Shown here piece by piece: positions 1 through 60,474 of a DNA stretch of 60,474 nt (the first letter of the stretch is position 1; each line of letters opens with the position of its first letter). Source of the DNA: Sulfurospirillaceae bacterium (GTDB taxonomy: Bacteria > Campylobacterota > Campylobacteria > Campylobacterales > Sulfurospirillaceae); assembly GCA_028684065.1 (NCBI GenBank), contig JAQUGO010000011.1:1-60474 (forward strand), given 5' to 3'. The notes below the pieces were generated by a model, which saw only the letters and a list, made by a program, of their open reading frames with translations, was not told the DNA's origin and ran no database searches. A program made the translations under genes and the position numbers.

Positions 1-801
1 GCATGTATAGAAGCAAAAGAGGCGGGATTTGATGGCATTGAAGCGCAAGCACCCAAAAATATCAAAGAGACTTTAGTCTGGAAAGCTTGCTTGGAAAAAT
101 ACGAGCTTTCCTATATCGCAGAAATCGTGACAGGTGGGGGCTATACGCCCAGACGTAATGCAAGTGTTCAAGAGCATTTAGATGATTTTCAAAGTGCCTT
201 AGAAGCAAGCCAGAGGCTTTCACCTTTGTTCGTGACATGTATTGGTGGATGTGATGCATGGAGTGAAGAGCAGAGCCTTCTCTTTTTTGAAAGTGCTCTA
301 CATGTAGCCCAAAAAGCTCACTGTGTGGTGAGCTTTGAAACCCATCGTAGTCGTACTTTATTCAATCCATGGGTTACCAAACGCATGGTTGAAAAACTAC
401 CGGCATTAAAATTGACACTCGATTTGAGCCATTGGTGTGTCGTGTGTGAACGAAGAATGGATACTGAATTAGAAACGATGCAAGCTCTTTCATCCCATGT
501 ACACCATATTCACGCACGCGTTGGGTATGACCAAGGCCCTCAAGTGCCTCATCCTGCGGCACCTGAATATAAAGAAGACGTTAAAGTGCATCAGCAGTGT
601 TGGGAAATTGTTTGGAAGGCACAAAGGCTTCAAGGCTATCAAAGCACGACAATGACACCCGAATTTGGTCCAGATGGTTATTTACATACGCTTCCCTTTA
701 CGCAAGCACCCGTAGCAGATTTATGGGAGATTAACTGTTGGATGGCGGTACAAGAACGTCAGCATTTTAAAACTTTTATCACTACACTGGAAAAACAATG
801 A
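1..801 (+). CDS. Sugar phosphate isomerase/epimerase-like TIM-barrel protein (5' partial)
   Basis: The reading frame is open from base 1, so the gene starts upstream of the window; the TTG at 91 is not a convincing start. The visible 266 codons look like the xylose-isomerase-like AP-endonuclease-2 fold: an acidic strand end (FETHRSRTLFNP), a metal-binding-type LDLSHW motif, HVHHIHARVGYDQGPQV and a late EFGPDGY. Such proteins bind a divalent metal in a TIM barrel and isomerise or epimerise small sugars or hydroxy acids. The stop overlaps the next start as ATGA (798-801), so it is translationally coupled to the EamA permease and probably to the allophanate hydrolase genes. The substrate cannot be named from sequence; family call is good, function is open. 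Confidence 0.75.
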   Translation, partial: ACIEAKEAGFDGIEAQAPKNIKETLVWKACLEKYELSYIAEIVTGGGYTPRRNASVQEHLDDFQSALEASQRLSPLFVTCIGGCDAWSEEQSLLFFESALHVAQKAHCVVSFETHRSRTLFNPWVTKRMVEKLPALKLTLDLSHWCVVCERRMDTELETMQALSSHVHHIHARVGYDQGPQVPHPAAPEYKEDVKVHQQCWEIVWKAQRLQGYQSTTMTPEFGPDGYLHTLPFTQAPVADLWEINCWMAVQERQHFKTFITTLEKQ

Positions 802-1676
802 AAGGCTATCTTCCTGTCATTATTTTACTTGGGGCTTCCATTTTATGGGGTCTTTCATGGCTGCCTTTAAAAGCCATTAATGCGATGGGCATCGAAGGTA
901 TCTCACTTAGTTTTGGGGCGTATGGCATTATCGCTTTGGTCATGAGCTCACGCCTTTTGAAACAAAGAGCTTTAGGATGGAAACATCGTAAAGTGATGTT
1001 TTTAATAGCCCTTTTAGGCGGAGGGGCCAATCTTGCGTTTACCTATTCACTTATTAATGGTGAGGTCATCCGTGTGATGGTTCTTTTTTATCTTTTACCG
1101 GTTTGGGGCGTTTTGGGTGGATACTTTTTTTTAAAAGAGCGTATTGATGTATGGCGTTGGTTTGGGGTTATTGCGGCTGTTTTAGGAGCTTTTTTAATTT
1201 TAGGTGGCTTTAAAATTTTAGATACACCGCCATCATGGATTGATGCGTTAGCCCTTCTCTCAGGATTGCTATTCGCACTCAATAACCTTCTTTTTCGTTT
1301 TGCGCAACCTGTACCTGTAGCCTCTAAAATAGGAGCGATGTTTTACGGCTGTTTTATTTTAGCGGGTCTTTTGCTATTGGGGCATGTAGAGCCTTTCCCT
1401 GTGGATGTGGGGTTTAAGGCTTGGGGCGCATTAGGCTTGTATGCACTGGTTTGGCTACTTATAGCCAATATTGGTTCGCAATGGGGCGTGACCCATATGG
1501 AAGCGGGGCGTTCTTCCATCATCATCATTATGGAGCTGATTACTGCGGTGATTTCGGCAACATTGATTGCAGGTGAGACGATGGACTTCGTAGAATATAT
1601 CGGTGGATTTTTAATCCTCAGTGCGGCATTAATAGAGGCACTACGCAATCAAGAAGATGAGATAAAGGACAGATAA
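798..1676 (+). CDS. EamA/DMT-family inner membrane transporter
   Basis: This 292-residue protein has about ten hydrophobic helices in two repeated halves, the usual architecture and length of EamA (drug/metabolite transporter) permeases. It begins with ILLGASILWGLSWLPLKA, the typical first helix, and has a GERM-like EAGRSSIIIIMELITAV helix near the end. These carriers export or import small metabolites across the cytoplasmic membrane. It overlaps the preceding gene by ATGA, and its last codon adjoins the amidase start at 1676, so all four genes look like one operon. The substrate is unknown; a nitrogen-containing compound handled by the downstream allophanate hydrolase is possible but only an inference. 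Confidence 0.85.
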   Translation: MKGYLPVIILLGASILWGLSWLPLKAINAMGIEGISLSFGAYGIIALVMSSRLLKQRALGWKHRKVMFLIALLGGGANLAFTYSLINGEVIRVMVLFYLLPVWGVLGGYFFLKERIDVWRWFGVIAAVLGAFLILGGFKILDTPPSWIDALALLSGLLFALNNLLFRFAQPVPVASKIGAMFYGCFILAGLLLLGHVEPFPVDVGFKAWGALGLYALVWLLIANIGSQWGVTHMEAGRSSIIIIMELITAVISATLIAGETMDFVEYIGGFLILSAALIEALRNQEDEIKDR

Positions 1677-3007
1677 TGACAATGTTACATGTAAAGCAAC
1701 TCTATACTACCCATGCGTCTACTCCACGTGAGCTCGTAAAACAGATTAAAGAGCGCATTACGCAATGTGCAGATAATCCTATCTGGTTACATGTCTTAAG
1801 TGATGTAGAATTAGAGCCTTATTTAGAACGGCTTGAGCATTCTAAAATGGAAGATTTACCTCTTTATGGTATTCCTTTTGCTATAAAAGACAATATTGAT
1901 TTAGCAGGCATTCCCACTACCGCTGGGTGTCCTAATTTTACCTATGTGCCAAAGCGTTCTGCTTTTGTGGTTGAAAAACTGATTGAAGCGGGAGCGATTC
2001 CCATCGGCAAAACCAATCTTGACCAATTTGCCACAGGCCTTGTGGGTACGCGTTCACCGTATGGGGCGTGCCAAAACAGCATCGACAAACGCTATATCTC
2101 TGGGGGTTCTAGTTCAGGCAGTGCGGTGAGTGTTGCGCTTGATATGGTTGTTTTTTCTCTAGGAACCGATACGGCAGGTTCAGGTAGAGTGCCTGCGGCG
2201 TTTAATAATATCTTGGGACTAAAGCCTAGTAAAGGGCTTTTAAGTACCTCTGGCGTGGTGCCAGCATGTCGTAGTTTGGATTGTGTTTCGATTTTTACTA
2301 AGAGCACAGAAGATATGATGGCCGTTTTTAACGTGGCAGCTTCGTACGATAAAGAAGATGTTTACAGCCGAAAAATGCCTGTGAATGGTAAAACCTTTTC
2401 ATCTTCGTTTCGTTTTGGTGTGCCCAAAGCCGAGCAGTTGGCTTTTTTTGGGGATACAGAAGCCGAGAAGCTTTTTTATCAAGCTATTGAGGCGTTTGAG
2501 CGTCTTGGAGGAGAAAAGATTGAAGTGGATTTTTCTCCTTTTTTAGAAGCGGCCAATCTGTTGTATAGTGGGCCATGGGTTGCCGAGCGTTATGTTGCTG
2601 TCAAAGCACTTTTAACCCAAAGCCCTGAGAGTTTTATGGATGTGACCCATACTATCATAAGTTCTGGCGCGACTAAAAGTGCTAGTGAGTATTTTGAAGC
2701 AGAATACCAACTCAAAGCCCATAAACGTCAGAGTGAAGTGGTGATGGAAGGTGTTGATTTTATGCTGACCCCTACGACGGGAACGATTTATTCGATTGAA
2801 GAAGTTAATGATAATCCAATAGAGCTCAATACCAATTTAGGGTATTACACCAATTTTATGAATTTGCTTGATTTTTCTGCTTATGCTATCCCAGCAGGTA
2901 AACGACATAATGGTTTACCTTTTGGTATTACCCTATTTGCAGATGCTTTTGAAGAGAAAATATTAATGCATTTTGGAGCCAATTATTTACAAAAGGAAAC
3001 ATTATGA
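1676..3007 (+). CDS. atzF: Allophanate hydrolase, amidase domain (AtzF-like)
   Basis: Amidase-signature enzyme of 443 residues. The Ser-cisSer-Lys triad is visible: Lys71 in PFAIKDN, the GGSSSGSA segment near residues 143-150, and nucleophile Ser169 in DTAGSGRVPAAFNN. The last motif is the form typical of allophanate hydrolases, which split allophanate to ammonia and CO2 at the end of urea, biuret or cyanurate breakdown. AtzF proteins normally run to about 600 residues because of a C-terminal domain; here the protein stops after the amidase domain and that domain is encoded by the next gene, overlapping by ATGA (3004-3007). No urea carboxylase is visible, but the operon continues upstream of the window. 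Confidence 0.85.
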   Translation: MTMLHVKQLYTTHASTPRELVKQIKERITQCADNPIWLHVLSDVELEPYLERLEHSKMEDLPLYGIPFAIKDNIDLAGIPTTAGCPNFTYVPKRSAFVVEKLIEAGAIPIGKTNLDQFATGLVGTRSPYGACQNSIDKRYISGGSSSGSAVSVALDMVVFSLGTDTAGSGRVPAAFNNILGLKPSKGLLSTSGVVPACRSLDCVSIFTKSTEDMMAVFNVAASYDKEDVYSRKMPVNGKTFSSSFRFGVPKAEQLAFFGDTEAEKLFYQAIEAFERLGGEKIEVDFSPFLEAANLLYSGPWVAERYVAVKALLTQSPESFMDVTHTIISSGATKSASEYFEAEYQLKAHKRQSEVVMEGVDFMLTPTTGTIYSIEEVNDNPIELNTNLGYYTNFMNLLDFSAYAIPAGKRHNGLPFGITLFADAFEEKILMHFGANYLQKETL

Positions 3008-3396
3008 AACCAACGATATTACTGGCCGTTTGTGGTGCACACATGCAAGGCTTACCGCTCAATTCTCAATTGCTCAACTTAGAGGCTGTGTTTGTCAAAG
3101 CTTGTAAAAGTGCCGTGGGATACCGCCTCTTTGATGTTCCAGAAAAAATACCACCACGCCCAGGAATGCTAAAAGATGCCACAAGTCCTTATGCATTAGA
3201 ACTTGAAGTATGGGAAATGCCTTTAGAAAACTTTGGGGCATTTATCGTGCAAATTGCTTCACCTTTGTGCATAGGAACCGTTTTTTTAGAAGATGGAAGC
3301 CATGTATATGGTTTTTTATGCGAAGGTGACGCCCTTAAAGGGGCCCGTGAAATCAGTGAATTTGGTGGATGGCGAGCTTATATAAATAAGGCTTAA
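3004..3396 (+). CDS. Allophanate hydrolase C-terminal domain as separate protein
   Basis: A 130-residue protein matching the AtzF C-terminal domain, a gamma-glutamylcyclotransferase-like fold: it starts with LAVCGAHMQGLPLN, continues with YRLFDVPEKIPPRPGM, ELEVWEMPLENFGAFIV and PLCIGTVFLEDG, and ends in EFGGWRAYI. In fused enzymes this domain follows the amidase and, as reported for the family, participates in turning over the amidase product. The gene has its own ribosome binding site (AAAGGA about 7 bases before ATG at 3004) inside the end of the amidase gene, so it is a translationally coupled partner, not simple debris. A strong bidirectional hairpin follows directly. Confidence 0.85.
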   Translation: MKPTILLAVCGAHMQGLPLNSQLLNLEAVFVKACKSAVGYRLFDVPEKIPPRPGMLKDATSPYALELEVWEMPLENFGAFIVQIASPLCIGTVFLEDGSHVYGFLCEGDALKGAREISEFGGWRAYINKA

Positions 3397-3418
3397 AAGA
3401 GGGTTTAACCCCTCTTTT
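3395..3418. terminator. Bidirectional intrinsic terminator
   Basis: AAAAGAGGG and CCCTCTTTT form a 9 bp stem with a six-base loop, with T-rich sequence on both strands. It sits between the converging atzF-like operon (plus) and the cyd operon (minus); the stop codon of the 40-codon cyd peptide lies in its right edge. Confidence 0.85.
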
Positions 3419-3539
3419 ATTTATTGATAAATTCTTCAAAATGGCTAATATTAAGTACAATAAAACGATAACTGGCATAAATTAAAATAGGCCATGCCGC
3501 TAGCCATAAGATGCCTGAGGTATAATTAATAGCTTCCAT
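3417..3539 (-). CDS. 40-residue membrane peptide at the end of the cyd operon (CydX-like role)
   Basis: This short gene is easy to miss. Start ATG at 3539 is preceded by a strong AGGAGAG ribosome binding site, and the start lies 8 bases after the cydB stop (3548). It encodes MEAINYTSGILWLAAWPILI then YASYRFIVLNISHFEEFINK: one hydrophobic helix (about residues 9-30) rich in Trp and a short charged tail. Size, position directly after cydB and single helix match the small accessory subunits (CydX/CydH type) of bd oxidases, which bind CydA and stabilise the haems. The sequence is not recognisably E. coli CydX, so homology is not claimed; the role is inferred from context. Confidence 0.75.
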   Translation of the reverse strand: MEAINYTSGILWLAAWPILIYASYRFIVLNISHFEEFINK

Positions 3540-3547
3540 ACTCTCTC

Positions 3548-4672
3548 CTAATAATGATGTGCATCGGAAGCTATCTCTTCTGATGTTATTTTTTTTCTAT
3601 CCATCACGCGCCATACAGCAATAATATACGCCAAAACGAAAGGAACACCGAGTGAAACATAACTCATTGTGCTCAGTGTATAATGACTAGCTGAGCTGTT
3701 TTCAATGGTCAAAGAACTCGCTAAATCGCTCAGCGAAGGATAAATCGCCGTAGCATTAAAACCTAAAAGGCAAAAGAAGCTTAAGATAACTAAAACTGTA
3801 CCAATTCCACTAAACCAAATACCTTTAGTACTTTTTCTAAAAAATGTGATGAAAAGGGCAAATAAAACCAAAAATGTTCCTAAAAGAAAAAGTGCCAAGA
3901 GCAAAGGAGTGTTAAGGAAATTATGTAAAAATTTATACTCACTGACTACAAAAAATGTGTTATGGTAAGAGACACCACTCATCACTAAAAGCATTACGAT
4001 GGTTGTTATGAAAAAACCTAAAAACAATAAAGCATCTCTAAAGAGTTGAATTTTTGCATTTTTGACGATGCTGTCATCGGCGATATTGTTCATGAAATAG
4101 AGTGATGCTTGTACACGTGCTAAGAAGAACAGTGTAAAACCAAGAGCGACGTTAAAAGGATTGAGGGCGCCTTCTAAACCATAAGAATGCATCGTCCACG
4201 CCGAGAGATTCATCTCATTTTTAATAAAATGACCGCCCGTAAAAAGTGTACCTACGGCGATACCAATAAGGATGATGCCCACACTACCATTGATGTATAA
4301 AAAACTCTCATACACGCGGCTTCCCAAAAAATTATTGGGTTTTTTGCGGTATTCATAGGAAACGGCTTGAATGATAAAACAAAAAAGTATGGCCATCCAC
4401 ACATAATACGCCCCTCCAAAACTGACCGAGTAAAAAAGAGGAAATGCTGCAAACAAAGCCCCACCAAACATCACTAAAGAGGTGAAGGAAAGCTCCCATT
4501 TTCGTCCCAAAGAAGCCACCAAAACATTACGCTGTGCTTCATCTTTGCCGATGTTGTATAAAAGCGTTTGGCCGCCTTGTACAAAGGTGATAAAGATAAA
4601 TAATGCCCCTAAAAGCGAAACGATAAACCACCAATACTGTTGTAAACTTAGTAATGACATATTCTCAAACAT
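3548..4672 (-). CDS. cydB: Cytochrome bd ubiquinol oxidase subunit II
   Basis: A 374-residue membrane protein with about nine helices, the usual size of CydB. It starts with QQYWWFIVSLLGALFIFITF and contains the early FVQGGQTL segment where CydB families carry a conserved FxxGG region. CydB pairs with CydA in the inner membrane to reduce oxygen to water with quinol electrons, with high oxygen affinity. It overlaps cydA by 8 bases (4665-4672) and is followed after 8 bases by the 40-codon peptide gene, all minus strand. In a microaerobic or anaerobic organism this enzyme is expected to serve low-oxygen respiration and oxygen removal. Confidence 0.92.
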   Translation of the reverse strand: MFENMSLLSLQQYWWFIVSLLGALFIFITFVQGGQTLLYNIGKDEAQRNVLVASLGRKWELSFTSLVMFGGALFAAFPLFYSVSFGGAYYVWMAILFCFIIQAVSYEYRKKPNNFLGSRVYESFLYINGSVGIILIGIAVGTLFTGGHFIKNEMNLSAWTMHSYGLEGALNPFNVALGFTLFFLARVQASLYFMNNIADDSIVKNAKIQLFRDALLFLGFFITTIVMLLVMSGVSYHNTFFVVSEYKFLHNFLNTPLLLALFLLGTFLVLFALFITFFRKSTKGIWFSGIGTVLVILSFFCLLGFNATAIYPSLSDLASSLTIENSSASHYTLSTMSYVSLGVPFVLAYIIAVWRVMDRKKITSEEIASDAHHY

Positions 4673-6203
4673 GGGCTTCTCCTTCAGGTCCTATGGAAAC
4701 TTGTTTAAGCATAATTTTGATTTCAGCAATAAGCAAGCCCGTAAAGATAGTTGCAAATAAGCCTAAGGTAATCATAATTGATATAGGGTCAATGCTTGAT
4801 GTTGCAATACCAACAGGTAACATACTTTGAATTGCCCACGGTTGCCTACCAACTTCTGCGACGATCCACCCTGCTTCTCCTGCAACGTAGCCAAGAGGAA
4901 TACTTAAAAAGGCAAGTTTTAACAAAAGAGGTTTAGTCTCAATTTTACCCACCATACTAAAGTAAAGTACAAAAAAGAACAGAGCTAAAAACCAACTGCC
5001 CAAACCGACCATTATATGAAAGCTATAAAAGGTGATTCCAACGGGAGGGATAATCTTGGCAGGGTCGTTGAGATAGCCGTACCCTAAAAAAGATTGATTT
5101 TCCCGAAAGGATTGAAAAGCTATCGTTGCTTTCGTATTATCATTTTCTCTCATGGCCTCTTTATAGGTTTTAAGCGAAGCGATAGCAACTTTGCCTTTAT
5201 CTATCTTGCTTTGCGCTGGTTCGATGGAAAGTGTTGGATTGCCTAAGACCAAATCATCGATTCCCGGAACAAAGGCATTAATATTGCGAAAACCCAAAAA
5301 GGAGAGGGCATAGGGAATTTCAATTGACCAGATAAATTCTTTTTGACCATCTCCTATTTTTTTATCAGTATTAAGTTGGCCAATAGCAACGATTCCCGCG
5401 CGGCTTTTACCGTCATACAATCCTTCCATAGCGGCTAGTTTAGTGGGTTGTGTAAGGGCCACTTGATGAGCAGATTCATCACCGGTCAAGGTTAAAAATA
5501 CAGAAGCAAGTAAACCAAAGGAAGCAGCCACAATAATACTGCGTTTAGCAAATAAAATGTCTCGTTTTTTTAAAAGATACCAAGCACTAATACCCACAAC
5601 AAATAATGCACCCATCACATAGCCACTGCTCACAGTATGTAAAAACTTTGAAATAGCATTGGGGTTGAAAAGGACGTCAAAGAAGTTTTTCATCTCAAAA
5701 CGTGCCGTATTAAGGTTGAATTCCATGCCTACAGGATGTTGCATCCAACCATTGGCAACTAAAATCCAAAGTGCTGAGAGGTTTGAGCCGATAGCAACGA
5801 GCCATGTAGAGAGAAGATGTACTTTTTTGGAAACTTTATCCCATCCAAAAAACATAACGGCAAAAAAAGTTGATTCCATAAAAAAGGCCATAATTCCTTC
5901 AATGGCAAGAGGTGCACCAAAAATATCGCCAACAATCCACGAATAATTGGACCAGTTTGTGCCAAATTCAAACTCCAAAATAATGCCAGTTGCCAGTCCA
6001 ATGGCAAAATTGATGGCAAATAAGCCCATCCAGAATTTGGTAATTTTCTTCCACGTTTCATCACCTGTTTTCACATAGAGACTTTCCATTATGGCAATAA
6101 TAAAAGAAAGACCCAAAGTAAGGGGTACAAATAACCAGTGATAGAGTGCGGTGAGCGCAAATTGGGCGCGCGATAACTCTACAAGTAACGTACTATCCAT
6201 CAT
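4665..6203 (-). CDS. cydA: Cytochrome bd ubiquinol oxidase subunit I
   Basis: A 512-residue CydA. The N-terminal SRAQFALTALYHWLFVPLTLG holds the haem b595 ligand His22; FLHTVSSGYVMGAL carries the second haem ligand His; FYSFHIMVGLGSWF carries the axial Met of haem b558; and AGWIVAEVGRQPW is the conserved GRQPW quinol-side motif. The subunit holds all three haems. The residue two before the haem-ligand Met is His here, where E. coli CydA has Arg, as far as I recall. Start ATG at 6203 follows AAAGGAAAAC. The gene lies 8 bases after a DUF4492 gene and overlaps cydB. Confidence 0.95.
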   Translation of the reverse strand: MMDSTLLVELSRAQFALTALYHWLFVPLTLGLSFIIAIMESLYVKTGDETWKKITKFWMGLFAINFAIGLATGIILEFEFGTNWSNYSWIVGDIFGAPLAIEGIMAFFMESTFFAVMFFGWDKVSKKVHLLSTWLVAIGSNLSALWILVANGWMQHPVGMEFNLNTARFEMKNFFDVLFNPNAISKFLHTVSSGYVMGALFVVGISAWYLLKKRDILFAKRSIIVAASFGLLASVFLTLTGDESAHQVALTQPTKLAAMEGLYDGKSRAGIVAIGQLNTDKKIGDGQKEFIWSIEIPYALSFLGFRNINAFVPGIDDLVLGNPTLSIEPAQSKIDKGKVAIASLKTYKEAMRENDNTKATIAFQSFRENQSFLGYGYLNDPAKIIPPVGITFYSFHIMVGLGSWFLALFFFVLYFSMVGKIETKPLLLKLAFLSIPLGYVAGEAGWIVAEVGRQPWAIQSMLPVGIATSSIDPISIMITLGLFATIFTGLLIAEIKIMLKQVSIGPEGEAHV

Positions 6204-6211
6204 GTTTTCCT

Positions 6212-6415
6212 TTAAGGGTTCGTAAGGTTTTTGATTACAAAATTAGCTCTGTCGGTATCGTTGGAAAAATTAGTTTGAAGGACATCGTGGAAAAAGAAGA
6301 GTTTAAGGAGAATAAAAAAAAGAAAAAATTTAATGGCGATAATAAGCCATAAAGTTTTACCCACCTTCATCTGCTTAAAACCATCACTGTAAAAAAGGAC
6401 GATTCTTTTAATCAT
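6212..6415 (-). CDS. DUF4492 small membrane protein, first gene of cyd operon
   Basis: A 67-residue protein (ATG at 6415; a GTG at 6421 is an alternative start and neither has a strong ribosome binding site). It has an N-terminal amphipathic stretch IKRIVLFYSDGFKQM, then GKTLWLIIAIKFFLFFILLK and a FFFHD end of helix. This pattern (FYxDGFxxMxxGKTLWxIIxIK) is what I know as DUF4492, a family found next to cydAB in Bacteroidetes and Campylobacterota. It lies 8 bases upstream of cydA on the same strand. An assembly or stabilising role for the bd oxidase is inferred only from this constant neighbourhood. Confidence 0.82.
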   Translation of the reverse strand: MIKRIVLFYSDGFKQMKVGKTLWLIIAIKFFLFFILLKLFFFHDVLQTNFSNDTDRANFVIKNLTNP

Positions 6416-6424
6416 ATTCACAAC

Positions 6425-6463
6425 TATAATCCTACATAATAGAGCAATTCAATAGGGATTATA
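6425..6463. promoter_or_regulatory. Inverted repeat in the cyd / lysE divergent promoter region
   Basis: TATAATCC (6425-6432) is mirrored by GGATTATA (6456-6463), 23 bases apart, inside the 170-base divergent region between the cyd operon and the LysE-type exporter gene. Position suggests an operator for cyd; no regulator can be named. Confidence 0.4.
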
Positions 6464-6588
6464 ATCTTAAGAACCTTAAATCACTATAGAACTTATTCTT
6501 TTGATTAAAAGTTAGTCTCAAACATGCTGTAACAGTTTTTAAATTGGTATATAATTTTATTTTATATCTTTACATGTAAGGAGCTTTT

Positions 6589-7203
6589 ATGAGCGTAGTA
6601 TCGTTACTTTCATTTGGATTGGCGATGTTTGTTTTAGCAGTAAGTCCAGGACCAGGTGTTTTTGCTACTATTGCTAGAGCACTTGCTTCGGGATTTGCTT
6701 CGACACTTATTTTTATCGCAGGCATTGTGCTTGGGGATATCATCTTTTTACTAGCGGCGATTTATGGTTTGAGTACCATCGCTATGTATATGGGTGAAGT
6801 ATTTATCGCGGTCAAATATCTTGGTGGAGCCTATCTTATCTATCTTGGTTACACTATCTTGAAAAGCCATGCCAAAGCGGCCAATATTCACGCCCTACGT
6901 GAGCCGAGTAAAAAAGCCAATTTTTTAAGCGGTCTTAGCATTACGCTGGGAAATCCTAAAGTGATTTTATTTTATTTGGGCTTTTTACCGACCTTTATGG
7001 ACCTAAAAGCTTTAACATTTAGCGATGTCATGATGGTTGGTAGTGTTGTTGTTGGGGTGCTTTTTAGTGTGATGGCTGTTTATGCGTATGTGGCAAGTCG
7101 TGCAAAACATTTATTTCAAAGTCCTCAAGCAATCCGTAAACTCGACATTGGTGCGGGAAGTGTGATGATGGGTGCGGGAGCGTATTTAATCGCAAAACCC
7201 TAA
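6589..7203 (+). CDS. LysE/RhtB-family amino acid exporter
   Basis: A 204-residue protein of six hydrophobic helices, the normal length of LysE/RhtB exporters. The N-terminal AVSPGPGVFATIARALASGF is the family signature, and GLSITLGNPKVILFYLGFLPTF is the second conserved motif (GNPK). These proteins export amino acids or related metabolites across the inner membrane. The gene stands alone, with a ribosome binding site AAGGAG that is part of the TTACATGTAAGGAG sequence at 6570-6583, and ends in a terminator at 7203-7222. A second LysE-family gene occurs at 53767. Substrate unknown. Confidence 0.9.
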   Translation: MSVVSLLSFGLAMFVLAVSPGPGVFATIARALASGFASTLIFIAGIVLGDIIFLLAAIYGLSTIAMYMGEVFIAVKYLGGAYLIYLGYTILKSHAKAANIHALREPSKKANFLSGLSITLGNPKVILFYLGFLPTFMDLKALTFSDVMMVGSVVVGVLFSVMAVYAYVASRAKHLFQSPQAIRKLDIGAGSVMMGAGAYLIAKP

Positions 7204-7222
7204 GAGGAGAAAAATCTCCTCT
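7203..7222. terminator. Bidirectional terminator between lysE-type and DJ-1 genes
   Basis: AGAGGAGA and TCTCCTCT form a perfect 8 bp stem with an AAAA loop between two converging genes. The T-run is poor, so efficiency is uncertain. Confidence 0.6.
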
Positions 7223-7227
7223 GTTGC

Positions 7228-7806
7228 TTAAAGGGTGATTTTAGTGCCTAAAACAACTAAAAACTTTGCAATCCATTGTGGATGTGCAGGCCATGCAGGA
7301 GCGGTGACAAGATTACCATCGACTGTGGCTTCGGTGACTTCGATAGCGGCATACGTACCACCTGCTTTGGTAACTTCAGGTGCGCATGCAGGGTAAGCTG
7401 AACAGCTTTTGCCACCTAAAACATCTGCTGCTGCTAAGAGTTGTGCTCCATGACAAATCGCTGCGATAGGCTTATTGGCTTTGGCAAAATGGCGTACCAT
7501 TTCAAGAACTTTTTCATTTAAACGTAAATACTCAGGGGCACGACCACCTGGGACAACAAGCGCATCAAAAGAGTCAACTTTGATGTCGTCAAAACTCGCA
7601 TTGAGGGTAAAATTGTGACCAGGTTTTTCACTGTATGTTTGGTCTCCCTCAAAATCATGGACCGCAGTTCGGATAAACTCACCTGCCTTTTTGTTAGGGC
7701 AAACAGCAAAGACTTGATGACCCACAGCCGCTAACGCTTGAAAAGGAACCATTACTTCATAGTCCTCCACATAATCACCGACAATAAACAAAATACGTTT
7801 CGCCAT
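7228..7806 (-). CDS. DJ-1/PfpI family protein
   Basis: A 192-residue class I glutamine-amidotransferase-like protein. The nucleophile elbow AICHGAQLL carries the Cys-His pair, [15 protein letters not shown] carries the oxyanion-side loop, and the start [20 protein letters not shown] contains the conserved Glu region. The family includes PfpI/YhbO-type stress proteins, proposed to act in glyoxal or protein deglycation or as peptidases; the precise activity varies and is disputed. It is a single minus-strand gene. Directly upstream is a perfect 9 bp inverted repeat (7822-7845) that looks like an operator, consistent with stress-responsive control. Confidence 0.85.
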
Positions 7807-7821
7807 AGTTTCTCCTTTAAA

Positions 7822-7845
7822 ATTATAATGTCACATCATTATAAT
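7822..7845. promoter_or_regulatory. Palindromic operator candidate upstream of the DJ-1/PfpI gene
   Basis: ATTATAATG, six bases, then CATTATAAT: a perfect 9 bp inverted repeat whose inner edge is 16 bases from the start codon (7806). The AT-rich TTATAAT half-sites resemble sites of redox-responsive repressors such as PerR, but the spacing differs from a classical Per box. Confidence 0.55.
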
Positions 7846-7881
7846 GCAGAAAGATTACGAAAGAGTAAATGAAACTCTTCG

Positions 7882-8334
7882 TTACTTTGTATTTTCATCT
7901 TTATACTGTTCTGCAAATTCCTCGACTAAGTAAAGAATAGATTCTTTGACATCTTCTTCTGGATTTGTACTTTCAAAAGAGTCTTCTTTTGTGTAGGTAA
8001 TAGCGATAGCCTCAATTGTTTTGTCTCTTGATATACGAACGCTCTCAACCAGTGAAAGCGTGACATAATAAAGAGTACTTTTTTCAATAGTGACTGTTTT
8101 AACTTTAATGAGAAAATTGGAAAAACTTTTACTGGTTGTTTTAATGTTGAGAGCATGGAGTTTTTTTTCTACTTCGTCTTTAAGTGTTTGTTTGAATGCA
8201 CCTTCGAAAAGTTTATCTTTTCCTAATACAGTAACATTGACGGCTTCAATACCTTCGAGTGAAAAGGGTGTAAGTACAGCGGCTTGAGCGTTTAGAATAA
8301 AAGAAAAGAGTGCTATAAATACAAAATTCTTCAT
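7882..8334 (-). CDS. Secreted protein of unknown function
   Basis: A 150-residue protein with a clear signal peptide (KNFVFIALFSFILNAQAA, cleavage likely after AQA at about residue 18), so it is expected in the periplasm. The mature part is mixed alpha/beta with alternating hydrophobic residues and no motif I recognise. It has one long polar N-terminal half and an acidic C-terminus. It overlaps the thioredoxin-like gene by ATGA (8331-8334) and follows it, so the two are co-translated. A periplasmic partner of the thioredoxin-like protein is the only hint context gives. Confidence 0.8.
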   Translation of the reverse strand: MKNFVFIALFSFILNAQAAVLTPFSLEGIEAVNVTVLGKDKLFEGAFKQTLKDEVEKKLHALNIKTTSKSFSNFLIKVKTVTIEKSTLYYVTLSLVESVRISRDKTIEAIAITYTKEDSFESTNPEEDVKESILYLVEEFAEQYKDENTK

Positions 8335-8768
8335 GGATGCATCTTCATAAATGTTTCATTAGCTTCTTGAATAAGCTCTAAAAATTCTACGGCTGATTTA
8401 TAGCCTAAAATATCATAAAACTGTTTTTCTTCTTTAGGTTCGACAAAAAAGATTGTTGGAGACACAACGGGTAAAAGTGATTTTGGAAAAGAGTCAATGT
8501 CTTTGTTTAAAAAGACTGGGATAAAATGGGCTTGTACATAAGCATTAACAGACTCTTTTTTAAGTGTTTGGCTCTCCAGTTTTTGACACCACGGACACGA
8601 GGTCGTTACAAAAAGAATCATAAGGGGTTTATGTGTTTCCACTGCCTTTGCATGAGCCTCTTTATAGGATGTAAAATAGTGATATTGTTTTTCAAATGAT
8701 TCTTCATTGGCATGGCATAAGCTTGCTAAAAACAGTAGTGCAACGCCAAGATTGACGAAAAAACGCAT
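8331..8768 (-). CDS. Periplasmic thioredoxin-fold protein (CPWC)
   Basis: A 145-residue protein with a signal peptide (FFVNLGVALLFLASLCHA) and a thioredoxin fold of the SoxW/thioredoxin_7 type: KPLMILFVTTSCPWCQKLES carries the CPWC redox pair at about residues 58-61, and VVSPTIFFVEP carries the cis-Pro loop. Such proteins reduce or isomerise disulphides of secreted proteins. It heads a two-gene minus-strand operon with the unknown secreted protein, coupled by ATGA. The specific partner is unknown. Confidence 0.85.
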   Translation of the reverse strand: MRFFVNLGVALLFLASLCHANEESFEKQYHYFTSYKEAHAKAVETHKPLMILFVTTSCPWCQKLESQTLKKESVNAYVQAHFIPVFLNKDIDSFPKSLLPVVSPTIFFVEPKEEKQFYDILGYKSAVEFLELIQEANETFMKMHP

Positions 8769-8981
8769 GGACTCTCCTCATAGTGTAATATGTGAAATTA
8801 TAGCGCGCAATAGTAAATATAAGTATGCTGAAATGCTAAAATACATCTTATTGACCTTATATAAAAAGAATCTATAAAAGTATAGTTAGTAGTCAAATTG
8901 TCTTTGTTGTTAAAGTTTTCTCTACTACAGTTCTTAAAGAGATAATTTTTATCTTATTACTTTATTAAGAAAGGTGCAAAA

Positions 8982-10478
8982 ATGGCATATTCTAAACCAA
9001 CATATAAACCTCGTTATGAGAACTTCATCGGTGGTGAGTGGGTTGCTCCACTTAACGGTGAATATTTTGATAATCTTTCCCCTGTCGATGGTGAAATTCT
9101 TACAAAAATCCCACGTTCATCTACAGCAGATGTTGATGCAGCTGTCGCAGCTGGCGTTAAAGCATTTGAGACCTATAAACATACTTCCGTTATTGAACGA
9201 AGCACATTACTTAACAAAATTGCTGACGCTATCGAAGCTAACCTGGAGGCTCTCGCTGTTGCTGAAACACTCGATAATGGTAAAGCAATCCGCGAAACCC
9301 TCAATGCAGATGTTCCTTTAGTAGTAGATCACTTTAGATATTTTGCTTCTGTTATTCGAGCAGAATCAGGAACCGTTTCAGATTTGGATGAAAACACAAT
9401 TTCTCAAGAGATTCATGAACCACTCGGTGTTGTCGCACAAATCATTCCATGGAACTTTCCACTCTTAATGGCGGCATGGAAAATCGCTCCTGCCATTGCT
9501 GCTGGTAACTGCGTTGTTTTAAAACCAGCGAGTGCAACACCAATGTCAATTTTAATTTTGATGGAAACTATTCAAGACATCTTGCCAAAAGGTGTTGTAA
9601 ACATCATTAACGGGGCAGGCGGAAAGATTGGTAAACACCTCTCAACACACCCTGATATCAAAAAAGTAGGCTTTACCGGTGAGACGACAACAGGCCAGCT
9701 TATCATGCAATACGCAACCGAAAACATTATCCCTTCCACACTTGAACTCGGTGGTAAATCACCTAACGTTTTCTTTGAATCTATCATGGCAAAAGATGAT
9801 GAATTTTTTGACAAAGCGATCGAAGGACTCGTGCTATTCGCCTTTAATAGCGGTGAAGTCTGCACATGTCCATCACGCGCACTCATCCAAGAGTCTATCT
9901 ATGAGCCATTTATGAAACGTGTTTTAGAGCGCGTTAAAGCGATCACACAAGAGAACCCACTTGACCCAACAACCAAAATGGGAGCACAAGCTTCAGTCAA
10001 TCAAAAAGAGAAAATCTTAGAATATATTAAAATCGGTAAAGCAGAAGGGGCTGAGTGCCTTATTGGTGGGGATGAGTACAAAAATAAAACTTTCCCAAAA
10101 GGAAATTATATTCAACCAACTATCTTTAAAGGTCACAACAAAATGCGTATCTTCCAAGAAGAGATTTTTGGACCAGTATTATGTGTCACAACCTTTAAAG
10201 ATGAAGCCGAAGCACTTGCCATCGCCAATGACACTATTTACGGTTTAGGCTCAGGCGTTTGGTCAAGAGACGCGCATCAACTTCATAGCATGTCACGTGG
10301 CATTGAAGCGGGACGTGTATGGGTCAACTGCTACCATCTCTACCCATCTCATGCTTCTTTTGGTGGGTATAAAAAATCAGGTATTGGACGTGAAACCCAC
10401 ATGATGATGCTTAATGCGTACAGACACACCAAAAATATCTTGACATCATTCAATAAAAATAAATTAGGCTTCTTTTAG
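8982..10478 (+). CDS. NAD(P)-dependent aldehyde dehydrogenase (ExaC/AldB type)
   Basis: A 498-residue aldehyde dehydrogenase. IPWNFPLLMAAWKIAPAIAAGN is the cofactor and oxyanion region with the catalytic Asn, ELGGKSPNVF carries the general-base Glu, and SGEVCTCPSRAL carries the nucleophile Cys294. YTPH-type C-terminus GGYKKSGIGRETH is also present. It oxidises short aldehydes, probably acetaldehyde, to the acid. The adjoining DUF779 gene 54 bases downstream supports the ExaC/AldB subgroup, where this pairing is recurrent. ATG at 8982 follows AAGAAAGG. A terminator-like hairpin separates the two genes, so the second may be expressed at a lower level. Confidence 0.93.
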   Translation: MAYSKPTYKPRYENFIGGEWVAPLNGEYFDNLSPVDGEILTKIPRSSTADVDAAVAAGVKAFETYKHTSVIERSTLLNKIADAIEANLEALAVAETLDNGKAIRETLNADVPLVVDHFRYFASVIRAESGTVSDLDENTISQEIHEPLGVVAQIIPWNFPLLMAAWKIAPAIAAGNCVVLKPASATPMSILILMETIQDILPKGVVNIINGAGGKIGKHLSTHPDIKKVGFTGETTTGQLIMQYATENIIPSTLELGGKSPNVFFESIMAKDDEFFDKAIEGLVLFAFNSGEVCTCPSRALIQESIYEPFMKRVLERVKAITQENPLDPTTKMGAQASVNQKEKILEYIKIGKAEGAECLIGGDEYKNKTFPKGNYIQPTIFKGHNKMRIFQEEIFGPVLCVTTFKDEAEALAIANDTIYGLGSGVWSRDAHQLHSMSRGIEAGRVWVNCYHLYPSHASFGGYKKSGIGRETHMMMLNAYRHTKNILTSFNKNKLGFF

Positions 10479-10485
10479 TCTTTAC

Positions 10486-10519
10486 GAGTGTGTAGCCTTT
10501 AGGTTACGCACTCCTTTTT
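10486..10519 (+). terminator. Hairpin plus T-run after aldehyde dehydrogenase
   Basis: GAGTGTGTAGCC and GGTTACGCACTC form a 12 bp stem with one wobble and one mismatch and a four-base loop, followed by CTTTTTC. It is between the aldehyde dehydrogenase and the DUF779 gene, so it may attenuate rather than end transcription. Confidence 0.6.
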
Positions 10520-10532
10520 CAAAGGAGAAAGT

Positions 10533-10898
10533 ATGCAAGTTCAACGACTTATAGCTACTGTTGAAGCGTTAGAGGTTATCGAAAAGCTTAAGCGTGAGTA
10601 TGGCGAACTCGTCTTTAACCAAAGTGGTGGCTGTTGTGATGGTACAGCTCCTATGTGTTATGAAAAAAAAGATTTTCATGTGCCCTCTCGCAATATCAAA
10701 ATGGGCGAAGTCGGTGGGTGTGAGTTTTTTATCGATAAAGACCAATTTGAATACTTCCGTTACTCTCAAATTATCTTAGATGTTAAAGAAGAGAAAGCTG
10801 CGTTTGGTAACTCATTTTCACTTGAAATTGACGAAGGATATCAGTTTATCACTCGCTCACGTATATTCACTGATGAAGAGAATAAAAGTCTTGCCTAA
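10533..10898 (+). CDS. DUF779 protein
   Basis: A 121-residue protein with the DUF779 hallmarks: QSGGCCDGTAPMCYEKKDF, then GEVGGCEFFIDKDQFEYF, and FSLEIDEGYQFITRSRIF at the end. The clustered cysteines (Cys-Cys in GGCCDG and the Cys of MCY) suggest metal or redox chemistry. DUF779 genes commonly sit beside AldB/ExaC-type aldehyde dehydrogenases, as here; their biochemical role is not established. ATG at 10533 has an AAAGGAGAAAG ribosome binding site. Confidence 0.88.
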   Translation: MQVQRLIATVEALEVIEKLKREYGELVFNQSGGCCDGTAPMCYEKKDFHVPSRNIKMGEVGGCEFFIDKDQFEYFRYSQIILDVKEEKAAFGNSFSLEIDEGYQFITRSRIFTDEENKSLA

Positions 10899-11114
10899 GC
10901 TTTACATGTAGCGTTGCTACAACACTTTTCACTTAACTACGTGCATTACACATGCTATAAAATCGTGCTTATATATCAAGAAAACTTATCGTTTTATCAG
11001 GTCTTTATCTACAATAATACATGGAGAGTTGAACCCTCTTAGATGAAAAAGATTTTTGCATTTATGTGTAAGTTATGAAAGATGAAAGTTATGATTTATC
11101 GTTGATTGTAATTA

Positions 11115-11133
11115 AGTGGCGGGTGTAGCTACC
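11115..11133. other. Candidate degenerate left attachment site
   Basis: GTGGCGGGTGTAGCTACC shares, in order, GTGGCG, GGTGTAG and TACC with the 3' end of the tRNA-Sec gene at 17390-17420, but lacks two internal blocks. It could be an eroded att copy or chance; no perfect duplicate of the tRNA end was found by eye in 10.5-15 kb. Confidence 0.25.
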
Positions 11134-11198
11134 TAACATAAGCCTTTAAATCCCTAAATTTAGGCGTTTAAGCTTTGTTAGATAAAGTACAACGTACC

Positions 11199-11215
11199 TT
11201 AAAACGTACACAAAA
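11199..11215. repeat. Integrase arm-type repeat, left copy
   Basis: TTAAAACGTACACAAAA is the reverse complement, with one mismatch in 17, of 17214-17230 just upstream of the integrase gene. A second ACGTACC core lies 6 bases to its left. Inverted copies near both ends fit integrase arm-binding sites. Confidence 0.45.
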
Positions 11216-11280
11216 TTCAACGCTTACCACTTTTTAATTCCCATTGATTGAAATTTATTTTATCACAAAAGGGGTTACAA

Positions 11281-11745
11281 ATGGGAAAAAGTAAGCTTTT
11301 AAAAAAGATTACTGAATTAGAAGAGATGGTAAGTGATTATCAAAAGTTTGAAGAGAAAAGTTTTAAAATGCGTATTGATTTTGAAGCTCTACAAAAAGAG
11401 AACATCGAATTAAGAAGAAAGATTGATGCGCTAAATGCTCAAATGAGAGAAATGGGTAATAGCAAAAAATTACATGATGAAATTCAAAGATGCAGGGATG
11501 CACGAAACTTAATAGCTATGAACCACGAAAATGTATGGAATGCGCTTACAAGTGCCAAAGCACGTTATAAGTTCATGCTTGAAGGTGTAGAGCCATATTT
11601 TGAAAAGTTAGAGAACGATATTCACGCTTTATCGGATGAGTTTTTAATTCCTTTTGATAAGTTTTCATCAAGTGGATGCAATCAGCCCGAAAAAAGAATA
11701 AAAGAATGGGATGCAAGATGCAAAAAGGTTTTACAAGATGCTTAA
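11281..11745 (+). CDS. Coiled-coil protein of unknown function
   Basis: A 154-residue protein from ATG 11281 (AAAAGGGG ribosome binding site 6 bases upstream; a TTG 33 bases earlier lacks one). It is almost entirely charged helix: residues about 1-75 have heptad-like leucines (KLLKKITELEEMVSDYQKF, LQKENIELRRKIDALNAQM), followed by a second helical part ending in RIKEWDARCKKVLQDA. No membrane segment, signal or recognised domain. It is the only plus-strand gene of the presumed element and lies alone before a 1 kb gene-poor stretch, followed by a strong hairpin (11776-11804). Confidence 0.7.
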   Translation: MGKSKLLKKITELEEMVSDYQKFEEKSFKMRIDFEALQKENIELRRKIDALNAQMREMGNSKKLHDEIQRCRDARNLIAMNHENVWNALTSAKARYKFMLEGVEPYFEKLENDIHALSDEFLIPFDKFSSSGCNQPEKRIKEWDARCKKVLQDA

Positions 11746-11775
11746 AAAGCTCGTTTGATATTTTCAAAGATTAAA

Positions 11776-11804
11776 AGGTAGTCGGATTTAAAATCCGATT
11801 ACCT
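11776..11804. terminator. 14 bp hairpin after the coiled-coil gene
   Basis: AGGTAGTCGGATTT and AAATCCGATTACCT pair over 14 positions (one wobble) with a one-base loop. No T-run follows, so it may be a protein-binding dyad or a structured RNA end rather than a classical terminator. Confidence 0.5.
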
Positions 11805-12042
11805 CAACGGTTGAAACTTAACTCAAAAAAGAGTGATTTTTTTTCATTTCTTAAGCTATTTTACTAATTAATTGTAGTTTTCAGTCAATTAACCTTAAAA
11901 AATAGTACCTTAAACGCTTAAAAGCCCTAAAGTAGGCACTTTCAGCAAAAAAGTTAATTATTGAAAACAGTAATTTTCATCAGTTAAAGCATAAAGAAGA
12001 ATGATTTCTTGGCTTTTAACCTTAAGTGAATACATTTTGATT

Positions 12043-12162
12043 AATAGCCCGATTTTATGATTTTTAACACTTTTTTATTATCATCATTTATTCAACAAAA
12101 AGCACTTCTCGTTCATTATTCAGTAACACAAAATGACTAAAAAATCATAAACTCGGGCTATT
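12043..12162. repeat. Long inverted repeat (23 bp arms, 74-base loop)
   Basis: The arms 12043-12065 and 12140-12162 begin AATAGCCCGA and end GGGCTATT; they match at 22 of 23 positions. The whole 120 bp unit has the form of a miniature inverted-repeat element, though no target-site duplication is visible outside it. It could instead be an origin or recombination site. Confidence 0.65.
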
Positions 12163-12805
12163 GCTTTGTAAATATGAGAAGCAAGAACTAAATAGAAGAT
12201 ATTCGACTTGAAACTTTACTTTTACTCTCTCTCACTGCCCCTACAATCAACTTTAAGACCTTGGGGCGTGTATTGGTATGGCTTTGGCTGTTTGGTGGCT
12301 GTATTGTAACTATGAAGTAAACACTATGATAAAACATTTATAAATATTATTTTTTCAAAGACTTTATTTATTTACCCCTATGGGGTAAGATTGAAAGTGG
12401 TATGAATATGAAGTAATAAAATTTTGTGCGACTAAGATTGTCGTGGGGTTGTGCGTTACCCGTGTACCAATTTTATTTACAGTACCTTTTAGTACCCCAC
12501 CCACTGTTACCTATTTAGTATTTTTGAAAATTGATGTGCATAAAATGGAGGGTAAGGACGCGGTCTTTAGGGGCTTTGTTCGTAGAGATTTGACCCACCC
12601 CTTAGTCTTTGCATAATAAACCATTTCGCCTAATGTATGTATCTTTGGAACTGATACACCCTCTTAAATGTTAAAAATGGTTACTGTGTAAACTTTAGCA
12701 GGGGTGCGCTTGTAAAGCTTTGCTTTTGTAGCTATCGCATAGCCCCTATGTCGTCCTCATTATCTCCTTAAAATACATAAAATAATACATACTTTGCTAT
12801 TCCTT

Positions 12806-13762
12806 TTAGCTCAAAATGGGACTTAAGCTATGCGTATAATATAATGCACTACTTCGGATAAAATAAGTCTTATTTAACCCCTCTGAAACCTCGTATTTAT
12901 GGGCTTCTTTTAAAATGGGACTTAAGCTACCGGTATTATGGTACGCATTCAAAAGAGTAGCTAAATGAATGAAGCCAAAGAAGCAAAAAGCTAAAAGAGT
13001 TTTCATTATTCTTTGAATAGTTTTCCTATTTAGGTTAAGCGCATCTGCTAAAGAAGTTACGTTTACTTTGCCACTTGGTTTTACATGTAAGGGTAACGCC
13101 TCTTTCACTCTTTGCACATTTTGGGCGTGTTCATCTTTGCGCTGCTTACCTCGTATCTTTCCACCATCTTTTAAACGCTGTACCACTTCATCTTTTGTCA
13201 AGCGTGGCTTTGCATTCTCTTTGATGTAGTAGTAAGCGATTGAAGCCTTTTTAAGTGTTTCTCTATAACTGTATCCATCTTTTAGTTTATCATTCATCCT
13301 AAGGGCTGTGGCGTTCATTAAATCACGTTCCAACAATCCTTTACTATGAAGCCTCATTGCGTACCATACTAAACGCTGATAAAGTTCTTTTTTGTTTGAG
13401 GGATAATAGATTGTAGGATACTTCACAAATTCAGCTTTAAAGAGTTGTGAGAGTTCATAGAGTGAATAAATAATGCCCGTGCTTTGTGTTAATCTGTTTA
13501 TGTGCACCTCATCGATAAAGTTTAAAGGTATGATGAGGTTTCTTTGCCACGTTCTTTTAATCGTACTAATCCATAAAAATTGCTTTGCTGTGGTTATGTT
13601 TTTATCGAGTAGATAAACGATTATTACATTTTGCGTATGAAGCCCGTTAAGGGTGATTGTGTGTGAGGGTGTAGGTAATTGCCCCGATACTTTAGAATAG
13701 TCATTCTTTGCCATTTGTAGGGCTAGAAATGCGCTATTTAATTTTATCGGGGCGTGTATCAT
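12806..13762 (-). CDS. Putative DNA-binding protein of the integrative element
   Basis: A 318-residue protein with no overall match I recognise. A helix-turn-helix is visible near residues 232-255 (VNVTSLADALNLNRKTIQRI), preceded by a basic stretch (GGKIRGKQRKDEHAQNVQRV). A hydrophobic segment (TLLAFCFFGFIHLATLL) follows. The C-terminus contains SLSPIL twice, caused by an 18-base direct repeat in the DNA (12813 and 12914). It is the last gene of a minus-strand chain (stop-start contact TAA-ATG with the 85-residue gene). A replication-initiator-like or regulatory function is plausible from size and position but not shown. Confidence 0.65.
   Translation of the reverse strand: MIHAPIKLNSAFLALQMAKNDYSKVSGQLPTPSHTITLNGLHTQNVIIVYLLDKNITTAKQFLWISTIKRTWQRNLIIPLNFIDEVHINRLTQSTGIIYSLYELSQLFKAEFVKYPTIYYPSNKKELYQRLVWYAMRLHSKGLLERDLMNATALRMNDKLKDGYSYRETLKKASIAYYYIKENAKPRLTKDEVVQRLKDGGKIRGKQRKDEHAQNVQRVKEALPLHVKPSGKVNVTSLADALNLNRKTIQRIMKTLLAFCFFGFIHLATLLNAYHNTGSLSPILKEAHKYEVSEGLNKTYFIRSSALYYTHSLSPILS
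12813..12931. repeat. Two 18-base direct repeats at the 3' end of the 318-codon gene
   Basis: AAAATGGGACTTAAGCTA occurs at about 12813 and again at about 12914, followed both times by a related T/A-rich tail (GTATAAT, GTATTAT). They create the repeated SLSPIL in the protein. Confidence 0.7.
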
Positions 13763-14020
13763 TTACGCTTTTGCCTGATTGTCAAAAAAAGCTAATATCT
13801 TTTGTGAGTGTATTTTGTTTTTGATGATGTAATAGTGCTTTAATCCTTTGCCTTTTGGTACGGATACAATCTCAACACCGTAACCATCTCTTAGCTCATT
13901 AGCGTAGTTTGCTAACCATGAAACGCCATAACGTCGCCCATCACTTGCGCCGACTGTTTCTCCGCTTAATACATCTCTTAAGAAGCGTCTTAGGACTTGC
14001 CTTTTATATGCTTGGCTCAT
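13763..14020 (-). CDS. Small winged-helix-like protein of unknown function
   Basis: An 85-residue basic protein: YKRQVLRRFLRDVLSGETVG, then VSWLANYANELRDGYGVEIV and VPKGKGLKHYYII. The helix-helix-beta-hairpin order (WLANYANELRD followed by KGKGLKHYYII) suggests a winged-helix DNA-binding fold, as in small phage or island regulators. It overlaps the upstream gene by one base (TAATG at 14020) and touches the downstream gene, so it belongs to a tightly coupled four-gene chain. Identity not recognised. Confidence 0.6.
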   Translation of the reverse strand: MSQAYKRQVLRRFLRDVLSGETVGASDGRRYGVSWLANYANELRDGYGVEIVSVPKGKGLKHYYIIKNKIHSQKILAFFDNQAKA

Positions 14021-14337
14021 TATTGCACCTTTTCATACTGTGCTAAATTCCATTCCACCTTATTTTCTTCCCAAAGGTCGTTAATCTCTTTTTGCATCTT
14101 CTCGTTAGTTTTGAGAAGCTTTTTGATGCCCTTTTCTGTGAAATGTAGTGCAACATCACCATGTGCACCTGTTGCATCAATAACGCATGATAAACAAGGC
14201 TCATAATGCTTTTTATAGGTAAGTCTTTGAAAGTCCACTCCATAAAATTTTCTTGCATTTTCGGTGCTGAAAATAGCCCCTAAACTCTCCTCTATGTGTA
14301 ACCTTTGTAAGATTATGTATTTGTCAAAGGGCTTCAT
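14020..14337 (-). CDS. Unknown protein of the integrative element
   Basis: A 105-residue soluble protein with a YKKHYEPCLSCVIDATGAHG segment, where a CxxC could bind metal, and a charged helical C-terminus (KGIKKLLKTNEKMQKEINDL). No family recognised. It overlaps its upstream neighbour by ATGA (14334-14337) and its downstream neighbour by TAATG. Confidence 0.55.
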   Translation of the reverse strand: MKPFDKYIILQRLHIEESLGAIFSTENARKFYGVDFQRLTYKKHYEPCLSCVIDATGAHGDVALHFTEKGIKKLLKTNEKMQKEINDLWEENKVEWNLAQYEKVQ

Positions 14338-14582
14338 TTTTGCGCCTCCATTGCTTCTAAATTCGCATAGAGATTAGTAAGCACATCTTTATGAAATAAC
14401 GCTACGATTTTATAAAGGACGTGGCTTTGAGGGTGTACTCTCTTAATGGTTAATACCCTTTTTTCTAAGCTTTCAGTTAAAGGACGTGCTATAAAGCGGT
14501 CTTTATTGATTATCGCTTCTTTGGCTTTTTCGATTGTTTCTAACAACTCTAAAACGAGCTCTAAATTATGATTATTAGTCAT
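14334..14582 (-). CDS. Unknown small helical protein of the integrative element
   Basis: An 82-residue protein made mostly of helix (LELVLELLETIEKAKEAIIN; ALFHKDVLTNLYANLEAMEA). It is the first gene of the minus-strand chain 14582-12806; ATG at 14582 follows an AAGGAG ribosome binding site. No family recognised. Confidence 0.55.
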   Translation of the reverse strand: MTNNHNLELVLELLETIEKAKEAIINKDRFIARPLTESLEKRVLTIKRVHPQSHVLYKIVALFHKDVLTNLYANLEAMEAQK

Positions 14583-14722
14583 TTTTTACTCCTTATAATT
14601 TTAAGTTTTAACCCACTTTTTAGAGTGAGCTTTATTGTTTAGTATTTGTCGCTTTTTAGATTTTTAACTGTTTGATTTATGATGAGGTTTTAGGGTAGAA
14701 TTGCACTGCTACGTTACAAAAT

Positions 14723-14756
14723 GCCCCGACCTCATCATTTATCTTTTGGGTCGGGC
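14723..14756 (-). terminator. Hairpin downstream of the AlpA-type gene
   Basis: CCCGACC and GGTCGGG pair across a 17-base loop, with ATTTTG on the minus-strand 3' side. It lies just after the minus-strand AlpA-type gene, separating it from the four-gene chain. Confidence 0.5.
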
Positions 14757-14768
14757 TTCATGTGCTAT

Positions 14769-14972
14769 TCATTGTGATACCTCCATTTTAGATTTACCAC
14801 TAAAAAACGCTTCTACTTCTTTTCTATCAAAAACCGTGACACCTGCAGTGACCTTAATGGGGGTTAATTTGCCTTGTTTGGCGTAAAGCCATATTGAGGC
14901 CGGAGATGTTGGGAACTCGTTTACTATGTGTTTCACTCGCATTTTTTGCTGTGGGGCTGAGGTGTTTGTCAT
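14769..14972 (-). CDS. AlpA/MerR-like helix-turn-helix regulator or excisionase
   Basis: A 67-residue protein of the AlpA/HTH_17 type: MRVKHIVNEFPTSPASIWLY holds the recognition helix-turn-helix, and KLTPIKVTAGVTVFDRKEVE is the wing with the typical VFDRKEVEAFF end. In P4-like elements AlpA activates the integrase gene or serves as excision factor. It lies between the integrase module and the small-gene chain, followed by its own hairpin. Function by family and context. Confidence 0.8.
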   Translation of the reverse strand: MTNTSAPQQKMRVKHIVNEFPTSPASIWLYAKQGKLTPIKVTAGVTVFDRKEVEAFFSGKSKMEVSQ

Positions 14973-15044
14973 AGTGTTTACTCCTATTTTGTTTTAATTA
15001 GGAGTATTTTAAGACAAAAAATAAATTTGATAAATGATTGTTTT

Positions 15045-15063
15045 GATGGGAAAACCCCATCAT
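15045..15063. terminator. Short hairpin between the 292-codon gene and the AlpA-type gene
   Basis: TGATGGG and CCCATCA form a 7 bp stem with a five-base loop just after the stop of the minus-strand 292-codon gene. T-rich sequence lies on the plus-strand side only. Confidence 0.4.
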
Positions 15064-15077
15064 TTTAATTTAAGTGG

Positions 15078-15956
15078 TTAAAAGTAGTAAAGTATTCTTG
15101 GCTCATTGTAGCCATTTTCGTAAAACTCTTTCTTTTGTGGTTCGTCCTTTGGGGTAAAGTCTATCGGCTCATTAGCTATGAGTTCTACTAAGTGACGTGC
15201 TGTCATAGTTGCGCTTTTTTCTTTTTCAATAAGTTTTGAATCAGCTTTTAAGGGCACGTGGCCATTATGTAATAAATGTTCTTCTCCATCAACTTTTAAA
15301 GTGTCACGTAATGAGCTGTAGATTTGCCAAAATAGATTTCTAAAAAGTATTTTTTCTGTAATTAAATCTTCTTTTTCGATAAGCTCTATCATGTTATGGC
15401 ATTCATTAATTAGGTGGTGGTTATTATATCTTGATGCAATTTCTAAAGCTTTTTTAATGTGCTTAATATTTTGTTCTTTTCCATCACGTAGATTTTCGCT
15501 AAATCGTTTTTGATTATGCTGCCTGGTAAATCTTAGAAAAACTAGAATGTGCTCCATGATTTCTACCGATAAACTAAACATTTCGATTGACGGGCTACCT
15601 TCCAAAAAGATTGACAAAATAATTTTTGCTTCTTTTGTGCTTCCTTTTTCTTCATCTAATAAAAGATTATGGATATTTTCGGCTAATTTCATCATTTCAT
15701 CATTTGAATTATGAAATAGCTTTTCTTCTTGTCTGTAATTTTGAATAGTAGCCGTTAAATATTTAGTGGCTCCAATTTTGGACGCATCACAACAATTTAA
15801 ATTTGTAACTTTTTCTAATTCAGTTTGCCTTATTTGTATCTCATTACTGCGATCTGTTATTCTTAATTTATCAAAAAACATTTGAAGCTTTTTTTCTATT
15901 TCTTTAATGCTAGGCTTTGCAATCGGCGTATTTACCCAAAAATCAAACTTTTTCAT
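15078..15956 (-). CDS. Unknown protein coupled to the integrase
   Basis: A 292-residue soluble, mainly helical protein rich in Glu, Lys and Asn (KPSIKEIEKKLQMFFDKLRI; HIKKALEIASRYNNHHLINE). No signal, membrane helix or catalytic motif I recognise. It overlaps the integrase end by ATGA (15953-15956), so the two are made together. It is the largest non-recombinase gene here apart from the HTH protein. Candidate element cargo, for example immunity or mobilisation, but nothing in the sequence decides. Confidence 0.6.
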   Translation of the reverse strand: MKKFDFWVNTPIAKPSIKEIEKKLQMFFDKLRITDRSNEIQIRQTELEKVTNLNCCDASKIGATKYLTATIQNYRQEEKLFHNSNDEMMKLAENIHNLLLDEEKGSTKEAKIILSIFLEGSPSIEMFSLSVEIMEHILVFLRFTRQHNQKRFSENLRDGKEQNIKHIKKALEIASRYNNHHLINECHNMIELIEKEDLITEKILFRNLFWQIYSSLRDTLKVDGEEHLLHNGHVPLKADSKLIEKEKSATMTARHLVELIANEPIDFTPKDEPQKKEFYENGYNEPRILYYF

Positions 15957-17203
15957 TTTCTCACCTCATCGACCATCTTTAAAACGTACTCACTCCACCA
16001 GGTAAGCAATATCTTTATTTCATCGTAGTAAATCGCTTGGTGTGTGTAAGCTCTTTCGGTTTTGTCACCTACGCTATGGTCTAATACTTTCTCTTTTGCT
16101 TCAAAACTACATTTGTGCTCTCTTTGGTGAGTATCTGCAAGGCTCCTAAACGTGCCTCTAAAGCTGTGAATAGTTTGTTTTCGTCCGTTTACCTCATCAC
16201 CAAAGCCTAAACGCTTTAAAGCCATGTTAGGGCTTTCCTGATTAAGATGTGTGCCGTTAATGTGGAAAACATAATCAAGGTGTGACGTGAATAAATACTG
16301 CTCTTTTAAAATACTGATTGCTTCATCTGTGAGAGGTAACATAAAATCTCTTTGGTCGGCGTTCTTACTTTTCATTTCAGCACGTGGAATAGTCAAGGAT
16401 TGATTGTCAAAGTCAATATAAGCCCATCTAAGGGTTACAAGGTTAGAAGCTCTTAATGGAACATGTAGGACTAATTTAAGCGCATTCTTTGAGCTGTAAT
16501 GTCCACCATACGAATAAATAGCTTTTACAAGTTCTTTTAAAATAATAGGGTCTGTTATTTTTGGATAGTGCTTTATCTTGGGTTGAGGTAGTGTGCTTCG
16601 TCTGTGGATGTTTGCGGTAATATTGATGTTACAATATTCACGGCTACACGCATAACGCCAAAGGTCATCAAAGTTTGCAAATAATCGTCTTGCTGTTTCG
16701 GGGTGTTGCTGTGCTTTCACTTCTAAAATGGTGGTAAGCTCTTTGTGTGTAATGTCCGCTATGCTTCTATCTCTAAATACAGGAACGACAAAGTTTTCAA
16801 AGAGTGCCTTTTTACGTTTAAATGTTTCTTTGCCTAATCTGCTCTCTTGAGCGTTTAGCCATAGGTTGACTACGTTTGAAAAACTGCTCTCTAAAGTGCG
16901 TTTCTCTTCGATTTTGACCTCTTTTTTCTCATCAATGGGGTCTATGCCTTGAGATATGAGTTTTGCGTACGTTTCTCTTTTATTTCGTGCCTCTTTTAGT
17001 GACGTTTTTGGATACGTTCCAAAGGTCGTTTTACGCCGTTTGCGTAGGGTAGGAGAGAGATAAACAAATTCCCATATTTTACGCCCATCGGGTTGTATGA
17101 GTATTCTCAGGCCGTTGGTATCTGGTTTTGTGTACGATTTCCGCTCTGAATTGAAACTTTTTATCTCTTTATCGGTTAGCAAAGAAGTGTTTATTTTAGG
17201 CAC
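15953..17203 (-). CDS. Tyrosine-type site-specific integrase
   Basis: A 416-residue P4-type integrase with an N-terminal arm-binding DUF4102-like domain (about 1-90: LTDKEIKSFNSERKSY, FGTYPKTSLKEARNKR), a SAM-like core-binding domain (about 105-195) and a catalytic domain. The catalytic residues are visible: Arg in VPLRASNLVTLRW, Lys in MKSKNADQRDF, HSFRGTFRS (HxxR), His in LDHSVGD and Tyr in ERAYTH. The gene ends the element next to the 3' end of tRNA-Sec (17391), the standard arrangement for integration into a tRNA gene. Upstream lie repeats resembling integrase arm sites. Confidence 0.95.
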   Translation of the reverse strand: MPKINTSLLTDKEIKSFNSERKSYTKPDTNGLRILIQPDGRKIWEFVYLSPTLRKRRKTTFGTYPKTSLKEARNKRETYAKLISQGIDPIDEKKEVKIEEKRTLESSFSNVVNLWLNAQESRLGKETFKRKKALFENFVVPVFRDRSIADITHKELTTILEVKAQQHPETARRLFANFDDLWRYACSREYCNINITANIHRRSTLPQPKIKHYPKITDPIILKELVKAIYSYGGHYSSKNALKLVLHVPLRASNLVTLRWAYIDFDNQSLTIPRAEMKSKNADQRDFMLPLTDEAISILKEQYLFTSHLDYVFHINGTHLNQESPNMALKRLGFGDEVNGRKQTIHSFRGTFRSLADTHQREHKCSFEAKEKVLDHSVGDKTERAYTHQAIYYDEIKILLTWWSEYVLKMVDEVRK

Positions 17204-17213
17204 TTTATACCCC

Positions 17214-17286
17214 TTTTGTGTACGTTTAAAGTGCGTATAAATACCTATTTTTTATAAAGGTGTCTAAAAACGTATCTAAAAACGTA
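17214..17286. repeat. Integrase arm-type repeats, right cluster
   Basis: TTTTGTGTACGTTTAAA (17214-17230) is an inverted near-copy of 11199-11215. Beside it, TCTAAAAACGTA occurs twice in perfect tandem (17263-17274, 17275-17286). All share an AAACGTA core. They lie between the integrase start and the tRNA gene. Confidence 0.55.
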
Positions 17287-17390
17287 AGATTAATTGATAG
17301 TAGTTTAAGCTAATTAAGATTAGAATATGTTTAAGAGTTTCGATTTTATAGGGCTTTTGAGAGTGTTTAAGATTGATTTATTTTAGGTCG

Positions 17391-17490
17391 TGGCGAGAGG
17401 GTGTAGGAATCGAACCTACCGTCAGACGGTCAACCGCCCAACCAATCGGCTTTGAAGGCCGTGATGCACACCAGAGTCATATACCCCCCA
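17391..17490 (-). tRNA. selC: tRNA-Sec (anticodon UCA)
   Basis: On the minus strand the anticodon loop CTTCAAA gives UCA, flanked by CGGC/GCCG. There is a long variable arm (GGCGG-TTGA-CCGTC), a T arm GTAGG-TTCGATT-CCTAC, an acceptor 3' strand ACCCTCTC, discriminator G and encoded CCA. The length of about 100 bases and long variable arm identify the selenocysteine tRNA. The 5' strand is GGGGGGT, so the eighth acceptor pair would be a U-C mismatch. It implies selenoprotein synthesis in this organism; the integrase next door implies it was used as an attachment site. Confidence 0.9.
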
Positions 17491-17547
17491 TAGAAGAGGC
17501 GTATTTTAACGCAGTTAAAGTAAAAAAAAGCTTATCATTTTTTTTGG

Positions 17548-17553
17548 TATAAT
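17548..17553 (+). promoter_or_regulatory. -10 element of the transglycosylase promoter
   Basis: TATAAT, about 30 bases before the ATG at 17584, preceded by a T-rich stretch and no clear -35, as is usual for sigma-70 promoters in this bacterial class. Confidence 0.6.
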
Positions 17554-17583
17554 AGAGATAACTAAAATCACGAAGGGGAAAAG

Positions 17584-18183
17584 ATGATGAAATTTTTGAT
17601 GCTCATGTTAATTCCTCTGTTTTTGTTAAGTGCAACGGAAACGATTTGGGAAAAAGTAGGCAAAGTTTACAAGATAGAACCACGATTATTATACTCTATT
17701 GCCAAAGTTGAGAGTGACCTAGACCGCTATGTTGTTGCTTTTAGTTACACTAAAATGACACCAGAGCAGGTTAATAAGTTAAGTGAATTTTTGAGTCTCA
17801 ATCATATTGAAAGCAGACAATATTCTCAAGTAATCTCTATAAAAAGTAAAAATAAACACGAAGCAAGCCGTGTGGTCTATTTCCTCTATACCAATCGTTA
17901 TCCTCGCTTTGACATGGGTATCATGCAGATTAATTCGATTCATAAGCCCTTACTCGATAAAGCAAAGATTTCATTTTATGATTTGTTTGACCCAAAAGTT
18001 AACATCCAAGTCGGTGCATATATCTTAGCGACGTGTTTTGAGAGACATAAAAGCACTAAAGATGCCATCAATGCGTACAATGGTAAAATCGATGACAATC
18101 CTTATTCTGCTAAGGTGTTTAAAGAATTTAAAAAACTCTACACCAATTACCAAACGGGAAAAACAAAACTTTATTATCGTTAA
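17584..18183 (+). CDS. Lytic transglycosylase (SLT domain)
   Basis: A 199-residue secreted protein: signal peptide (KFLMLMLIPLFLLSATE), then an SLT lysozyme-like domain. SIAKVESDLDRYV carries the catalytic Glu43, FDMGIMQIN is the second SLT motif, and NAYNGKIDDNP the late AYNxG motif. An insert of about 50 residues (TKMTPEQVNK to VVYFLYTNR) separates the first two motifs. It cleaves peptidoglycan glycan chains in the periplasm. It converges with, and overlaps by 4 bases, the response regulator gene on the other strand. Similar small enzymes accompany secretion or mating machines, but no such machine is adjacent. Confidence 0.9.
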   Translation: MMKFLMLMLIPLFLLSATETIWEKVGKVYKIEPRLLYSIAKVESDLDRYVVAFSYTKMTPEQVNKLSEFLSLNHIESRQYSQVISIKSKNKHEASRVVYFLYTNRYPRFDMGIMQINSIHKPLLDKAKISFYDLFDPKVNIQVGAYILATCFERHKSTKDAINAYNGKIDDNPYSAKVFKEFKKLYTNYQTGKTKLYYR

Positions 18184-18833
18184 GTTAATTTTTTTCCTAG
18201 CGTATAACCCACTTCTTTGATAATTTCAATCGCACCCTCGGGCAATTTACGACGAAGCCGTTTAATCAAGGCACGCATGTTTTCCACACTTGTTTCTTCA
18301 CCTTCCCACACGTATTCTTCTAATTCACTAAAGTTAACGACTCTATTCCTGTCTTTGATAAAAAGGTCAAAAAAGAGAATTTCTTTTTTTGCCAGTTTAA
18401 TTTCTTCTTTATTGGCATCTAAAAGGCGATGATGGATATAGTCGTACTCAAATCCATCCCAAAGTGCAATGGATTGTATAGGTTTGTGGCATAGCTTCCT
18501 CACTTTTTGAACCAATTCAAAAATAAAAAAAGGTTTTTTCAAATAATCATCACAGCCTATTTCGTAAGAAGTTTGAATTTTTTCTAAATCATGGTTTGAA
18601 CTGATGATAATGACAGGAATGTCTTTATGGTAAATACGAATTGTCTCTAAGATCGAAATGCCATCCAGAGAGGGAACGTTAATATCAAGAATAAAGCAAT
18701 GATAACCGCAATTAAGGACTTCCAACGCTTCTTCCCCATCCATGAAAACATCAACACTATAGCCCTCTTTGTTGAGAGCACCTTTGATAACTTTACAGAG
18801 TCGTTCATTATCTTCAAGAAGCAGAATTTTCAT
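18180..18833 (-). CDS. OmpR-family response regulator
   Basis: A 217-residue regulator. The receiver domain (1-115) has acidic pair Glu7-Asp8, phospho-acceptor Asp50 (FILDINVPSLDG) and Lys in DDYLKKPF. The winged-helix output domain (about 130-215) contains KEILFFDLFIKDRNRVVNF and ENMRALIKRLRRKLPEGAIE. It overlaps the sensor kinase gene by ATGA (18830-18833), so it is its cognate regulator. Targets unknown; the asparaginase/DcuA/aspartase cluster next door is one possibility. Confidence 0.93.
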   Translation of the reverse strand: MKILLLEDNERLCKVIKGALNKEGYSVDVFMDGEEALEVLNCGYHCFILDINVPSLDGISILETIRIYHKDIPVIIISSNHDLEKIQTSYEIGCDDYLKKPFFIFELVQKVRKLCHKPIQSIALWDGFEYDYIHHRLLDANKEEIKLAKKEILFFDLFIKDRNRVVNFSELEEYVWEGEETSVENMRALIKRLRRKLPEGAIEIIKEVGYTLGKKLT

Positions 18834-20680
18834 TTGATACTCTCCAGTGCAATAGTGAAAGAGGCACCATCATTTGTATTTTTAACATCAATTTTACCTC
18901 CCATTTTGTCTTCGATAATTAGTTTTGACATGTAAAGCCCAATGCCATGACCTTGCTCTTTAGTGGTGAAGTAGGCATCAAAGATTTTGGGTAGCATCGC
19001 TTCGGGAATGCCTCCTGCATTATCATTGATTTCGATAAAGATTTTACGTGCGGTATTGTAGAGCTTGATAGTGATAAGACCTCGTTTAAGTTCTTTGTGC
19101 TCTCTTCTGTCTTTGATTTGGTCCTTAGCATTATTAACGATATTGAGAAGAGTTTGCATAAATTCATTTTTATAGCCACTGACCATTAAATTGCTTGCAT
19201 TTTTTTTGTCAATAATGACATCGATATAATTATATTTAATATTGTGATTGATGATTTTCAACATCGTTTCAACGGCTTCATTCACATCGAAGATGGTTTT
19301 GGCGGTTGAGGGCATAATAAATTTTTGGAAGTCATTGATAGTATCAGTCATATAGCGCACTTGTACCATAATGTCGTGGACATATTGATTACTTTGTTCA
19401 TCGCCTTGATCTTTGCATGAGTAAACATGGTCCTGTGCAATCGTGGCAATTTCGACTAAGGGATGTTTCCATTGGTGGGCGATAGAGGAAAATACTTCAC
19501 CTATTTCAGCCAGTTTGGACTGTTGAATAATAAATTGTTGATGTTTGTTTTTTTGAAGCTCACTTAGACGCAATTCTTTCTCACTTTTGACACGCCTATA
19601 GATATTGTGTATAAGCCCCAATATCAAAAAAACCAGCACGGGTGAAATGACGAAGACAAAATCAATAAATTCACGGTGTTTGTCAAAAAAACTTAAAGGG
19701 GCATTGACAACGGAAAATTGTGTTATGCCAGTATTGGGATTGAGCTTGAATTGCTTAATTTTAAGATAATCAAATTGATATAAAAATGTCTCAGCTGTGC
19801 TGACATGTAAAGGTATATCTTCCTTGTTCAATACTGAAAGTACGAGCTTTCCAGTCTCTTCTCCTAATTGTTGAATAGGGACAAGTTTGCCACCATAGGC
19901 GCCTTTTTGAATAAAAAGGGTGTCGGTGACAAAAACGGGTAAAGCACTTTGATCAATCATCGAAGCAATTTGATTATTTTTGTAAAAATTATCATCTTTA
20001 TCGTTATAAAAGCGGATAAAAAAGACCGCTTCATCGGGATTAGGTTTTGCAAAGCGTTTTTTTAGTTCTGTTAAGGTTGATTTTCGAATGTATTCAATGC
20101 TAAAGCGGTGGTTGTTTCTCTGCATCGCTTCTTGAATAAACGGCTCACTATCGTCGCCATTTGAGCTTGCATCATTGATAATATAGAGCTTTTTAAGCGT
20201 TGGGATAATGTCACTTATCATTGTAATCGTATCGCTGATAGCGCGTTTTTCTAAAATGCCATAAACCCTATCTTCTAGGCCTTGCTTTTGCACTTCAGCA
20301 CGTGAAAATTGCTCCGTCCCCGTGAAGACAATCGGTTCATTAGTAAAAAGTTTATGATAGTATTTAAGCACAAAATCATAAGCAAATTTATCGACGCACA
20401 AGATAAGGTCATATTTTTGTTTTTCAAGTTGAAGCTTGTAAAGCTCGCGAAGTTTTTCATAGTAAGCAACAGAATTGATGCGTTTAGAGTCCATATAAAG
20501 GATATGTGTAGTGATATTGGTATGCTCTTCAAAAGCAGTATCAATGCCACGAAGTACATCATCGCTCCATTGAAAGCCTTTATGATAAGAGTTGATAATA
20601 AGGATTTGCTTTTCAGCGGCATAGAGGTGCAAAGGAAGTGATAGACAAAGCATTAAGAAAATAAAATGTAAACATTTCAT
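18830..20680 (-). CDS. Sensor histidine kinase with periplasmic ABC-substrate-binding-like domain
   Basis: A 616-residue kinase. A signal sequence is followed by a periplasmic domain (about 22-320) of the ABC substrate-binding type (QILIINSYHKGFQWSDDVLR; KYDLILCVDKFAYDFVLKYY). A membrane helix (FVFVISPVLVFLILGLI) and a short linker lead to a His phosphotransfer segment SSIAHQWKHPLVEIATIAQD and an ATPase domain with N-box NIVNNAKDQI, DNAGGIPEAM and GHGIGLYMSK. It presumably senses a periplasmic ligand and signals to the coupled regulator. The ligand is unknown; amino acids or dicarboxylates are plausible from the neighbours. Confidence 0.92.
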   Translation of the reverse strand: MKCLHFIFLMLCLSLPLHLYAAEKQILIINSYHKGFQWSDDVLRGIDTAFEEHTNITTHILYMDSKRINSVAYYEKLRELYKLQLEKQKYDLILCVDKFAYDFVLKYYHKLFTNEPIVFTGTEQFSRAEVQKQGLEDRVYGILEKRAISDTITMISDIIPTLKKLYIINDASSNGDDSEPFIQEAMQRNNHRFSIEYIRKSTLTELKKRFAKPNPDEAVFFIRFYNDKDDNFYKNNQIASMIDQSALPVFVTDTLFIQKGAYGGKLVPIQQLGEETGKLVLSVLNKEDIPLHVSTAETFLYQFDYLKIKQFKLNPNTGITQFSVVNAPLSFFDKHREFIDFVFVISPVLVFLILGLIHNIYRRVKSEKELRLSELQKNKHQQFIIQQSKLAEIGEVFSSIAHQWKHPLVEIATIAQDHVYSCKDQGDEQSNQYVHDIMVQVRYMTDTINDFQKFIMPSTAKTIFDVNEAVETMLKIINHNIKYNYIDVIIDKKNASNLMVSGYKNEFMQTLLNIVNNAKDQIKDRREHKELKRGLITIKLYNTARKIFIEINDNAGGIPEAMLPKIFDAYFTTKEQGHGIGLYMSKLIIEDKMGGKIDVKNTNDGASFTIALESIK

Positions 20681-20762
20681 AGGGTGTATCCAGCTTTATA
20701 GTTTTCATCAATTATAACAAAATGTTTTATGTATCTGCTGTAGATATGCTTTACATGTAAAG

Positions 20763-20794
20763 TATGGATTGGGTGTGAGATAGCCCAATCCATA
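20763..20794 (-). terminator. Terminator after the asparaginase gene
   Basis: TATGGATTGGG and CCCAATCCATA form a perfect 11 bp stem with a ten-base loop just past the minus-strand stop, next to a TTACATGTAA palindrome (20751-20760). Its T-run is weak. Confidence 0.65.
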
Positions 20795-20800
20795 TTATCC

Positions 20801-23193
<2,393 letters not shown>

Positions 23194-23222
23194 GGTAGTT
23201 CCTTTATGTAATATTTTTTTAA

Positions 23223-23252
23223 AACGCATCAAGGAGTAATCCTTGATGCGTT
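23223..23252 (-). terminator. Terminator between aspA and dcuA
   Basis: AACGCATCAAGG and CCTTGATGCGTT form a perfect 12 bp stem with a six-base loop, immediately after the aspA stop and before the dcuA ribosome binding site. It probably sets unequal expression of the two genes. Confidence 0.7.
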
Positions 23253-23257
23253 CATGA

Positions 23258-24688
23258 TTAAATTTTGATAAATTTATCTTTCTCAGAGAGCCCAAAGTTT
23301 TTAGGCTGAATCATATTTTCTGGCTTAATGATTTCATCGAGTTCTTCTTTACCGAGTAGGCCTTTGGCAAGGACAATGTCATAGACTGAGCCACCTGTTT
23401 CTAGTGCTTCTTTAGCCACGATAGTGGAGTTTTCATAACCTAAATAGGGATTGAGTGCCGTTACAAGACCAATACTATTAAGCACAAGATTGAGGCATCT
23501 CTCTTTATTAGCAGTAATGCCATCAACACATGTGTATGCTAATGTTACAAAAGCATTTTTCATCATATTGATAGAATTGAAAAGGTTGTAGGCGATTAAT
23601 GGCTCAAACACATTAAGTTGTAATTGTCCCGCTTCACATGCCATCGTTACAGCGATGTCCGTACCAATCACTTGAAAACAGACTTGGTTGACCACTTCTG
23701 GAATCACAGGATTGACTTTACCGGGCATAATAGAGCTACCTGGTTGCATGGCTGGAAGGTTAATCTCGCCAAAACCAGTACGAGGGCCTGAGCTTAATAA
23801 ACGAAGGTCGTTGCATATTTTAGACATTTTAGTCGCAACGCGTTTAAGCACACCCGAGATTTGCACGTAAGCACCTGTATCTTGGGTTGCTTCTACTAAA
23901 TCCCCAGCCGTTACAAAAGGACGACCTGTCACTTCTTGCAGTTTGGCTTCCACCATTTTGGCGTAATTTGGATGTGCGTTGATGCCCGTACCAATGGCAG
24001 TAGCACCCATGTTCATCTCACGAACCAATTGTTGCGCTTCGATAACACGTTGAATATCTTCACCAATCATAACAGCATAGGTGCGAAATTCTTGCTCAAG
24101 CGTCATAGGAACAGCGTCTTGCAATTGGGTTCTTCCCATTTTGATAACATCTTTAAACTCTAAGGCTTTTTTAGCAAATGAGCCTTTAATGATTTTCATA
24201 GCATCTGTAAGTTCACCGAGTTTTTCATAAAGGGCTACACGAAGAGCCGTTGGATAAGCATCATTGGTGGATTGTGAGAGGTTAACATCGTTGTTAGGAT
24301 GCAAAAATTTATACTCACCCTTTTTATAACCCATACTTTCAAGGCCAATATTAGCGATAACTTCATTCGCGTTCATATTAGTGGACGTTCCAGCCCCTCC
24401 TTGAATCATATCGACGACAAATTGGTCGTGGTATTGACCTGCGATGATGGTGTCACATGCTTCACAAATAGCAGTTTTTTTGTTTTCTGCTAAAAGACCT
24501 AATTCATAATTTGCCAAAGCGGCTGCTTTTTTAACTTTTGCTAAAGACTCTATAAAGGTTGTAAATCCTGAAAGGGTTACGCCAGTAATATGAAAATTTT
24601 CTGCGGCGCGAGCGGTTTGGACACCATAATAACACTCATTGGATATTTCTTTGTCTCCGATGAGGTCATGTTCGATTCTGGTTGACAT
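23258..24688 (-). CDS. aspA: Aspartate ammonia-lyase, copy 1
   Basis: A 476-residue aspartase of the fumarase/aspartase superfamily: STRIEHDLIGDKEI at the start, QGGAGTSTNMNANEVIANIG, and the signature GSSIMPGKVNPVIPEVVNQV with the catalytic-loop Ser. It converts aspartate to fumarate and ammonia in the cytoplasm, feeding fumarate respiration. A near-identical second copy lies upstream at 24841-26265. It is followed by a terminator and dcuA. Confidence 0.96.
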   Translation of the reverse strand: MSTRIEHDLIGDKEISNECYYGVQTARAAENFHITGVTLSGFTTFIESLAKVKKAAALANYELGLLAENKKTAICEACDTIIAGQYHDQFVVDMIQGGAGTSTNMNANEVIANIGLESMGYKKGEYKFLHPNNDVNLSQSTNDAYPTALRVALYEKLGELTDAMKIIKGSFAKKALEFKDVIKMGRTQLQDAVPMTLEQEFRTYAVMIGEDIQRVIEAQQLVREMNMGATAIGTGINAHPNYAKMVEAKLQEVTGRPFVTAGDLVEATQDTGAYVQISGVLKRVATKMSKICNDLRLLSSGPRTGFGEINLPAMQPGSSIMPGKVNPVIPEVVNQVCFQVIGTDIAVTMACEAGQLQLNVFEPLIAYNLFNSINMMKNAFVTLAYTCVDGITANKERCLNLVLNSIGLVTALNPYLGYENSTIVAKEALETGGSVYDIVLAKGLLGKEELDEIIKPENMIQPKNFGLSEKDKFIKI

Positions 24689-24795
24689 GTTGTCTCCTTA
24701 AAATTTTAAACTAATGAAAGTTTAAGACCTTAAAGAGACTTCAAGAAGACTTTTTAAAAAGAAATGATGTTTTTTGATAGAAATGTAAAAAGAGG

Positions 24796-24821
24796 ATGCC
24801 AAGAGCTAAAACCCTTGGCAT
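24796..24821 (-). terminator. Terminator after aspA copy 2
   Basis: ATGCCAAG and CTTGGCAT form an 8 bp stem with a ten-base loop, followed on the minus strand by CCTCTTTTTAC. It separates the two aspA copies transcriptionally. Confidence 0.75.
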
Positions 24822-24840
24822 AGAGCTATTTTGGAGTAGT

Positions 24841-26265
24841 TTAGAGGTGTTTATTTTTTTCTGACAAGCCAAAGTTTTTAGGCTGAATCATGTTTTCAGG
24901 TTTAATGATTTCATCAAGCTCTTCTTTTGCCAACATGCCTCGCTCTAAAACGATGTCATAGACAGATTTTCCTGTCTCCAACGCTTCTTTAGCGACGATA
25001 GTGGAGTTTTCATAACCTAAATAGGGATTGAGTGCCGTTACTAAGCCGATACTATTGAGTACCAATTCTAAACAGCGTTCTTTGTTCGCGGTGATACCAT
25101 CAACGCAGGTATAGGCCAACGTTTCAAAAGCATTTTTCATCATATTGATAGAGTTAAAAAGGTTGTAAGCGATTAATGGCTCAAACACATTAAGTTGTAA
25201 TTGTCCCGCTTCACATGCCATCGTTACAGCGATGTCCGTACCAATCACTTGAAAACAGACTTGGTTGACCACTTCTGGGATAACAGGATTGACTTTACCG
25301 GGCATAATAGAGCTACCTGGTTGCATGGCTGGAAGGTTAATCTCACAAAAACCTGTTCTGGGGCCTGAGCTTAATAAACGAAGGTCATTACAAATTTTTG
25401 ACATTTTAGTCGCAACGCGTTTAAGCACACCCGAGATTTGCACGTAAGCCCCTGTATCTTGTGTCGCTTCGATAAGATCACCTGCGGTGACAAAGGGACG
25501 ACCTGTCACTTCTTGCAGTTTGGCTTCTACCGTTTTAGCATAATCAGGATGCGCATTGATGCCCGTACCAATGGCGGTTGCGCCCATGTTAATCTCACGA
25601 ACGAGTTGTCTTGCTTCATGCACACGTTGGATATCTTCACCAATCATAACAGCATAAGTACGAAATTCTTGCTCAAGCGTCATAGGAACGGCGTCTTGCA
25701 ATTGGGTTCTTCCCATCTTGATAACATCTTTAAACTCTAATGCTTTTTTAGCAAAAGATTTTTTAATGATACTCAAAGACTCGCCAAGTTCGCCTAATTT
25801 TTCATAAAGCGCCACACGAAGAGCCGTTGGGTAGGCATCGTTGGTCGATTGTGAGAGGTTAACATCGTTGTTAGGATGCAAAAATTTATACTCGCCTTTT
25901 TTATGGCCTAAAAGCTCTAAGCCGATGTTAGCGATAACTTCGTTGGCGTTCATATTAGTCGAAGTTCCAGCCCCTCCTTGAATCATATCAACGACAAATT
26001 GGTCGTGGAATTTTCCTGCGATGATTTGCTCGCACGCTTCAACGATAGCATTTTTTTTATTTTCAGCCAAAAGGTTTAGCTCATAATTGGCTAAAGCGGC
26101 CGCTTTTTTAACTCTTGCGATGGACTCGATAAAGGTCGTAAACCCTGAAAGTGTTACGCCTGTGATGTTAAAATTTTCTACTGCGCGCGCTGTTTGCACA
26201 CCATAATAACACTCATTGGATATTTCTTTATCACCGATTAGATCATGTTCGATTCTGGTTGACAT
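24841..26265 (-). CDS. aspA: Aspartate ammonia-lyase, copy 2
   Basis: A 474-residue aspartase, the tandem paralogue of the gene at 23258. It has the same signature motifs (QGGAGTSTNMNANEV, GSSIMPGKVNPVIPE) and most residues identical; differences cluster in scattered positions and the last residues. Perfect DNA identity over 110 bp and 63 bp blocks indicates recent duplication or gene conversion. It has its own terminator and upstream region, so the two may be differently expressed. Confidence 0.96.
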   Translation of the reverse strand: MSTRIEHDLIGDKEISNECYYGVQTARAVENFNITGVTLSGFTTFIESIARVKKAAALANYELNLLAENKKNAIVEACEQIIAGKFHDQFVVDMIQGGAGTSTNMNANEVIANIGLELLGHKKGEYKFLHPNNDVNLSQSTNDAYPTALRVALYEKLGELGESLSIIKKSFAKKALEFKDVIKMGRTQLQDAVPMTLEQEFRTYAVMIGEDIQRVHEARQLVREINMGATAIGTGINAHPDYAKTVEAKLQEVTGRPFVTAGDLIEATQDTGAYVQISGVLKRVATKMSKICNDLRLLSSGPRTGFCEINLPAMQPGSSIMPGKVNPVIPEVVNQVCFQVIGTDIAVTMACEAGQLQLNVFEPLIAYNLFNSINMMKNAFETLAYTCVDGITANKERCLELVLNSIGLVTALNPYLGYENSTIVAKEALETGKSVYDIVLERGMLAKEELDEIIKPENMIQPKNFGLSEKNKHL

Positions 26266-26352
26266 GTATTTGCTCCTCGAGTTTAAGACTTGTTTTAGAG
26301 GGGCATTATAGCATGTAGAGTTTGCAAAACCTTTATAGATAAAAGTTGATTT

Positions 26353-27027
26353 TTATTGGAAAGAATAATCTATTTTGATTTGATAGCCAATACCATTGAC
26401 GTTTTCTAAAAAGTCAGCTCCGCAAATTTCTCGTATGCGATAGACAACCATTTGTAACTTTTTAAGATTTATTTCATCGTCCCAAATAGAGGAATATAAT
26501 TTTTCATAACTCACACAAATATTCTTATTGTTGCATAAGATTTGAATTAATTTTAAGGCTTTGGGTCCAAGCTTAACAGCTTCTATGCTTCTATAAAGTA
26601 ATTTTGTCTCATAATTAAAATAAAACCCTCCTGAAATTTTGCAAATCTTTAAATGAGCATTGGTATGTTTCGCATTTAAAAGAGAAAGCGTTGCTATGAT
26701 TTCTTTTTCATTATAGGGTTTAATGATATATCCATCTGCTTTAGCCTCCATCGCATAATTGATCATCTCTTCGTTGGCATAAGCGGTTGTGAAAACGATA
26801 GAACATTGGCTAATTTTACGTATCTCCATGGCAACTTCACAACCACTTTTTGGACCTTTAATCATAATATCCATCAAAACTAAATGGGGATTATATTCAT
26901 GGATATTTTTGATAGCATCAACACCATTATCAACAATATTAACAACAGACCAGCCTCTTTTGAGTAAGATACTTTTGAGATACTCAGCGGCAATAACCTC
27001 ATCTTCGACAATCAAAATTTTAAACAT
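26353..27027 (-). CDS. Response regulator with winged-helix output domain
   Basis: A 224-residue regulator from ATG 27027 (FKILIVEDEVIAAEYL); an upstream ATG at 27069 lies within the kinase gene and is less likely. Receiver domain with Glu8-Asp9-Glu10, phospho-acceptor Asp53 (LVLMDIMIKGPKSG) and Lys in DGYIIKPYNEKE. The C-terminal winged helix (LGPKALKLIQILCNNKNI to IGYQI) is of the OmpR type. The start overlaps the kinase gene end by 8 bases. It lies upstream of the aspA genes on the same strand and could regulate them. Confidence 0.9.
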   Translation of the reverse strand: MFKILIVEDEVIAAEYLKSILLKRGWSVVNIVDNGVDAIKNIHEYNPHLVLMDIMIKGPKSGCEVAMEIRKISQCSIVFTTAYANEEMINYAMEAKADGYIIKPYNEKEIIATLSLLNAKHTNAHLKICKISGGFYFNYETKLLYRSIEAVKLGPKALKLIQILCNNKNICVSYEKLYSSIWDDEINLKKLQMVVYRIREICGADFLENVNGIGYQIKIDYSFQ

Positions 27028-28162
27028 GTTGCTCACTTCTTTTATAGGTAATCTTATAATGTAATCCATTATTGTAATGGACTTTCAAATCGCCTTTGAG
27101 TTGCTTGACATTTAAAGTCACCAGTTTCAATCCTAGGCTTGGCACATTATTATCAGCAAGTCCTATTCCATTATCAAAATAAGTCAATAAAACTTGATCT
27201 TTGTGAAGTGTTAAGCCAATAATAATTTTAGGGTTTGGTGTCTTTTTGAAGGCATATTTAAAGCTATTGGTCAGAAGTTCATTGATGATAAGACCAATGG
27301 GAATAATTTCATTGAGTGATAATTCTACTGTTTTGAGTCTAAAAATAATGGTGATATTCGTATTAAATGTTTGACTCAGAGTAGAAGAGAGTTGTTCTAT
27401 AAAAAGCTTTGCATTGACTTTTTCAATACCTTCTGAAACATAAAGCATAGAATGAACCATTGCCATAGAGTCAATTCTGTTTTTACTGACATTAATAATA
27501 TCTTGAACTTTTTGCTCTTCAGTTTCTGCCTGAAGAGCAAGCATTGAAGAGACAATATTGAGGTTGTTTTTGACTCTGTGATGTATTTCATTATAAAGTA
27601 AATCTTTTCGATAGTTGGAGTTTAATAACACTTTATAAGAGTCAACACGGGTCGTTTCATAATAAAAAGCAAAGACAGAGATAATAATAAGAATGAAGAT
27701 AAAATTAAAAATAGCGATGTCATTGTGTAAAAAAATACTACTACTAAAATGATTGTAGTACTTAAAAATGATAAGGATGAGTATAGAAAGGAGTATTCCG
27801 CTATAAATTAAGCCTTTTTTCCAACTAAAGAGAGAAAATGCGCCTAATATAAAAGGTAAGACAAACGTTGTCGAAGAATTATCAAATTGACTAGTAACGG
27901 TGATACCTATAGTCGCAATAGCAAGGATTATTAGAACGGCGTAAGAAGCTTTTTCATAGAAGAAAAAAAATGAAAGTAAAAGTAGGAACATCATGATGAT
28001 TCTGATAGGAATAATATGATAATTCAAGTGTATTAAATCACTCATATTATGTGTAAAAAATACAACAAAGCAAAGGACGTGCATCACTAATAAAATTTTT
28101 TGACGCCTCTCGTGTATAGCTCTTTTGCTTTCAGGGGTTAAGGATAAATTTGATAATTCCAT
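27020..28162 (-). CDS. Membrane sensor kinase of the HisKA_2 type
   Basis: A 380-residue protein with about six membrane helices in residues 22-170 and no large periplasmic domain, then a HisKA_2 dimerisation segment (LLYNEIHHRVKNNLNIVSSM, phospho-His in the HHRVKNNL motif) and an ATPase domain with NELLTNSFKYAF and YFDNGIGL. The membrane part probably senses an intramembrane or quinone-linked signal, but this is not shown. It is coupled to the regulator at 26353. HisKA_2 kinases more often pair with other outputs than with an OmpR-type wing. Confidence 0.88.
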   Translation of the reverse strand: MELSNLSLTPESKRAIHERRQKILLVMHVLCFVVFFTHNMSDLIHLNYHIIPIRIIMMFLLLLSFFFFYEKASYAVLIILAIATIGITVTSQFDNSSTTFVLPFILGAFSLFSWKKGLIYSGILLSILILIIFKYYNHFSSSIFLHNDIAIFNFIFILIIISVFAFYYETTRVDSYKVLLNSNYRKDLLYNEIHHRVKNNLNIVSSMLALQAETEEQKVQDIINVSKNRIDSMAMVHSMLYVSEGIEKVNAKLFIEQLSSTLSQTFNTNITIIFRLKTVELSLNEIIPIGLIINELLTNSFKYAFKKTPNPKIIIGLTLHKDQVLLTYFDNGIGLADNNVPSLGLKLVTLNVKQLKGDLKVHYNNGLHYKITYKRSEQHV

Positions 28163-28380
28163 GGGGATAATTTACCCAATTTTTACTTAAAGGTATTTAG
28201 TAATAAAAAAGAAAGTAAAACGTGACCAAAACGTGGTTTTTGCTTTATATCATTTTAATGAAAGTTGCTATGTTTAAAAATAAGATTTCTTAAAGACGCG
28301 TCATAACGCTTTTAAGAGAAGTTTTGGATAGTGATGATGTTATTGAAAGAATACAATTAATCTCAAAAGGAGAAACGATA

Positions 28381-29706
28381 ATGAGGTGTACAAAATCATT
28401 ATTTATTTTATCAATGTTAGTCCCAGTTGTTGCCTTTTCACTCACACTAGAAGAGAGTGTTAAGTCCATTCTTTTAACGCACCCCAAGTTTAAAGAAACT
28501 GTTGAAAATTTCAACAGCATCAAAAAAGAATATAACATCGCCGAAAATGGTTATTATCCAACGTTGGATTTAATTGGAACATATGGACCAGAAAGAGTTA
28601 AAAGCCCTTCAATCAATAACGAAAAACTTTCCAGCACAAGAGATGAGACTTCCCTTGTATTGACACAAAATCTTTTTAATGGCTTTGCAACAGATAATAC
28701 AATCAAGCAACAAAAAAGTAGGCTTGATGCAGCGGGTTATAGTGTTGCAGAAAAAGCTGATAGATTAATCTTAGAGTTTACCAATGCTTATATTAATCTC
28801 TTAAAACAAAAAGAACTTTTGACATTATCTGAAGAAAATGTCAAAACACATGAGGCTATTTTTAGTCAAATTAAACAGCGTTCTGATTCTGGTTTTGGGC
28901 GTATTTCAGAAACACAACAAGCAGGTAGTAGGTTAACCTTGTCAAAGTCTAATTATATTGCCCAAGAGAATAATTATAAAGATGCCGTCAGTACCTTTGC
29001 CAAACTTTATGGTAGCAAGATGGAAGCAGATGCTTTAGAAAAACCTGTTTTTAAAGTAACCGTTCCAGAAAACTTTACAAAAATTGAAGAAAATAGCTTT
29101 ACATGTAATCCAACATTGAGAGTCCAAGAGTCTAATATTCGTTATGCAGATGCAATGCATGAAGGTAGCTATGCTGCATTTTATCCAAAATTGGATTTAG
29201 AACTTGCTCATACGGTAGGTCATGATATTGCTGGGATTGATGGAAGGACAGAAAGTAATTCGGCCTTTATAAGAGTGAAATACAATCTTTATAATAAAGG
29301 TGCAGATGAGCTCAATCAAGAAAAATATGCAGTGCTTATTTTGCGTGAAAAAGAGACGCTTGCAAGTACAAAACGCGACTTACAAGAGAGCGTTAAATTT
29401 TCATGGGAAAATTATTTGGCGACGAAAGAGCGCATTGTTTTACTTGCAGAACATAAACAATACAGTAAAGATACTTTAGATGCTTATCAACAAGAGTTTG
29501 CGATTGGTAAACGCGATTTAATTAATCTCTTGGATGCAGAAGGTGAATATTATAGTGCAAGACAAGCATTAGCAGAGGCTGTTGCGGCCCATGAATATGC
29601 TCAATATCGTCTGTTAGATAATATGGGGATATTAACCAATTATTTTGATCCTGAGTTTGCAGAAACCTATAAAGTTGAAGTGTGCTCAGTCAAAAGTGTT
29701 CTTTAA
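28381..29706 (+). CDS. lapE: TolC-family outer membrane protein of the adhesin exporter (LapE-like)
   Basis: Start chosen at ATG 28381 (AAAAGGAGAAACGATA upstream), 441 residues; the frame extends 57 bases further without a ribosome binding site. Signal peptide (SLFILSMLVPVVAFSLT), then the duplicated outer-membrane-efflux repeat: LTLEESVKSILLTHPKFKET, LTQNLFNGFATDN, and the second half GKRDLINLLDAEGEYYSARQ. It forms the outer membrane pore for the type I secretion system encoded at 32548-36032, and in Lap systems the adhesin stays threaded in this pore. It is separated from the following genes by a hairpin at 29724. Confidence 0.9.
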   Translation: MRCTKSLFILSMLVPVVAFSLTLEESVKSILLTHPKFKETVENFNSIKKEYNIAENGYYPTLDLIGTYGPERVKSPSINNEKLSSTRDETSLVLTQNLFNGFATDNTIKQQKSRLDAAGYSVAEKADRLILEFTNAYINLLKQKELLTLSEENVKTHEAIFSQIKQRSDSGFGRISETQQAGSRLTLSKSNYIAQENNYKDAVSTFAKLYGSKMEADALEKPVFKVTVPENFTKIEENSFTCNPTLRVQESNIRYADAMHEGSYAAFYPKLDLELAHTVGHDIAGIDGRTESNSAFIRVKYNLYNKGADELNQEKYAVLILREKETLASTKRDLQESVKFSWENYLATKERIVLLAEHKQYSKDTLDAYQQEFAIGKRDLINLLDAEGEYYSARQALAEAVAAHEYAQYRLLDNMGILTNYFDPEFAETYKVEVCSVKSVL

Positions 29707-29723
29707 AAAGTTATTTTGAAATG

Positions 29724-29762
29724 CAAAAGTGGGTAAGCATTGACACTTCTTTCCCACTTTTG
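29724..29762 (+). terminator. Hairpin after the TolC-like gene
   Basis: CAAAAGTGGG and CCCACTTTTG form a perfect 10 bp stem with a 19-base loop, 18 bases after the stop codon. It separates the pore gene from the LapG-LapD-exporter operon. Confidence 0.65.
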
Positions 29763-29947
29763 TGTCAAATGTAAAATATGTAGAGCAGGTTAAAAACTTT
29801 TTAGGTAGAATAGATTCTTAAGCATAGAGCAAAAAGCATCAATGTGAATTTTATAGTATAGAAAGTTGAAATCTTGAAAAATAGAGATAACAGTTCAGTC
29901 CATATTTTCTATAGTAAGCCATTGACTAATCGTCGTATAGTGATGTT

Positions 29948-30592
29948 ATGATGCGTAAAATATGTTTTATTTTTCTATCCCTAATAGTATTAACACTCAA
30001 TGCCGATCCTGATTTTATTAAACAAGAAACCCTAAAGATAGTAGAAGCCAAGTATGGGCAATTCGCTAAGAAAAGGGCTGAAGCACTCAATAAGCTTATG
30101 AATGAAATCATAACGCTTAGTGCGGCTGAGAAACTTGAAAAAGTAAATGCTTTTTTTAACCAGATGCAGTTTGTCTCAGACAAAATGCTTTGGGGTGTGG
30201 ATGATTATTGGGCGACTAGAATGGAATTTATAGGAAAAGGTGCAGGAGATTGCGAAGATTTTGTTATCTCAAAGTATTTCACCTTAAAGCAGCTAGGGGT
30301 TCCTAGTGAGAGGCTTTTTTTTACGTATGTTAAAGCCATAAAATTCCAACAGGCACATATGGTTTTAACATATTATGAAACACCAACCTCTATTCCTTTA
30401 GTTCTTGATAATATTAATCGTAAAATTATGCCAGCGACACAACGAAATGATCTTATTCCAGTTTATAGCTTTAATGGTGATGCTTTGTATCTTGCCAAGC
30501 AACAAGGCTTAGGACAGATTGTCCCTTCTGGAATGAAAAAGAATAAAAAATGGCAAGAGCTCGTAGATAAGATTAGGAGAGAAGGATTATGA
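29948..30592 (+). CDS. lapG: LapG-like periplasmic cysteine protease, copy 1
   Basis: A 214-residue transglutaminase-like cysteine peptidase of the bacterial BTLCP family. Signal peptide (CFIFLSLIVLTLNA) then the catalytic triad: Cys102 in GAGDCEDFVISKY, His137 in QAHMVLTYY and Asp154 in LVLDNINR; DYWATRMEFI is also a family motif. In Lap systems this protease cuts the adhesin after a TAAG-type site when c-di-GMP is low, releasing the cell. It overlaps the LapD-like gene by ATGA (30589-30592), as expected for a protease and its inhibitor-receptor. Confidence 0.93.
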   Translation: MMRKICFIFLSLIVLTLNADPDFIKQETLKIVEAKYGQFAKKRAEALNKLMNEIITLSAAEKLEKVNAFFNQMQFVSDKMLWGVDDYWATRMEFIGKGAGDCEDFVISKYFTLKQLGVPSERLFFTYVKAIKFQQAHMVLTYYETPTSIPLVLDNINRKIMPATQRNDLIPVYSFNGDALYLAKQQGLGQIVPSGMKKNKKWQELVDKIRREGL

Positions 30593-32544
30593 CACTTTTT
30601 AAACAAATTATTCTAATACTATCCATTTTTCAGACGATTATTTTTGGAGCTGTGATGTGGTTTAATTTTAATAGCTCCAAAGAGTATGTACAAGAGCAAG
30701 CATATACGGATGCTTTACATACCGCAAACTCGCTAGGGCTTTCTATCAGCTCTGTTGCTTCCTTGGACGATGTGTCTATGTCGGAGACAATGATTAATTC
30801 AGTTTTTGATAGTGGGTATTATGAAAAGATTATTCTTGAGGATATGAATCGAAGTATCCTTGTAGAAAAAGAACAAGAAGTAGTTTTGGCTGATGTCCCT
30901 GCGTGGTTTATACGGCATATCAAGATAGATTCTCCCGTGGCAACTTCACAGATAATGTTGGGGTGGACACCGTATGGTATCCTTAGTGTACAGCTTAACA
31001 GTGGACATGCTTACCGACAATTATGGACAATTTTTAAAGAAGTTTTGACGATTTTCATCGTGGTTTCCATTGTAGGGTTTTTCTGTTTACAATTTCTTCT
31101 AAGTCTTATTTTAAAACCATTAAAACGTGTACGAGAACAAGCAGAAGCTATTTTAGAGAGTGACTTTATCTTTCAAAAAGATATTCCTTTTACAACAGAA
31201 CTTAAAAACGTTGTCTTTGCTATGAATAGTATGATTAACAAAGTCAAAGAAATCTTTGAAAAAGAGATTGAAGCCGTTCGTAAATACCATGAACTTCTCT
31301 ATCAAGATACTGTGACAAAAATGTACAATCGTCGCTATTTTAATATTAAACTACAAGAGTATCTTGTGAGTGAAGAGACCAATGCACGAGGGGCACTTGT
31401 TCTAATTTCTTTAAATGATTTTGAAGGTTTAAAAAATACATTAGGGTATCAAAAAGGTGAAGCATTTATCAGAGCAATGGCCGATTCAATCAATCATACT
31501 ATTTGCCATAATCAAGAATATCTTAGTGCAAAATTGAGTGATACTGATTTTGCTATTTTAGTTCCCAGCACGCAAAGTGAAACCTTTATGTGCTTGTGTG
31601 AAGAGATTATTGTAGCGATAAAATCTAACCTTAATAATGTTGAATTAGATGAAAGAGAATATTTTATCAATATTGGTTATGCCCAATATTTTACAGCTAT
31701 AACAGCCAAAGAACTTTTTTCAAAAGCTGATTTTGCCTTAACAGCCTCTAAAGCAAAAGGCGCCTTTCATATTATGCGTTTTGATGAAAATGAGCAAGGT
31801 CATGTGATATTAGGGAAGGAAGCATGGGCTCAAGAATTACGCAGTGCTATGGATGAAAAGCGCTTCAAGCTTGCTTATCAAAATGCCGTTAATAGTGATG
31901 ATTATACTGATATATTTCACAGTGAACTTTTTTTGAGGTTGCAAGATTATAATGGCTATCTGCATAATGCGGGTCATTTTATGCCAATGGTGATGGAGCT
32001 TAAGATGGGCGCTTTAATGGATCATTATGTTATTGATCAAGCTATCCATGTTCTTCAAACGAATACCTTCACATGCAAAGGGCTTTGTATTAATTTGGGT
32101 AAAGATATCTTTTTGCAAAGCAACAGTTGGGCATGGCTTGAAGATAGTGTTACGAAGTTTAAAAAGATTGGAAATCAAAAGCTTTATTTTGAAGTACAAA
32201 TATCTTTTATTCCAAGTGAAATTTTGATTAAGTTTTCAAAATACCTCAGAAGTTTTGGCTATGGACTTGGACTTGATAACTTTACGATAAATAGTGAAAA
32301 CTTAATGTTAATGCAGTTGATTAATCCTTCGTATATCAAAGTACAAGCCTCTTCTTTACTTGATTTATTAGGTGATAATGCCTTAGAGATGCCAACGCGT
32401 TCTTTAGGGATTATTACAGATAGTATGGATATCAAAATTATTGCTGCTAATGTCGAAGATGAAGAGCAAAAAGAGCAGTTAAAAAATCTTGGTATTAACT
32501 ATATTCAAGGTAGTTTAGTGGCCAGACCTGAGATTATAGGATAA
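30589..32544 (+). CDS. lapD: LapD-like c-di-GMP receptor (degenerate GGDEF and EAL)
   Basis: A 651-residue membrane protein: helix near residues 5-25, periplasmic LapD/MoxY-type domain (about 26-145) ending in GWTPYGILSVQLNSGHAYR with the conserved Trp region that binds LapG, second helix (about 150-175), HAMP, then GGDEF-like (SDTDFAIL in place of GGDEF) and EAL-like domains (SELFLRL in place of EALLR). Both catalytic motifs are broken, so it should bind, not make or break, c-di-GMP. When bound it sequesters the LapG-type protease. It starts within the lapG stop and ends 3 bases before the exporter gene. Confidence 0.92.
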   Translation: MTLFKQIILILSIFQTIIFGAVMWFNFNSSKEYVQEQAYTDALHTANSLGLSISSVASLDDVSMSETMINSVFDSGYYEKIILEDMNRSILVEKEQEVVLADVPAWFIRHIKIDSPVATSQIMLGWTPYGILSVQLNSGHAYRQLWTIFKEVLTIFIVVSIVGFFCLQFLLSLILKPLKRVREQAEAILESDFIFQKDIPFTTELKNVVFAMNSMINKVKEIFEKEIEAVRKYHELLYQDTVTKMYNRRYFNIKLQEYLVSEETNARGALVLISLNDFEGLKNTLGYQKGEAFIRAMADSINHTICHNQEYLSAKLSDTDFAILVPSTQSETFMCLCEEIIVAIKSNLNNVELDEREYFINIGYAQYFTAITAKELFSKADFALTASKAKGAFHIMRFDENEQGHVILGKEAWAQELRSAMDEKRFKLAYQNAVNSDDYTDIFHSELFLRLQDYNGYLHNAGHFMPMVMELKMGALMDHYVIDQAIHVLQTNTFTCKGLCINLGKDIFLQSNSWAWLEDSVTKFKKIGNQKLYFEVQISFIPSEILIKFSKYLRSFGYGLGLDNFTINSENLMLMQLINPSYIKVQASSLLDLLGDNALEMPTRSLGIITDSMDIKIIAANVEDEEQKEQLKNLGINYIQGSLVARPEIIG

Positions 32545-32547
32545 AGT

Positions 32548-34707
32548 ATGCAAGAAGAATTGAAACACGATTTAAAACAGGACCCTTTGTTAAGTTGCTT
32601 GGTTATTTTTACTAAGTTACACAATACGCCTTACAGTGCTGAAGCCCTTACCGCGGGTTTGCCTATCGAAAAAGGCCTTAAAACCATAGAGCTTTTTTCA
32701 CTCAAGCAAGGTTCCAAATCACTTTTTACGCGTGCTGCGCAACACGCTGGATTTGCAAGTAGGCTTGCTAAGAAAGAACTTAAAGATATTTCACCTTTAG
32801 TATTACCGTGTATTTTAATTTTAAAGAAACAATCTGCGTGTATTTTGCTTGAGATTAACAAGGAAACCAAAAAAGCTAAAATCATTCATCCTGAGGTTGA
32901 AGGCGGAGAGAGTTGGGTAGACCTTGAGGTATTGGAAGAAGAGTATCTAGGGTTTTGTTTTTTACTTAAAAAAGAGTTCTCTGCTGAAAATGCAACAAAA
33001 AGTGTTCTTAAAAATGGGGATGAGCATTGGTTCTGGGGAACGATAAAGCGTTCTAAAAAAATCTATTTTGATGTTGTTATTGCATCTTTAGTGGTCAATG
33101 TCTTTGTCCTAGCGAGTCCTCTTTTTACAATGAACGTTTATGATAGAGTCATTCCCAATAATGCCATTGAAACCTTATGGGTACTCTCATTAGGTGTTAT
33201 TGTGATTTATGGTATTGATGTTTTGCTTAAGTTCACACGTTCATATTTCCTTGAAATTGCAGGTAAAAAAAGCGATATTATTATGTCCTCAATCATCTTT
33301 GAAAAAGTTATGGGCTTAACAATGGCATCACGACCTAAATCTGTTGGCTCTTTTGCAAGCAATTTACGCGACTTTGAATCGGTGCGTAATTTTCTTACGT
33401 CCACGACAATAGCCGCTATTATAGATTTGCCATTTGCCATTATTTTTCTTATGACAGTGCATTTTATCGCGGGACCTTTGGTGTTTATTCCAGTTGTTTT
33501 AATGATTATTATTTTGTTGTATACCTTTTCAATCAAAAAATCTTTGCAAGAGAGCATTGAAAGTACGTATGCTGCAACATCGGTGAAAAATGGTATTTTA
33601 ATCGAAAGCCTAAATGCCCTAGAAACACTTAAAATGCTCTCAGCTGGAGGGCAAGCACAATGGAAATGGGAAGAAGCAACGGGTGAAATCGCCAATAAAG
33701 GGTTGAGGTCAAAAATTTTATCCAATTCTATTGGAACGGTTACCTCTTTTTTAGTCCAGCTCGACACGGTTATTGTGGTTATTTTTGGTGTGTATATGAT
33801 ACAAAATATGGATTTAACGATGGGCGGGCTTATTGCTTCTATCATTTTATCTTCACGAGCCATTGCTCCCATGGGACAAGTGGCTTCTTTGGTTTCAAGC
33901 TATGAGCAAACAAAAACGGCATATAAAGCCATCAACGACATTATGAAACTCCCCGTTGAGCGACCAGAAGGGAAAAAATTTGTGCGCCGAGAAAAATTTA
34001 TGGGCAAAATAGAATTTCAAAATGTTTCATTTGCCTATCCAGGCGCTACCAATAATGCCTTAGAAAATGTCTCTTTTAAAATTGAAGCGGGTGAGAAAGT
34101 CGCTATTTTAGGGCGTAATGGTTCAGGTAAAACGACTATTGAAAAATTGATTTTAGGGCTTTACGTGCCAACAAGTGGTTCCGTTTTAATCGATGGTATC
34201 GATATCAATCAAATAGATCCCGTTGATTTACGTAAAAATATAGGTTATGTACCGCAAGATGTATTGCTTTTAAACGGTACCGTACGTGAAAATATAGTCT
34301 TTAGGGCACCCTATGTTGATGATGAAACCTTTTTACGGGCTAGTAAATTGGGGGGTGTTGATGAATTTATTGATTCGCATCCTTTAGGTGCTGATTTGCC
34401 TGTTATGGAGCGAGGTGATGGCATCTCGGGTGGACAACGCCAAAGTATTGCTATTGCGAGAGCCTTTTTGCTTGATTCTCCTATTATCCTTTTAGATGAA
34501 CCAACGAATTCTTTGGACAGTAGTTCCGAAACTAAAATAAAAACATTATTGAAAGCCAATATGGAAGGGAAAACAACCATTTTAGTAACACATAAATTGA
34601 CTCTTTTAGATTTAGTCGATAGGCTCATTGTTTTGGATCATTCACATGTCTTGATAGATGGGCAAAAAACAGAAGTCTTATCGAAGTTAAATGGTGTAAA
34701 ACGATGA
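32548..34707 (+). CDS. lapB: Type I secretion ABC transporter (LapB-like)
   Basis: A 719-residue exporter with three parts. First, an N-terminal C39-peptidase-like domain (about 1-140), where the catalytic Cys position is Pro (QDPLLSCLV), so it docks rather than cleaves the substrate. Second, six membrane helices (about 165-440). Third, an ATPase domain with Walker A GRNGSGKTT, signature ISGGQRQ and Walker B IILLDEPTNSLD. It powers export of RTX substrates, here the giant adhesin and probably the mini protein at 47159. It overlaps the membrane fusion gene by ATGA (34704-34707). Confidence 0.94.
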   Translation: MQEELKHDLKQDPLLSCLVIFTKLHNTPYSAEALTAGLPIEKGLKTIELFSLKQGSKSLFTRAAQHAGFASRLAKKELKDISPLVLPCILILKKQSACILLEINKETKKAKIIHPEVEGGESWVDLEVLEEEYLGFCFLLKKEFSAENATKSVLKNGDEHWFWGTIKRSKKIYFDVVIASLVVNVFVLASPLFTMNVYDRVIPNNAIETLWVLSLGVIVIYGIDVLLKFTRSYFLEIAGKKSDIIMSSIIFEKVMGLTMASRPKSVGSFASNLRDFESVRNFLTSTTIAAIIDLPFAIIFLMTVHFIAGPLVFIPVVLMIIILLYTFSIKKSLQESIESTYAATSVKNGILIESLNALETLKMLSAGGQAQWKWEEATGEIANKGLRSKILSNSIGTVTSFLVQLDTVIVVIFGVYMIQNMDLTMGGLIASIILSSRAIAPMGQVASLVSSYEQTKTAYKAINDIMKLPVERPEGKKFVRREKFMGKIEFQNVSFAYPGATNNALENVSFKIEAGEKVAILGRNGSGKTTIEKLILGLYVPTSGSVLIDGIDINQIDPVDLRKNIGYVPQDVLLLNGTVRENIVFRAPYVDDETFLRASKLGGVDEFIDSHPLGADLPVMERGDGISGGQRQSIAIARAFLLDSPIILLDEPTNSLDSSSETKIKTLLKANMEGKTTILVTHKLTLLDLVDRLIVLDHSHVLIDGQKTEVLSKLNGVKR

Positions 34708-36032
34708 GAAAACAACAATACGACGAACAAGATTACGCATACATGTCAAGCTTAAGTGAAGCTATTTTACAAAAAGCTCCGAGCGCATCACGTAAGCTTA
34801 TTTGGTTAGTGGGCACGGCTATTGCATGGCTTATTATTTGGGCGAGTATCGCAGATATAGACGAAATCACAAGAGGTCAAGGTAAAATAATTCCTTCACA
34901 ACAGTTACAGGTGGTACAAAACTTAGAAGGTGGAATTGTTTCTGAGATTTTAGTGAAAGAGGGCGATTTTGTTAAAAAAGACCAAGTTTTACTCAAAATT
35001 GATGATAAAAACTTTGCGAGTTCTTTTGGAGAGAGTAAGCTTCGCTATATTGAGCTCAAAGCAAAATCATTGCGATTAGAAGCTGAAGCGAATGATTTGC
35101 CATTTGAAATCTCTTTGAATGAAGATGAAGCGATGATAAAACAAATTGCGTATGAAAAAAGTTTTTATAACTCCAATAAAGAGCAGATTCAAAAAACATT
35201 GCAAATTTTTGAAGAACAAATTGGACAACGAGAAAATGAGCTTAAAGAGTTAGATGCCAAAGTAGCACAGTTACAACGAGGATATGACCTCGTTACTCAA
35301 GAAATGAAGATCATGAAGCCATTAACAGAAAAAGGTTTGGTTTCGGAGGTAGAGTTTTTACAGCTCAGTAGACAAGCCAATAGTATTAGAGGAGATTTGC
35401 AAGCTGCTAAGCTTTCAATTCCTAGGGTAAAATCAACGAAAGATGAAGTTCAGAAGAAAAAAAGTGAAGCAATATTAGGTTTTAAAAATAGAGCGAAAAA
35501 AGAGCTCAATGAAGCTGTGGCAGAGATGTCTAGGCTGAACGAAACACAAACAAGCTTAGAAGACAGAGTTAAACGAACATTGGTTCGAGCACCGATGGAT
35601 GGTACCATTAAACAATTACTGGTCAATACGGTTTCAGGTGTTGTGAAACCGGGCATGGATATTTTAGAAATTGTTCCAGCAGAGGATACCTTACTTGTAG
35701 AAGCTAAAGTGAAGCCTTCTGATGTAGCCTATTTATTGCCAGGTTTGAATGCTATGGTTAAATTTACAGCATATGATTTTTCCATTTATGGAGGACTCAA
35801 AGGTAAGCTCACATTAATTAGTGCAGATACCTTAACCAATGAAAAAGGCGAAAGTTACTATATCGTTCATATTAAAACGGATAAAAGTTTTTTAGGTGAT
35901 GAAAAAAAACCTCTTCCTATTATGGTCGGTATGACCGTTACAGTTGATATTTTAACAGGTAAAAAAACAGTGCTAGATTATCTTTTGAAACCTATTTTGA
36001 AAGCAAAACAAAATGCACTAAGGGAGCGTTAA
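34704..36032 (+). CDS. lapC: Type I secretion membrane fusion protein (LapC/HlyD-like)
   Basis: A 442-residue HlyD-family adaptor: one N-terminal helix (LIWLVGTAIAWLIIWASIAD), a biotinyl-lipoyl half-motif (VQNLEGGIVSEILVKEGDFV), a long coiled-coil (about 130-290) and the C-terminal beta domain with LVRAPMDGTIKQLLVNTVSG. It links the ABC exporter in the inner membrane to the TolC-like pore. It overlaps lapB and ends 2 bases before the regulator gene. Confidence 0.94.
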   Translation: MRKQQYDEQDYAYMSSLSEAILQKAPSASRKLIWLVGTAIAWLIIWASIADIDEITRGQGKIIPSQQLQVVQNLEGGIVSEILVKEGDFVKKDQVLLKIDDKNFASSFGESKLRYIELKAKSLRLEAEANDLPFEISLNEDEAMIKQIAYEKSFYNSNKEQIQKTLQIFEEQIGQRENELKELDAKVAQLQRGYDLVTQEMKIMKPLTEKGLVSEVEFLQLSRQANSIRGDLQAAKLSIPRVKSTKDEVQKKKSEAILGFKNRAKKELNEAVAEMSRLNETQTSLEDRVKRTLVRAPMDGTIKQLLVNTVSGVVKPGMDILEIVPAEDTLLVEAKVKPSDVAYLLPGLNAMVKFTAYDFSIYGGLKGKLTLISADTLTNEKGESYYIVHIKTDKSFLGDEKKPLPIMVGMTVTVDILTGKKTVLDYLLKPILKAKQNALRER

Positions 36033-36034
36033 TT

Positions 36035-36646
36035 ATGATTCTCTTATATTCACCACGATCTGAAGTTATCAATCATTGGATAGGTGCTTTTATGGATTTT
36101 AAAATGGCAATTTGTGAAAATGAAGATGAAATGTATTCAAAGATAGATACTCTTGATGAAGAAATTATTTTACTTTTAGAACATCGACAATATCATTCGA
36201 TAGAAGATTTTTTATCTCTTTTTCAAACCACTTATCCTGCTGTTAAAATTATGCTTTTTTCAAATAAACCTAGCTATGAGCAAGGTTACCAACTCTTACC
36301 ATTAGGGATAAAAGCATATGCAAATACCTATATGGCACATGTGCACCTTTGTGATGCTTTAAATGCTGTTCTAGCAGGCAATGTATGGTTGTATCCTGAA
36401 TTTATTCAAATGATGATACACTCACTTTCCACACCGCATCCTACCTTACACAGTAACGATGCGATGTCTTTGTACCATCTTAGTACGCGCGAAATGGAGA
36501 TTGCAACCTTGCTTAAAAAAGGACTTAGCAATAAAGAAATAGCGGAATTAACAGGTATCTCAGAACGAACAGTCAAAGCACACCTAAGCTCAGTATATGA
36601 AAAAACAGGGATAAAAGACCGTCTCGCACTTGCGCTCGCACTCTAA
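36035..36646 (+). CDS. LuxR-type regulator with degenerate receiver domain
   Basis: A 203-residue protein with a receiver-like N-terminal domain (about 1-120) in which the phospho-acceptor position in the third strand appears to be Glu (IILLLEHRQYHS) instead of Asp. A LuxR helix-turn-helix follows (about 145-200: LSTREMEIATLLKKGLSNKE, GISERTVKAHLSSVY). It is the last gene before the adhesin, 82 bases upstream of it, and probably controls it; a dyad adjoins the adhesin promoter. The Glu may fix an active-like state, so another signal may control it. Confidence 0.85.
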   Translation: MILLYSPRSEVINHWIGAFMDFKMAICENEDEMYSKIDTLDEEIILLLEHRQYHSIEDFLSLFQTTYPAVKIMLFSNKPSYEQGYQLLPLGIKAYANTYMAHVHLCDALNAVLAGNVWLYPEFIQMMIHSLSTPHPTLHSNDAMSLYHLSTREMEIATLLKKGLSNKEIAELTGISERTVKAHLSSVYEKTGIKDRLALALAL

Positions 36647-36654
36647 GCTTTATA

Positions 36655-36670
36655 TTGTACTTTAGTACAA
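36655..36670 (+). promoter_or_regulatory. Dyad adjoining the adhesin promoter
   Basis: TTGTACTTTAGTACAA is a 7 bp inverted repeat with a two-base centre, ending exactly where the adhesin -35 (TTGTCA, 36671) begins. This placement suits an activator site, possibly for the LuxR-type regulator just upstream. Confidence 0.5.
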
Positions 36671-36699
36671 TTGTCAATCCTTTATCGCCGTGTTATGAT
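36671..36699 (+). promoter_or_regulatory. Adhesin promoter
   Basis: TTGTCA (36671-36676) and TATGAT (36694-36699) are 17 bases apart, 30 bases before the adhesin ATG at 36729. A second TATAAT at 36704 is possible. AAGGAG at 36717 is the ribosome binding site. Confidence 0.55.
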
Positions 36700-36728
36700 T
36701 CCTTATAATATCAAATAAGGAGTCTACT

Positions 36729-39700
36729 ATGGCACACGCAGTTGGAACAATCAAAAGTATTACCGGTCTAGTAATGGCTAAAAATTCACAAGGTGAAGAG
36801 AGAATTTTAAAAGTTGGCGATAGAGTTAATATTGAGGATACCATAAGTACCGTGGGTGCAGGCTCCCATGCTACGCTGGCTTTGGCTAGTGGAAAAGAAC
36901 TTATCATAGGAGGCAATGATACACTGTTTTTAGATAAAAGTGTTTATGCCTCAGAGAGTTTTGGCGATGATGCTATTGTATCCTCCGATACCATTCAACA
37001 CGTTGCTGCTACCAGTGATGTAGAGGCTATGCAACAAGCTCTTTTACGAGGAGAAGATGTCACTAACCTTGAAGCAACAGCTGCAGGAGAGGGTGGCGGA
37101 ATACCATCAACTTTAGGGACTTTTGGTTCAGCACAGTATTTGGAAGGTGGTAACGAAAGTAATGTAAGTTCTAGCCTTAGAAATCTTGGAGGCGGAGTAG
37201 GTGATACAACCCTTTTTGTGGCAAGTAATGCCGCAGATGTTAATGATGCCCCAATTGCTATTGATGATAGTATTGGAGGTGTGAATGAAGGCAGTGAGGT
37301 TCCTGTAAGTTATACGTATGAAAATGACGCTGCTACGATTGATGTTCTTAATAATGATTATGACTTAGATGCTAATGATATTTTGAGTATCAATAGCTTT
37401 GATACGACAACCGTATTTTTAAAAGATGGCGTTCCCACCACGGGTGGAACTGTCAGTGAAGTTGATGGTAAATTAGTCTTTGAACCGGGTAATGATTTTG
37501 ATTATCTAGCGGTAGGTGAGACACAAGTAGTGACCTTCACTTATGATATCATTGATGATTCTGGTGCAGCCAATGCTATTAGTAATCGTGCTACGGTTTC
37601 TATCACCATCACTGGAACGAATGACCAACCTGTTGTGAGTGATATCAATATCTCTGGAACACAAAGTAGCTGGTTACTTGTGGCTGGTGGTGACTCTGGT
37701 GATTCATCAAGTCTTAAAGATATCAATACATTTGTCGGTGGCGATACAGTCGTTCAAGATTTATTTACGGCAAATGACGGTAATCATCCAACAGATGGTA
37801 CCGCACTTAAACTTTCTGTTTCTACGGAAGCGGGTGAAGCTGTTTCATTTAATTGGACATTCTATGATGCTGAGGCAGAAGGTCAAAATGACTACAATGA
37901 TTTTTCATTTGTCATTGTTGATGGTGAGCGTATTGATTTATTGGCCAACTCTTTTATGGCTGGAAGTGAAAACAGTGGCATCTTTACCTATACTTTTACA
38001 AATGCTGGAACCCATGAGATTCTTTTTGGTGTCATGAACGATGACGATACCTCCGTCGACCCAGCACTTCGTGTAACACATGTTTCAGGCGGTGAAATCA
38101 TCGATGTTCATAGCATCGGTACTATTCAAGAAACAACCTTTGATGCACTAACTCTTTTTGAAACCAATGATACGAGTGCGGTTGATACGAATGAAGATGG
38201 TATTGCTTATAACGATGAAGCGATGAATGTTCTCGCAGGAACACTTATCGCAAATGATATGGATGCCAGTGATACTCATCTTTTCCGCCTTGTAGATATC
38301 AATACGGGAGAAGAAATTCCTAATGAAGAAGGACCTAGCGAAGCATTTTACATGCAACTTGCGCCAACAGATTACGTTTCTGTTCAATACATTGATGCTA
38401 ACAATCCTGACCTTGATGCCAATAGCACAGTCACTATTTCTGTTGCATCGAGTGATGTAGATGTGAGCAAGTTAGATATTCAAAGCATTACACTTCTCAA
38501 TAATGATGCTGGTGATAGCCACAGTGACTTTGAGCTTCGAGGCGATTTTGGTGCACTAGGTGCAGGAGAGAGTGCCACCATAACTTTTAAATATTATGCT
38601 GATGATACCCATGGTTTCGATGGTACTGATGGGTTAAATGAAAGTTCTATTAGCGAGCCAAAAACGGTTACAATGACGATTACTGGAACCAATGATCAGC
38701 CGGTTGTTAGTAATATTAATGCCAATGCAACTGTAACTGGAGGTGAAGAGCACACTGATTTAGATACATTATCCAATACCAATGTTCACTGGTCACCGTT
38801 TGGAGAAACAAATACCGCTTATTACGCGCAATCATTTGTAGCAACGGATACTGATTTATCCAATGTGAAATTTGCTTTAGCCTATCAATATGGTGGCGAT
38901 AATGTTGAATTTCGTGTCTTAGTGACAGAACTTATTGAAGATAGTACAGGATTAAGACCTGGACAAATATTGTTTGAGAGTGGCGATTTATCTTTACCTA
39001 GTGATAGTAGTGGTGACGTACCATTCTCTGTAGATATTGATTTGTCTTCAGAGTTAATCGTGGGCCACAAATATGCTATTGTTTTTGACTCTTATGTTTT
39101 ATTTGATGGTTCTGCTGGCACAGCTGAGTTTGCTTCTCAAACGGGTAATCCAGATCCAAATGGTGAGTTCTTCTATTATAACACGGATGGTGGTGATAGA
39201 GCATCTCATTTTGCAAGTGCAGACTGGAGTGAAACAGGTAGTACTGGTTATGATGCCGGTTTGATTCTTTCTTATGCAAGCGGTGAAGCCGTTGTTTTTG
39301 AGAGCCATGATGCAACAGATGTCATAGGTGTAGATGATACAAAAGAAGATGTATTAACACTCTTTACCGGAAATCTGGCGACTGCCATAGATGACGATGT
39401 TAACGACACGCCTACTTATCAAATAGTAGATAATAGTACAACAGTCAATAATGCTTTAATTACAGAACCTGTGAACGTGATTGTCAATAGTGACGGAACT
39501 TATAGTGTAGAAGGAAACTTTAACGCTCTTGCAGCAGGTGAAACGGTTACGATTACATTCCAATACGTCGCAAATGACGGTAGAGGTTTTGATGGAAGTG
39601 ATGGACTTAATGAAAGTTCTATCAGTGAACCAGCCACTGTCACACTAACGATTACAGGAACTAATGATCAACCAGTCGTAGAAAATGTAACTATTTATCA

Positions 39701-42700
39701 AAATGAAGCTCTTGATGGAACCAATACCTTTGAAGGTACCTTAGTTGCCAGTGATGATGATACTACAGATAACCATTATTTTTATGGCGTAATGGATGAA
39801 GGTGAATCAATAGCCTACACAGTAGATTCTCCAGCAGAAGTTACGGTTGAATCAATCGTTGTTAATACCAATGGAACCTATAGTATCGAAGGTGATTTTA
39901 ATGCTCTTGCTATAGGGGAAAGTGCAACAGTTACTTTCCAATACTATGCAGTAGATACTAGCTTAACGCAAAACAATGGTGAATCTAATGTTTCTGAATA
40001 CAAAACCGTAACACTAACGATTACAGGAACCAATGATCAACCGGTAGTTGAAAATGTAACAACTACGGTTACGGAAGCTTCTTTGATAGATACTGACCAT
40101 CATGAAGATGTAAGATTTGAAGGACAATTACATGTAAGCGACGCAGATACTTCCGATAGCCATACCTTTAGTATTGAAAATAATAGCTTCCATGTCAGTA
40201 TCACAACAGTAGATGCACAAGGTAGTGAATCAACGACAGAACTTCCATCGTGGGCAGTAAATTTACTTATTTGGTCACACCAATTGAGTGTTGATCTTAA
40301 TGCTGCTACGGGTGAGTACAGTGTTTCAAGCACCTTATTTAATACTTTGGGTGCAAATCAAAGCATGAGTGTTTCATTTGATTACTCTGCTAATGATGGT
40401 AGAGGATTTGATGGAGACAGTATTAATGAAAATTCATTAAGTAATATTGCTACAGCAACTTTAGTTGTCGAAGGAACCAATGACCAACCAGTTGCATTCC
40501 CAAGTAGCTCGATACAATGGGAACAGTTCTTGAGTGACGTCCCAAGTGAAGATGCTTTATTTAGAGGAATATTACCGCATGCTACAGATGAAGATGCCAG
40601 TGATCAGCTTAGTTATTTTGGTGTGGATGCCGATGAAAATGGTTTAATTGATGTACAAACCTTTAGTCCTGTACAAATTTCAGATGGTATAACACCTGTC
40701 GTTGATCCAACACAAACCGTGGTGAGTATAGATGAAAATGGGTTTTACACTGTCAGCAATCCAACCTTTGATGCACTAGCCGCAGGCGAGAGTGCGACTG
40801 TGACATTCCAATACTATGTCGATGATAATTCTGGTGCTATTGCAGGAGCTAATCCTCATGAATCAACACAAAGTGAGCCTCAAACAGTCACCATTACGAT
40901 ATTGGGAACCAATGACAAGCCAATTGTGAGTGATGTCAGTGATGCTCAAAATGAAGTGTTAGATGGACACAATACCTTTACGGGAACACTCGTTGCAAGT
41001 GATGCAGATGTTAACGATAACCATACGTTTGCACTTAAATCACACTCTATTGTTTCGGAAAATCCATTGGTAACAGATCTTCATGTTACGCTTAATTCGA
41101 ATGGTACCTACACTGTCAGTGGAGACTTTAATGCCCTTGCTGTAGGCGAGAGTGCAGAAGTGAGCTTCCAATACAGAGCTGACGATCATTCAGGCTCTCC
41201 ATTATGGGATGAATCACGTTATTCTGATTATGAAACCGTTACTCTCACCATTACGGGAACGAATGACCAACCTGTAGTTAGTGATGTAATTGTTTCTCAA
41301 AATGAAGTCCTTGATGGACTTAATATCTTTACTGGAACATTGTCAGTCACAGATAGTGACACGAGTGATGGACATACCTTTAATGCTGTTGAAAATAGCT
41401 TACATGTAGAGGCTCCAGTAGCAATAGGAACACCAACATTGACATTGGATGGCACAACAGGAGAATACAGTATTAGCGGTGACTTTAACGCACTAGCAGC
41501 AGGAGAGAGTGCAACAATCACCTTCCAATATTATGCAGTTGATGATAGTGGAGTAGGAGGTGGTGATGCAAATAATGAAAGCTCTATTTCAGAGATGAAA
41601 ACTGTAACATTAACCATTACAGGAACCAATGACCAACCAGTTGTAAGCGATATCAATGCCAATAGTGAAGGAATATCTGGTGAAGCAGTCTATAGCAATG
41701 AAACAGATATGCGAATTCCAGAAAGTGGAACAACAGGGACTATTTATTCTACGATAGAAGTTGCCGATGGTGCTACTATCACGGATTTAAACGTTCAAAT
41801 TGACTTGGCACATTCATATGACCAAGACCTTATTATCACATTAATTGCACCTGATGGTACTGAAATATTGTTATCGAATCGTCATGGTGGAGGTGGCAAT
41901 GACTTTATAGATACACTCTTTGATGATGAAGCTAGTACATCAATTGGTTCAGCTTATGCTCCATTTAATGGTGTCTTTAGACCTGATGGTGATTTATCCG
42001 TGCTTGATGGCATGGATATTCAAGGAACGTGGACATTGCGCATTGAAGATGTTGCTCATTTAGACTCAGGTACACTTGATTATTGGGCACTTCATTTTAC
42101 AGCTGATGGTAGTGAATTGGTTTATGAAACTTATGATAGCATAGATGTAATAGGCGTAGACGATACTCAAGATGATGCGCTTACAACTTTTACAGGCAAC
42201 CTAGCAACAGCAGTTGATGATGATACCAGTGATAATCACACCTACGCATTGTATGGAACACCTGAAGGTATTAATGTCAACGTCTTAACCAATGGACAAT
42301 ATACGGTTACAGGAGATTTTAATTCATTAGCCGTAGGTGAGACACGAACTGTTACCTTCCAATATGTAGCCATAGATGATAGTGTAACACAAGTCAATGG
42401 TGAGTCTAATACATCTGAACCAGCTACTGTAACACTTACCATTACTGGTACTAATGACCAACCAGTGGTTGAGAATGTCACTGATGCGCAAGACGAAGCG
42501 CTTAATGGTCTTAATACCTTCACTGGGATATTGGCAGCCAGTGATGAAGATACCAGTGATAATCATACCTTCAATATCAATGGAACACCAGCGGTCGATA
42601 ATCCTTTAGTTACGGGATTAGATGTTAGTATAGAGGGAAGTACCTATACCGTAAGCGGGGACTTTAACGCTTTAGCGGCAGGCGAGAGCGCCATTGTTAC

Positions 42701-45700
42701 CTTCCAATATTATGCGGTTGATGATAGTGGTGTCGGTACAGGTGATGCGCATAATGAAAGTTCTATCTCTGAAATCAAAACAGTGACCTTAACGGTAACA
42801 GGCACTAATGATGCTCCTATTTTTGTAACAGATGACAATACTCCACAAGAGTCTTATAGCTTCAGTTATGATGAAAATAGTGCTCCAAATACCATTATTG
42901 GTACTGTGTATGCTACCGATATTGACCATGGTAATGTAGTTTCTTATTCTATCCAGAGTGGTAATGATGCAGGTTACTTTGCTATTGATTCTGCAACAGG
43001 TGATATTAGCCTTACAGAATTAGGAGCGAGTGCTTATACTAATGATTTTGAAGCACTTAGCAATGTTCATAATCTTGTTGTAGGTGCCAGTGATAGTATC
43101 GTAACAACTTTCATTGATGTAACGTTGAGCGAAAATAATGTGAATGATATCCCAGATGCCATTGATGACTATGGTGTCTCAGGTATTCAAGCTCAATACT
43201 ATGGCTACCAACAAGGAACAGATGGTCCAAATATAACTAATATTGCTCAGATTAGAGCTTTTATAGCAGACCATGCCCCAGATGCGACATTTACGCCAAC
43301 TTTGTTAGATTATAACTATGGTACAGGTGATTTGGCAAAAGGTCATCATCTCCAAAATTTCCTTGGAGTCGATGCCGCTTCGCTTAGTACAGATCCGAGC
43401 AATGCAACGGATGGTATTATCTATATGAATGGGTATGTGAATATGGATGCAGGTACCTATGAATTTAAGGTTTACGCCGATGATGGCTATACAATTTTGA
43501 TAGATGGACAAGCGGTTGCGACGTTTGATAATATTCAAAGTCCAGCAACACATTTTTACACACCTTTCACGATTGAAGCGAGTGGCTTGCACCATGTCGA
43601 GATAATTTATTGGGATCAAGAAGGGGAATATGTCTTTAAAGCTGAAATTAGTAATGATGGTGGAAATACCTATGAAGTGTTTGATATGAGTGGCGGTAGT
43701 CAGTCATTAGTGACACCTGAAGATACTGCTATTACGCTTACAGCAGCAACATTACTGGCTAATGATACAGACCAAGATGGTGATACTCTAAGTATCATCA
43801 GTGTTCAAAATGCGCAACACGGAACCGTTGAGCTTAATCTTGATGGTACGGTTACCTTTACACCTTCCCCAGATTATTATGGCGATGCAACATTTGATTA
43901 CACCATTAGTGATGGCAATGGAGGGGAAGACACGGCAACGGTTCATTTAGTCGTTACGCCAGTCAATGATGCACCAGATGCTGTGGATGATGGTGCAGAA
44001 GAACCGTTTACAACCGATGAGGGTATGATGCTTGCTAATATCAATGTCCTTGGCAATGATACTGACCCAGAGAATGATCCTTTACATGTAACGGATGCAA
44101 GCAGTGCAAATGGTACCGTTACAATTAATCCAGATGGTACGCTCAACTTTACACCAACAGATGGATTTAGTGGTGATACAACGATTAGCTATACGATTAG
44201 TGATGGCAATGGTGGAGAAGATACGGCAACGGTTTTCATTACGGTTAATGCCGTTGACCATGATCCTACTATCGTTGTAGATACTGGAAACATAGAGAAT
44301 GCTAATGATGGTGTTTCTGAAGCAGGTATCGCAACGATTGGTTCACATGCGGGAGATGGCTCAGAAATCGCTACGGGTACGTTTACTATTGGTGACCCTG
44401 ATGGTTTAGGGGATATTCAATCTATTACACTAGCTGGAACTACGTTGACAATAGGTTCTGGTATTGGTGAATTCTCTGATTTTGTTGCGATGATAGGAGA
44501 AGCGGTCAATACAACCAATGGAACCGTTGAAATTACAAGCTATAACAATGGCGTTTTTGGTTATACCTATACGCTAACATCTGCCACTAATGGAGCAGAT
44601 ACAACTGATAGCTTTGATGTTAGTGTCTCCGATGGCAACACCAGTGCGACAGAAACGGTAATCATTGATATTACTGATGATGCACCAATTGCTTACGATA
44701 ATACTATTGCTTTAGGAGAAGGCTCAGTTTCAGGTGCTGATGGAACCGCAAATCTTCTATTGATACTAGACTTTTCTCGTAGTATGGCAGGGGATAATTT
44801 AATTGCAATGAAAAGTGCCGTTAGTAGTCTGATAGCAGCTTATGATAACGTTGGGGACTTTAACTTAAAAATAGTTACATTTGGTACCGATTCTGGAACG
44901 TCTGCCGTAACTGGAATCTTTACAACAGTGCAAAGTGTTAACGATTGGCTAACCACTGTAGATGATAGTGATTTGACTACTGGAACCAATTATGATACGG
45001 CTATTAGTACAGCAATGAGTGCATGGACAGCTGCCAATATAGTGGGTGCAGATGCAAGCAACTCGATTGCTTATTTTATCTCTGATGGAGAACCTACTTA
45101 TACACACGCTTTAAATACAACGGAGCAAAATACTTGGGAAGATTATGTGGATGCGCATTTTTCAAAAGCCATTGCGATTGGTATGGGGGCAGGAGCTCCT
45201 AACGATAGTGATCTTCAAGCTATTGCCTATACGCCAAATGGAGATGATGAGATTTATATCGTATCAAATCTAAGTGATCTTACAGATACCTTGGTCAGTA
45301 CCGTTATCGTTCCTGATGTTGTTGAAGGTAATGTTGTCACACAAGATGGTGTACTCAACATCATAGATATACCAGGTGCAGATGATTGGGCTGACCCTAA
45401 ATTGGTATCGGTAGAGTATGATGGCACTATCCATAATTTTGTAACTGAAGGTGTAACATCTTTCACTATTGTGACAAGTGCAGGAACCGTTACTATCGAC
45501 AATCAAGGCAATTATAGCTTTACATCGTTGACAGACGTAGCCAATGATGTAACAGACCATATTACCTATACTGTGGCCGATAGTGATGGTTCAACTGCGC
45601 ATGCTGATTTAATTCTAACGACACTAGATAGTGTTCCAACAGCTGTTGTTGATACAAATACGGCATCCGAAGGTTACTATACAGCAGGAACTGAAATTTT

Positions 45701-47036
45701 AATTCCTGTGACGACTGTGGTATCAGCAAGTTGGGATCCTGCAACCATTATAGATAAAGGCCCAGGTAGTAGCACCAGTGGTTGGGGCAATATAAACGAT
45801 AATACCACATCTGATATTGTTGCTATCGTTGCGGATGTTAGTCATTCCACAACGGTAAGTTTTACCTTGGGTGATACAAATAGAAATGGTACTGCTACCT
45901 TATACAAACAAGTTAATGGTCCAGACACAGTCATTTCTACAGTAAATTTCACGAGTAGCAGTGATAATCAAACGATTAACTTTGCTAATGCCATTACAAG
46001 TAATGGTAGTTATTATGTTTTATTTACACGTGAAAACCAACCAGGAGCGGAAAAGGTTAATATTTCAAAAGTGACGTATAACACATATACGTATACACCG
46101 GCATCAACAACAACGAATTATGTTGCTCAGGCTGAGATGGAATGGGTCGCTGCTACTATAGCTATTGGCAATGTATTGAACAATGATATAGCAGGAGCAG
46201 ATGGCGGTTTAAGTGTTACATCGGTTCAAGGTGTTAATGGCATTGATGTTGCCGTCATTGCAGGCGGTGTTGATATTGCAGGTGCTAATGGGGTTTTACA
46301 TATAGATGAAACAGGTGCTTACACGTATACCCCTAATGCTGAAGATATGACAAACACAGCATTAAGCACTCCGGATGTCTTTAGTTACACGATAACAGAT
46401 GCTGATGGTAGTGTGTCACTATCAACATTAACGATTAATGTAACTGACCATGATTATAGTACAGATGCCACTATTATTGGTGGAACAGATGGCAATGATA
46501 CATTGAATGGAACAGATGGCAATGATGCCCTTTACGGTGGTGCAGGTGACGATCATTTATATGGTGGTGCTGGCAACGATGTTCTTCATGGCGGAGACGG
46601 TAATGACTACTTAGATGGTGGAGCTGGTAAAGATGCTCTATACGGTGATGCTGGCAATGATACCTTGGTTTACGATGCCCTAGATAGCATCATAGACGGT
46701 GGAAATGGTATTGATACTTTATTGTTCCAAGCGAATGGTTTGGTTGACTTTAATAACATTGTTGGTGGTACAATACAAAGTATTGAGGTGCTTGATTTAA
46801 CACAAGCAGATGTAACGCTTGCCAATTTAAATCCTGATGATGTCTTAGATATGACAGGTGATTCTAATACGATCTTAAAAATAGTAGGAGACAGTGCAGA
46901 TAGCATTTCAAGCAGTGTACCTGCAACATGGACTGCGACAACAGGTGCTGAGGCAGGTTTTGAGCGTTATGAGGGAATTGCAGATGGGCATACGATTAAA
47001 ATAGATATTCATCAAGATATCCAAACAGACTTCTAA
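36729..47036 (+). CDS. Giant RTX adhesin of the LapA type (retention module, VCBS repeats, P-domain, PA14, vWA, RTX)
   Basis: A 3435-residue type I secreted adhesin. Residues 1-115 form the retention module (HAVGTIKSITGLVMAKN, GEERILKVGDRVNIEDTIST) that plugs the outer membrane pore; TAAG at 117-120 followed by EGGG is the LapG cleavage site. Residues about 170-2035 contain ten VCBS/Ig-like units, each ending TGTNDQPVV or similar. Insertions include a proprotein-convertase P-domain (about 1655-1797, ending GTLDYWALHF). Then come a cadherin-like unit (about 2040-2140), a PA14 sugar-binding domain (about 2152-2317), two tandem-95 repeats, a von Willebrand A domain (about 2672-2857, MIDAS DFSRS), RTX calcium repeats (about 3250-3315) and a secretion signal. 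Confidence 0.95.
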   Translation: MAHAVGTIKSITGLVMAKNSQGEERILKVGDRVNIEDTISTVGAGSHATLALASGKELIIGGNDTLFLDKSVYASESFGDDAIVSSDTIQHVAATSDVEAMQQALLRGEDVTNLEATAAGEGGGIPSTLGTFGSAQYLEGGNESNVSSSLRNLGGGVGDTTLFVASNAADVNDAPIAIDDSIGGVNEGSEVPVSYTYENDAATIDVLNNDYDLDANDILSINSFDTTTVFLKDGVPTTGGTVSEVDGKLVFEPGNDFDYLAVGETQVVTFTYDIIDDSGAANAISNRATVSITITGTNDQPVVSDINISGTQSSWLLVAGGDSGDSSSLKDINTFVGGDTVVQDLFTANDGNHPTDGTALKLSVSTEAGEAVSFNWTFYDAEAEGQNDYNDFSFVIVDGERIDLLANSFMAGSENSGIFTYTFTNAGTHEILFGVMNDDDTSVDPALRVTHVSGGEIIDVHSIGTIQETTFDALTLFETNDTSAVDTNEDGIAYNDEAMNVLAGTLIANDMDASDTHLFRLVDINTGEEIPNEEGPSEAFYMQLAPTDYVSVQYIDANNPDLDANSTVTISVASSDVDVSKLDIQSITLLNNDAGDSHSDFELRGDFGALGAGESATITFKYYADDTHGFDGTDGLNESSISEPKTVTMTITGTNDQPVVSNINANATVTGGEEHTDLDTLSNTNVHWSPFGETNTAYYAQSFVATDTDLSNVKFALAYQYGGDNVEFRVLVTELIEDSTGLRPGQILFESGDLSLPSDSSGDVPFSVDIDLSSELIVGHKYAIVFDSYVLFDGSAGTAEFASQTGNPDPNGEFFYYNTDGGDRASHFASADWSETGSTGYDAGLILSYASGEAVVFESHDATDVIGVDDTKEDVLTLFTGNLATAIDDDVNDTPTYQIVDNSTTVNNALITEPVNVIVNSDGTYSVEGNFNALAAGETVTITFQYVANDGRGFDGSDGLNESSISEPATVTLTITGTNDQPVVENVTIYQNEALDGTNTFEGTLVASDDDTTDNHYFYGVMDEGESIAYTVDSPAEVTVESIVVNTNGTYSIEGDFNALAIGESATVTFQYYAVDTSLTQNNGESNVSEYKTVTLTITGTNDQPVVENVTTTVTEASLIDTDHHEDVRFEGQLHVSDADTSDSHTFSIENNSFHVSITTVDAQGSESTTELPSWAVNLLIWSHQLSVDLNAATGEYSVSSTLFNTLGANQSMSVSFDYSANDGRGFDGDSINENSLSNIATATLVVEGTNDQPVAFPSSSIQWEQFLSDVPSEDALFRGILPHATDEDASDQLSYFGVDADENGLIDVQTFSPVQISDGITPVVDPTQTVVSIDENGFYTVSNPTFDALAAGESATVTFQYYVDDNSGAIAGANPHESTQSEPQTVTITILGTNDKPIVSDVSDAQNEVLDGHNTFTGTLVASDADVNDNHTFALKSHSIVSENPLVTDLHVTLNSNGTYTVSGDFNALAVGESAEVSFQYRADDHSGSPLWDESRYSDYETVTLTITGTNDQPVVSDVIVSQNEVLDGLNIFTGTLSVTDSDTSDGHTFNAVENSLHVEAPVAIGTPTLTLDGTTGEYSISGDFNALAAGESATITFQYYAVDDSGVGGGDANNESSISEMKTVTLTITGTNDQPVVSDINANSEGISGEAVYSNETDMRIPESGTTGTIYSTIEVADGATITDLNVQIDLAHSYDQDLIITLIAPDGTEILLSNRHGGGGNDFIDTLFDDEASTSIGSAYAPFNGVFRPDGDLSVLDGMDIQGTWTLRIEDVAHLDSGTLDYWALHFTADGSELVYETYDSIDVIGVDDTQDDALTTFTGNLATAVDDDTSDNHTYALYGTPEGINVNVLTNGQYTVTGDFNSLAVGETRTVTFQYVAIDDSVTQVNGESNTSEPATVTLTITGTNDQPVVENVTDAQDEALNGLNTFTGILAASDEDTSDNHTFNINGTPAVDNPLVTGLDVSIEGSTYTVSGDFNALAAGESAIVTFQYYAVDDSGVGTGDAHNESSISEIKTVTLTVTGTNDAPIFVTDDNTPQESYSFSYDENSAPNTIIGTVYATDIDHGNVVSYSIQSGNDAGYFAIDSATGDISLTELGASAYTNDFEALSNVHNLVVGASDSIVTTFIDVTLSENNVNDIPDAIDDYGVSGIQAQYYGYQQGTDGPNITNIAQIRAFIADHAPDATFTPTLLDYNYGTGDLAKGHHLQNFLGVDAASLSTDPSNATDGIIYMNGYVNMDAGTYEFKVYADDGYTILIDGQAVATFDNIQSPATHFYTPFTIEASGLHHVEIIYWDQEGEYVFKAEISNDGGNTYEVFDMSGGSQSLVTPEDTAITLTAATLLANDTDQDGDTLSIISVQNAQHGTVELNLDGTVTFTPSPDYYGDATFDYTISDGNGGEDTATVHLVVTPVNDAPDAVDDGAEEPFTTDEGMMLANINVLGNDTDPENDPLHVTDASSANGTVTINPDGTLNFTPTDGFSGDTTISYTISDGNGGEDTATVFITVNAVDHDPTIVVDTGNIENANDGVSEAGIATIGSHAGDGSEIATGTFTIGDPDGLGDIQSITLAGTTLTIGSGIGEFSDFVAMIGEAVNTTNGTVEITSYNNGVFGYTYTLTSATNGADTTDSFDVSVSDGNTSATETVIIDITDDAPIAYDNTIALGEGSVSGADGTANLLLILDFSRSMAGDNLIAMKSAVSSLIAAYDNVGDFNLKIVTFGTDSGTSAVTGIFTTVQSVNDWLTTVDDSDLTTGTNYDTAISTAMSAWTAANIVGADASNSIAYFISDGEPTYTHALNTTEQNTWEDYVDAHFSKAIAIGMGAGAPNDSDLQAIAYTPNGDDEIYIVSNLSDLTDTLVSTVIVPDVVEGNVVTQDGVLNIIDIPGADDWADPKLVSVEYDGTIHNFVTEGVTSFTIVTSAGTVTIDNQGNYSFTSLTDVANDVTDHITYTVADSDGSTAHADLILTTLDSVPTAVVDTNTASEGYYTAGTEILIPVTTVVSASWDPATIIDKGPGSSTSGWGNINDNTTSDIVAIVADVSHSTTVSFTLGDTNRNGTATLYKQVNGPDTVISTVNFTSSSDNQTINFANAITSNGSYYVLFTRENQPGAEKVNISKVTYNTYTYTPASTTTNYVAQAEMEWVAATIAIGNVLNNDIAGADGGLSVTSVQGVNGIDVAVIAGGVDIAGANGVLHIDETGAYTYTPNAEDMTNTALSTPDVFSYTITDADGSVSLSTLTINVTDHDYSTDATIIGGTDGNDTLNGTDGNDALYGGAGDDHLYGGAGNDVLHGGDGNDYLDGGAGKDALYGDAGNDTLVYDALDSIIDGGNGIDTLLFQANGLVDFNNIVGGTIQSIEVLDLTQADVTLANLNPDDVLDMTGDSNTILKIVGDSADSISSSVPATWTATTGAEAGFERYEGIADGHTIKIDIHQDIQTDF

Positions 47037-47055
47037 CGTTTCATAAGCATATCCT

Positions 47056-47079
47056 TCAAGGTTTACGTGTAAACCTTGA
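47056..47079 (+). repeat. Perfect 11 bp palindrome downstream of the adhesin
   Basis: TCAAGGTTTAC and GTAAACCTTGA pair perfectly around a two-base centre. It shares its last base with the terminator that follows, so the two hairpins form a pair. Confidence 0.7.
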
Positions 47080-47107
47080 ATAGGGAGGAAAATTTTTCCT
47101 CCCTATT
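47079..47107 (+). terminator. Strong terminator after the adhesin gene
   Basis: AATAGGGAGGAAAA and TTTTCCTCCCTATT form a perfect 14 bp stem with a one-base loop, followed by T-rich sequence. It isolates the adhesin from the mini-substrate gene, which therefore needs its own promoter (TATGAT at 47121). Confidence 0.85.
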
Positions 47108-47158
47108 CTCTATTTTTTGCTATGATTTCTTTTTAAATTCTTTTTTGGAGTCACAGAA

Positions 47159-47770
47159 GTGCATGCAATAGGAACAGTTAAAAGTATCAATGGTGCAGTT
47201 TTTAGTGAAAATACAGTTGGTGAAGAGACTTTTTTAAAAGTAGGCGATGTCGTCAACAGTGAAGATACTATTGCTACAAAAGGGGAAAATTCCCACGCTG
47301 TTATCCTCTTGTTGGATGGACAAGAGCTGACTTTAGGAAGTGATGATTCTCTTCTTTTAGACCACAGTGTTTATAATGCTAAAAGTTTTGGAGATGAGGC
47401 GATTATTTCGAGTCAAACAGCCTATGATATCTTTATAGAAAAAGGGGGACTTTCTTTTTTTGCCGATGATCCCTCTGTCAACCTAGATGCTCTTATTGCC
47501 TTAAATAGTAGTGATATAGAGAGTAGCAGCACCCAAAGTCAAGCTATTAATCCTTTGGATATTATTAGTTTGCCAGAGTCTGAAACTATTATTAAAATAG
47601 AAGGTTTTGATTCTGATATGAGTGCAAACTATAATCCGTCAGAATGGGCACCTATGGCAGATCAAAGTAATGTGGATACCGGTTATATCCGTTATGAATA
47701 CTTTGGAGAGCATAACAGTAAACACTATATCGATTTGAAAGATACACTGATTCTTTCCGATTTTGTATGA
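47159..47770 (+). CDS. Mini type I secretion substrate: retention module plus secretion-signal tail only
   Basis: A 203-residue protein from GTG 47159 (GGAG 9 bases upstream). Residues 1-90 are clearly homologous to the adhesin's retention module (HAIGTVKSINGAVFSENTVG, LKVGDVVNSEDTIATKGENS, DHSVYNAKSFGDEAIISS). The tail (about 165-203: NVDTGYIRYEYFGEHNSKHY then YIDLKDTLILSDFV) resembles the adhesin's C-terminal signal (GFERYEGIADGHTIKIDIHQ). Between them are about 70 residues with no repeats and no TAAG or other di-alanine site. It looks like an exporter substrate that LapG cannot cut. It overlaps the second LapG-like gene by ATGA. No described family with this architecture is known to me; plug, decoy or competitor roles are inferred. 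Confidence 0.85.
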   Translation: MHAIGTVKSINGAVFSENTVGEETFLKVGDVVNSEDTIATKGENSHAVILLLDGQELTLGSDDSLLLDHSVYNAKSFGDEAIISSQTAYDIFIEKGGLSFFADDPSVNLDALIALNSSDIESSSTQSQAINPLDIISLPESETIIKIEGFDSDMSANYNPSEWAPMADQSNVDTGYIRYEYFGEHNSKHYIDLKDTLILSDFV

Positions 47771-48423
47771 GAGCCAACAGAGCTGTTATTATCGCACTTT
47801 TTATAGGCTTACATGTAAGCCTATTTGGAAAAGAGTTTAGCCTCTCCCCTTCTTTTTTTAACTCCTTACAAACCGAAAAATCTAAAGCCATTTTTAAAGA
47901 CTATGAACGCTTTATGAATGAAACAGCGCCCAAGCCTTTACATATCAAGCTTGAGGCAGTGAATTTTTATATGAATGCTTTTGTAGGCTCCTATGATGAA
48001 CAGACGTATCAAACAGAAGATTTTTGGGCAACACGTGCTGAATTTTTAAGCGCAGGGCAGGGAGATTGTGAGGATTATACAATTGCTAAATATGAGACAT
48101 TGAAAGACTTTGGAATAAAGCCTAAACAAATGGGTGTTTGCATCGTTAAAGAGCGTTCTTCTCAGTACTATCATATGGTTTTACTATTTTGGCAAGAAAC
48201 TAAAGTAACACCTATGGTACTGGATAATCTTAGCTTTAAAGTGCTTCCTTTGGATGCTAGAGTTGATTTGTCAGTAGAACAGTGCATGAATGAAGAGGGC
48301 TATTTTAAGTTAGATACACACAATCAGCCGCAATCTTTTCAATCACATTTAAAAATAAAAACCTACGAAAGAGTCAAACAGCAAAGGCTACAAGAGCATA
48401 TCTGGCAAAAATCTAAACCCTAG
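47767..48423 (+). CDS. LapG-like periplasmic cysteine protease, copy 2
   Basis: A 218-residue BTLCP peptidase with a signal peptide (VIIALFIGLHVSLFG) and an intact triad: Cys101 in GQGDCEDYTIAKY, His136 in YYHMVLLFW and Asp153 in MVLDNLS; DFWATRAEFLSAG matches the copy at 29948. It is translationally coupled to the mini-substrate gene (ATGA, 47767-47770), not to a LapD-like receptor. It may process the large adhesin under different control, or act on or be bound by the mini protein. Confidence 0.92.
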   Translation: MRANRAVIIALFIGLHVSLFGKEFSLSPSFFNSLQTEKSKAIFKDYERFMNETAPKPLHIKLEAVNFYMNAFVGSYDEQTYQTEDFWATRAEFLSAGQGDCEDYTIAKYETLKDFGIKPKQMGVCIVKERSSQYYHMVLLFWQETKVTPMVLDNLSFKVLPLDARVDLSVEQCMNEEGYFKLDTHNQPQSFQSHLKIKTYERVKQQRLQEHIWQKSKP

Positions 48424-48436
48424 TTTTTAGGGTCAA
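48419..48436 (+). terminator. Weak terminator after LapG copy 2
   Basis: ACCCTA and TAGGGT pair around GTTTT at the stop codon of the second LapG-like gene; no strong T-run follows. Confidence 0.4.
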
Positions 48437-48502
48437 ATGATTATATATGCCACAATACTCTTGATATGTAGAATGACGATGCCCATTAATGAGTTTACAG
48501 TG

Positions 48503-49261
48503 TTAGTTGACGACTTCAAACCCGGAAAGTGCTGCACCAACAGCGCCGATAAGTTGCGGATGTTCGGGAGTGAGGATTTTGCGCTCAAGCTTGAGCTCCA
48601 ACATATGATGTAAAAAAGGGTTGAGCGCACCTCCTCCAGTAAAGACGATGCAGTCGTTTTCTTTAACGACAAATTTTTTAGCCATGGACGCTAAGCGTGA
48701 AGCGATGGATTCGTGGACTCCCCAACAGATATTGGCAAGGCTTTCTTTTTTAGCGATGAGAGAGATGACCTCTGATTCGGCAAAAACGGCGCACATACTC
48801 GAAATAGTCAGCTCTTTATCTGCTCCAAAGCCTGCGTTGGCAAAGGTTTGCATGTCTAAGCCCAAGCGATTGGCGGCAATCTCAAGAAATTTGCCTGTAC
48901 CTGCCGCGCACTTGTCGTTCATGCGAAAGTCGGTAAAGCCACCATTATCACCCATTTTGATAACTTTACTGTCTTGTCCGCCAAGGTCGATGACGGTTTT
49001 GACTTCGTTGTGAAAAAAGTATGCCCCTTTGGCATGGGCTTTGATTTCGCTAATAACGGGGCAACCAAATTTATCTTCTAACATGTATCGGCCATATCCT
49101 GTGGAAACAAGCATCTTGACCTCTTTATCTTCAAGATATTTGCCCACAATGCTATCTTGGTCAAAGATAGTAGGGATCACCGCGTGATGGGTGATCTCCT
49201 TGTCTTTTCCAATACCAATAATTTTTGTATAGGTCGAGCCTATATCGACGCCCCAGAACAT
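48503..49261 (-). CDS. ATP-dependent activator of 2-hydroxyacyl-CoA dehydratase / double-cubane protein (HgdC family)
   Basis: A 252-residue protein of the BadF/HgdC ATPase family with an actin-like fold: GVDIGSTYTKIIGIG (phosphate 1), VIDLGGQDSKVIKMGDNG (phosphate 2) and GGGALNP. The homodimer-bridging [4Fe-4S] cysteines are in NDKCAAGTGKFLE and ISSMCAVFAESE. It couples ATP hydrolysis to single-electron transfer at very low potential. It follows the partner gene with a one-base overlap (TAATG at 49261). Confidence 0.92.
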   Translation of the reverse strand: MFWGVDIGSTYTKIIGIGKDKEITHHAVIPTIFDQDSIVGKYLEDKEVKMLVSTGYGRYMLEDKFGCPVISEIKAHAKGAYFFHNEVKTVIDLGGQDSKVIKMGDNGGFTDFRMNDKCAAGTGKFLEIAANRLGLDMQTFANAGFGADKELTISSMCAVFAESEVISLIAKKESLANICWGVHESIASRLASMAKKFVVKENDCIVFTGGGALNPFLHHMLELKLERKILTPEHPQLIGAVGAALSGFEVVN

Positions 49262-50580
49262 TATTTGTTGGCGAAAGCTTGCGCTTTTTGTTTAAAACTG
49301 ATGCTTTCTAAAAAAGCTTCAACCCGCGTTTTAATTTGTCCTGCATCTTCAGGAGAGTAGTCAGATTCGATGACTAAACATGGGATACCCTCTTTAGCAA
49401 GTGCTTCCGTGACAAGGTACGACTCGACATTATACGTGTGGCAAAAAGAGAGCGTATAATAGATAACACCATCAGCCTTACGGTCTTTGTACATTTGAAT
49501 AATTTTTTCGGTTCGACCGGTATTGGGTGTAAAACAAGCACAGTCAATTTTAGAATAACGCTCCATCAAACGTGCATAAAGTTCATCTTCATTTTGAACA
49601 CCTTCAACATCAACATTGTCTTTATAGTAGCGATGGCCAATACATGATTCTTCATTAATGATAGCACCACCTGTACCTTCTACGGCAGTGTGTAATTTCC
49701 AGTTTGGCGGTGCTAGCGGTGTGCCTAAAACCATAATACGTGGTGTGTTGGCAGGAAAAACACTGACACCTTCTTGAACACGAAGTTCAAGCTCATCGCA
49801 AAGTTCATTCACTTTTTTGGTGTAGCGAACAGGGTCATCTAAAAAGCCCATTTGTGTGATAAAAAGCGCATCTTTTCCACTTATGGGCATCACTTTTGGA
49901 TTCATGCCACGAAGTGCATCAAGGCGTTGAAGTGCGGCACGCTTAGCGTTAATAATTTTGACACCGTTGAGCATCTCTTCAAGAGAAAGTTTTTTTTCAG
50001 TGACCTCTTCGATGTGCTCTTTAAATTCTTTAATCTCTTCTTGCCACATTTTGAGGTCTTTTTCACGCTTCATATGAGGAATATTCATGACATGTACCGG
50101 GTGGTGTTTATTTAAAATTTCCCATGTTTTTTTCTTTGCTTCACATGTCGTTTCACCGTAAATGAAATCGCTAGATTGCGTGTAAGCACATGTACGTTGG
50201 AGTTTGAACCCGTGGGCAGATTTGATAAGAGGGCAAATATTGCGAGGAAGTTCTGTTTCGGCATCCGCAACAGTTGCATTGGAGCCACCGCATAAACCAT
50301 AACACGCACCACCAGCTCCTGTTACAATCTCTTCAGGAACGAAGATACAAAAGGTACCAACAGCAGGTTTTTTTGCTGCACGAAGCGCGTTGATTTCAGC
50401 AATGCGCTCACCTTGAATTTCACTCATAAACCAATCAAAATAAGCCATTGCTTTAGGACGATTAGGTTGGCTCATAAAGCCTGCTTTATATGCTTCAAGG
50501 CCAGCGCCCATCATTTTTGCGTGACGTTCAACGTCAACACCAATGTTACCGAGTAAATCTTTGTGGAGTTCAACACCCAT
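49261..50580 (-). CDS. 2-hydroxyacyl-CoA dehydratase subunit family protein, probably double-cubane-cluster type
   Basis: A 439-residue protein of the HgdB/COG1775 family with many conserved cysteines: ACYGLCGGSNATV, RNICPLIKSAHGF, RTCAYTQSSDFIYGETTCEA, ESCIGHRYY, DCACFTPNTGRTE and FCHTYNVESYLV. Classical dehydratases need two different subunits (HgdA and HgdB); here there is only one plus an activator, the arrangement of double-cubane-cluster proteins (DCCP). Those carry an [Fe8S9] cluster and reduce small molecules such as acetylene in vitro; the natural substrate is unknown. No CoA-transferase or acyl-CoA gene is nearby. Minus strand, ATG at 50580. Confidence 0.88.
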   Translation of the reverse strand: MGVELHKDLLGNIGVDVERHAKMMGAGLEAYKAGFMSQPNRPKAMAYFDWFMSEIQGERIAEINALRAAKKPAVGTFCIFVPEEIVTGAGGACYGLCGGSNATVADAETELPRNICPLIKSAHGFKLQRTCAYTQSSDFIYGETTCEAKKKTWEILNKHHPVHVMNIPHMKREKDLKMWQEEIKEFKEHIEEVTEKKLSLEEMLNGVKIINAKRAALQRLDALRGMNPKVMPISGKDALFITQMGFLDDPVRYTKKVNELCDELELRVQEGVSVFPANTPRIMVLGTPLAPPNWKLHTAVEGTGGAIINEESCIGHRYYKDNVDVEGVQNEDELYARLMERYSKIDCACFTPNTGRTEKIIQMYKDRKADGVIYYTLSFCHTYNVESYLVTEALAKEGIPCLVIESDYSPEDAGQIKTRVEAFLESISFKQKAQAFANK

Positions 50581-50833
50581 TGTTTTTCCTTGTATGAAAG
50601 TGTGTGCTGTTTCTTACATATAAAGAGGGAAGCAGAAAAAAAGGAGTGCTACTTCATGTATGTCTAAGCCTTAGACCAACAGCATTTCAAGTATAATAGC
50701 GGAGTTTTCTTTAAGTTTAGGTAAATTTTATTTTACCTAAATAAGAGTTTATTTCTCTGTTTTAAAACAAAAATGGCCTTACATGTAAGAGAGGCTATGC
50801 TACACTTTCACAAATAAAATAAAGGAAGTATGA

Positions 50834-51601
50834 GTGGATATAGCGCAATCAATCATTATGAGTGTCGTAGAAGGCTTTACCGAATTTTTACCTGTTTCTT
50901 CAACAGGGCATATGATTATTATGGCAGATTTTTTAGGAATCAAACAAGATAGTGTGACCAAAGCTTATGAGATTATCATCCAATTCGCAGCGATTTTAGC
51001 AGTGGTTTTAAATTATAAAGATAAATTTTCCCCTAAAAAAATTGACCTATGGATAAAACTTGCTGTGGCATTTTTTCCTATTGGTGCCGTTGGATTTTTG
51101 CTAGCAAAGCAAGTTAAAGCACTTTTTAGTGTGGAAATTGTGGCGGTTATGTTTATCATCGGAGGGATTGTTTTTTTAATTGTTGAAAAACTTTATCAAC
51201 CTAAAGAGCATTTTGTTGATGATGTTGAAGCTGTAAGTTACAAACAAGCTTTATGGATAGGCATTGCGCAAATTTTTGCCTTAATTCCTGGAACCAGTCG
51301 TGCTGGTGCTACAATTGTTGGGGCTATGATGGTAGGTTTGACACGTAAAGCTAGTGCAGAGTTTTCATTTTTATTAGCCTTTCCTGTGATGTGTGCGACG
51401 ACGGGATATGATATAGTCAAACATCATAATGAGTTTAGTGATACCAATTGGCTGGTATTAGGTGTTGGATTTGTCGTATCATTTATTGTAGCCTATCTGA
51501 CGATTAAGCTTTTTTTGAAATTTTTAGAAAAGTTTACATTTGTGACATTTGGTATTTACCGTATTGTTTTTGGAATAGTATTACTCATGATTTATTTTTA
51601 A
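50834..51601 (+). CDS. uppP: Undecaprenyl-diphosphatase
   Basis: A 255-residue membrane phosphatase of the UppP/BacA family: VEGFTEFLPVSSTGHMIIM carries the catalytic Glu/His/Ser region and IPGTSRAGATIVGAMMVGL the second motif with the catalytic Arg. About eight helices. It recycles undecaprenyl diphosphate for cell wall synthesis. GTG 50834 is chosen because it has AAAGGAAG 7 bases upstream and is in frame; a nearby ATG at 50830 is out of frame. It is a single gene with a TTACATGTAA 55 bases upstream. Confidence 0.95.
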   Translation: MDIAQSIIMSVVEGFTEFLPVSSTGHMIIMADFLGIKQDSVTKAYEIIIQFAAILAVVLNYKDKFSPKKIDLWIKLAVAFFPIGAVGFLLAKQVKALFSVEIVAVMFIIGGIVFLIVEKLYQPKEHFVDDVEAVSYKQALWIGIAQIFALIPGTSRAGATIVGAMMVGLTRKASAEFSFLLAFPVMCATTGYDIVKHHNEFSDTNWLVLGVGFVVSFIVAYLTIKLFLKFLEKFTFVTFGIYRIVFGIVLLMIYF

Positions 51602-51653
51602 GATAATTTGTGATTTTAGTTATAATTAAATTAAAAATACAGATGGGATAAGA

Positions 51654-53435
51654 ATGAAACTTAATGCAAAACTATTTGTTTTAATGACAGTTTTGTTTTT
51701 TATTGTTACGTCTATTTTATGGTTCTATTCAGTTTCTTTCATTCAATCTATTAATGAAGAATGGGTACAAAAATTTGTCAAAAAACAGATTGTTTTTGAC
51801 AAACATCGAACATTATTGCCAATACTTCGAGAGTTGGACGTTGTTAGAGAAATGGCAAAAAACCATGATATTGTAGCGATGGCACATAATGATACGAATT
51901 TAGAAGTGAGACAAAAAGGGATTAATGCTCTTGAATATTATCGTAATAAATTTATAGATCGCAGCTATTTTGCAGCATTTGAATCCTCCAAACATTACTA
52001 TTTTAATGACAGTTTAGGCCACTATGAAAACAATCAATTACGTTATACGCTCTCTTCATTAAACCCAGATGATAGCTGGTTTTTTTATACACTTTCACAA
52101 AAAGACAACTATATCATTAATGTTAATAAAGATACAGAGTTAGGTATTACAAAGGTTTGGATAAATTATATATTGAAAGAAGGCAATAGACGTATAGGTA
52201 TTGTGGGAACAGGATTTGATTTTGACACTTTTCTCAAAGAGTCCGTTGGTCTTGAACAAGAGGGTGTACGAAACTTTTTTATTAATAAAGATTTAGCGAT
52301 ACAGCTGGCACGTGATTCACAGTTAATAGATTATGCTAGTATGACCAAAAGCGATGGACAGCACAAAACGATTGATCTATTTTTACCTGAGGCTAAAGAT
52401 AGAGAAGCGGTAAAAAAAGCAATGCAAGACATTATTATCTCACCCGATAGGGTTCAAACACTTTGGGTCAATTTTGAAGGTAAAAAGCAACTTCTAGGTA
52501 TAGTATATTTACCTGAAATCGGTTGGTTTAGTTTAACTTTGATTAATCCAACAGAATTAACCCTCCTCAATAGCTCGTCACTTTTTCTCATCTTAAGTGC
52601 TGTCTTTTTGAGTATTTTATTCATTGTAGGAATGGCCAGTAACATCTTTTTTATTTATCCTTTAAATCAATTAAAACAGATGATGCGCCGTGTGGAGCAT
52701 GGCGAGTACAATATTCATCCTACTTTGGTGGGTAGTGGAGAGATTAGGGAACTTTCTGAACAATTTAAACATATGGTGGAATATGTTCATAGTACGAATC
52801 TAGCACTTGAAGAAAAAGTACAAGAGCGCACTAAAGGACTTCTTGACAGTGAACAAAAACTTCAACAGCTTTTAGAAAAGGTACAAGAATTGGCATTTTA
52901 CGATGCCTTAACACATCTTCCCAATCGACGCATGCTCGAAGATAGACTCAATGTCGAGTTGGCTAAAGTGAAACGAACGCAAAAAATTGGTGGCTTGATG
53001 TTTTTAGATCTTGATAATTTCAAACCATTGAATGATGCCTTTGGCCATAATGCAGGTGATTGTCTTCTCGTGGAAGTTGCGCAAAGACTTTTAAGTGTTG
53101 TGCGCGAAGGTGATACTGCGGCACGTTTTGGCGGTGATGAATTTATCGTTCTTCTCAGTGACATCGGTAATGATGTTTCAACAGCACATGAAAAGATGCA
53201 GCATGTGGCAGATAAAATTCTTGAAGCATTGAGTGCCCCGTATACAATTGATGTGCATTATGAAAATGGTTATAACGAGATACTGACACATTATTGTAGT
53301 GTGAGTATTGGTTTAACACTTTTTAACAAGCACGATACTGAAAAAGATAAGATATTACAGCGTGCTGATAGAGCTATGTATCAGGCTAAAACTAATGGTA
53401 GAAATCGCATTGAAATAGGAGAGCTGGAAGCATGA
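51654..53435 (+). CDS. Membrane diguanylate cyclase with periplasmic Cache-like sensor
   Basis: A 593-residue protein: helix at about 8-28, periplasmic Cache-type domain (about 30-300; DRSYFAAFESSKHYYFND, IGIVGTGFDFDTFLKESVG), helix at about 305-330 (LFLILSAVFLSILFIVGMAS), HAMP, coiled coil, then a GGDEF domain (about 415-590). The active-site GGDEF (ARFGGDEFIVLL) and the upstream RxxD inhibitory site (REGD, five residues before it) are intact, so it should make c-di-GMP with product feedback. This is the only apparently active cyclase in the window and could feed the LapD-like receptor. It overlaps the ArsC-like gene by ATGA. Confidence 0.93.
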   Translation: MKLNAKLFVLMTVLFFIVTSILWFYSVSFIQSINEEWVQKFVKKQIVFDKHRTLLPILRELDVVREMAKNHDIVAMAHNDTNLEVRQKGINALEYYRNKFIDRSYFAAFESSKHYYFNDSLGHYENNQLRYTLSSLNPDDSWFFYTLSQKDNYIINVNKDTELGITKVWINYILKEGNRRIGIVGTGFDFDTFLKESVGLEQEGVRNFFINKDLAIQLARDSQLIDYASMTKSDGQHKTIDLFLPEAKDREAVKKAMQDIIISPDRVQTLWVNFEGKKQLLGIVYLPEIGWFSLTLINPTELTLLNSSSLFLILSAVFLSILFIVGMASNIFFIYPLNQLKQMMRRVEHGEYNIHPTLVGSGEIRELSEQFKHMVEYVHSTNLALEEKVQERTKGLLDSEQKLQQLLEKVQELAFYDALTHLPNRRMLEDRLNVELAKVKRTQKIGGLMFLDLDNFKPLNDAFGHNAGDCLLVEVAQRLLSVVREGDTAARFGGDEFIVLLSDIGNDVSTAHEKMQHVADKILEALSAPYTIDVHYENGYNEILTHYCSVSIGLTLFNKHDTEKDKILQRADRAMYQAKTNGRNRIEIGELEA

Positions 53436-53770
53436 AGGTGTATGGAATTACAACGTGTGGTAGTGTAAAAAAAGCACAAAGTTTTTTAAAAGCTAAAGGA
53501 TTAGCTTATGATTTTGTGGATCTTAAAAAAGAAGCCGTTGGTGAGGAAAAACTGACGCTTTGGCTTAGCAAACAGCCGATGAGCATACTTTTTAATACCA
53601 AAGGAACAAAATTTAGAACCCTTGGCCTTGATAAAACTATAAGTGATGCAGTCAAAAAGACATGGCTACTTAAAGAGCAATTGCTTTATAAGCGCCCTAT
53701 TATTGAATGTGATGACGGAGCGCTTCTTGTTGGTTTTGATGAGGAAATATACCAAAAAACCTTTTCTTAG
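53432..53770 (+). CDS. ArsC/Spx-like thioredoxin-fold protein (YffB type)
   Basis: A 112-residue protein of the ArsC family: YGITTCGSVKKAQSFLKAKG has a single Cys (TCGSVKKA), and LLYKRPIIECDDGALLVGFD is the conserved RPI loop. The KAQ-type CxxxxK pattern matches YffB-like members of unknown function rather than true arsenate reductases or Spx with CxxC. It is coupled to the diguanylate cyclase gene and converges with the LysE-type gene, overlapping by 4 bases. Confidence 0.85.
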   Translation: MKVYGITTCGSVKKAQSFLKAKGLAYDFVDLKKEAVGEEKLTLWLSKQPMSILFNTKGTKFRTLGLDKTISDAVKKTWLLKEQLLYKRPIIECDDGALLVGFDEEIYQKTFS

Positions 53771-54390
53771 CTTTTGTTGGCAGTAGAGACAAAGAGTGCG
53801 GCCAAAAGTAAAAAACTTCCCGTAATGCGGTTTTGAATCGTAATCGCACGGAGTGATTTGACCATAAATTTCAACTTTGAGGCTAAAGAGCTATACCCTG
53901 TCATGACGATGATGTCAACCCCTACTAACGTAGCACAGATAATGCTAAATTGTCCCCAAAGCGATTGGTGTGGGTCTAAAAATTGAGGGATAAAGGCAAC
54001 TAAAAAAACGGTAGCTTTGATGTTGGTTAGGTTAATCAAGGCGGCTTGGATAAATGCTTTTTTAGCAGAGAATACTTTGATATTTTCTTCTTCATGCGGA
54101 AGCATCGGCTTTTCGATAAATTTCATCACGCCTAAGAAAACAAGATAAGCAACGCCCACCCACTTGATAATGCTAAAGAGAATTAACGATTGTGCAATCA
54201 AGGAACCAAGTCCAATCACAACAATAAAAGTTTGTGTAAGCAATCCTAATTGTAATCCAAATATAGCCGCATAAGAGCGTTTAAGCCCGTAACGCAAACC
54301 ATAATTCATCGAAACAACCGCACCCGCTCCAGGTGAAACACTAATAGCAATGGCAGCGAGTAGCATGGTTAACCAAATATCAAGATTCAT
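53767..54390 (-). CDS. LysE/RhtB-family amino acid exporter, second copy
   Basis: A 207-residue protein of six helices with the LysE signature SVSPGAGAVVSMNYGLRYGL and a second motif AALINLTNIKATVFLVAFIPQF (NxK in the GNPK place). It is distinct from the gene at 6589 (low identity), so it likely carries another substrate. Single minus-strand gene with a CCTTTACATGTAAAGG palindrome (54398-54413) just before its start codon. Confidence 0.9.
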   Translation of the reverse strand: MNLDIWLTMLLAAIAISVSPGAGAVVSMNYGLRYGLKRSYAAIFGLQLGLLTQTFIVVIGLGSLIAQSLILFSIIKWVGVAYLVFLGVMKFIEKPMLPHEEENIKVFSAKKAFIQAALINLTNIKATVFLVAFIPQFLDPHQSLWGQFSIICATLVGVDIIVMTGYSSLASKLKFMVKSLRAITIQNRITGSFLLLAALFVSTANKS

Positions 54391-54450
54391 TTATTCACCT
54401 TTACATGTAAAGGCGTAGTATAATCAAAAATAACTTAGAATCAAAAGAGA

Positions 54451-55161
54451 CTAAGGCGTTTGCTTCGTCTCTTCACTAACAATGCCATCATTCACGCGAA
54501 GGATTCGATCAAACAGTGGAATCATCCGTTCATCATGCGTCACAACGACAATGGCGACATTTTGTTCCGAAGCTAATTTTTTAAGTAAATGCATGACTGA
54601 AAGAGCACGTTCACCATCCAGTGCTGCGGTGGGCTCATCGGCTAAGATGATTTTAGGATTATTGGCTAAGGATCTAGCGATGGCTACTCTTTGACTTTGC
54701 CCACCCGAGAGCTGAGATGGTTTAGCACTCAGTTTGTCACCCACACCTAAATAATCCAAAAGCTCTTTGGCTTTTTTGCGTGCGATGAGATGATTGGTTT
54801 GATTCATCAGTGGCACAAGTGTTATATTTTCTTCGACGTTTAAAAAAGGGATAAGATTATGGGATTGAAAAATAAATCCAATTTTTTCACGGCGTAATTG
54901 TCTGGTATCGCTGATGCGCCATTTTTGGTCATATATTAATTCTCCATCAAGGGTTAATTTTCCATGCGTTGGCTCAGTGATGCATCCTATCATGGTAATA
55001 AGTGTTGTTTTTCCTGAGCCACTAGGTCCCAAAAGAGCAACGGTTTCGCCTTTGAAAATTTCAAAAGAGCACTCTTTAATTGCTTTGACAGCATTTTCAC
55101 CTTTACCGTATGTTTTGGAAAGTTGTTCTACTTTAATAACGCTTTGCGAAGTATTTTTCAT
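54451..55161 (-). CDS. ABC exporter ATP-binding protein (DevA/LolD-like)
   Basis: Start chosen at ATG 55161 (GGAGGATGAG upstream, one base after the permease stop), giving 236 residues; the longer open frame lies within the permease gene. Walker A LLGPSGSGKTTLITMIGC, signature LSGGQSQRVAIARSL, Walker B ILADEPTAALDG and switch His in VVVTHDERMI. It drives the DevBC/TolC complex encoded upstream in the same operon. Family places it with MacB/LolD/DevA exporters of lipids, peptides or glycolipids. Confidence 0.93.
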   Translation of the reverse strand: MKNTSQSVIKVEQLSKTYGKGENAVKAIKECSFEIFKGETVALLGPSGSGKTTLITMIGCITEPTHGKLTLDGELIYDQKWRISDTRQLRREKIGFIFQSHNLIPFLNVEENITLVPLMNQTNHLIARKKAKELLDYLGVGDKLSAKPSQLSGGQSQRVAIARSLANNPKIILADEPTAALDGERALSVMHLLKKLASEQNVAIVVVTHDERMIPLFDRILRVNDGIVSEETKQTP

Positions 55162-55162
55162 C

Positions 55163-56299
55163 TCATCCTCCAATGGCACTAGCAGGGTCAATTTTAAGGG
55201 CTGAGCGTACGCCAAAAAGTGATCCTAAAACACTCACAATGGTGACTATGACCAAGAGCATCAAGGCATCAGAGCTTATAAGAATGGTTCTTTTGGGGAA
55301 TAAATCCACTAAAGTATGAGAAAAGAGATTGGCGGCTAAAAAGGCCAATACCCCTAAAAGAACAGATTGTTGCACAATCATTTTGACAATGACAGCGTTA
55401 GAAGCACCAATAAGTTTTAAAATAGCAATTTCCTTGATTTTCCCCATAGTCATGGTATAAATTATTAAAGAGATAATCACAGAAGCCACCAGTAATAAAA
55501 TGACGGTAAACATGCCAATTTGTTTAGAGGAGCGTTCGATAAGATTTTTAGTTAAAATCGTTGATTGCTCTTCTTGTGTAAACACTTTGACATGTTTCCA
55601 TTGTTCTATTTCATGGGCTAATTGAGAGCCATTAACCCCTTTATATAACGTTGCTATAATGGCATTGGCGGTTGTTGTTGATGTGTCTTTATTGCCTCGT
55701 GCACGGTCGTTTCGGATTTGTTCATTGCTTGAGAGAAACTGTAGTTTTTGAGCATCAGGGAGTGAAAAATAGACCATCAGATCGCCACTCGAAGAAACAG
55801 CATCTTTTGTGATACCCACAACGGTGAAGATATCTCTTCCAATGAAAATAGTTTCATGCAATTTAAAGCCCGTTTTTTTATCCACGATAATCTCAAAATG
55901 TTCAGCAATAAGAGGTCTTCCCTCTATCAAAAGATGCGGTGTATAAAATGAGCCAACATCATAGCCCATTGCAAACACCCTGATTGCTTGATTGTTTCGG
56001 TAGAGTTGCAGACTTTGAAAAGTTACTGCTGAGACATCTTTTACACCGTTAAACGCTTTTATTTGATTTTTAACATCCTCGTGAATACGAGAGCTTTCCG
56101 CAAACGGTCCTAGGGTGTCTTTTTGCACAATCCATAAATCTGCACGGGTGTCTTTTAATAAAATATTGGCATCGTCTACCAATCCTCGATACACACCAAT
56201 CATAATTAAAACTACACCTAAAAGCATACCAACACCTGCGGCAGTTGTGAGAAATTTACCCAAAGAGTGGGTGATATCTCGTTGTGCTAGATTGATCAT
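55163..56299 (-). CDS. ABC exporter permease (DevC/MacB-like)
   Basis: A 378-residue permease with one N-terminal helix (LTTAAGVGMLLGVVLIMIGV), a periplasmic domain (about 45-255) and three C-terminal helices (VILLLVASVIISLIIYTMTM, near 270-375), the FtsX/MacB topology. The start INLAQRDITHSLGKFLTT is typical of DevC proteins. It overlaps the adaptor gene by ATGA (56296-56299). Confidence 0.9.
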   Translation of the reverse strand: MINLAQRDITHSLGKFLTTAAGVGMLLGVVLIMIGVYRGLVDDANILLKDTRADLWIVQKDTLGPFAESSRIHEDVKNQIKAFNGVKDVSAVTFQSLQLYRNNQAIRVFAMGYDVGSFYTPHLLIEGRPLIAEHFEIIVDKKTGFKLHETIFIGRDIFTVVGITKDAVSSSGDLMVYFSLPDAQKLQFLSSNEQIRNDRARGNKDTSTTTANAIIATLYKGVNGSQLAHEIEQWKHVKVFTQEEQSTILTKNLIERSSKQIGMFTVILLLVASVIISLIIYTMTMGKIKEIAILKLIGASNAVIVKMIVQQSVLLGVLAFLAANLFSHTLVDLFPKRTILISSDALMLLVIVTIVSVLGSLFGVRSALKIDPASAIGG

Positions 56300-57441
56300 A
56301 ATTTAACTCGCATACCTTCACTTATATCACGACCTGCAGGTAAAATGACCGTATCCTTTTCATTTACACCCTCAATCATTATTAGCCCATCAGGACTACT
56401 TACATGTAACGTAAGAGGTTTGAAATGAGCTTTACCTTCATTGTTTACCCAAACACCATTTTCTCCGTTTACCGTGGTAATAGCGAGTTGTGGCAACGTT
56501 AAAACACTTGGGTGTGTAGCTATGTGAATGGTTGCTTCTGCCCTTTCTCCTAAATATAAAGGAAGAGGTGGATTATCCAGGGTGATATTGATTTCTCGCT
56601 CCTCCGTTACGCGGTCACTCTCTAAGCCAATTCTTGCAATATGCCCTTTGTATATTTTTTCAGGGTGAGATCTTAAATGGACAGAGGCAGATTGGCCTAC
56701 ATGTAAAGAGCCACTTTGTCGTTCATTGATATAAATTTTAACCCAAATGGTATCCGGATTGACAAGCCTAAATACTGGTACTCCTGCAGGAACAGTCGTC
56801 CCAATTTCAGCATCACGAGAAATTACCAACATGTTTGAAGGAGAACGAAGTATGAGATCTTCGATTTTGGCACTATTGCTTTTTGTAAGAGATTCATTTC
56901 TTTTCACATCCGCTTGCTGTACGCGTATTTGTGCGGTTGCATTTTCTAATTGTGCTTTAGCACTTTGCTCCGCAGCGATGGCGATGTCAAGTTCGGCTTG
57001 TGCTGCAAATCCTTTTGAAGTAAGATTTTCATATCGCGTAAGCGTAGTGTGTGCTAAATGGTATTTTGCTTCTAGTTCTTTAATAAGACTTTGCTGTGCT
57101 AAAAGTGACATTTGACTCTTTTTTAGTGACATTAAAGCCTCTTCTTTTACCGCTAGTAAATCAGAGGGATCCATGGTGGCAAGTATCTTTTCTTGACCAA
57201 CTGTATCTCCTTGATCGGCAAAAAGTGAGAGTACTTTTGACGTTGTTTTCGGGGCTAAAAGTATGATTTCTTTGGCTTCAATGGTGCCTACACCAAAAAC
57301 TGTTTCATTGATGTCTTTAACCATCACAGAGACGGAAGAAAAGGTAATTTTTGGTAAGTAAACTTTGATATAAAAAAAACTTCCAATGGTTATAATAGCG
57401 AGTAAAATCAATGCATTTTTAATAATAGATGAAATATTCAT
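56296..57441 (-). CDS. Membrane fusion protein (DevB/HlyD-like)
   Basis: A 381-residue periplasmic adaptor: N-terminal helix, lipoyl half-motif LLAPKTTSKVLSLFADQGDT, coiled coil (about 90-190), second half LRSPSNMLVISRDAEIG, and beta-barrel region GERAEATIHIATHPSVLTLP. It joins permease and TolC-like partner. Overlaps both neighbours by ATGA. Confidence 0.92.
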   Translation of the reverse strand: MNISSIIKNALILLAIITIGSFFYIKVYLPKITFSSVSVMVKDINETVFGVGTIEAKEIILLAPKTTSKVLSLFADQGDTVGQEKILATMDPSDLLAVKEEALMSLKKSQMSLLAQQSLIKELEAKYHLAHTTLTRYENLTSKGFAAQAELDIAIAAEQSAKAQLENATAQIRVQQADVKRNESLTKSNSAKIEDLILRSPSNMLVISRDAEIGTTVPAGVPVFRLVNPDTIWVKIYINERQSGSLHVGQSASVHLRSHPEKIYKGHIARIGLESDRVTEEREINITLDNPPLPLYLGERAEATIHIATHPSVLTLPQLAITTVNGENGVWVNNEGKAHFKPLTLHVSSPDGLIMIEGVNEKDTVILPAGRDISEGMRVKL

Positions 57442-58715
57442 AGGGAGACTCCTTTAGGAATTAGTCTTTTGATGCGTGCCAATGAGGCAATTTTTTGTAA
57501 CATCGCCGCATATTGTGTGATAGAAGCGTTGTCGTATGCGCGTTGCGCGTCAAGTACTTCAATATACGTCGATAAGCCCTCTTTGTATCGGCCTTCTGTA
57601 ATGGCAACCGTTTTGGCTAAAGAACGTGCTATCATTTGTTTGGCTTCAATGGTAGTATCAAGGCGCTTAGTGTCTAAAAGGGCTTCGTAAAGCTCTTGCC
57701 AAAGTGTAAATTCACGCGAATGCAAAGCTTCTTCTGTCATCATGATAGAAACTCTATCCTTTTCTATTTGATGAGACAGTCTGCCTCCTGTATAAAGAGG
57801 AATAGAGGCTTTAATGCCAATTTGATTACTAGAATAAGAAGAGATGGATGTATCACTCCCCAACGAGGCAACAGAAGCAATCGTACCGTAGCGTTCTGTT
57901 TTAGATGATTCGTATAATGATTTGCTTTGTTTTATTTTAAAAGCTAGTGCTTCAAGCTCAGCATTATTGTCTTTAAGTATTTGGTGCCATTTTGCATCTG
58001 TAAATGAAGGAGGTGTGCCGACTGAGCGTTGCGTAAAATCATCTTCAATGGTAATTTCATTTTCAACAATACCTGTTAAAACACTGAGTAAATGTGTAAA
58101 TTTACGACCTTCATTACGACTTGTCTCCAGTAAATCTTTAGCTTCAAGCAAAGAAGCATAAAATCGCTCACTATCAGCTTCGGTTTTTAAGCCGATATTT
58201 TTCATTTGAAGCGCTTGCTCGTAGAGCGTTTGATAAAAGCTAAGCGATAAAGCATTGGCTTTATTGACACGTTGAATATAGGCCAAAGAGTAATACGCTT
58301 GCCATACTTTTTCACTCAGTAGTGCTTTTGCATTTTCATTGAGTGCTACAGCAGCGTCCATCTCTTGATGTGCCGCATCGATATGTTTTTGACTGCGACC
58401 AAAATCCCATAACGTATACGTTAACGTGACATCAATATGTGTTGAATAGTGATCCCGAGTTACAAAACTGCCATTGCTTTGGGAAACTAAAGTTTTAGTA
58501 GGAAAATAATCTGCATTAAGACTCAGCTCTGGATATGCTGAGGCTTGGGCAATACCTAAACTTTCACGAGATGCATTAAATTGATGTAATGCTAGTTTAG
58601 CATCAGGATGAGATGAAAGTGTCGCATCAATAGCTTCTTGCAATGAAAGTGTTTTAGAAATAAGCATTTGCGTTGCAAGGAGCATTAAGAGAAACAGTCG
58701 TAATAGGGTTATCAT
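57438..58715 (-). CDS. TolC-family outer membrane efflux protein
   Basis: A 425-residue TolC-like protein with a signal peptide (LLRLFLLMLLATQMLIS) and two repeats (LSLQEAIDATLSSHPDAKLA; ASIPLYTGGRLSHQIEKDRV; YKEGLSTYIEVLDAQRAYDN). First gene of the four-gene exporter operon (outer membrane, adaptor, permease, ATPase), all coupled. It is not the pore of the Lap system, which has its own at 28381. Confidence 0.92.
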   Translation of the reverse strand: MITLLRLFLLMLLATQMLISKTLSLQEAIDATLSSHPDAKLALHQFNASRESLGIAQASAYPELSLNADYFPTKTLVSQSNGSFVTRDHYSTHIDVTLTYTLWDFGRSQKHIDAAHQEMDAAVALNENAKALLSEKVWQAYYSLAYIQRVNKANALSLSFYQTLYEQALQMKNIGLKTEADSERFYASLLEAKDLLETSRNEGRKFTHLLSVLTGIVENEITIEDDFTQRSVGTPPSFTDAKWHQILKDNNAELEALAFKIKQSKSLYESSKTERYGTIASVASLGSDTSISSYSSNQIGIKASIPLYTGGRLSHQIEKDRVSIMMTEEALHSREFTLWQELYEALLDTKRLDTTIEAKQMIARSLAKTVAITEGRYKEGLSTYIEVLDAQRAYDNASITQYAAMLQKIASLARIKRLIPKGVSL

Positions 58716-58780
58716 AAGCTCTCCATTTTTTTAATGTAGTGCATTGTACTCTACTAACGTGCAGCCTTACTTGATATGCA

Positions 58781-59440
58781 TCAATGTTGTAAAAGGGTGT
58801 GATAATAAGCGCTGAGGGCTTCTTTATTTACCAAAGTAATGGAATGGTGTTTGTCACTGTGGATAAAGCCTAAAGATTTAAATTTAGATAGCATTCGTGA
58901 GAGTGTTTCAGGCGTTGTATTCAGGATGGAAGCTATCTCTATTCTTTTGAGGGTGCTTAAGAAAAGTTCATTCTCCAGTAAAAATTGAGCAATTTTTGTT
59001 TCCGTGTTGGTGCTAAGTTCCTTTTGAATAACATTTAAAAATATTCTTTGCTTTTTGATAAGGGATTGAATGACATAAAGGTTTAGGAGTGGATTGTTGA
59101 ACATCTCTTTTTGAACAGGAAAAAAATCTATTTTAAGTACTTCACCTTCAGTGATAAATTGTGCCGTATTCGGGTAGGTACTATTTGCATAAAGTGCAAA
59201 TTCTCCGATAATTTCTCCTGGCTTGTTCAGAAAAAGAATAAATACTTGATTGGCTTTGGCCGTAGTTTGATAGACTTTGAGAGTACCTGTTAAAAGGATA
59301 TACAGGTATTTAGGAGATTCTCCTTCGTAAAAAAGAATTTCATTAGTTGAGAATTTTTGACGTGAAGAAAATGTGTTTATTTTTTGAAGTTCGTGGGGTG
59401 GTAGATTGGAAAAATAGGAAATATTTTTAAGCGTTTGCAT
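58781..59440 (-). CDS. Crp/Fnr-family transcription regulator
   Basis: A 219-residue regulator: cyclic-nucleotide-binding-like beta-barrel (about 10-120; PKYLYILLTGTLKVYQTTAK, GEIIGEFALYANSTYPNTAQ), dimer helix and a C-terminal helix-turn-helix (IEIASILNTTPETLSRMLSK). No Fnr-type N-terminal cysteine cluster, so a different signal (redox, NO or haem) is likely. It lies between the exporter operon and a small cytochrome c, suggesting respiratory control. Confidence 0.92.
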   Translation of the reverse strand: MQTLKNISYFSNLPPHELQKINTFSSRQKFSTNEILFYEGESPKYLYILLTGTLKVYQTTAKANQVFILFLNKPGEIIGEFALYANSTYPNTAQFITEGEVLKIDFFPVQKEMFNNPLLNLYVIQSLIKKQRIFLNVIQKELSTNTETKIAQFLLENELFLSTLKRIEIASILNTTPETLSRMLSKFKSLGFIHSDKHHSITLVNKEALSAYYHTLLQH

Positions 59441-59466
59441 AATGAAGTTAGTAAAATATTATAAAG

Positions 59467-59490
59467 TATGGGCAAGTAAGCTTGCCCATA
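59467..59490 (-). terminator. Hairpin after the small cytochrome c gene
   Basis: TATGGGCAAG and CTTGCCCATA form a perfect 10 bp stem with a four-base loop, 4 bases past the minus-strand stop. Confidence 0.6.
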
Positions 59491-59494
59491 AAAA

Positions 59495-59791
59495 TTATTT
59501 AAATGAAGCGATGGTCGCAGCTACGGCATTTAAGTCATCAGCACTTAAACCAGAAGCGATAGGTTTCATCACCGCTTTCATAGGGCCACCTACACCGTCT
59601 TTGTAACCATTGACAGAAGCGATAATTTTTGCAGCATCCCAGCCAGCAATAATTTGCGATTTGTTTAGGGCTGCTTTACTAGCTTTTGCTCCATGACAAG
59701 AGAAACATTTGGATTGATACAATGCGGCACCATCTGCTGCTAAAAGAGCGGAAGTAGAAGCAATAATAAGGGTTAAAAGAACTTTTTTCAT
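59495..59791 (-). CDS. Small periplasmic class I cytochrome c
   Basis: Start chosen at ATG 59791 (AAAGGAAATCCT upstream), 98 residues. Signal peptide (KVLLTLIIASTSALLA), one haem motif CFSCH and a Met ligand in AVMKPIASGLSAD. It is a soluble electron carrier of the cytochrome c553 type, expected to shuttle electrons in the periplasm to terminal reductases or oxidases. It lies between two Crp/Fnr-type genes. Confidence 0.92.
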   Translation of the reverse strand: MKKVLLTLIIASTSALLAADGAALYQSKCFSCHGAKASKAALNKSQIIAGWDAAKIIASVNGYKDGVGGPMKAVMKPIASGLSADDLNAVAATIASFK

Positions 59792-59922
59792 AGGATTTCC
59801 TTTGTGTAATAATATATAATAAAAATATAGTATAAAATGCAATGGATTGCATTGACGAGCATCAAGTATTTACCGTTTTACCATGAGCCACTCCTTTAGG
59901 TAAGTCGTAATCATAAATTTTT

Positions 59923-60357
59923 TTAGGCACTTTTCTCTAAATAACTTAAAATTTTTTTATCTAAGGCATTGGTTACGATTTTTTGTTTTTGAGTCAGAGA
60001 TTCAATGATTTCTTTTAGTAATGTTGGATATTGTATTATTTTTTCTTTAAATAAATCAAAGCGTATAACCAAAGCTTCTCCAGGGGAAAAAAATTTAACC
60101 GTTTCAGGATAGCATATATTGGCAAAATTAGCTTGTGCTCCGATACATTCTCCAGCAATACAGTCCATTATTTGTGTTGTTTCTTTAAAAACTTCTAGGC
60201 GCCCAGAAAGTAAAATGTAGAGATTTCGAGGAGCATCTCCTTGGTGATAGAGGGTTTCATTATAGCTATACTGTTTGATATAAGAACAATGGTGAATTGT
60301 GTCACAAAAGAGATTTTTGAGATTTAAAAAATAGGGCTCATAATGAGATTTAGACAT
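59923..60357 (-). CDS. cNMP-binding-domain protein without DNA-binding domain
   Basis: From ATG 60357 (TAAGGAA at the right spacing; ATG 60363 is too close) it encodes 144 residues. The beta-barrel of the Crp family is clear (GDAPRNLYILLSGRLEVFKE; CIAGECIGAQANFANICYPE), and the protein stops after the dimer helix (SLTQKQKIVTNALDKKILSY). No helix-turn-helix follows in any frame visible after the stop. It may be a truncated regulator or a domain that modulates its neighbour at 58781, which it resembles. Confidence 0.8.
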   Translation of the reverse strand: MSKSHYEPYFLNLKNLFCDTIHHCSYIKQYSYNETLYHQGDAPRNLYILLSGRLEVFKETTQIMDCIAGECIGAQANFANICYPETVKFFSPGEALVIRFDLFKEKIIQYPTLLKEIIESLTQKQKIVTNALDKKILSYLEKSA

Positions 60358-60380
60358 TGTCATTTCCTTAAAAAAGTAGT

Positions 60381-60401
60381 AGAGCCACCATTAAGCGATG
60401 G
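60381..60401 (-). terminator. Terminator after the gene cut by the window end
   Basis: GCCATC and GGTGGC pair (one wobble) around a loop on the minus strand, followed by TCTACTACTTTTTT. Confidence 0.55.
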
Positions 60402-60413
60402 CCCAATAGATTT

Positions 60414-60473
60414 TTAGTGTACTTCTCTCCAAACTTTAGCTTTCCAAAGATAAGCAAGTAGGGTGAAAAGAGC
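60414..60473 (-). CDS. C-terminal end of an unidentified, probably membrane, protein (partial)
   Basis: Nineteen codons before a TAA stop read ALFTLLAYLWKAKVWREVH, a hydrophobic helix followed by a positive tail, then a terminator. The gene continues beyond the window. The neighbouring small cytochrome c and Crp-type regulators suggest a respiratory protein, but the fragment is too short to name. Confidence 0.5.
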   Translation of the reverse strand, partial: ALFTLLAYLWKAKVWREVH

Positions 60474-60474
60474 C

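What the first reader, a model, noticed from the sequence alone, without database searches (positions are those of the whole stretch)
47159..48423. Mini retention-module protein without cleavage site, coupled to its own LapG-like protease
Seen: a 203-residue protein repeats the adhesin's N-terminal retention module and a secretion-signal-like tail but has no adhesive repeats and no TAAG site, and it is ATGA-coupled to a second complete LapG-like protease. Known: in Lap systems the retention module holds the adhesin in the TolC-like pore until LapG cuts at a di-alanine site. Inferred: an exported, uncleavable mini-substrate could plug the pore, compete with the large adhesin, or titrate LapG. 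I know of no described system with this pair.
Basis: partly seen in the sequence, partly recalled or inferred. Interest (0 to 1): 0.88.

Follow-up and report, generated by a model that had tools for sequence, protein, structure and literature searches.

The report
Adhesin cut down to its anchor
Next to a giant surface adhesin sits a small protein that keeps only the adhesin's two ends, the part that jams in the export pore and the export signal, and lacks the site where the release protease cuts; similar mini-anchors recur in related bacteria, mostly under the adhesins' own control sequence, so they may block or compete for the pore.

Summary
Observation confirmed. ORF 47159-47770 (203 aa) is a retention module (1-90, 56% identical to the neighbouring adhesin's N-terminus) joined to the adhesin-type C-terminal module (about 97-203). 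It lacks the targeting helix, TAAG site and repeats, and overlaps by ATGA a second LapG with an intact C-H-D triad. It is not unique: seven more proteins of 191-231 aa with this build occur in seven other Campylobacterota genomes (three in the window's family, four in another). None of the eight has [T/A/P]AAG; nearly all adhesin retention modules do. The four of the other family share one gene slot, show dN/dS of 0.2-0.39, and sit in genomes with a complete Lap export operon. Seven of the eight (not the window's) carry the palindrome GTACnnnnGTAC 60-75 bp upstream, as most adhesins do (47 of 80 retention-module genes, 3 of 957 other ORFs). LapG2 is a separate LapG subfamily which, in relatives, overlaps full adhesins. 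The window pair therefore looks like a LapG2-coupled adhesin that lost its middle. Best reading: uncleavable mini-anchors that occupy the adhesin's pore. For the window copy alone, a shrunken adhesin kept as leader for LapG2 remains a serious rival. New variant of the Lap system.

The parts
47159..47770 (+). mini retention protein (203 aa, GTG start): retention module about 47159-47428, C-terminal T1SS-type module about 47447-47767, no targeting helix, no TAAG
47767..48423 (+). LapG2, second BTLCP/LapG protease (218 aa), signal-peptide-like N-terminus, intact C-H-D and DCED; ATGA overlap with the mini
47113..47126 (+). promoter-like TTTTTTG-C-TATGAT upstream of the mini (expected 0.01 in the window by chance, 2 found)
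   Evidence: promoter type from general knowledge of Campylobacter promoters
47078..47108 (+). terminator-like hairpin (14 pairs, then T run) between adhesin and mini
36729..47036 (+). large RTX adhesin (3435 aa) with retention module, Cadherin/VCBS-like repeats, VWA, RTX and C-terminal module
37077..37088 (+). TAAG cleavage motif of the large adhesin (residues 117-120)
36655..36670 (.). palindrome TTGTACTTTAGTACAA, candidate operator 72 bp upstream of the adhesin start; absent upstream of the mini
36035..36646 (+). LuxR/CsgD-like regulator (203 aa), candidate reader of the palindrome
34704..36032 (+). LapC/HlyD-type adaptor (442 aa)
32548..34707 (+). LapB/LssB-type T1SS ABC transporter (719 aa)
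30589..32544 (+). LapD-like c-di-GMP receptor (651 aa)
29948..30592 (+). LapG1, canonical LapG next to LapD (214 aa)
28324..29706 (+). TolC/LapE-type outer-membrane factor (460 aa ORF; true start probably near 28381)

Best explanation
The mini is an exported, uncleavable 'anchor-only' relative of Lap-type adhesins. Shown: it keeps the retention module and the C-terminal export module and has lost everything between, including the protease site; proteins of the same build recur in other Campylobacterota. Inferred: the C-terminal module enters the LapB-LapC-TolC exporter, the retention module folds in the periplasm and stalls the chain in the outer-membrane pore as it does for the large adhesin, and because LapG has no site to cut, the pore stays occupied. 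It would thus limit how many pores display the large adhesin or keep pores closed, and its exposed retention module may also engage LapG. In the window the mini arose in, or replaced, the slot of an adhesin that was translationally coupled to LapG2, and LapG2 survives as an active-looking second protease.
For: Same two-module build in 8 genomes of 2 families. No TAAG in any of the 8, against nearly all adhesin retention modules. Purifying selection in the other family's four: dN/dS 0.20 for G185-G334, retention module 0.11. Seven of eight carry the adhesins' palindrome at the adhesins' spacing; in the four genomes of the other family 12 of the 13 genome sites lie just before a retention-module gene, one of them the mini each time. 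Those four genomes hold a complete TolC-LapG-LapD-LapB-LapC-LuxR operon. The mini lies immediately after LapB-LapC-LuxR in G027 and G028. The retention module matches PDB 5IX9. LapG cleaves between the retention module and the membrane-spanning part at [T/A/P]AAG, and a retention domain adds to protease docking (PMC13090378).
Against: No export, plugging or protease assay exists. The window copy lacks the shared operator and evolves fast: its C-terminal module has pN 0.48-0.53 at pS 0.64-0.74, against pN 0.18-0.35 between adhesins, so its tail may be under little constraint. The stretch between its two modules is only about 10-15 residues, too short to span a TolC pore (about 140 Angstrom, general knowledge) unless the C-terminal module stays unfolded. 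The structure model was poor (mean pLDDT 49).
Confidence: 0.42

Rival explanations
1. Shrunken second adhesin kept as a leader. An adhesin coupled to LapG2 lost its middle in frame; the 203-codon remnant has no function as a protein, but its translation is needed to start LapG2, which has no ribosome site of its own (ATGA coupling).
For: LapG2 overlaps the stop codon of a full adhesin in G004, G006, G019 and G020. In one tree the mini's retention module groups with those adhesins (100/95). No Shine-Dalgarno-like sequence before the LapG2 ATG. Fast tail and missing operator.
Against: Minis occur without any adjacent LapG in G009, G028 and the four genomes of the other family, and in the latter are under purifying selection. 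The retention module of the window copy still shows pN well below pS (0.31 against 0.73). A second tree with fewer rows groups the mini with its own genome's adhesin instead (91/70), so the origin is unsettled.
Confidence: 0.3
2. LapG decoy. The mini's retention module binds LapG1 or LapG2 without being cut and so protects the large adhesin from release.
For: In Desulfovibrio a retention domain docks on the LapG-like protease and raises cleavage (PMC13090378). G334 and G027 minis keep a targeting-helix-like stretch with the cut site replaced (VTTE, SDDL; 0 and 8 of 2000 shuffles as good).
Against: The window mini has no recognisable targeting helix (355 and 1693 of 2000 shuffles as good); retention-domain docking is described as a distinct feature of the Desulfovibrio system, not of gammaproteobacterial LapG.
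Confidence: 0.15
3. LapG2 has another specificity and cuts the mini at a site that is not TAAG, making a releasable plug.
For: LapG2 proteins form a separate supported clade (100/99) that includes the protease 1.5 kb from the mini of G027; all keep the catalytic residues.
Against: In relatives LapG2 is coupled to adhesins with ordinary TAAG sites, so there is no sign of a changed site; no conserved motif is shared by the minis' linkers.
Confidence: 0.1

Closest known systems
LapA-type two-step T1SS adhesins with N-terminal retention module (LapA, MapA, CraA/FrhA, MpIBP; NF033682)
   Same: retention module at the N-terminus, adhesin-type C-terminal export module, encoded with LapB-LapC-TolC, LapG and LapD
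   Different: no targeting helix, no [T/A/P]AAG, no spacer, no repeats; about 200 aa instead of thousands
LapG / BTLCP periplasmic protease (PF06035, NF045674)
   Same: LapG2 has the family fold by sequence, C-H-D triad, DCED motif, signal-peptide-like start
   Different: separate clade from the LapD-linked LapG1 of the same genomes; not next to lapD but coupled to a T1SS substrate gene; below the NCBIfam LapG equivalog cut-off
Dvh system of Desulfovibrio (DvhG, DvhA, DVU1545; PMC13090378)
   Same: retention domain, LapG-like protease and c-di-GMP receptor; shows that a retention domain can dock on the protease
   Different: its substrates are full, cleavable adhesins; no mini substrate was found described

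Membership tests
LapA-type retention-module adhesin | N-terminal retention module | tested here: met
   E=3e-26 to own adhesin; 5IX9 E=2.4e-6; NF033682 E=1.2e-7 but 32 bits, below its cut-off of 50
LapA-type retention-module adhesin | LapG site [T/A/P]AAG after the module | tested here: not met
LapA-type retention-module adhesin | adhesive or extender repeats and RTX motifs | tested here: not met
   no Pfam match; sequence
LapA-type retention-module adhesin | C-terminal T1SS module | tested here: met
   similarity to adhesin C-termini; export itself not testable here
LapA-type retention-module adhesin | encoded with a LapB-LapC-TolC exporter | tested here: met
   for the other family the operon is elsewhere in the genome
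LapG / Peptidase_C93 (LapG2) | profile match above curated cut-off | tested here: met
   PF06035 47.7 bits against 27; NF045674 equivalog 95 bits against 320 is not met
LapG / Peptidase_C93 (LapG2) | C-H-D catalytic triad and Ca-binding DCED motif | tested here: met
   alignment
LapG / Peptidase_C93 (LapG2) | cleaves a retention-module protein; held by LapD | not testable with these tools
   needs biochemistry

The most novel reading that the evidence does not exclude
Campylobacterota use a dedicated class of co-regulated, uncleavable mini retention proteins as plugs or competitors of the Lap adhesin pore, a third control layer beside LapD and LapG, and in the window's lineage one is paired with a divergent LapG2 that clears it.
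Probability: 0.25. Interest if true: 0.85.

Novelty: new variant of a known kind. Interest (0 to 1): 0.6.

Why it matters
If the minis are exported and retained, bacteria carry natural versions of an uncleavable adhesin anchor, and surface adhesin would be set by pore occupancy as well as by c-di-GMP and LapG. They would be small natural probes of how a retention module jams a type I exporter. The shared GTACnnnnGTAC palindrome gives a simple way to find the whole adhesin regulon in this phylum.

Tried and rejected
Naming the organisms: two scans of genome contigs with mini queries found nothing, so genomes stay as handles; Campylobacter for f11/g15 is a guess from genome size and kinship. Short proteins of 139-143 aa that matched weakly (G068, G400) start with a signal peptide, end in a GIRGTxF motif and were set aside as FecR-like, not minis. 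G320 (169 aa) and G263 (227 aa) are marginal (no operator, poor tail) and not counted. Short frames with TAAG (G191, G466) are broken or incomplete adhesins. One origin for the G000 and G009 minis is weakly rejected (AU p=0.025), but long branches make this uncertain. That minis in general keep the targeting helix was tested and holds only for G334 (weakly G185) and G027. Minis outside Campylobacterota were not searched.

Full report
What is there. The window holds a Lap-type system in one direction: TolC-like (28324-29706), LapG1 (29948-30592), LapD (30589-32544), LapB (32548-34707), LapC (34704-36032), a LuxR/CsgD-like regulator (36035-36646) and a 3435-aa RTX adhesin (36729-47036). After a strong terminator hairpin (47078-47108; fold z = -5.3) come the 203-aa mini (47159-47770) and LapG2 (47767-48423), joined by ATGA. 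A promoter-like TTTTTTGCTATGAT (47113-47126) precedes the mini; two copies exist in the window where 0.01 is expected. The reading as a Campylobacterota-type promoter is from general knowledge.

Anatomy of the mini. Residues 2-91 are 56% identical to the adhesin's N-terminus (E=3e-26) and match PDB 5IX9, which I take from general knowledge to be the retention region of the Marinomonas ice-binding adhesin. From about residue 97 the sequence follows the adhesin-type C-terminal module (GGLSFFADDPSVNLD...INPLDIISLPESETIIKI...) that in full adhesins comes right after the RTX repeats. So the protein is the two ends of an adhesin joined directly. The targeting helix and TAAG (the latter at residues 117-120 in the big adhesin) are missing. 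Published work places the cut at [T/A/P]AAG after a targeting helix (PMC13090378).

Recurrence. Searches of 150 relatives, 397 genomes of the phylum, the whole family (44 genomes) and family f11 (153 genomes) gave seven more minis with intact frames. In the window's family: G009 (191 aa, after the adhesin, no LapG2), G027 (208 aa, directly after LapB-LapC-LuxR; a LapG2-clade protease 1.5 kb on) and G028 (198 aa, between LuxR and the start of a full adhesin). In f11: G185, G279, G334 and G466 (226, 231, 224, 219 aa), all between a HerA-like ATPase gene and a glycerol-3-phosphate acyltransferase gene, far from the exporter (the neighbours were identified by profile in G185 and by matching gene order and length in the others). 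None of the eight has [T/A/P]AAG, while nearly all adhesin-sized retention-module ORFs do; exceptions include TATG in G033 and TALG in G028. G185 and G334 minis give dN/dS 0.20 (retention module 0.11); the other f11 pairs give 0.24-0.39 with synonymous sites near saturation. All four f11 genomes hold a complete TolC-LapG-LapD-LapB-LapC-LuxR operon without a neighbouring adhesin.

Shared control sequence. The palindrome GTACnnnnGTAC lies within 150 bp (mostly 70-80 bp) upstream of 47 of 80 retention-module genes but only 3 of 957 other ORFs (rows include related species, so they are not independent). Seven of eight minis have it. In the four f11 genomes the longer form TTGTACYWWRGTACAA (one mismatch allowed) occurs 3 to 4 times per genome, 13 in all; 12 lie just before a retention-module gene, including each mini, and the reversed control pattern gave none there. 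A LuxR homologue is present in 17 of 18 genomes searched and missing only in G008, where the remaining adhesin fragment lies next to IstA/IstB-type transposase genes. That this protein reads the palindrome is inference. The window's own mini lacks it; its adhesin has it at 36655-36670.

LapG2. The proteases that follow adhesins or minis form one clade (100/99) apart from the LapD-linked LapG1. In G004, G006, G019, G020 and G008 LapG2 overlaps the adhesin stop codon (TAATG; in G008 that of a truncated adhesin); in G025 it follows the adhesin after what looks like an insertion. The window's mini therefore occupies the slot of a LapG2-coupled adhesin. One tree puts its retention module with those adhesins (100/95); a smaller tree puts it with its own adhesin (91/70), so the parent gene is not settled. 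The G000 and G009 minis look like separate reductions (AU p=0.025), with the caution that both are long branches.

How it probably works. Shown: module content, absence of the cut site, recurrence, selection in f11, shared upstream palindrome in seven of eight. Inferred: export by LapBC-TolC, stalling at the retention module, and pore occupancy that LapG cannot relieve. The stretch between modules is about 50 residues in f11, enough to span a TolC-like pore, but only about 10-15 in the window copy, which would need an unfolded tail to do the same (distances from general knowledge). The window copy also evolves fast in its tail (pN 0.48-0.53 at pS 0.64-0.74). So for the family a function is likely; for the window copy a non-functional leader for LapG2 is a serious rival.

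Known or new. Searches of the open-access library for retention modules, LapG, small T1SS substrates and Campylobacterota returned only large adhesins and no mini; subscription papers are not covered. I rate it a new variant of the Lap system rather than a new kind: all modules are known, the combination and its recurrence are not described in what I could search.

Noticed in passing
window 36655-36670; L031 16996, L114 9933, L115 10632, L116 8991, L171 6146 and others: Palindrome TTGTAC-YWWR-GTACAA upstream of retention-module genes in two families of Campylobacterota: a candidate operator defining an adhesin regulon.
   Followed up: partly
L041 5339-5974, L049 17628-18263, L126 8138-8773, L034 14632-15270, L123 9906-10541, L179 3709-4467, window 47767-48423: A second LapG subfamily (LapG2) translationally coupled to adhesins instead of linked to lapD.
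   Followed up: partly
L123 6073-9906 (G008): Adhesin left as a C-terminal fragment beside IstA/IstB-like transposase genes, LapG2 still intact, no LuxR match in the genome.
   Followed up: no
L179 3281-3709 (G025): About 430 bp between the adhesin and LapG2 look like an insertion into the 5' end of LapG2, with a P-loop/zeta-toxin-like fragment.
   Followed up: no
L121 9428-9851 (G185), L119 9787-14804 (G191), L034 15270-19920 (G020): Adhesin genes split into two or more frames near the N-terminus or middle, perhaps phase variation or assembly errors.
   Followed up: no
L117 9055-9738 (G263): A 227-aa protein with a weak retention-module match stands between a CCG-domain gene and an aldehyde dehydrogenase gene; in g15 the Lap operon follows a similar CCG-type gene. 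G263 has no LapG match.
   Followed up: no
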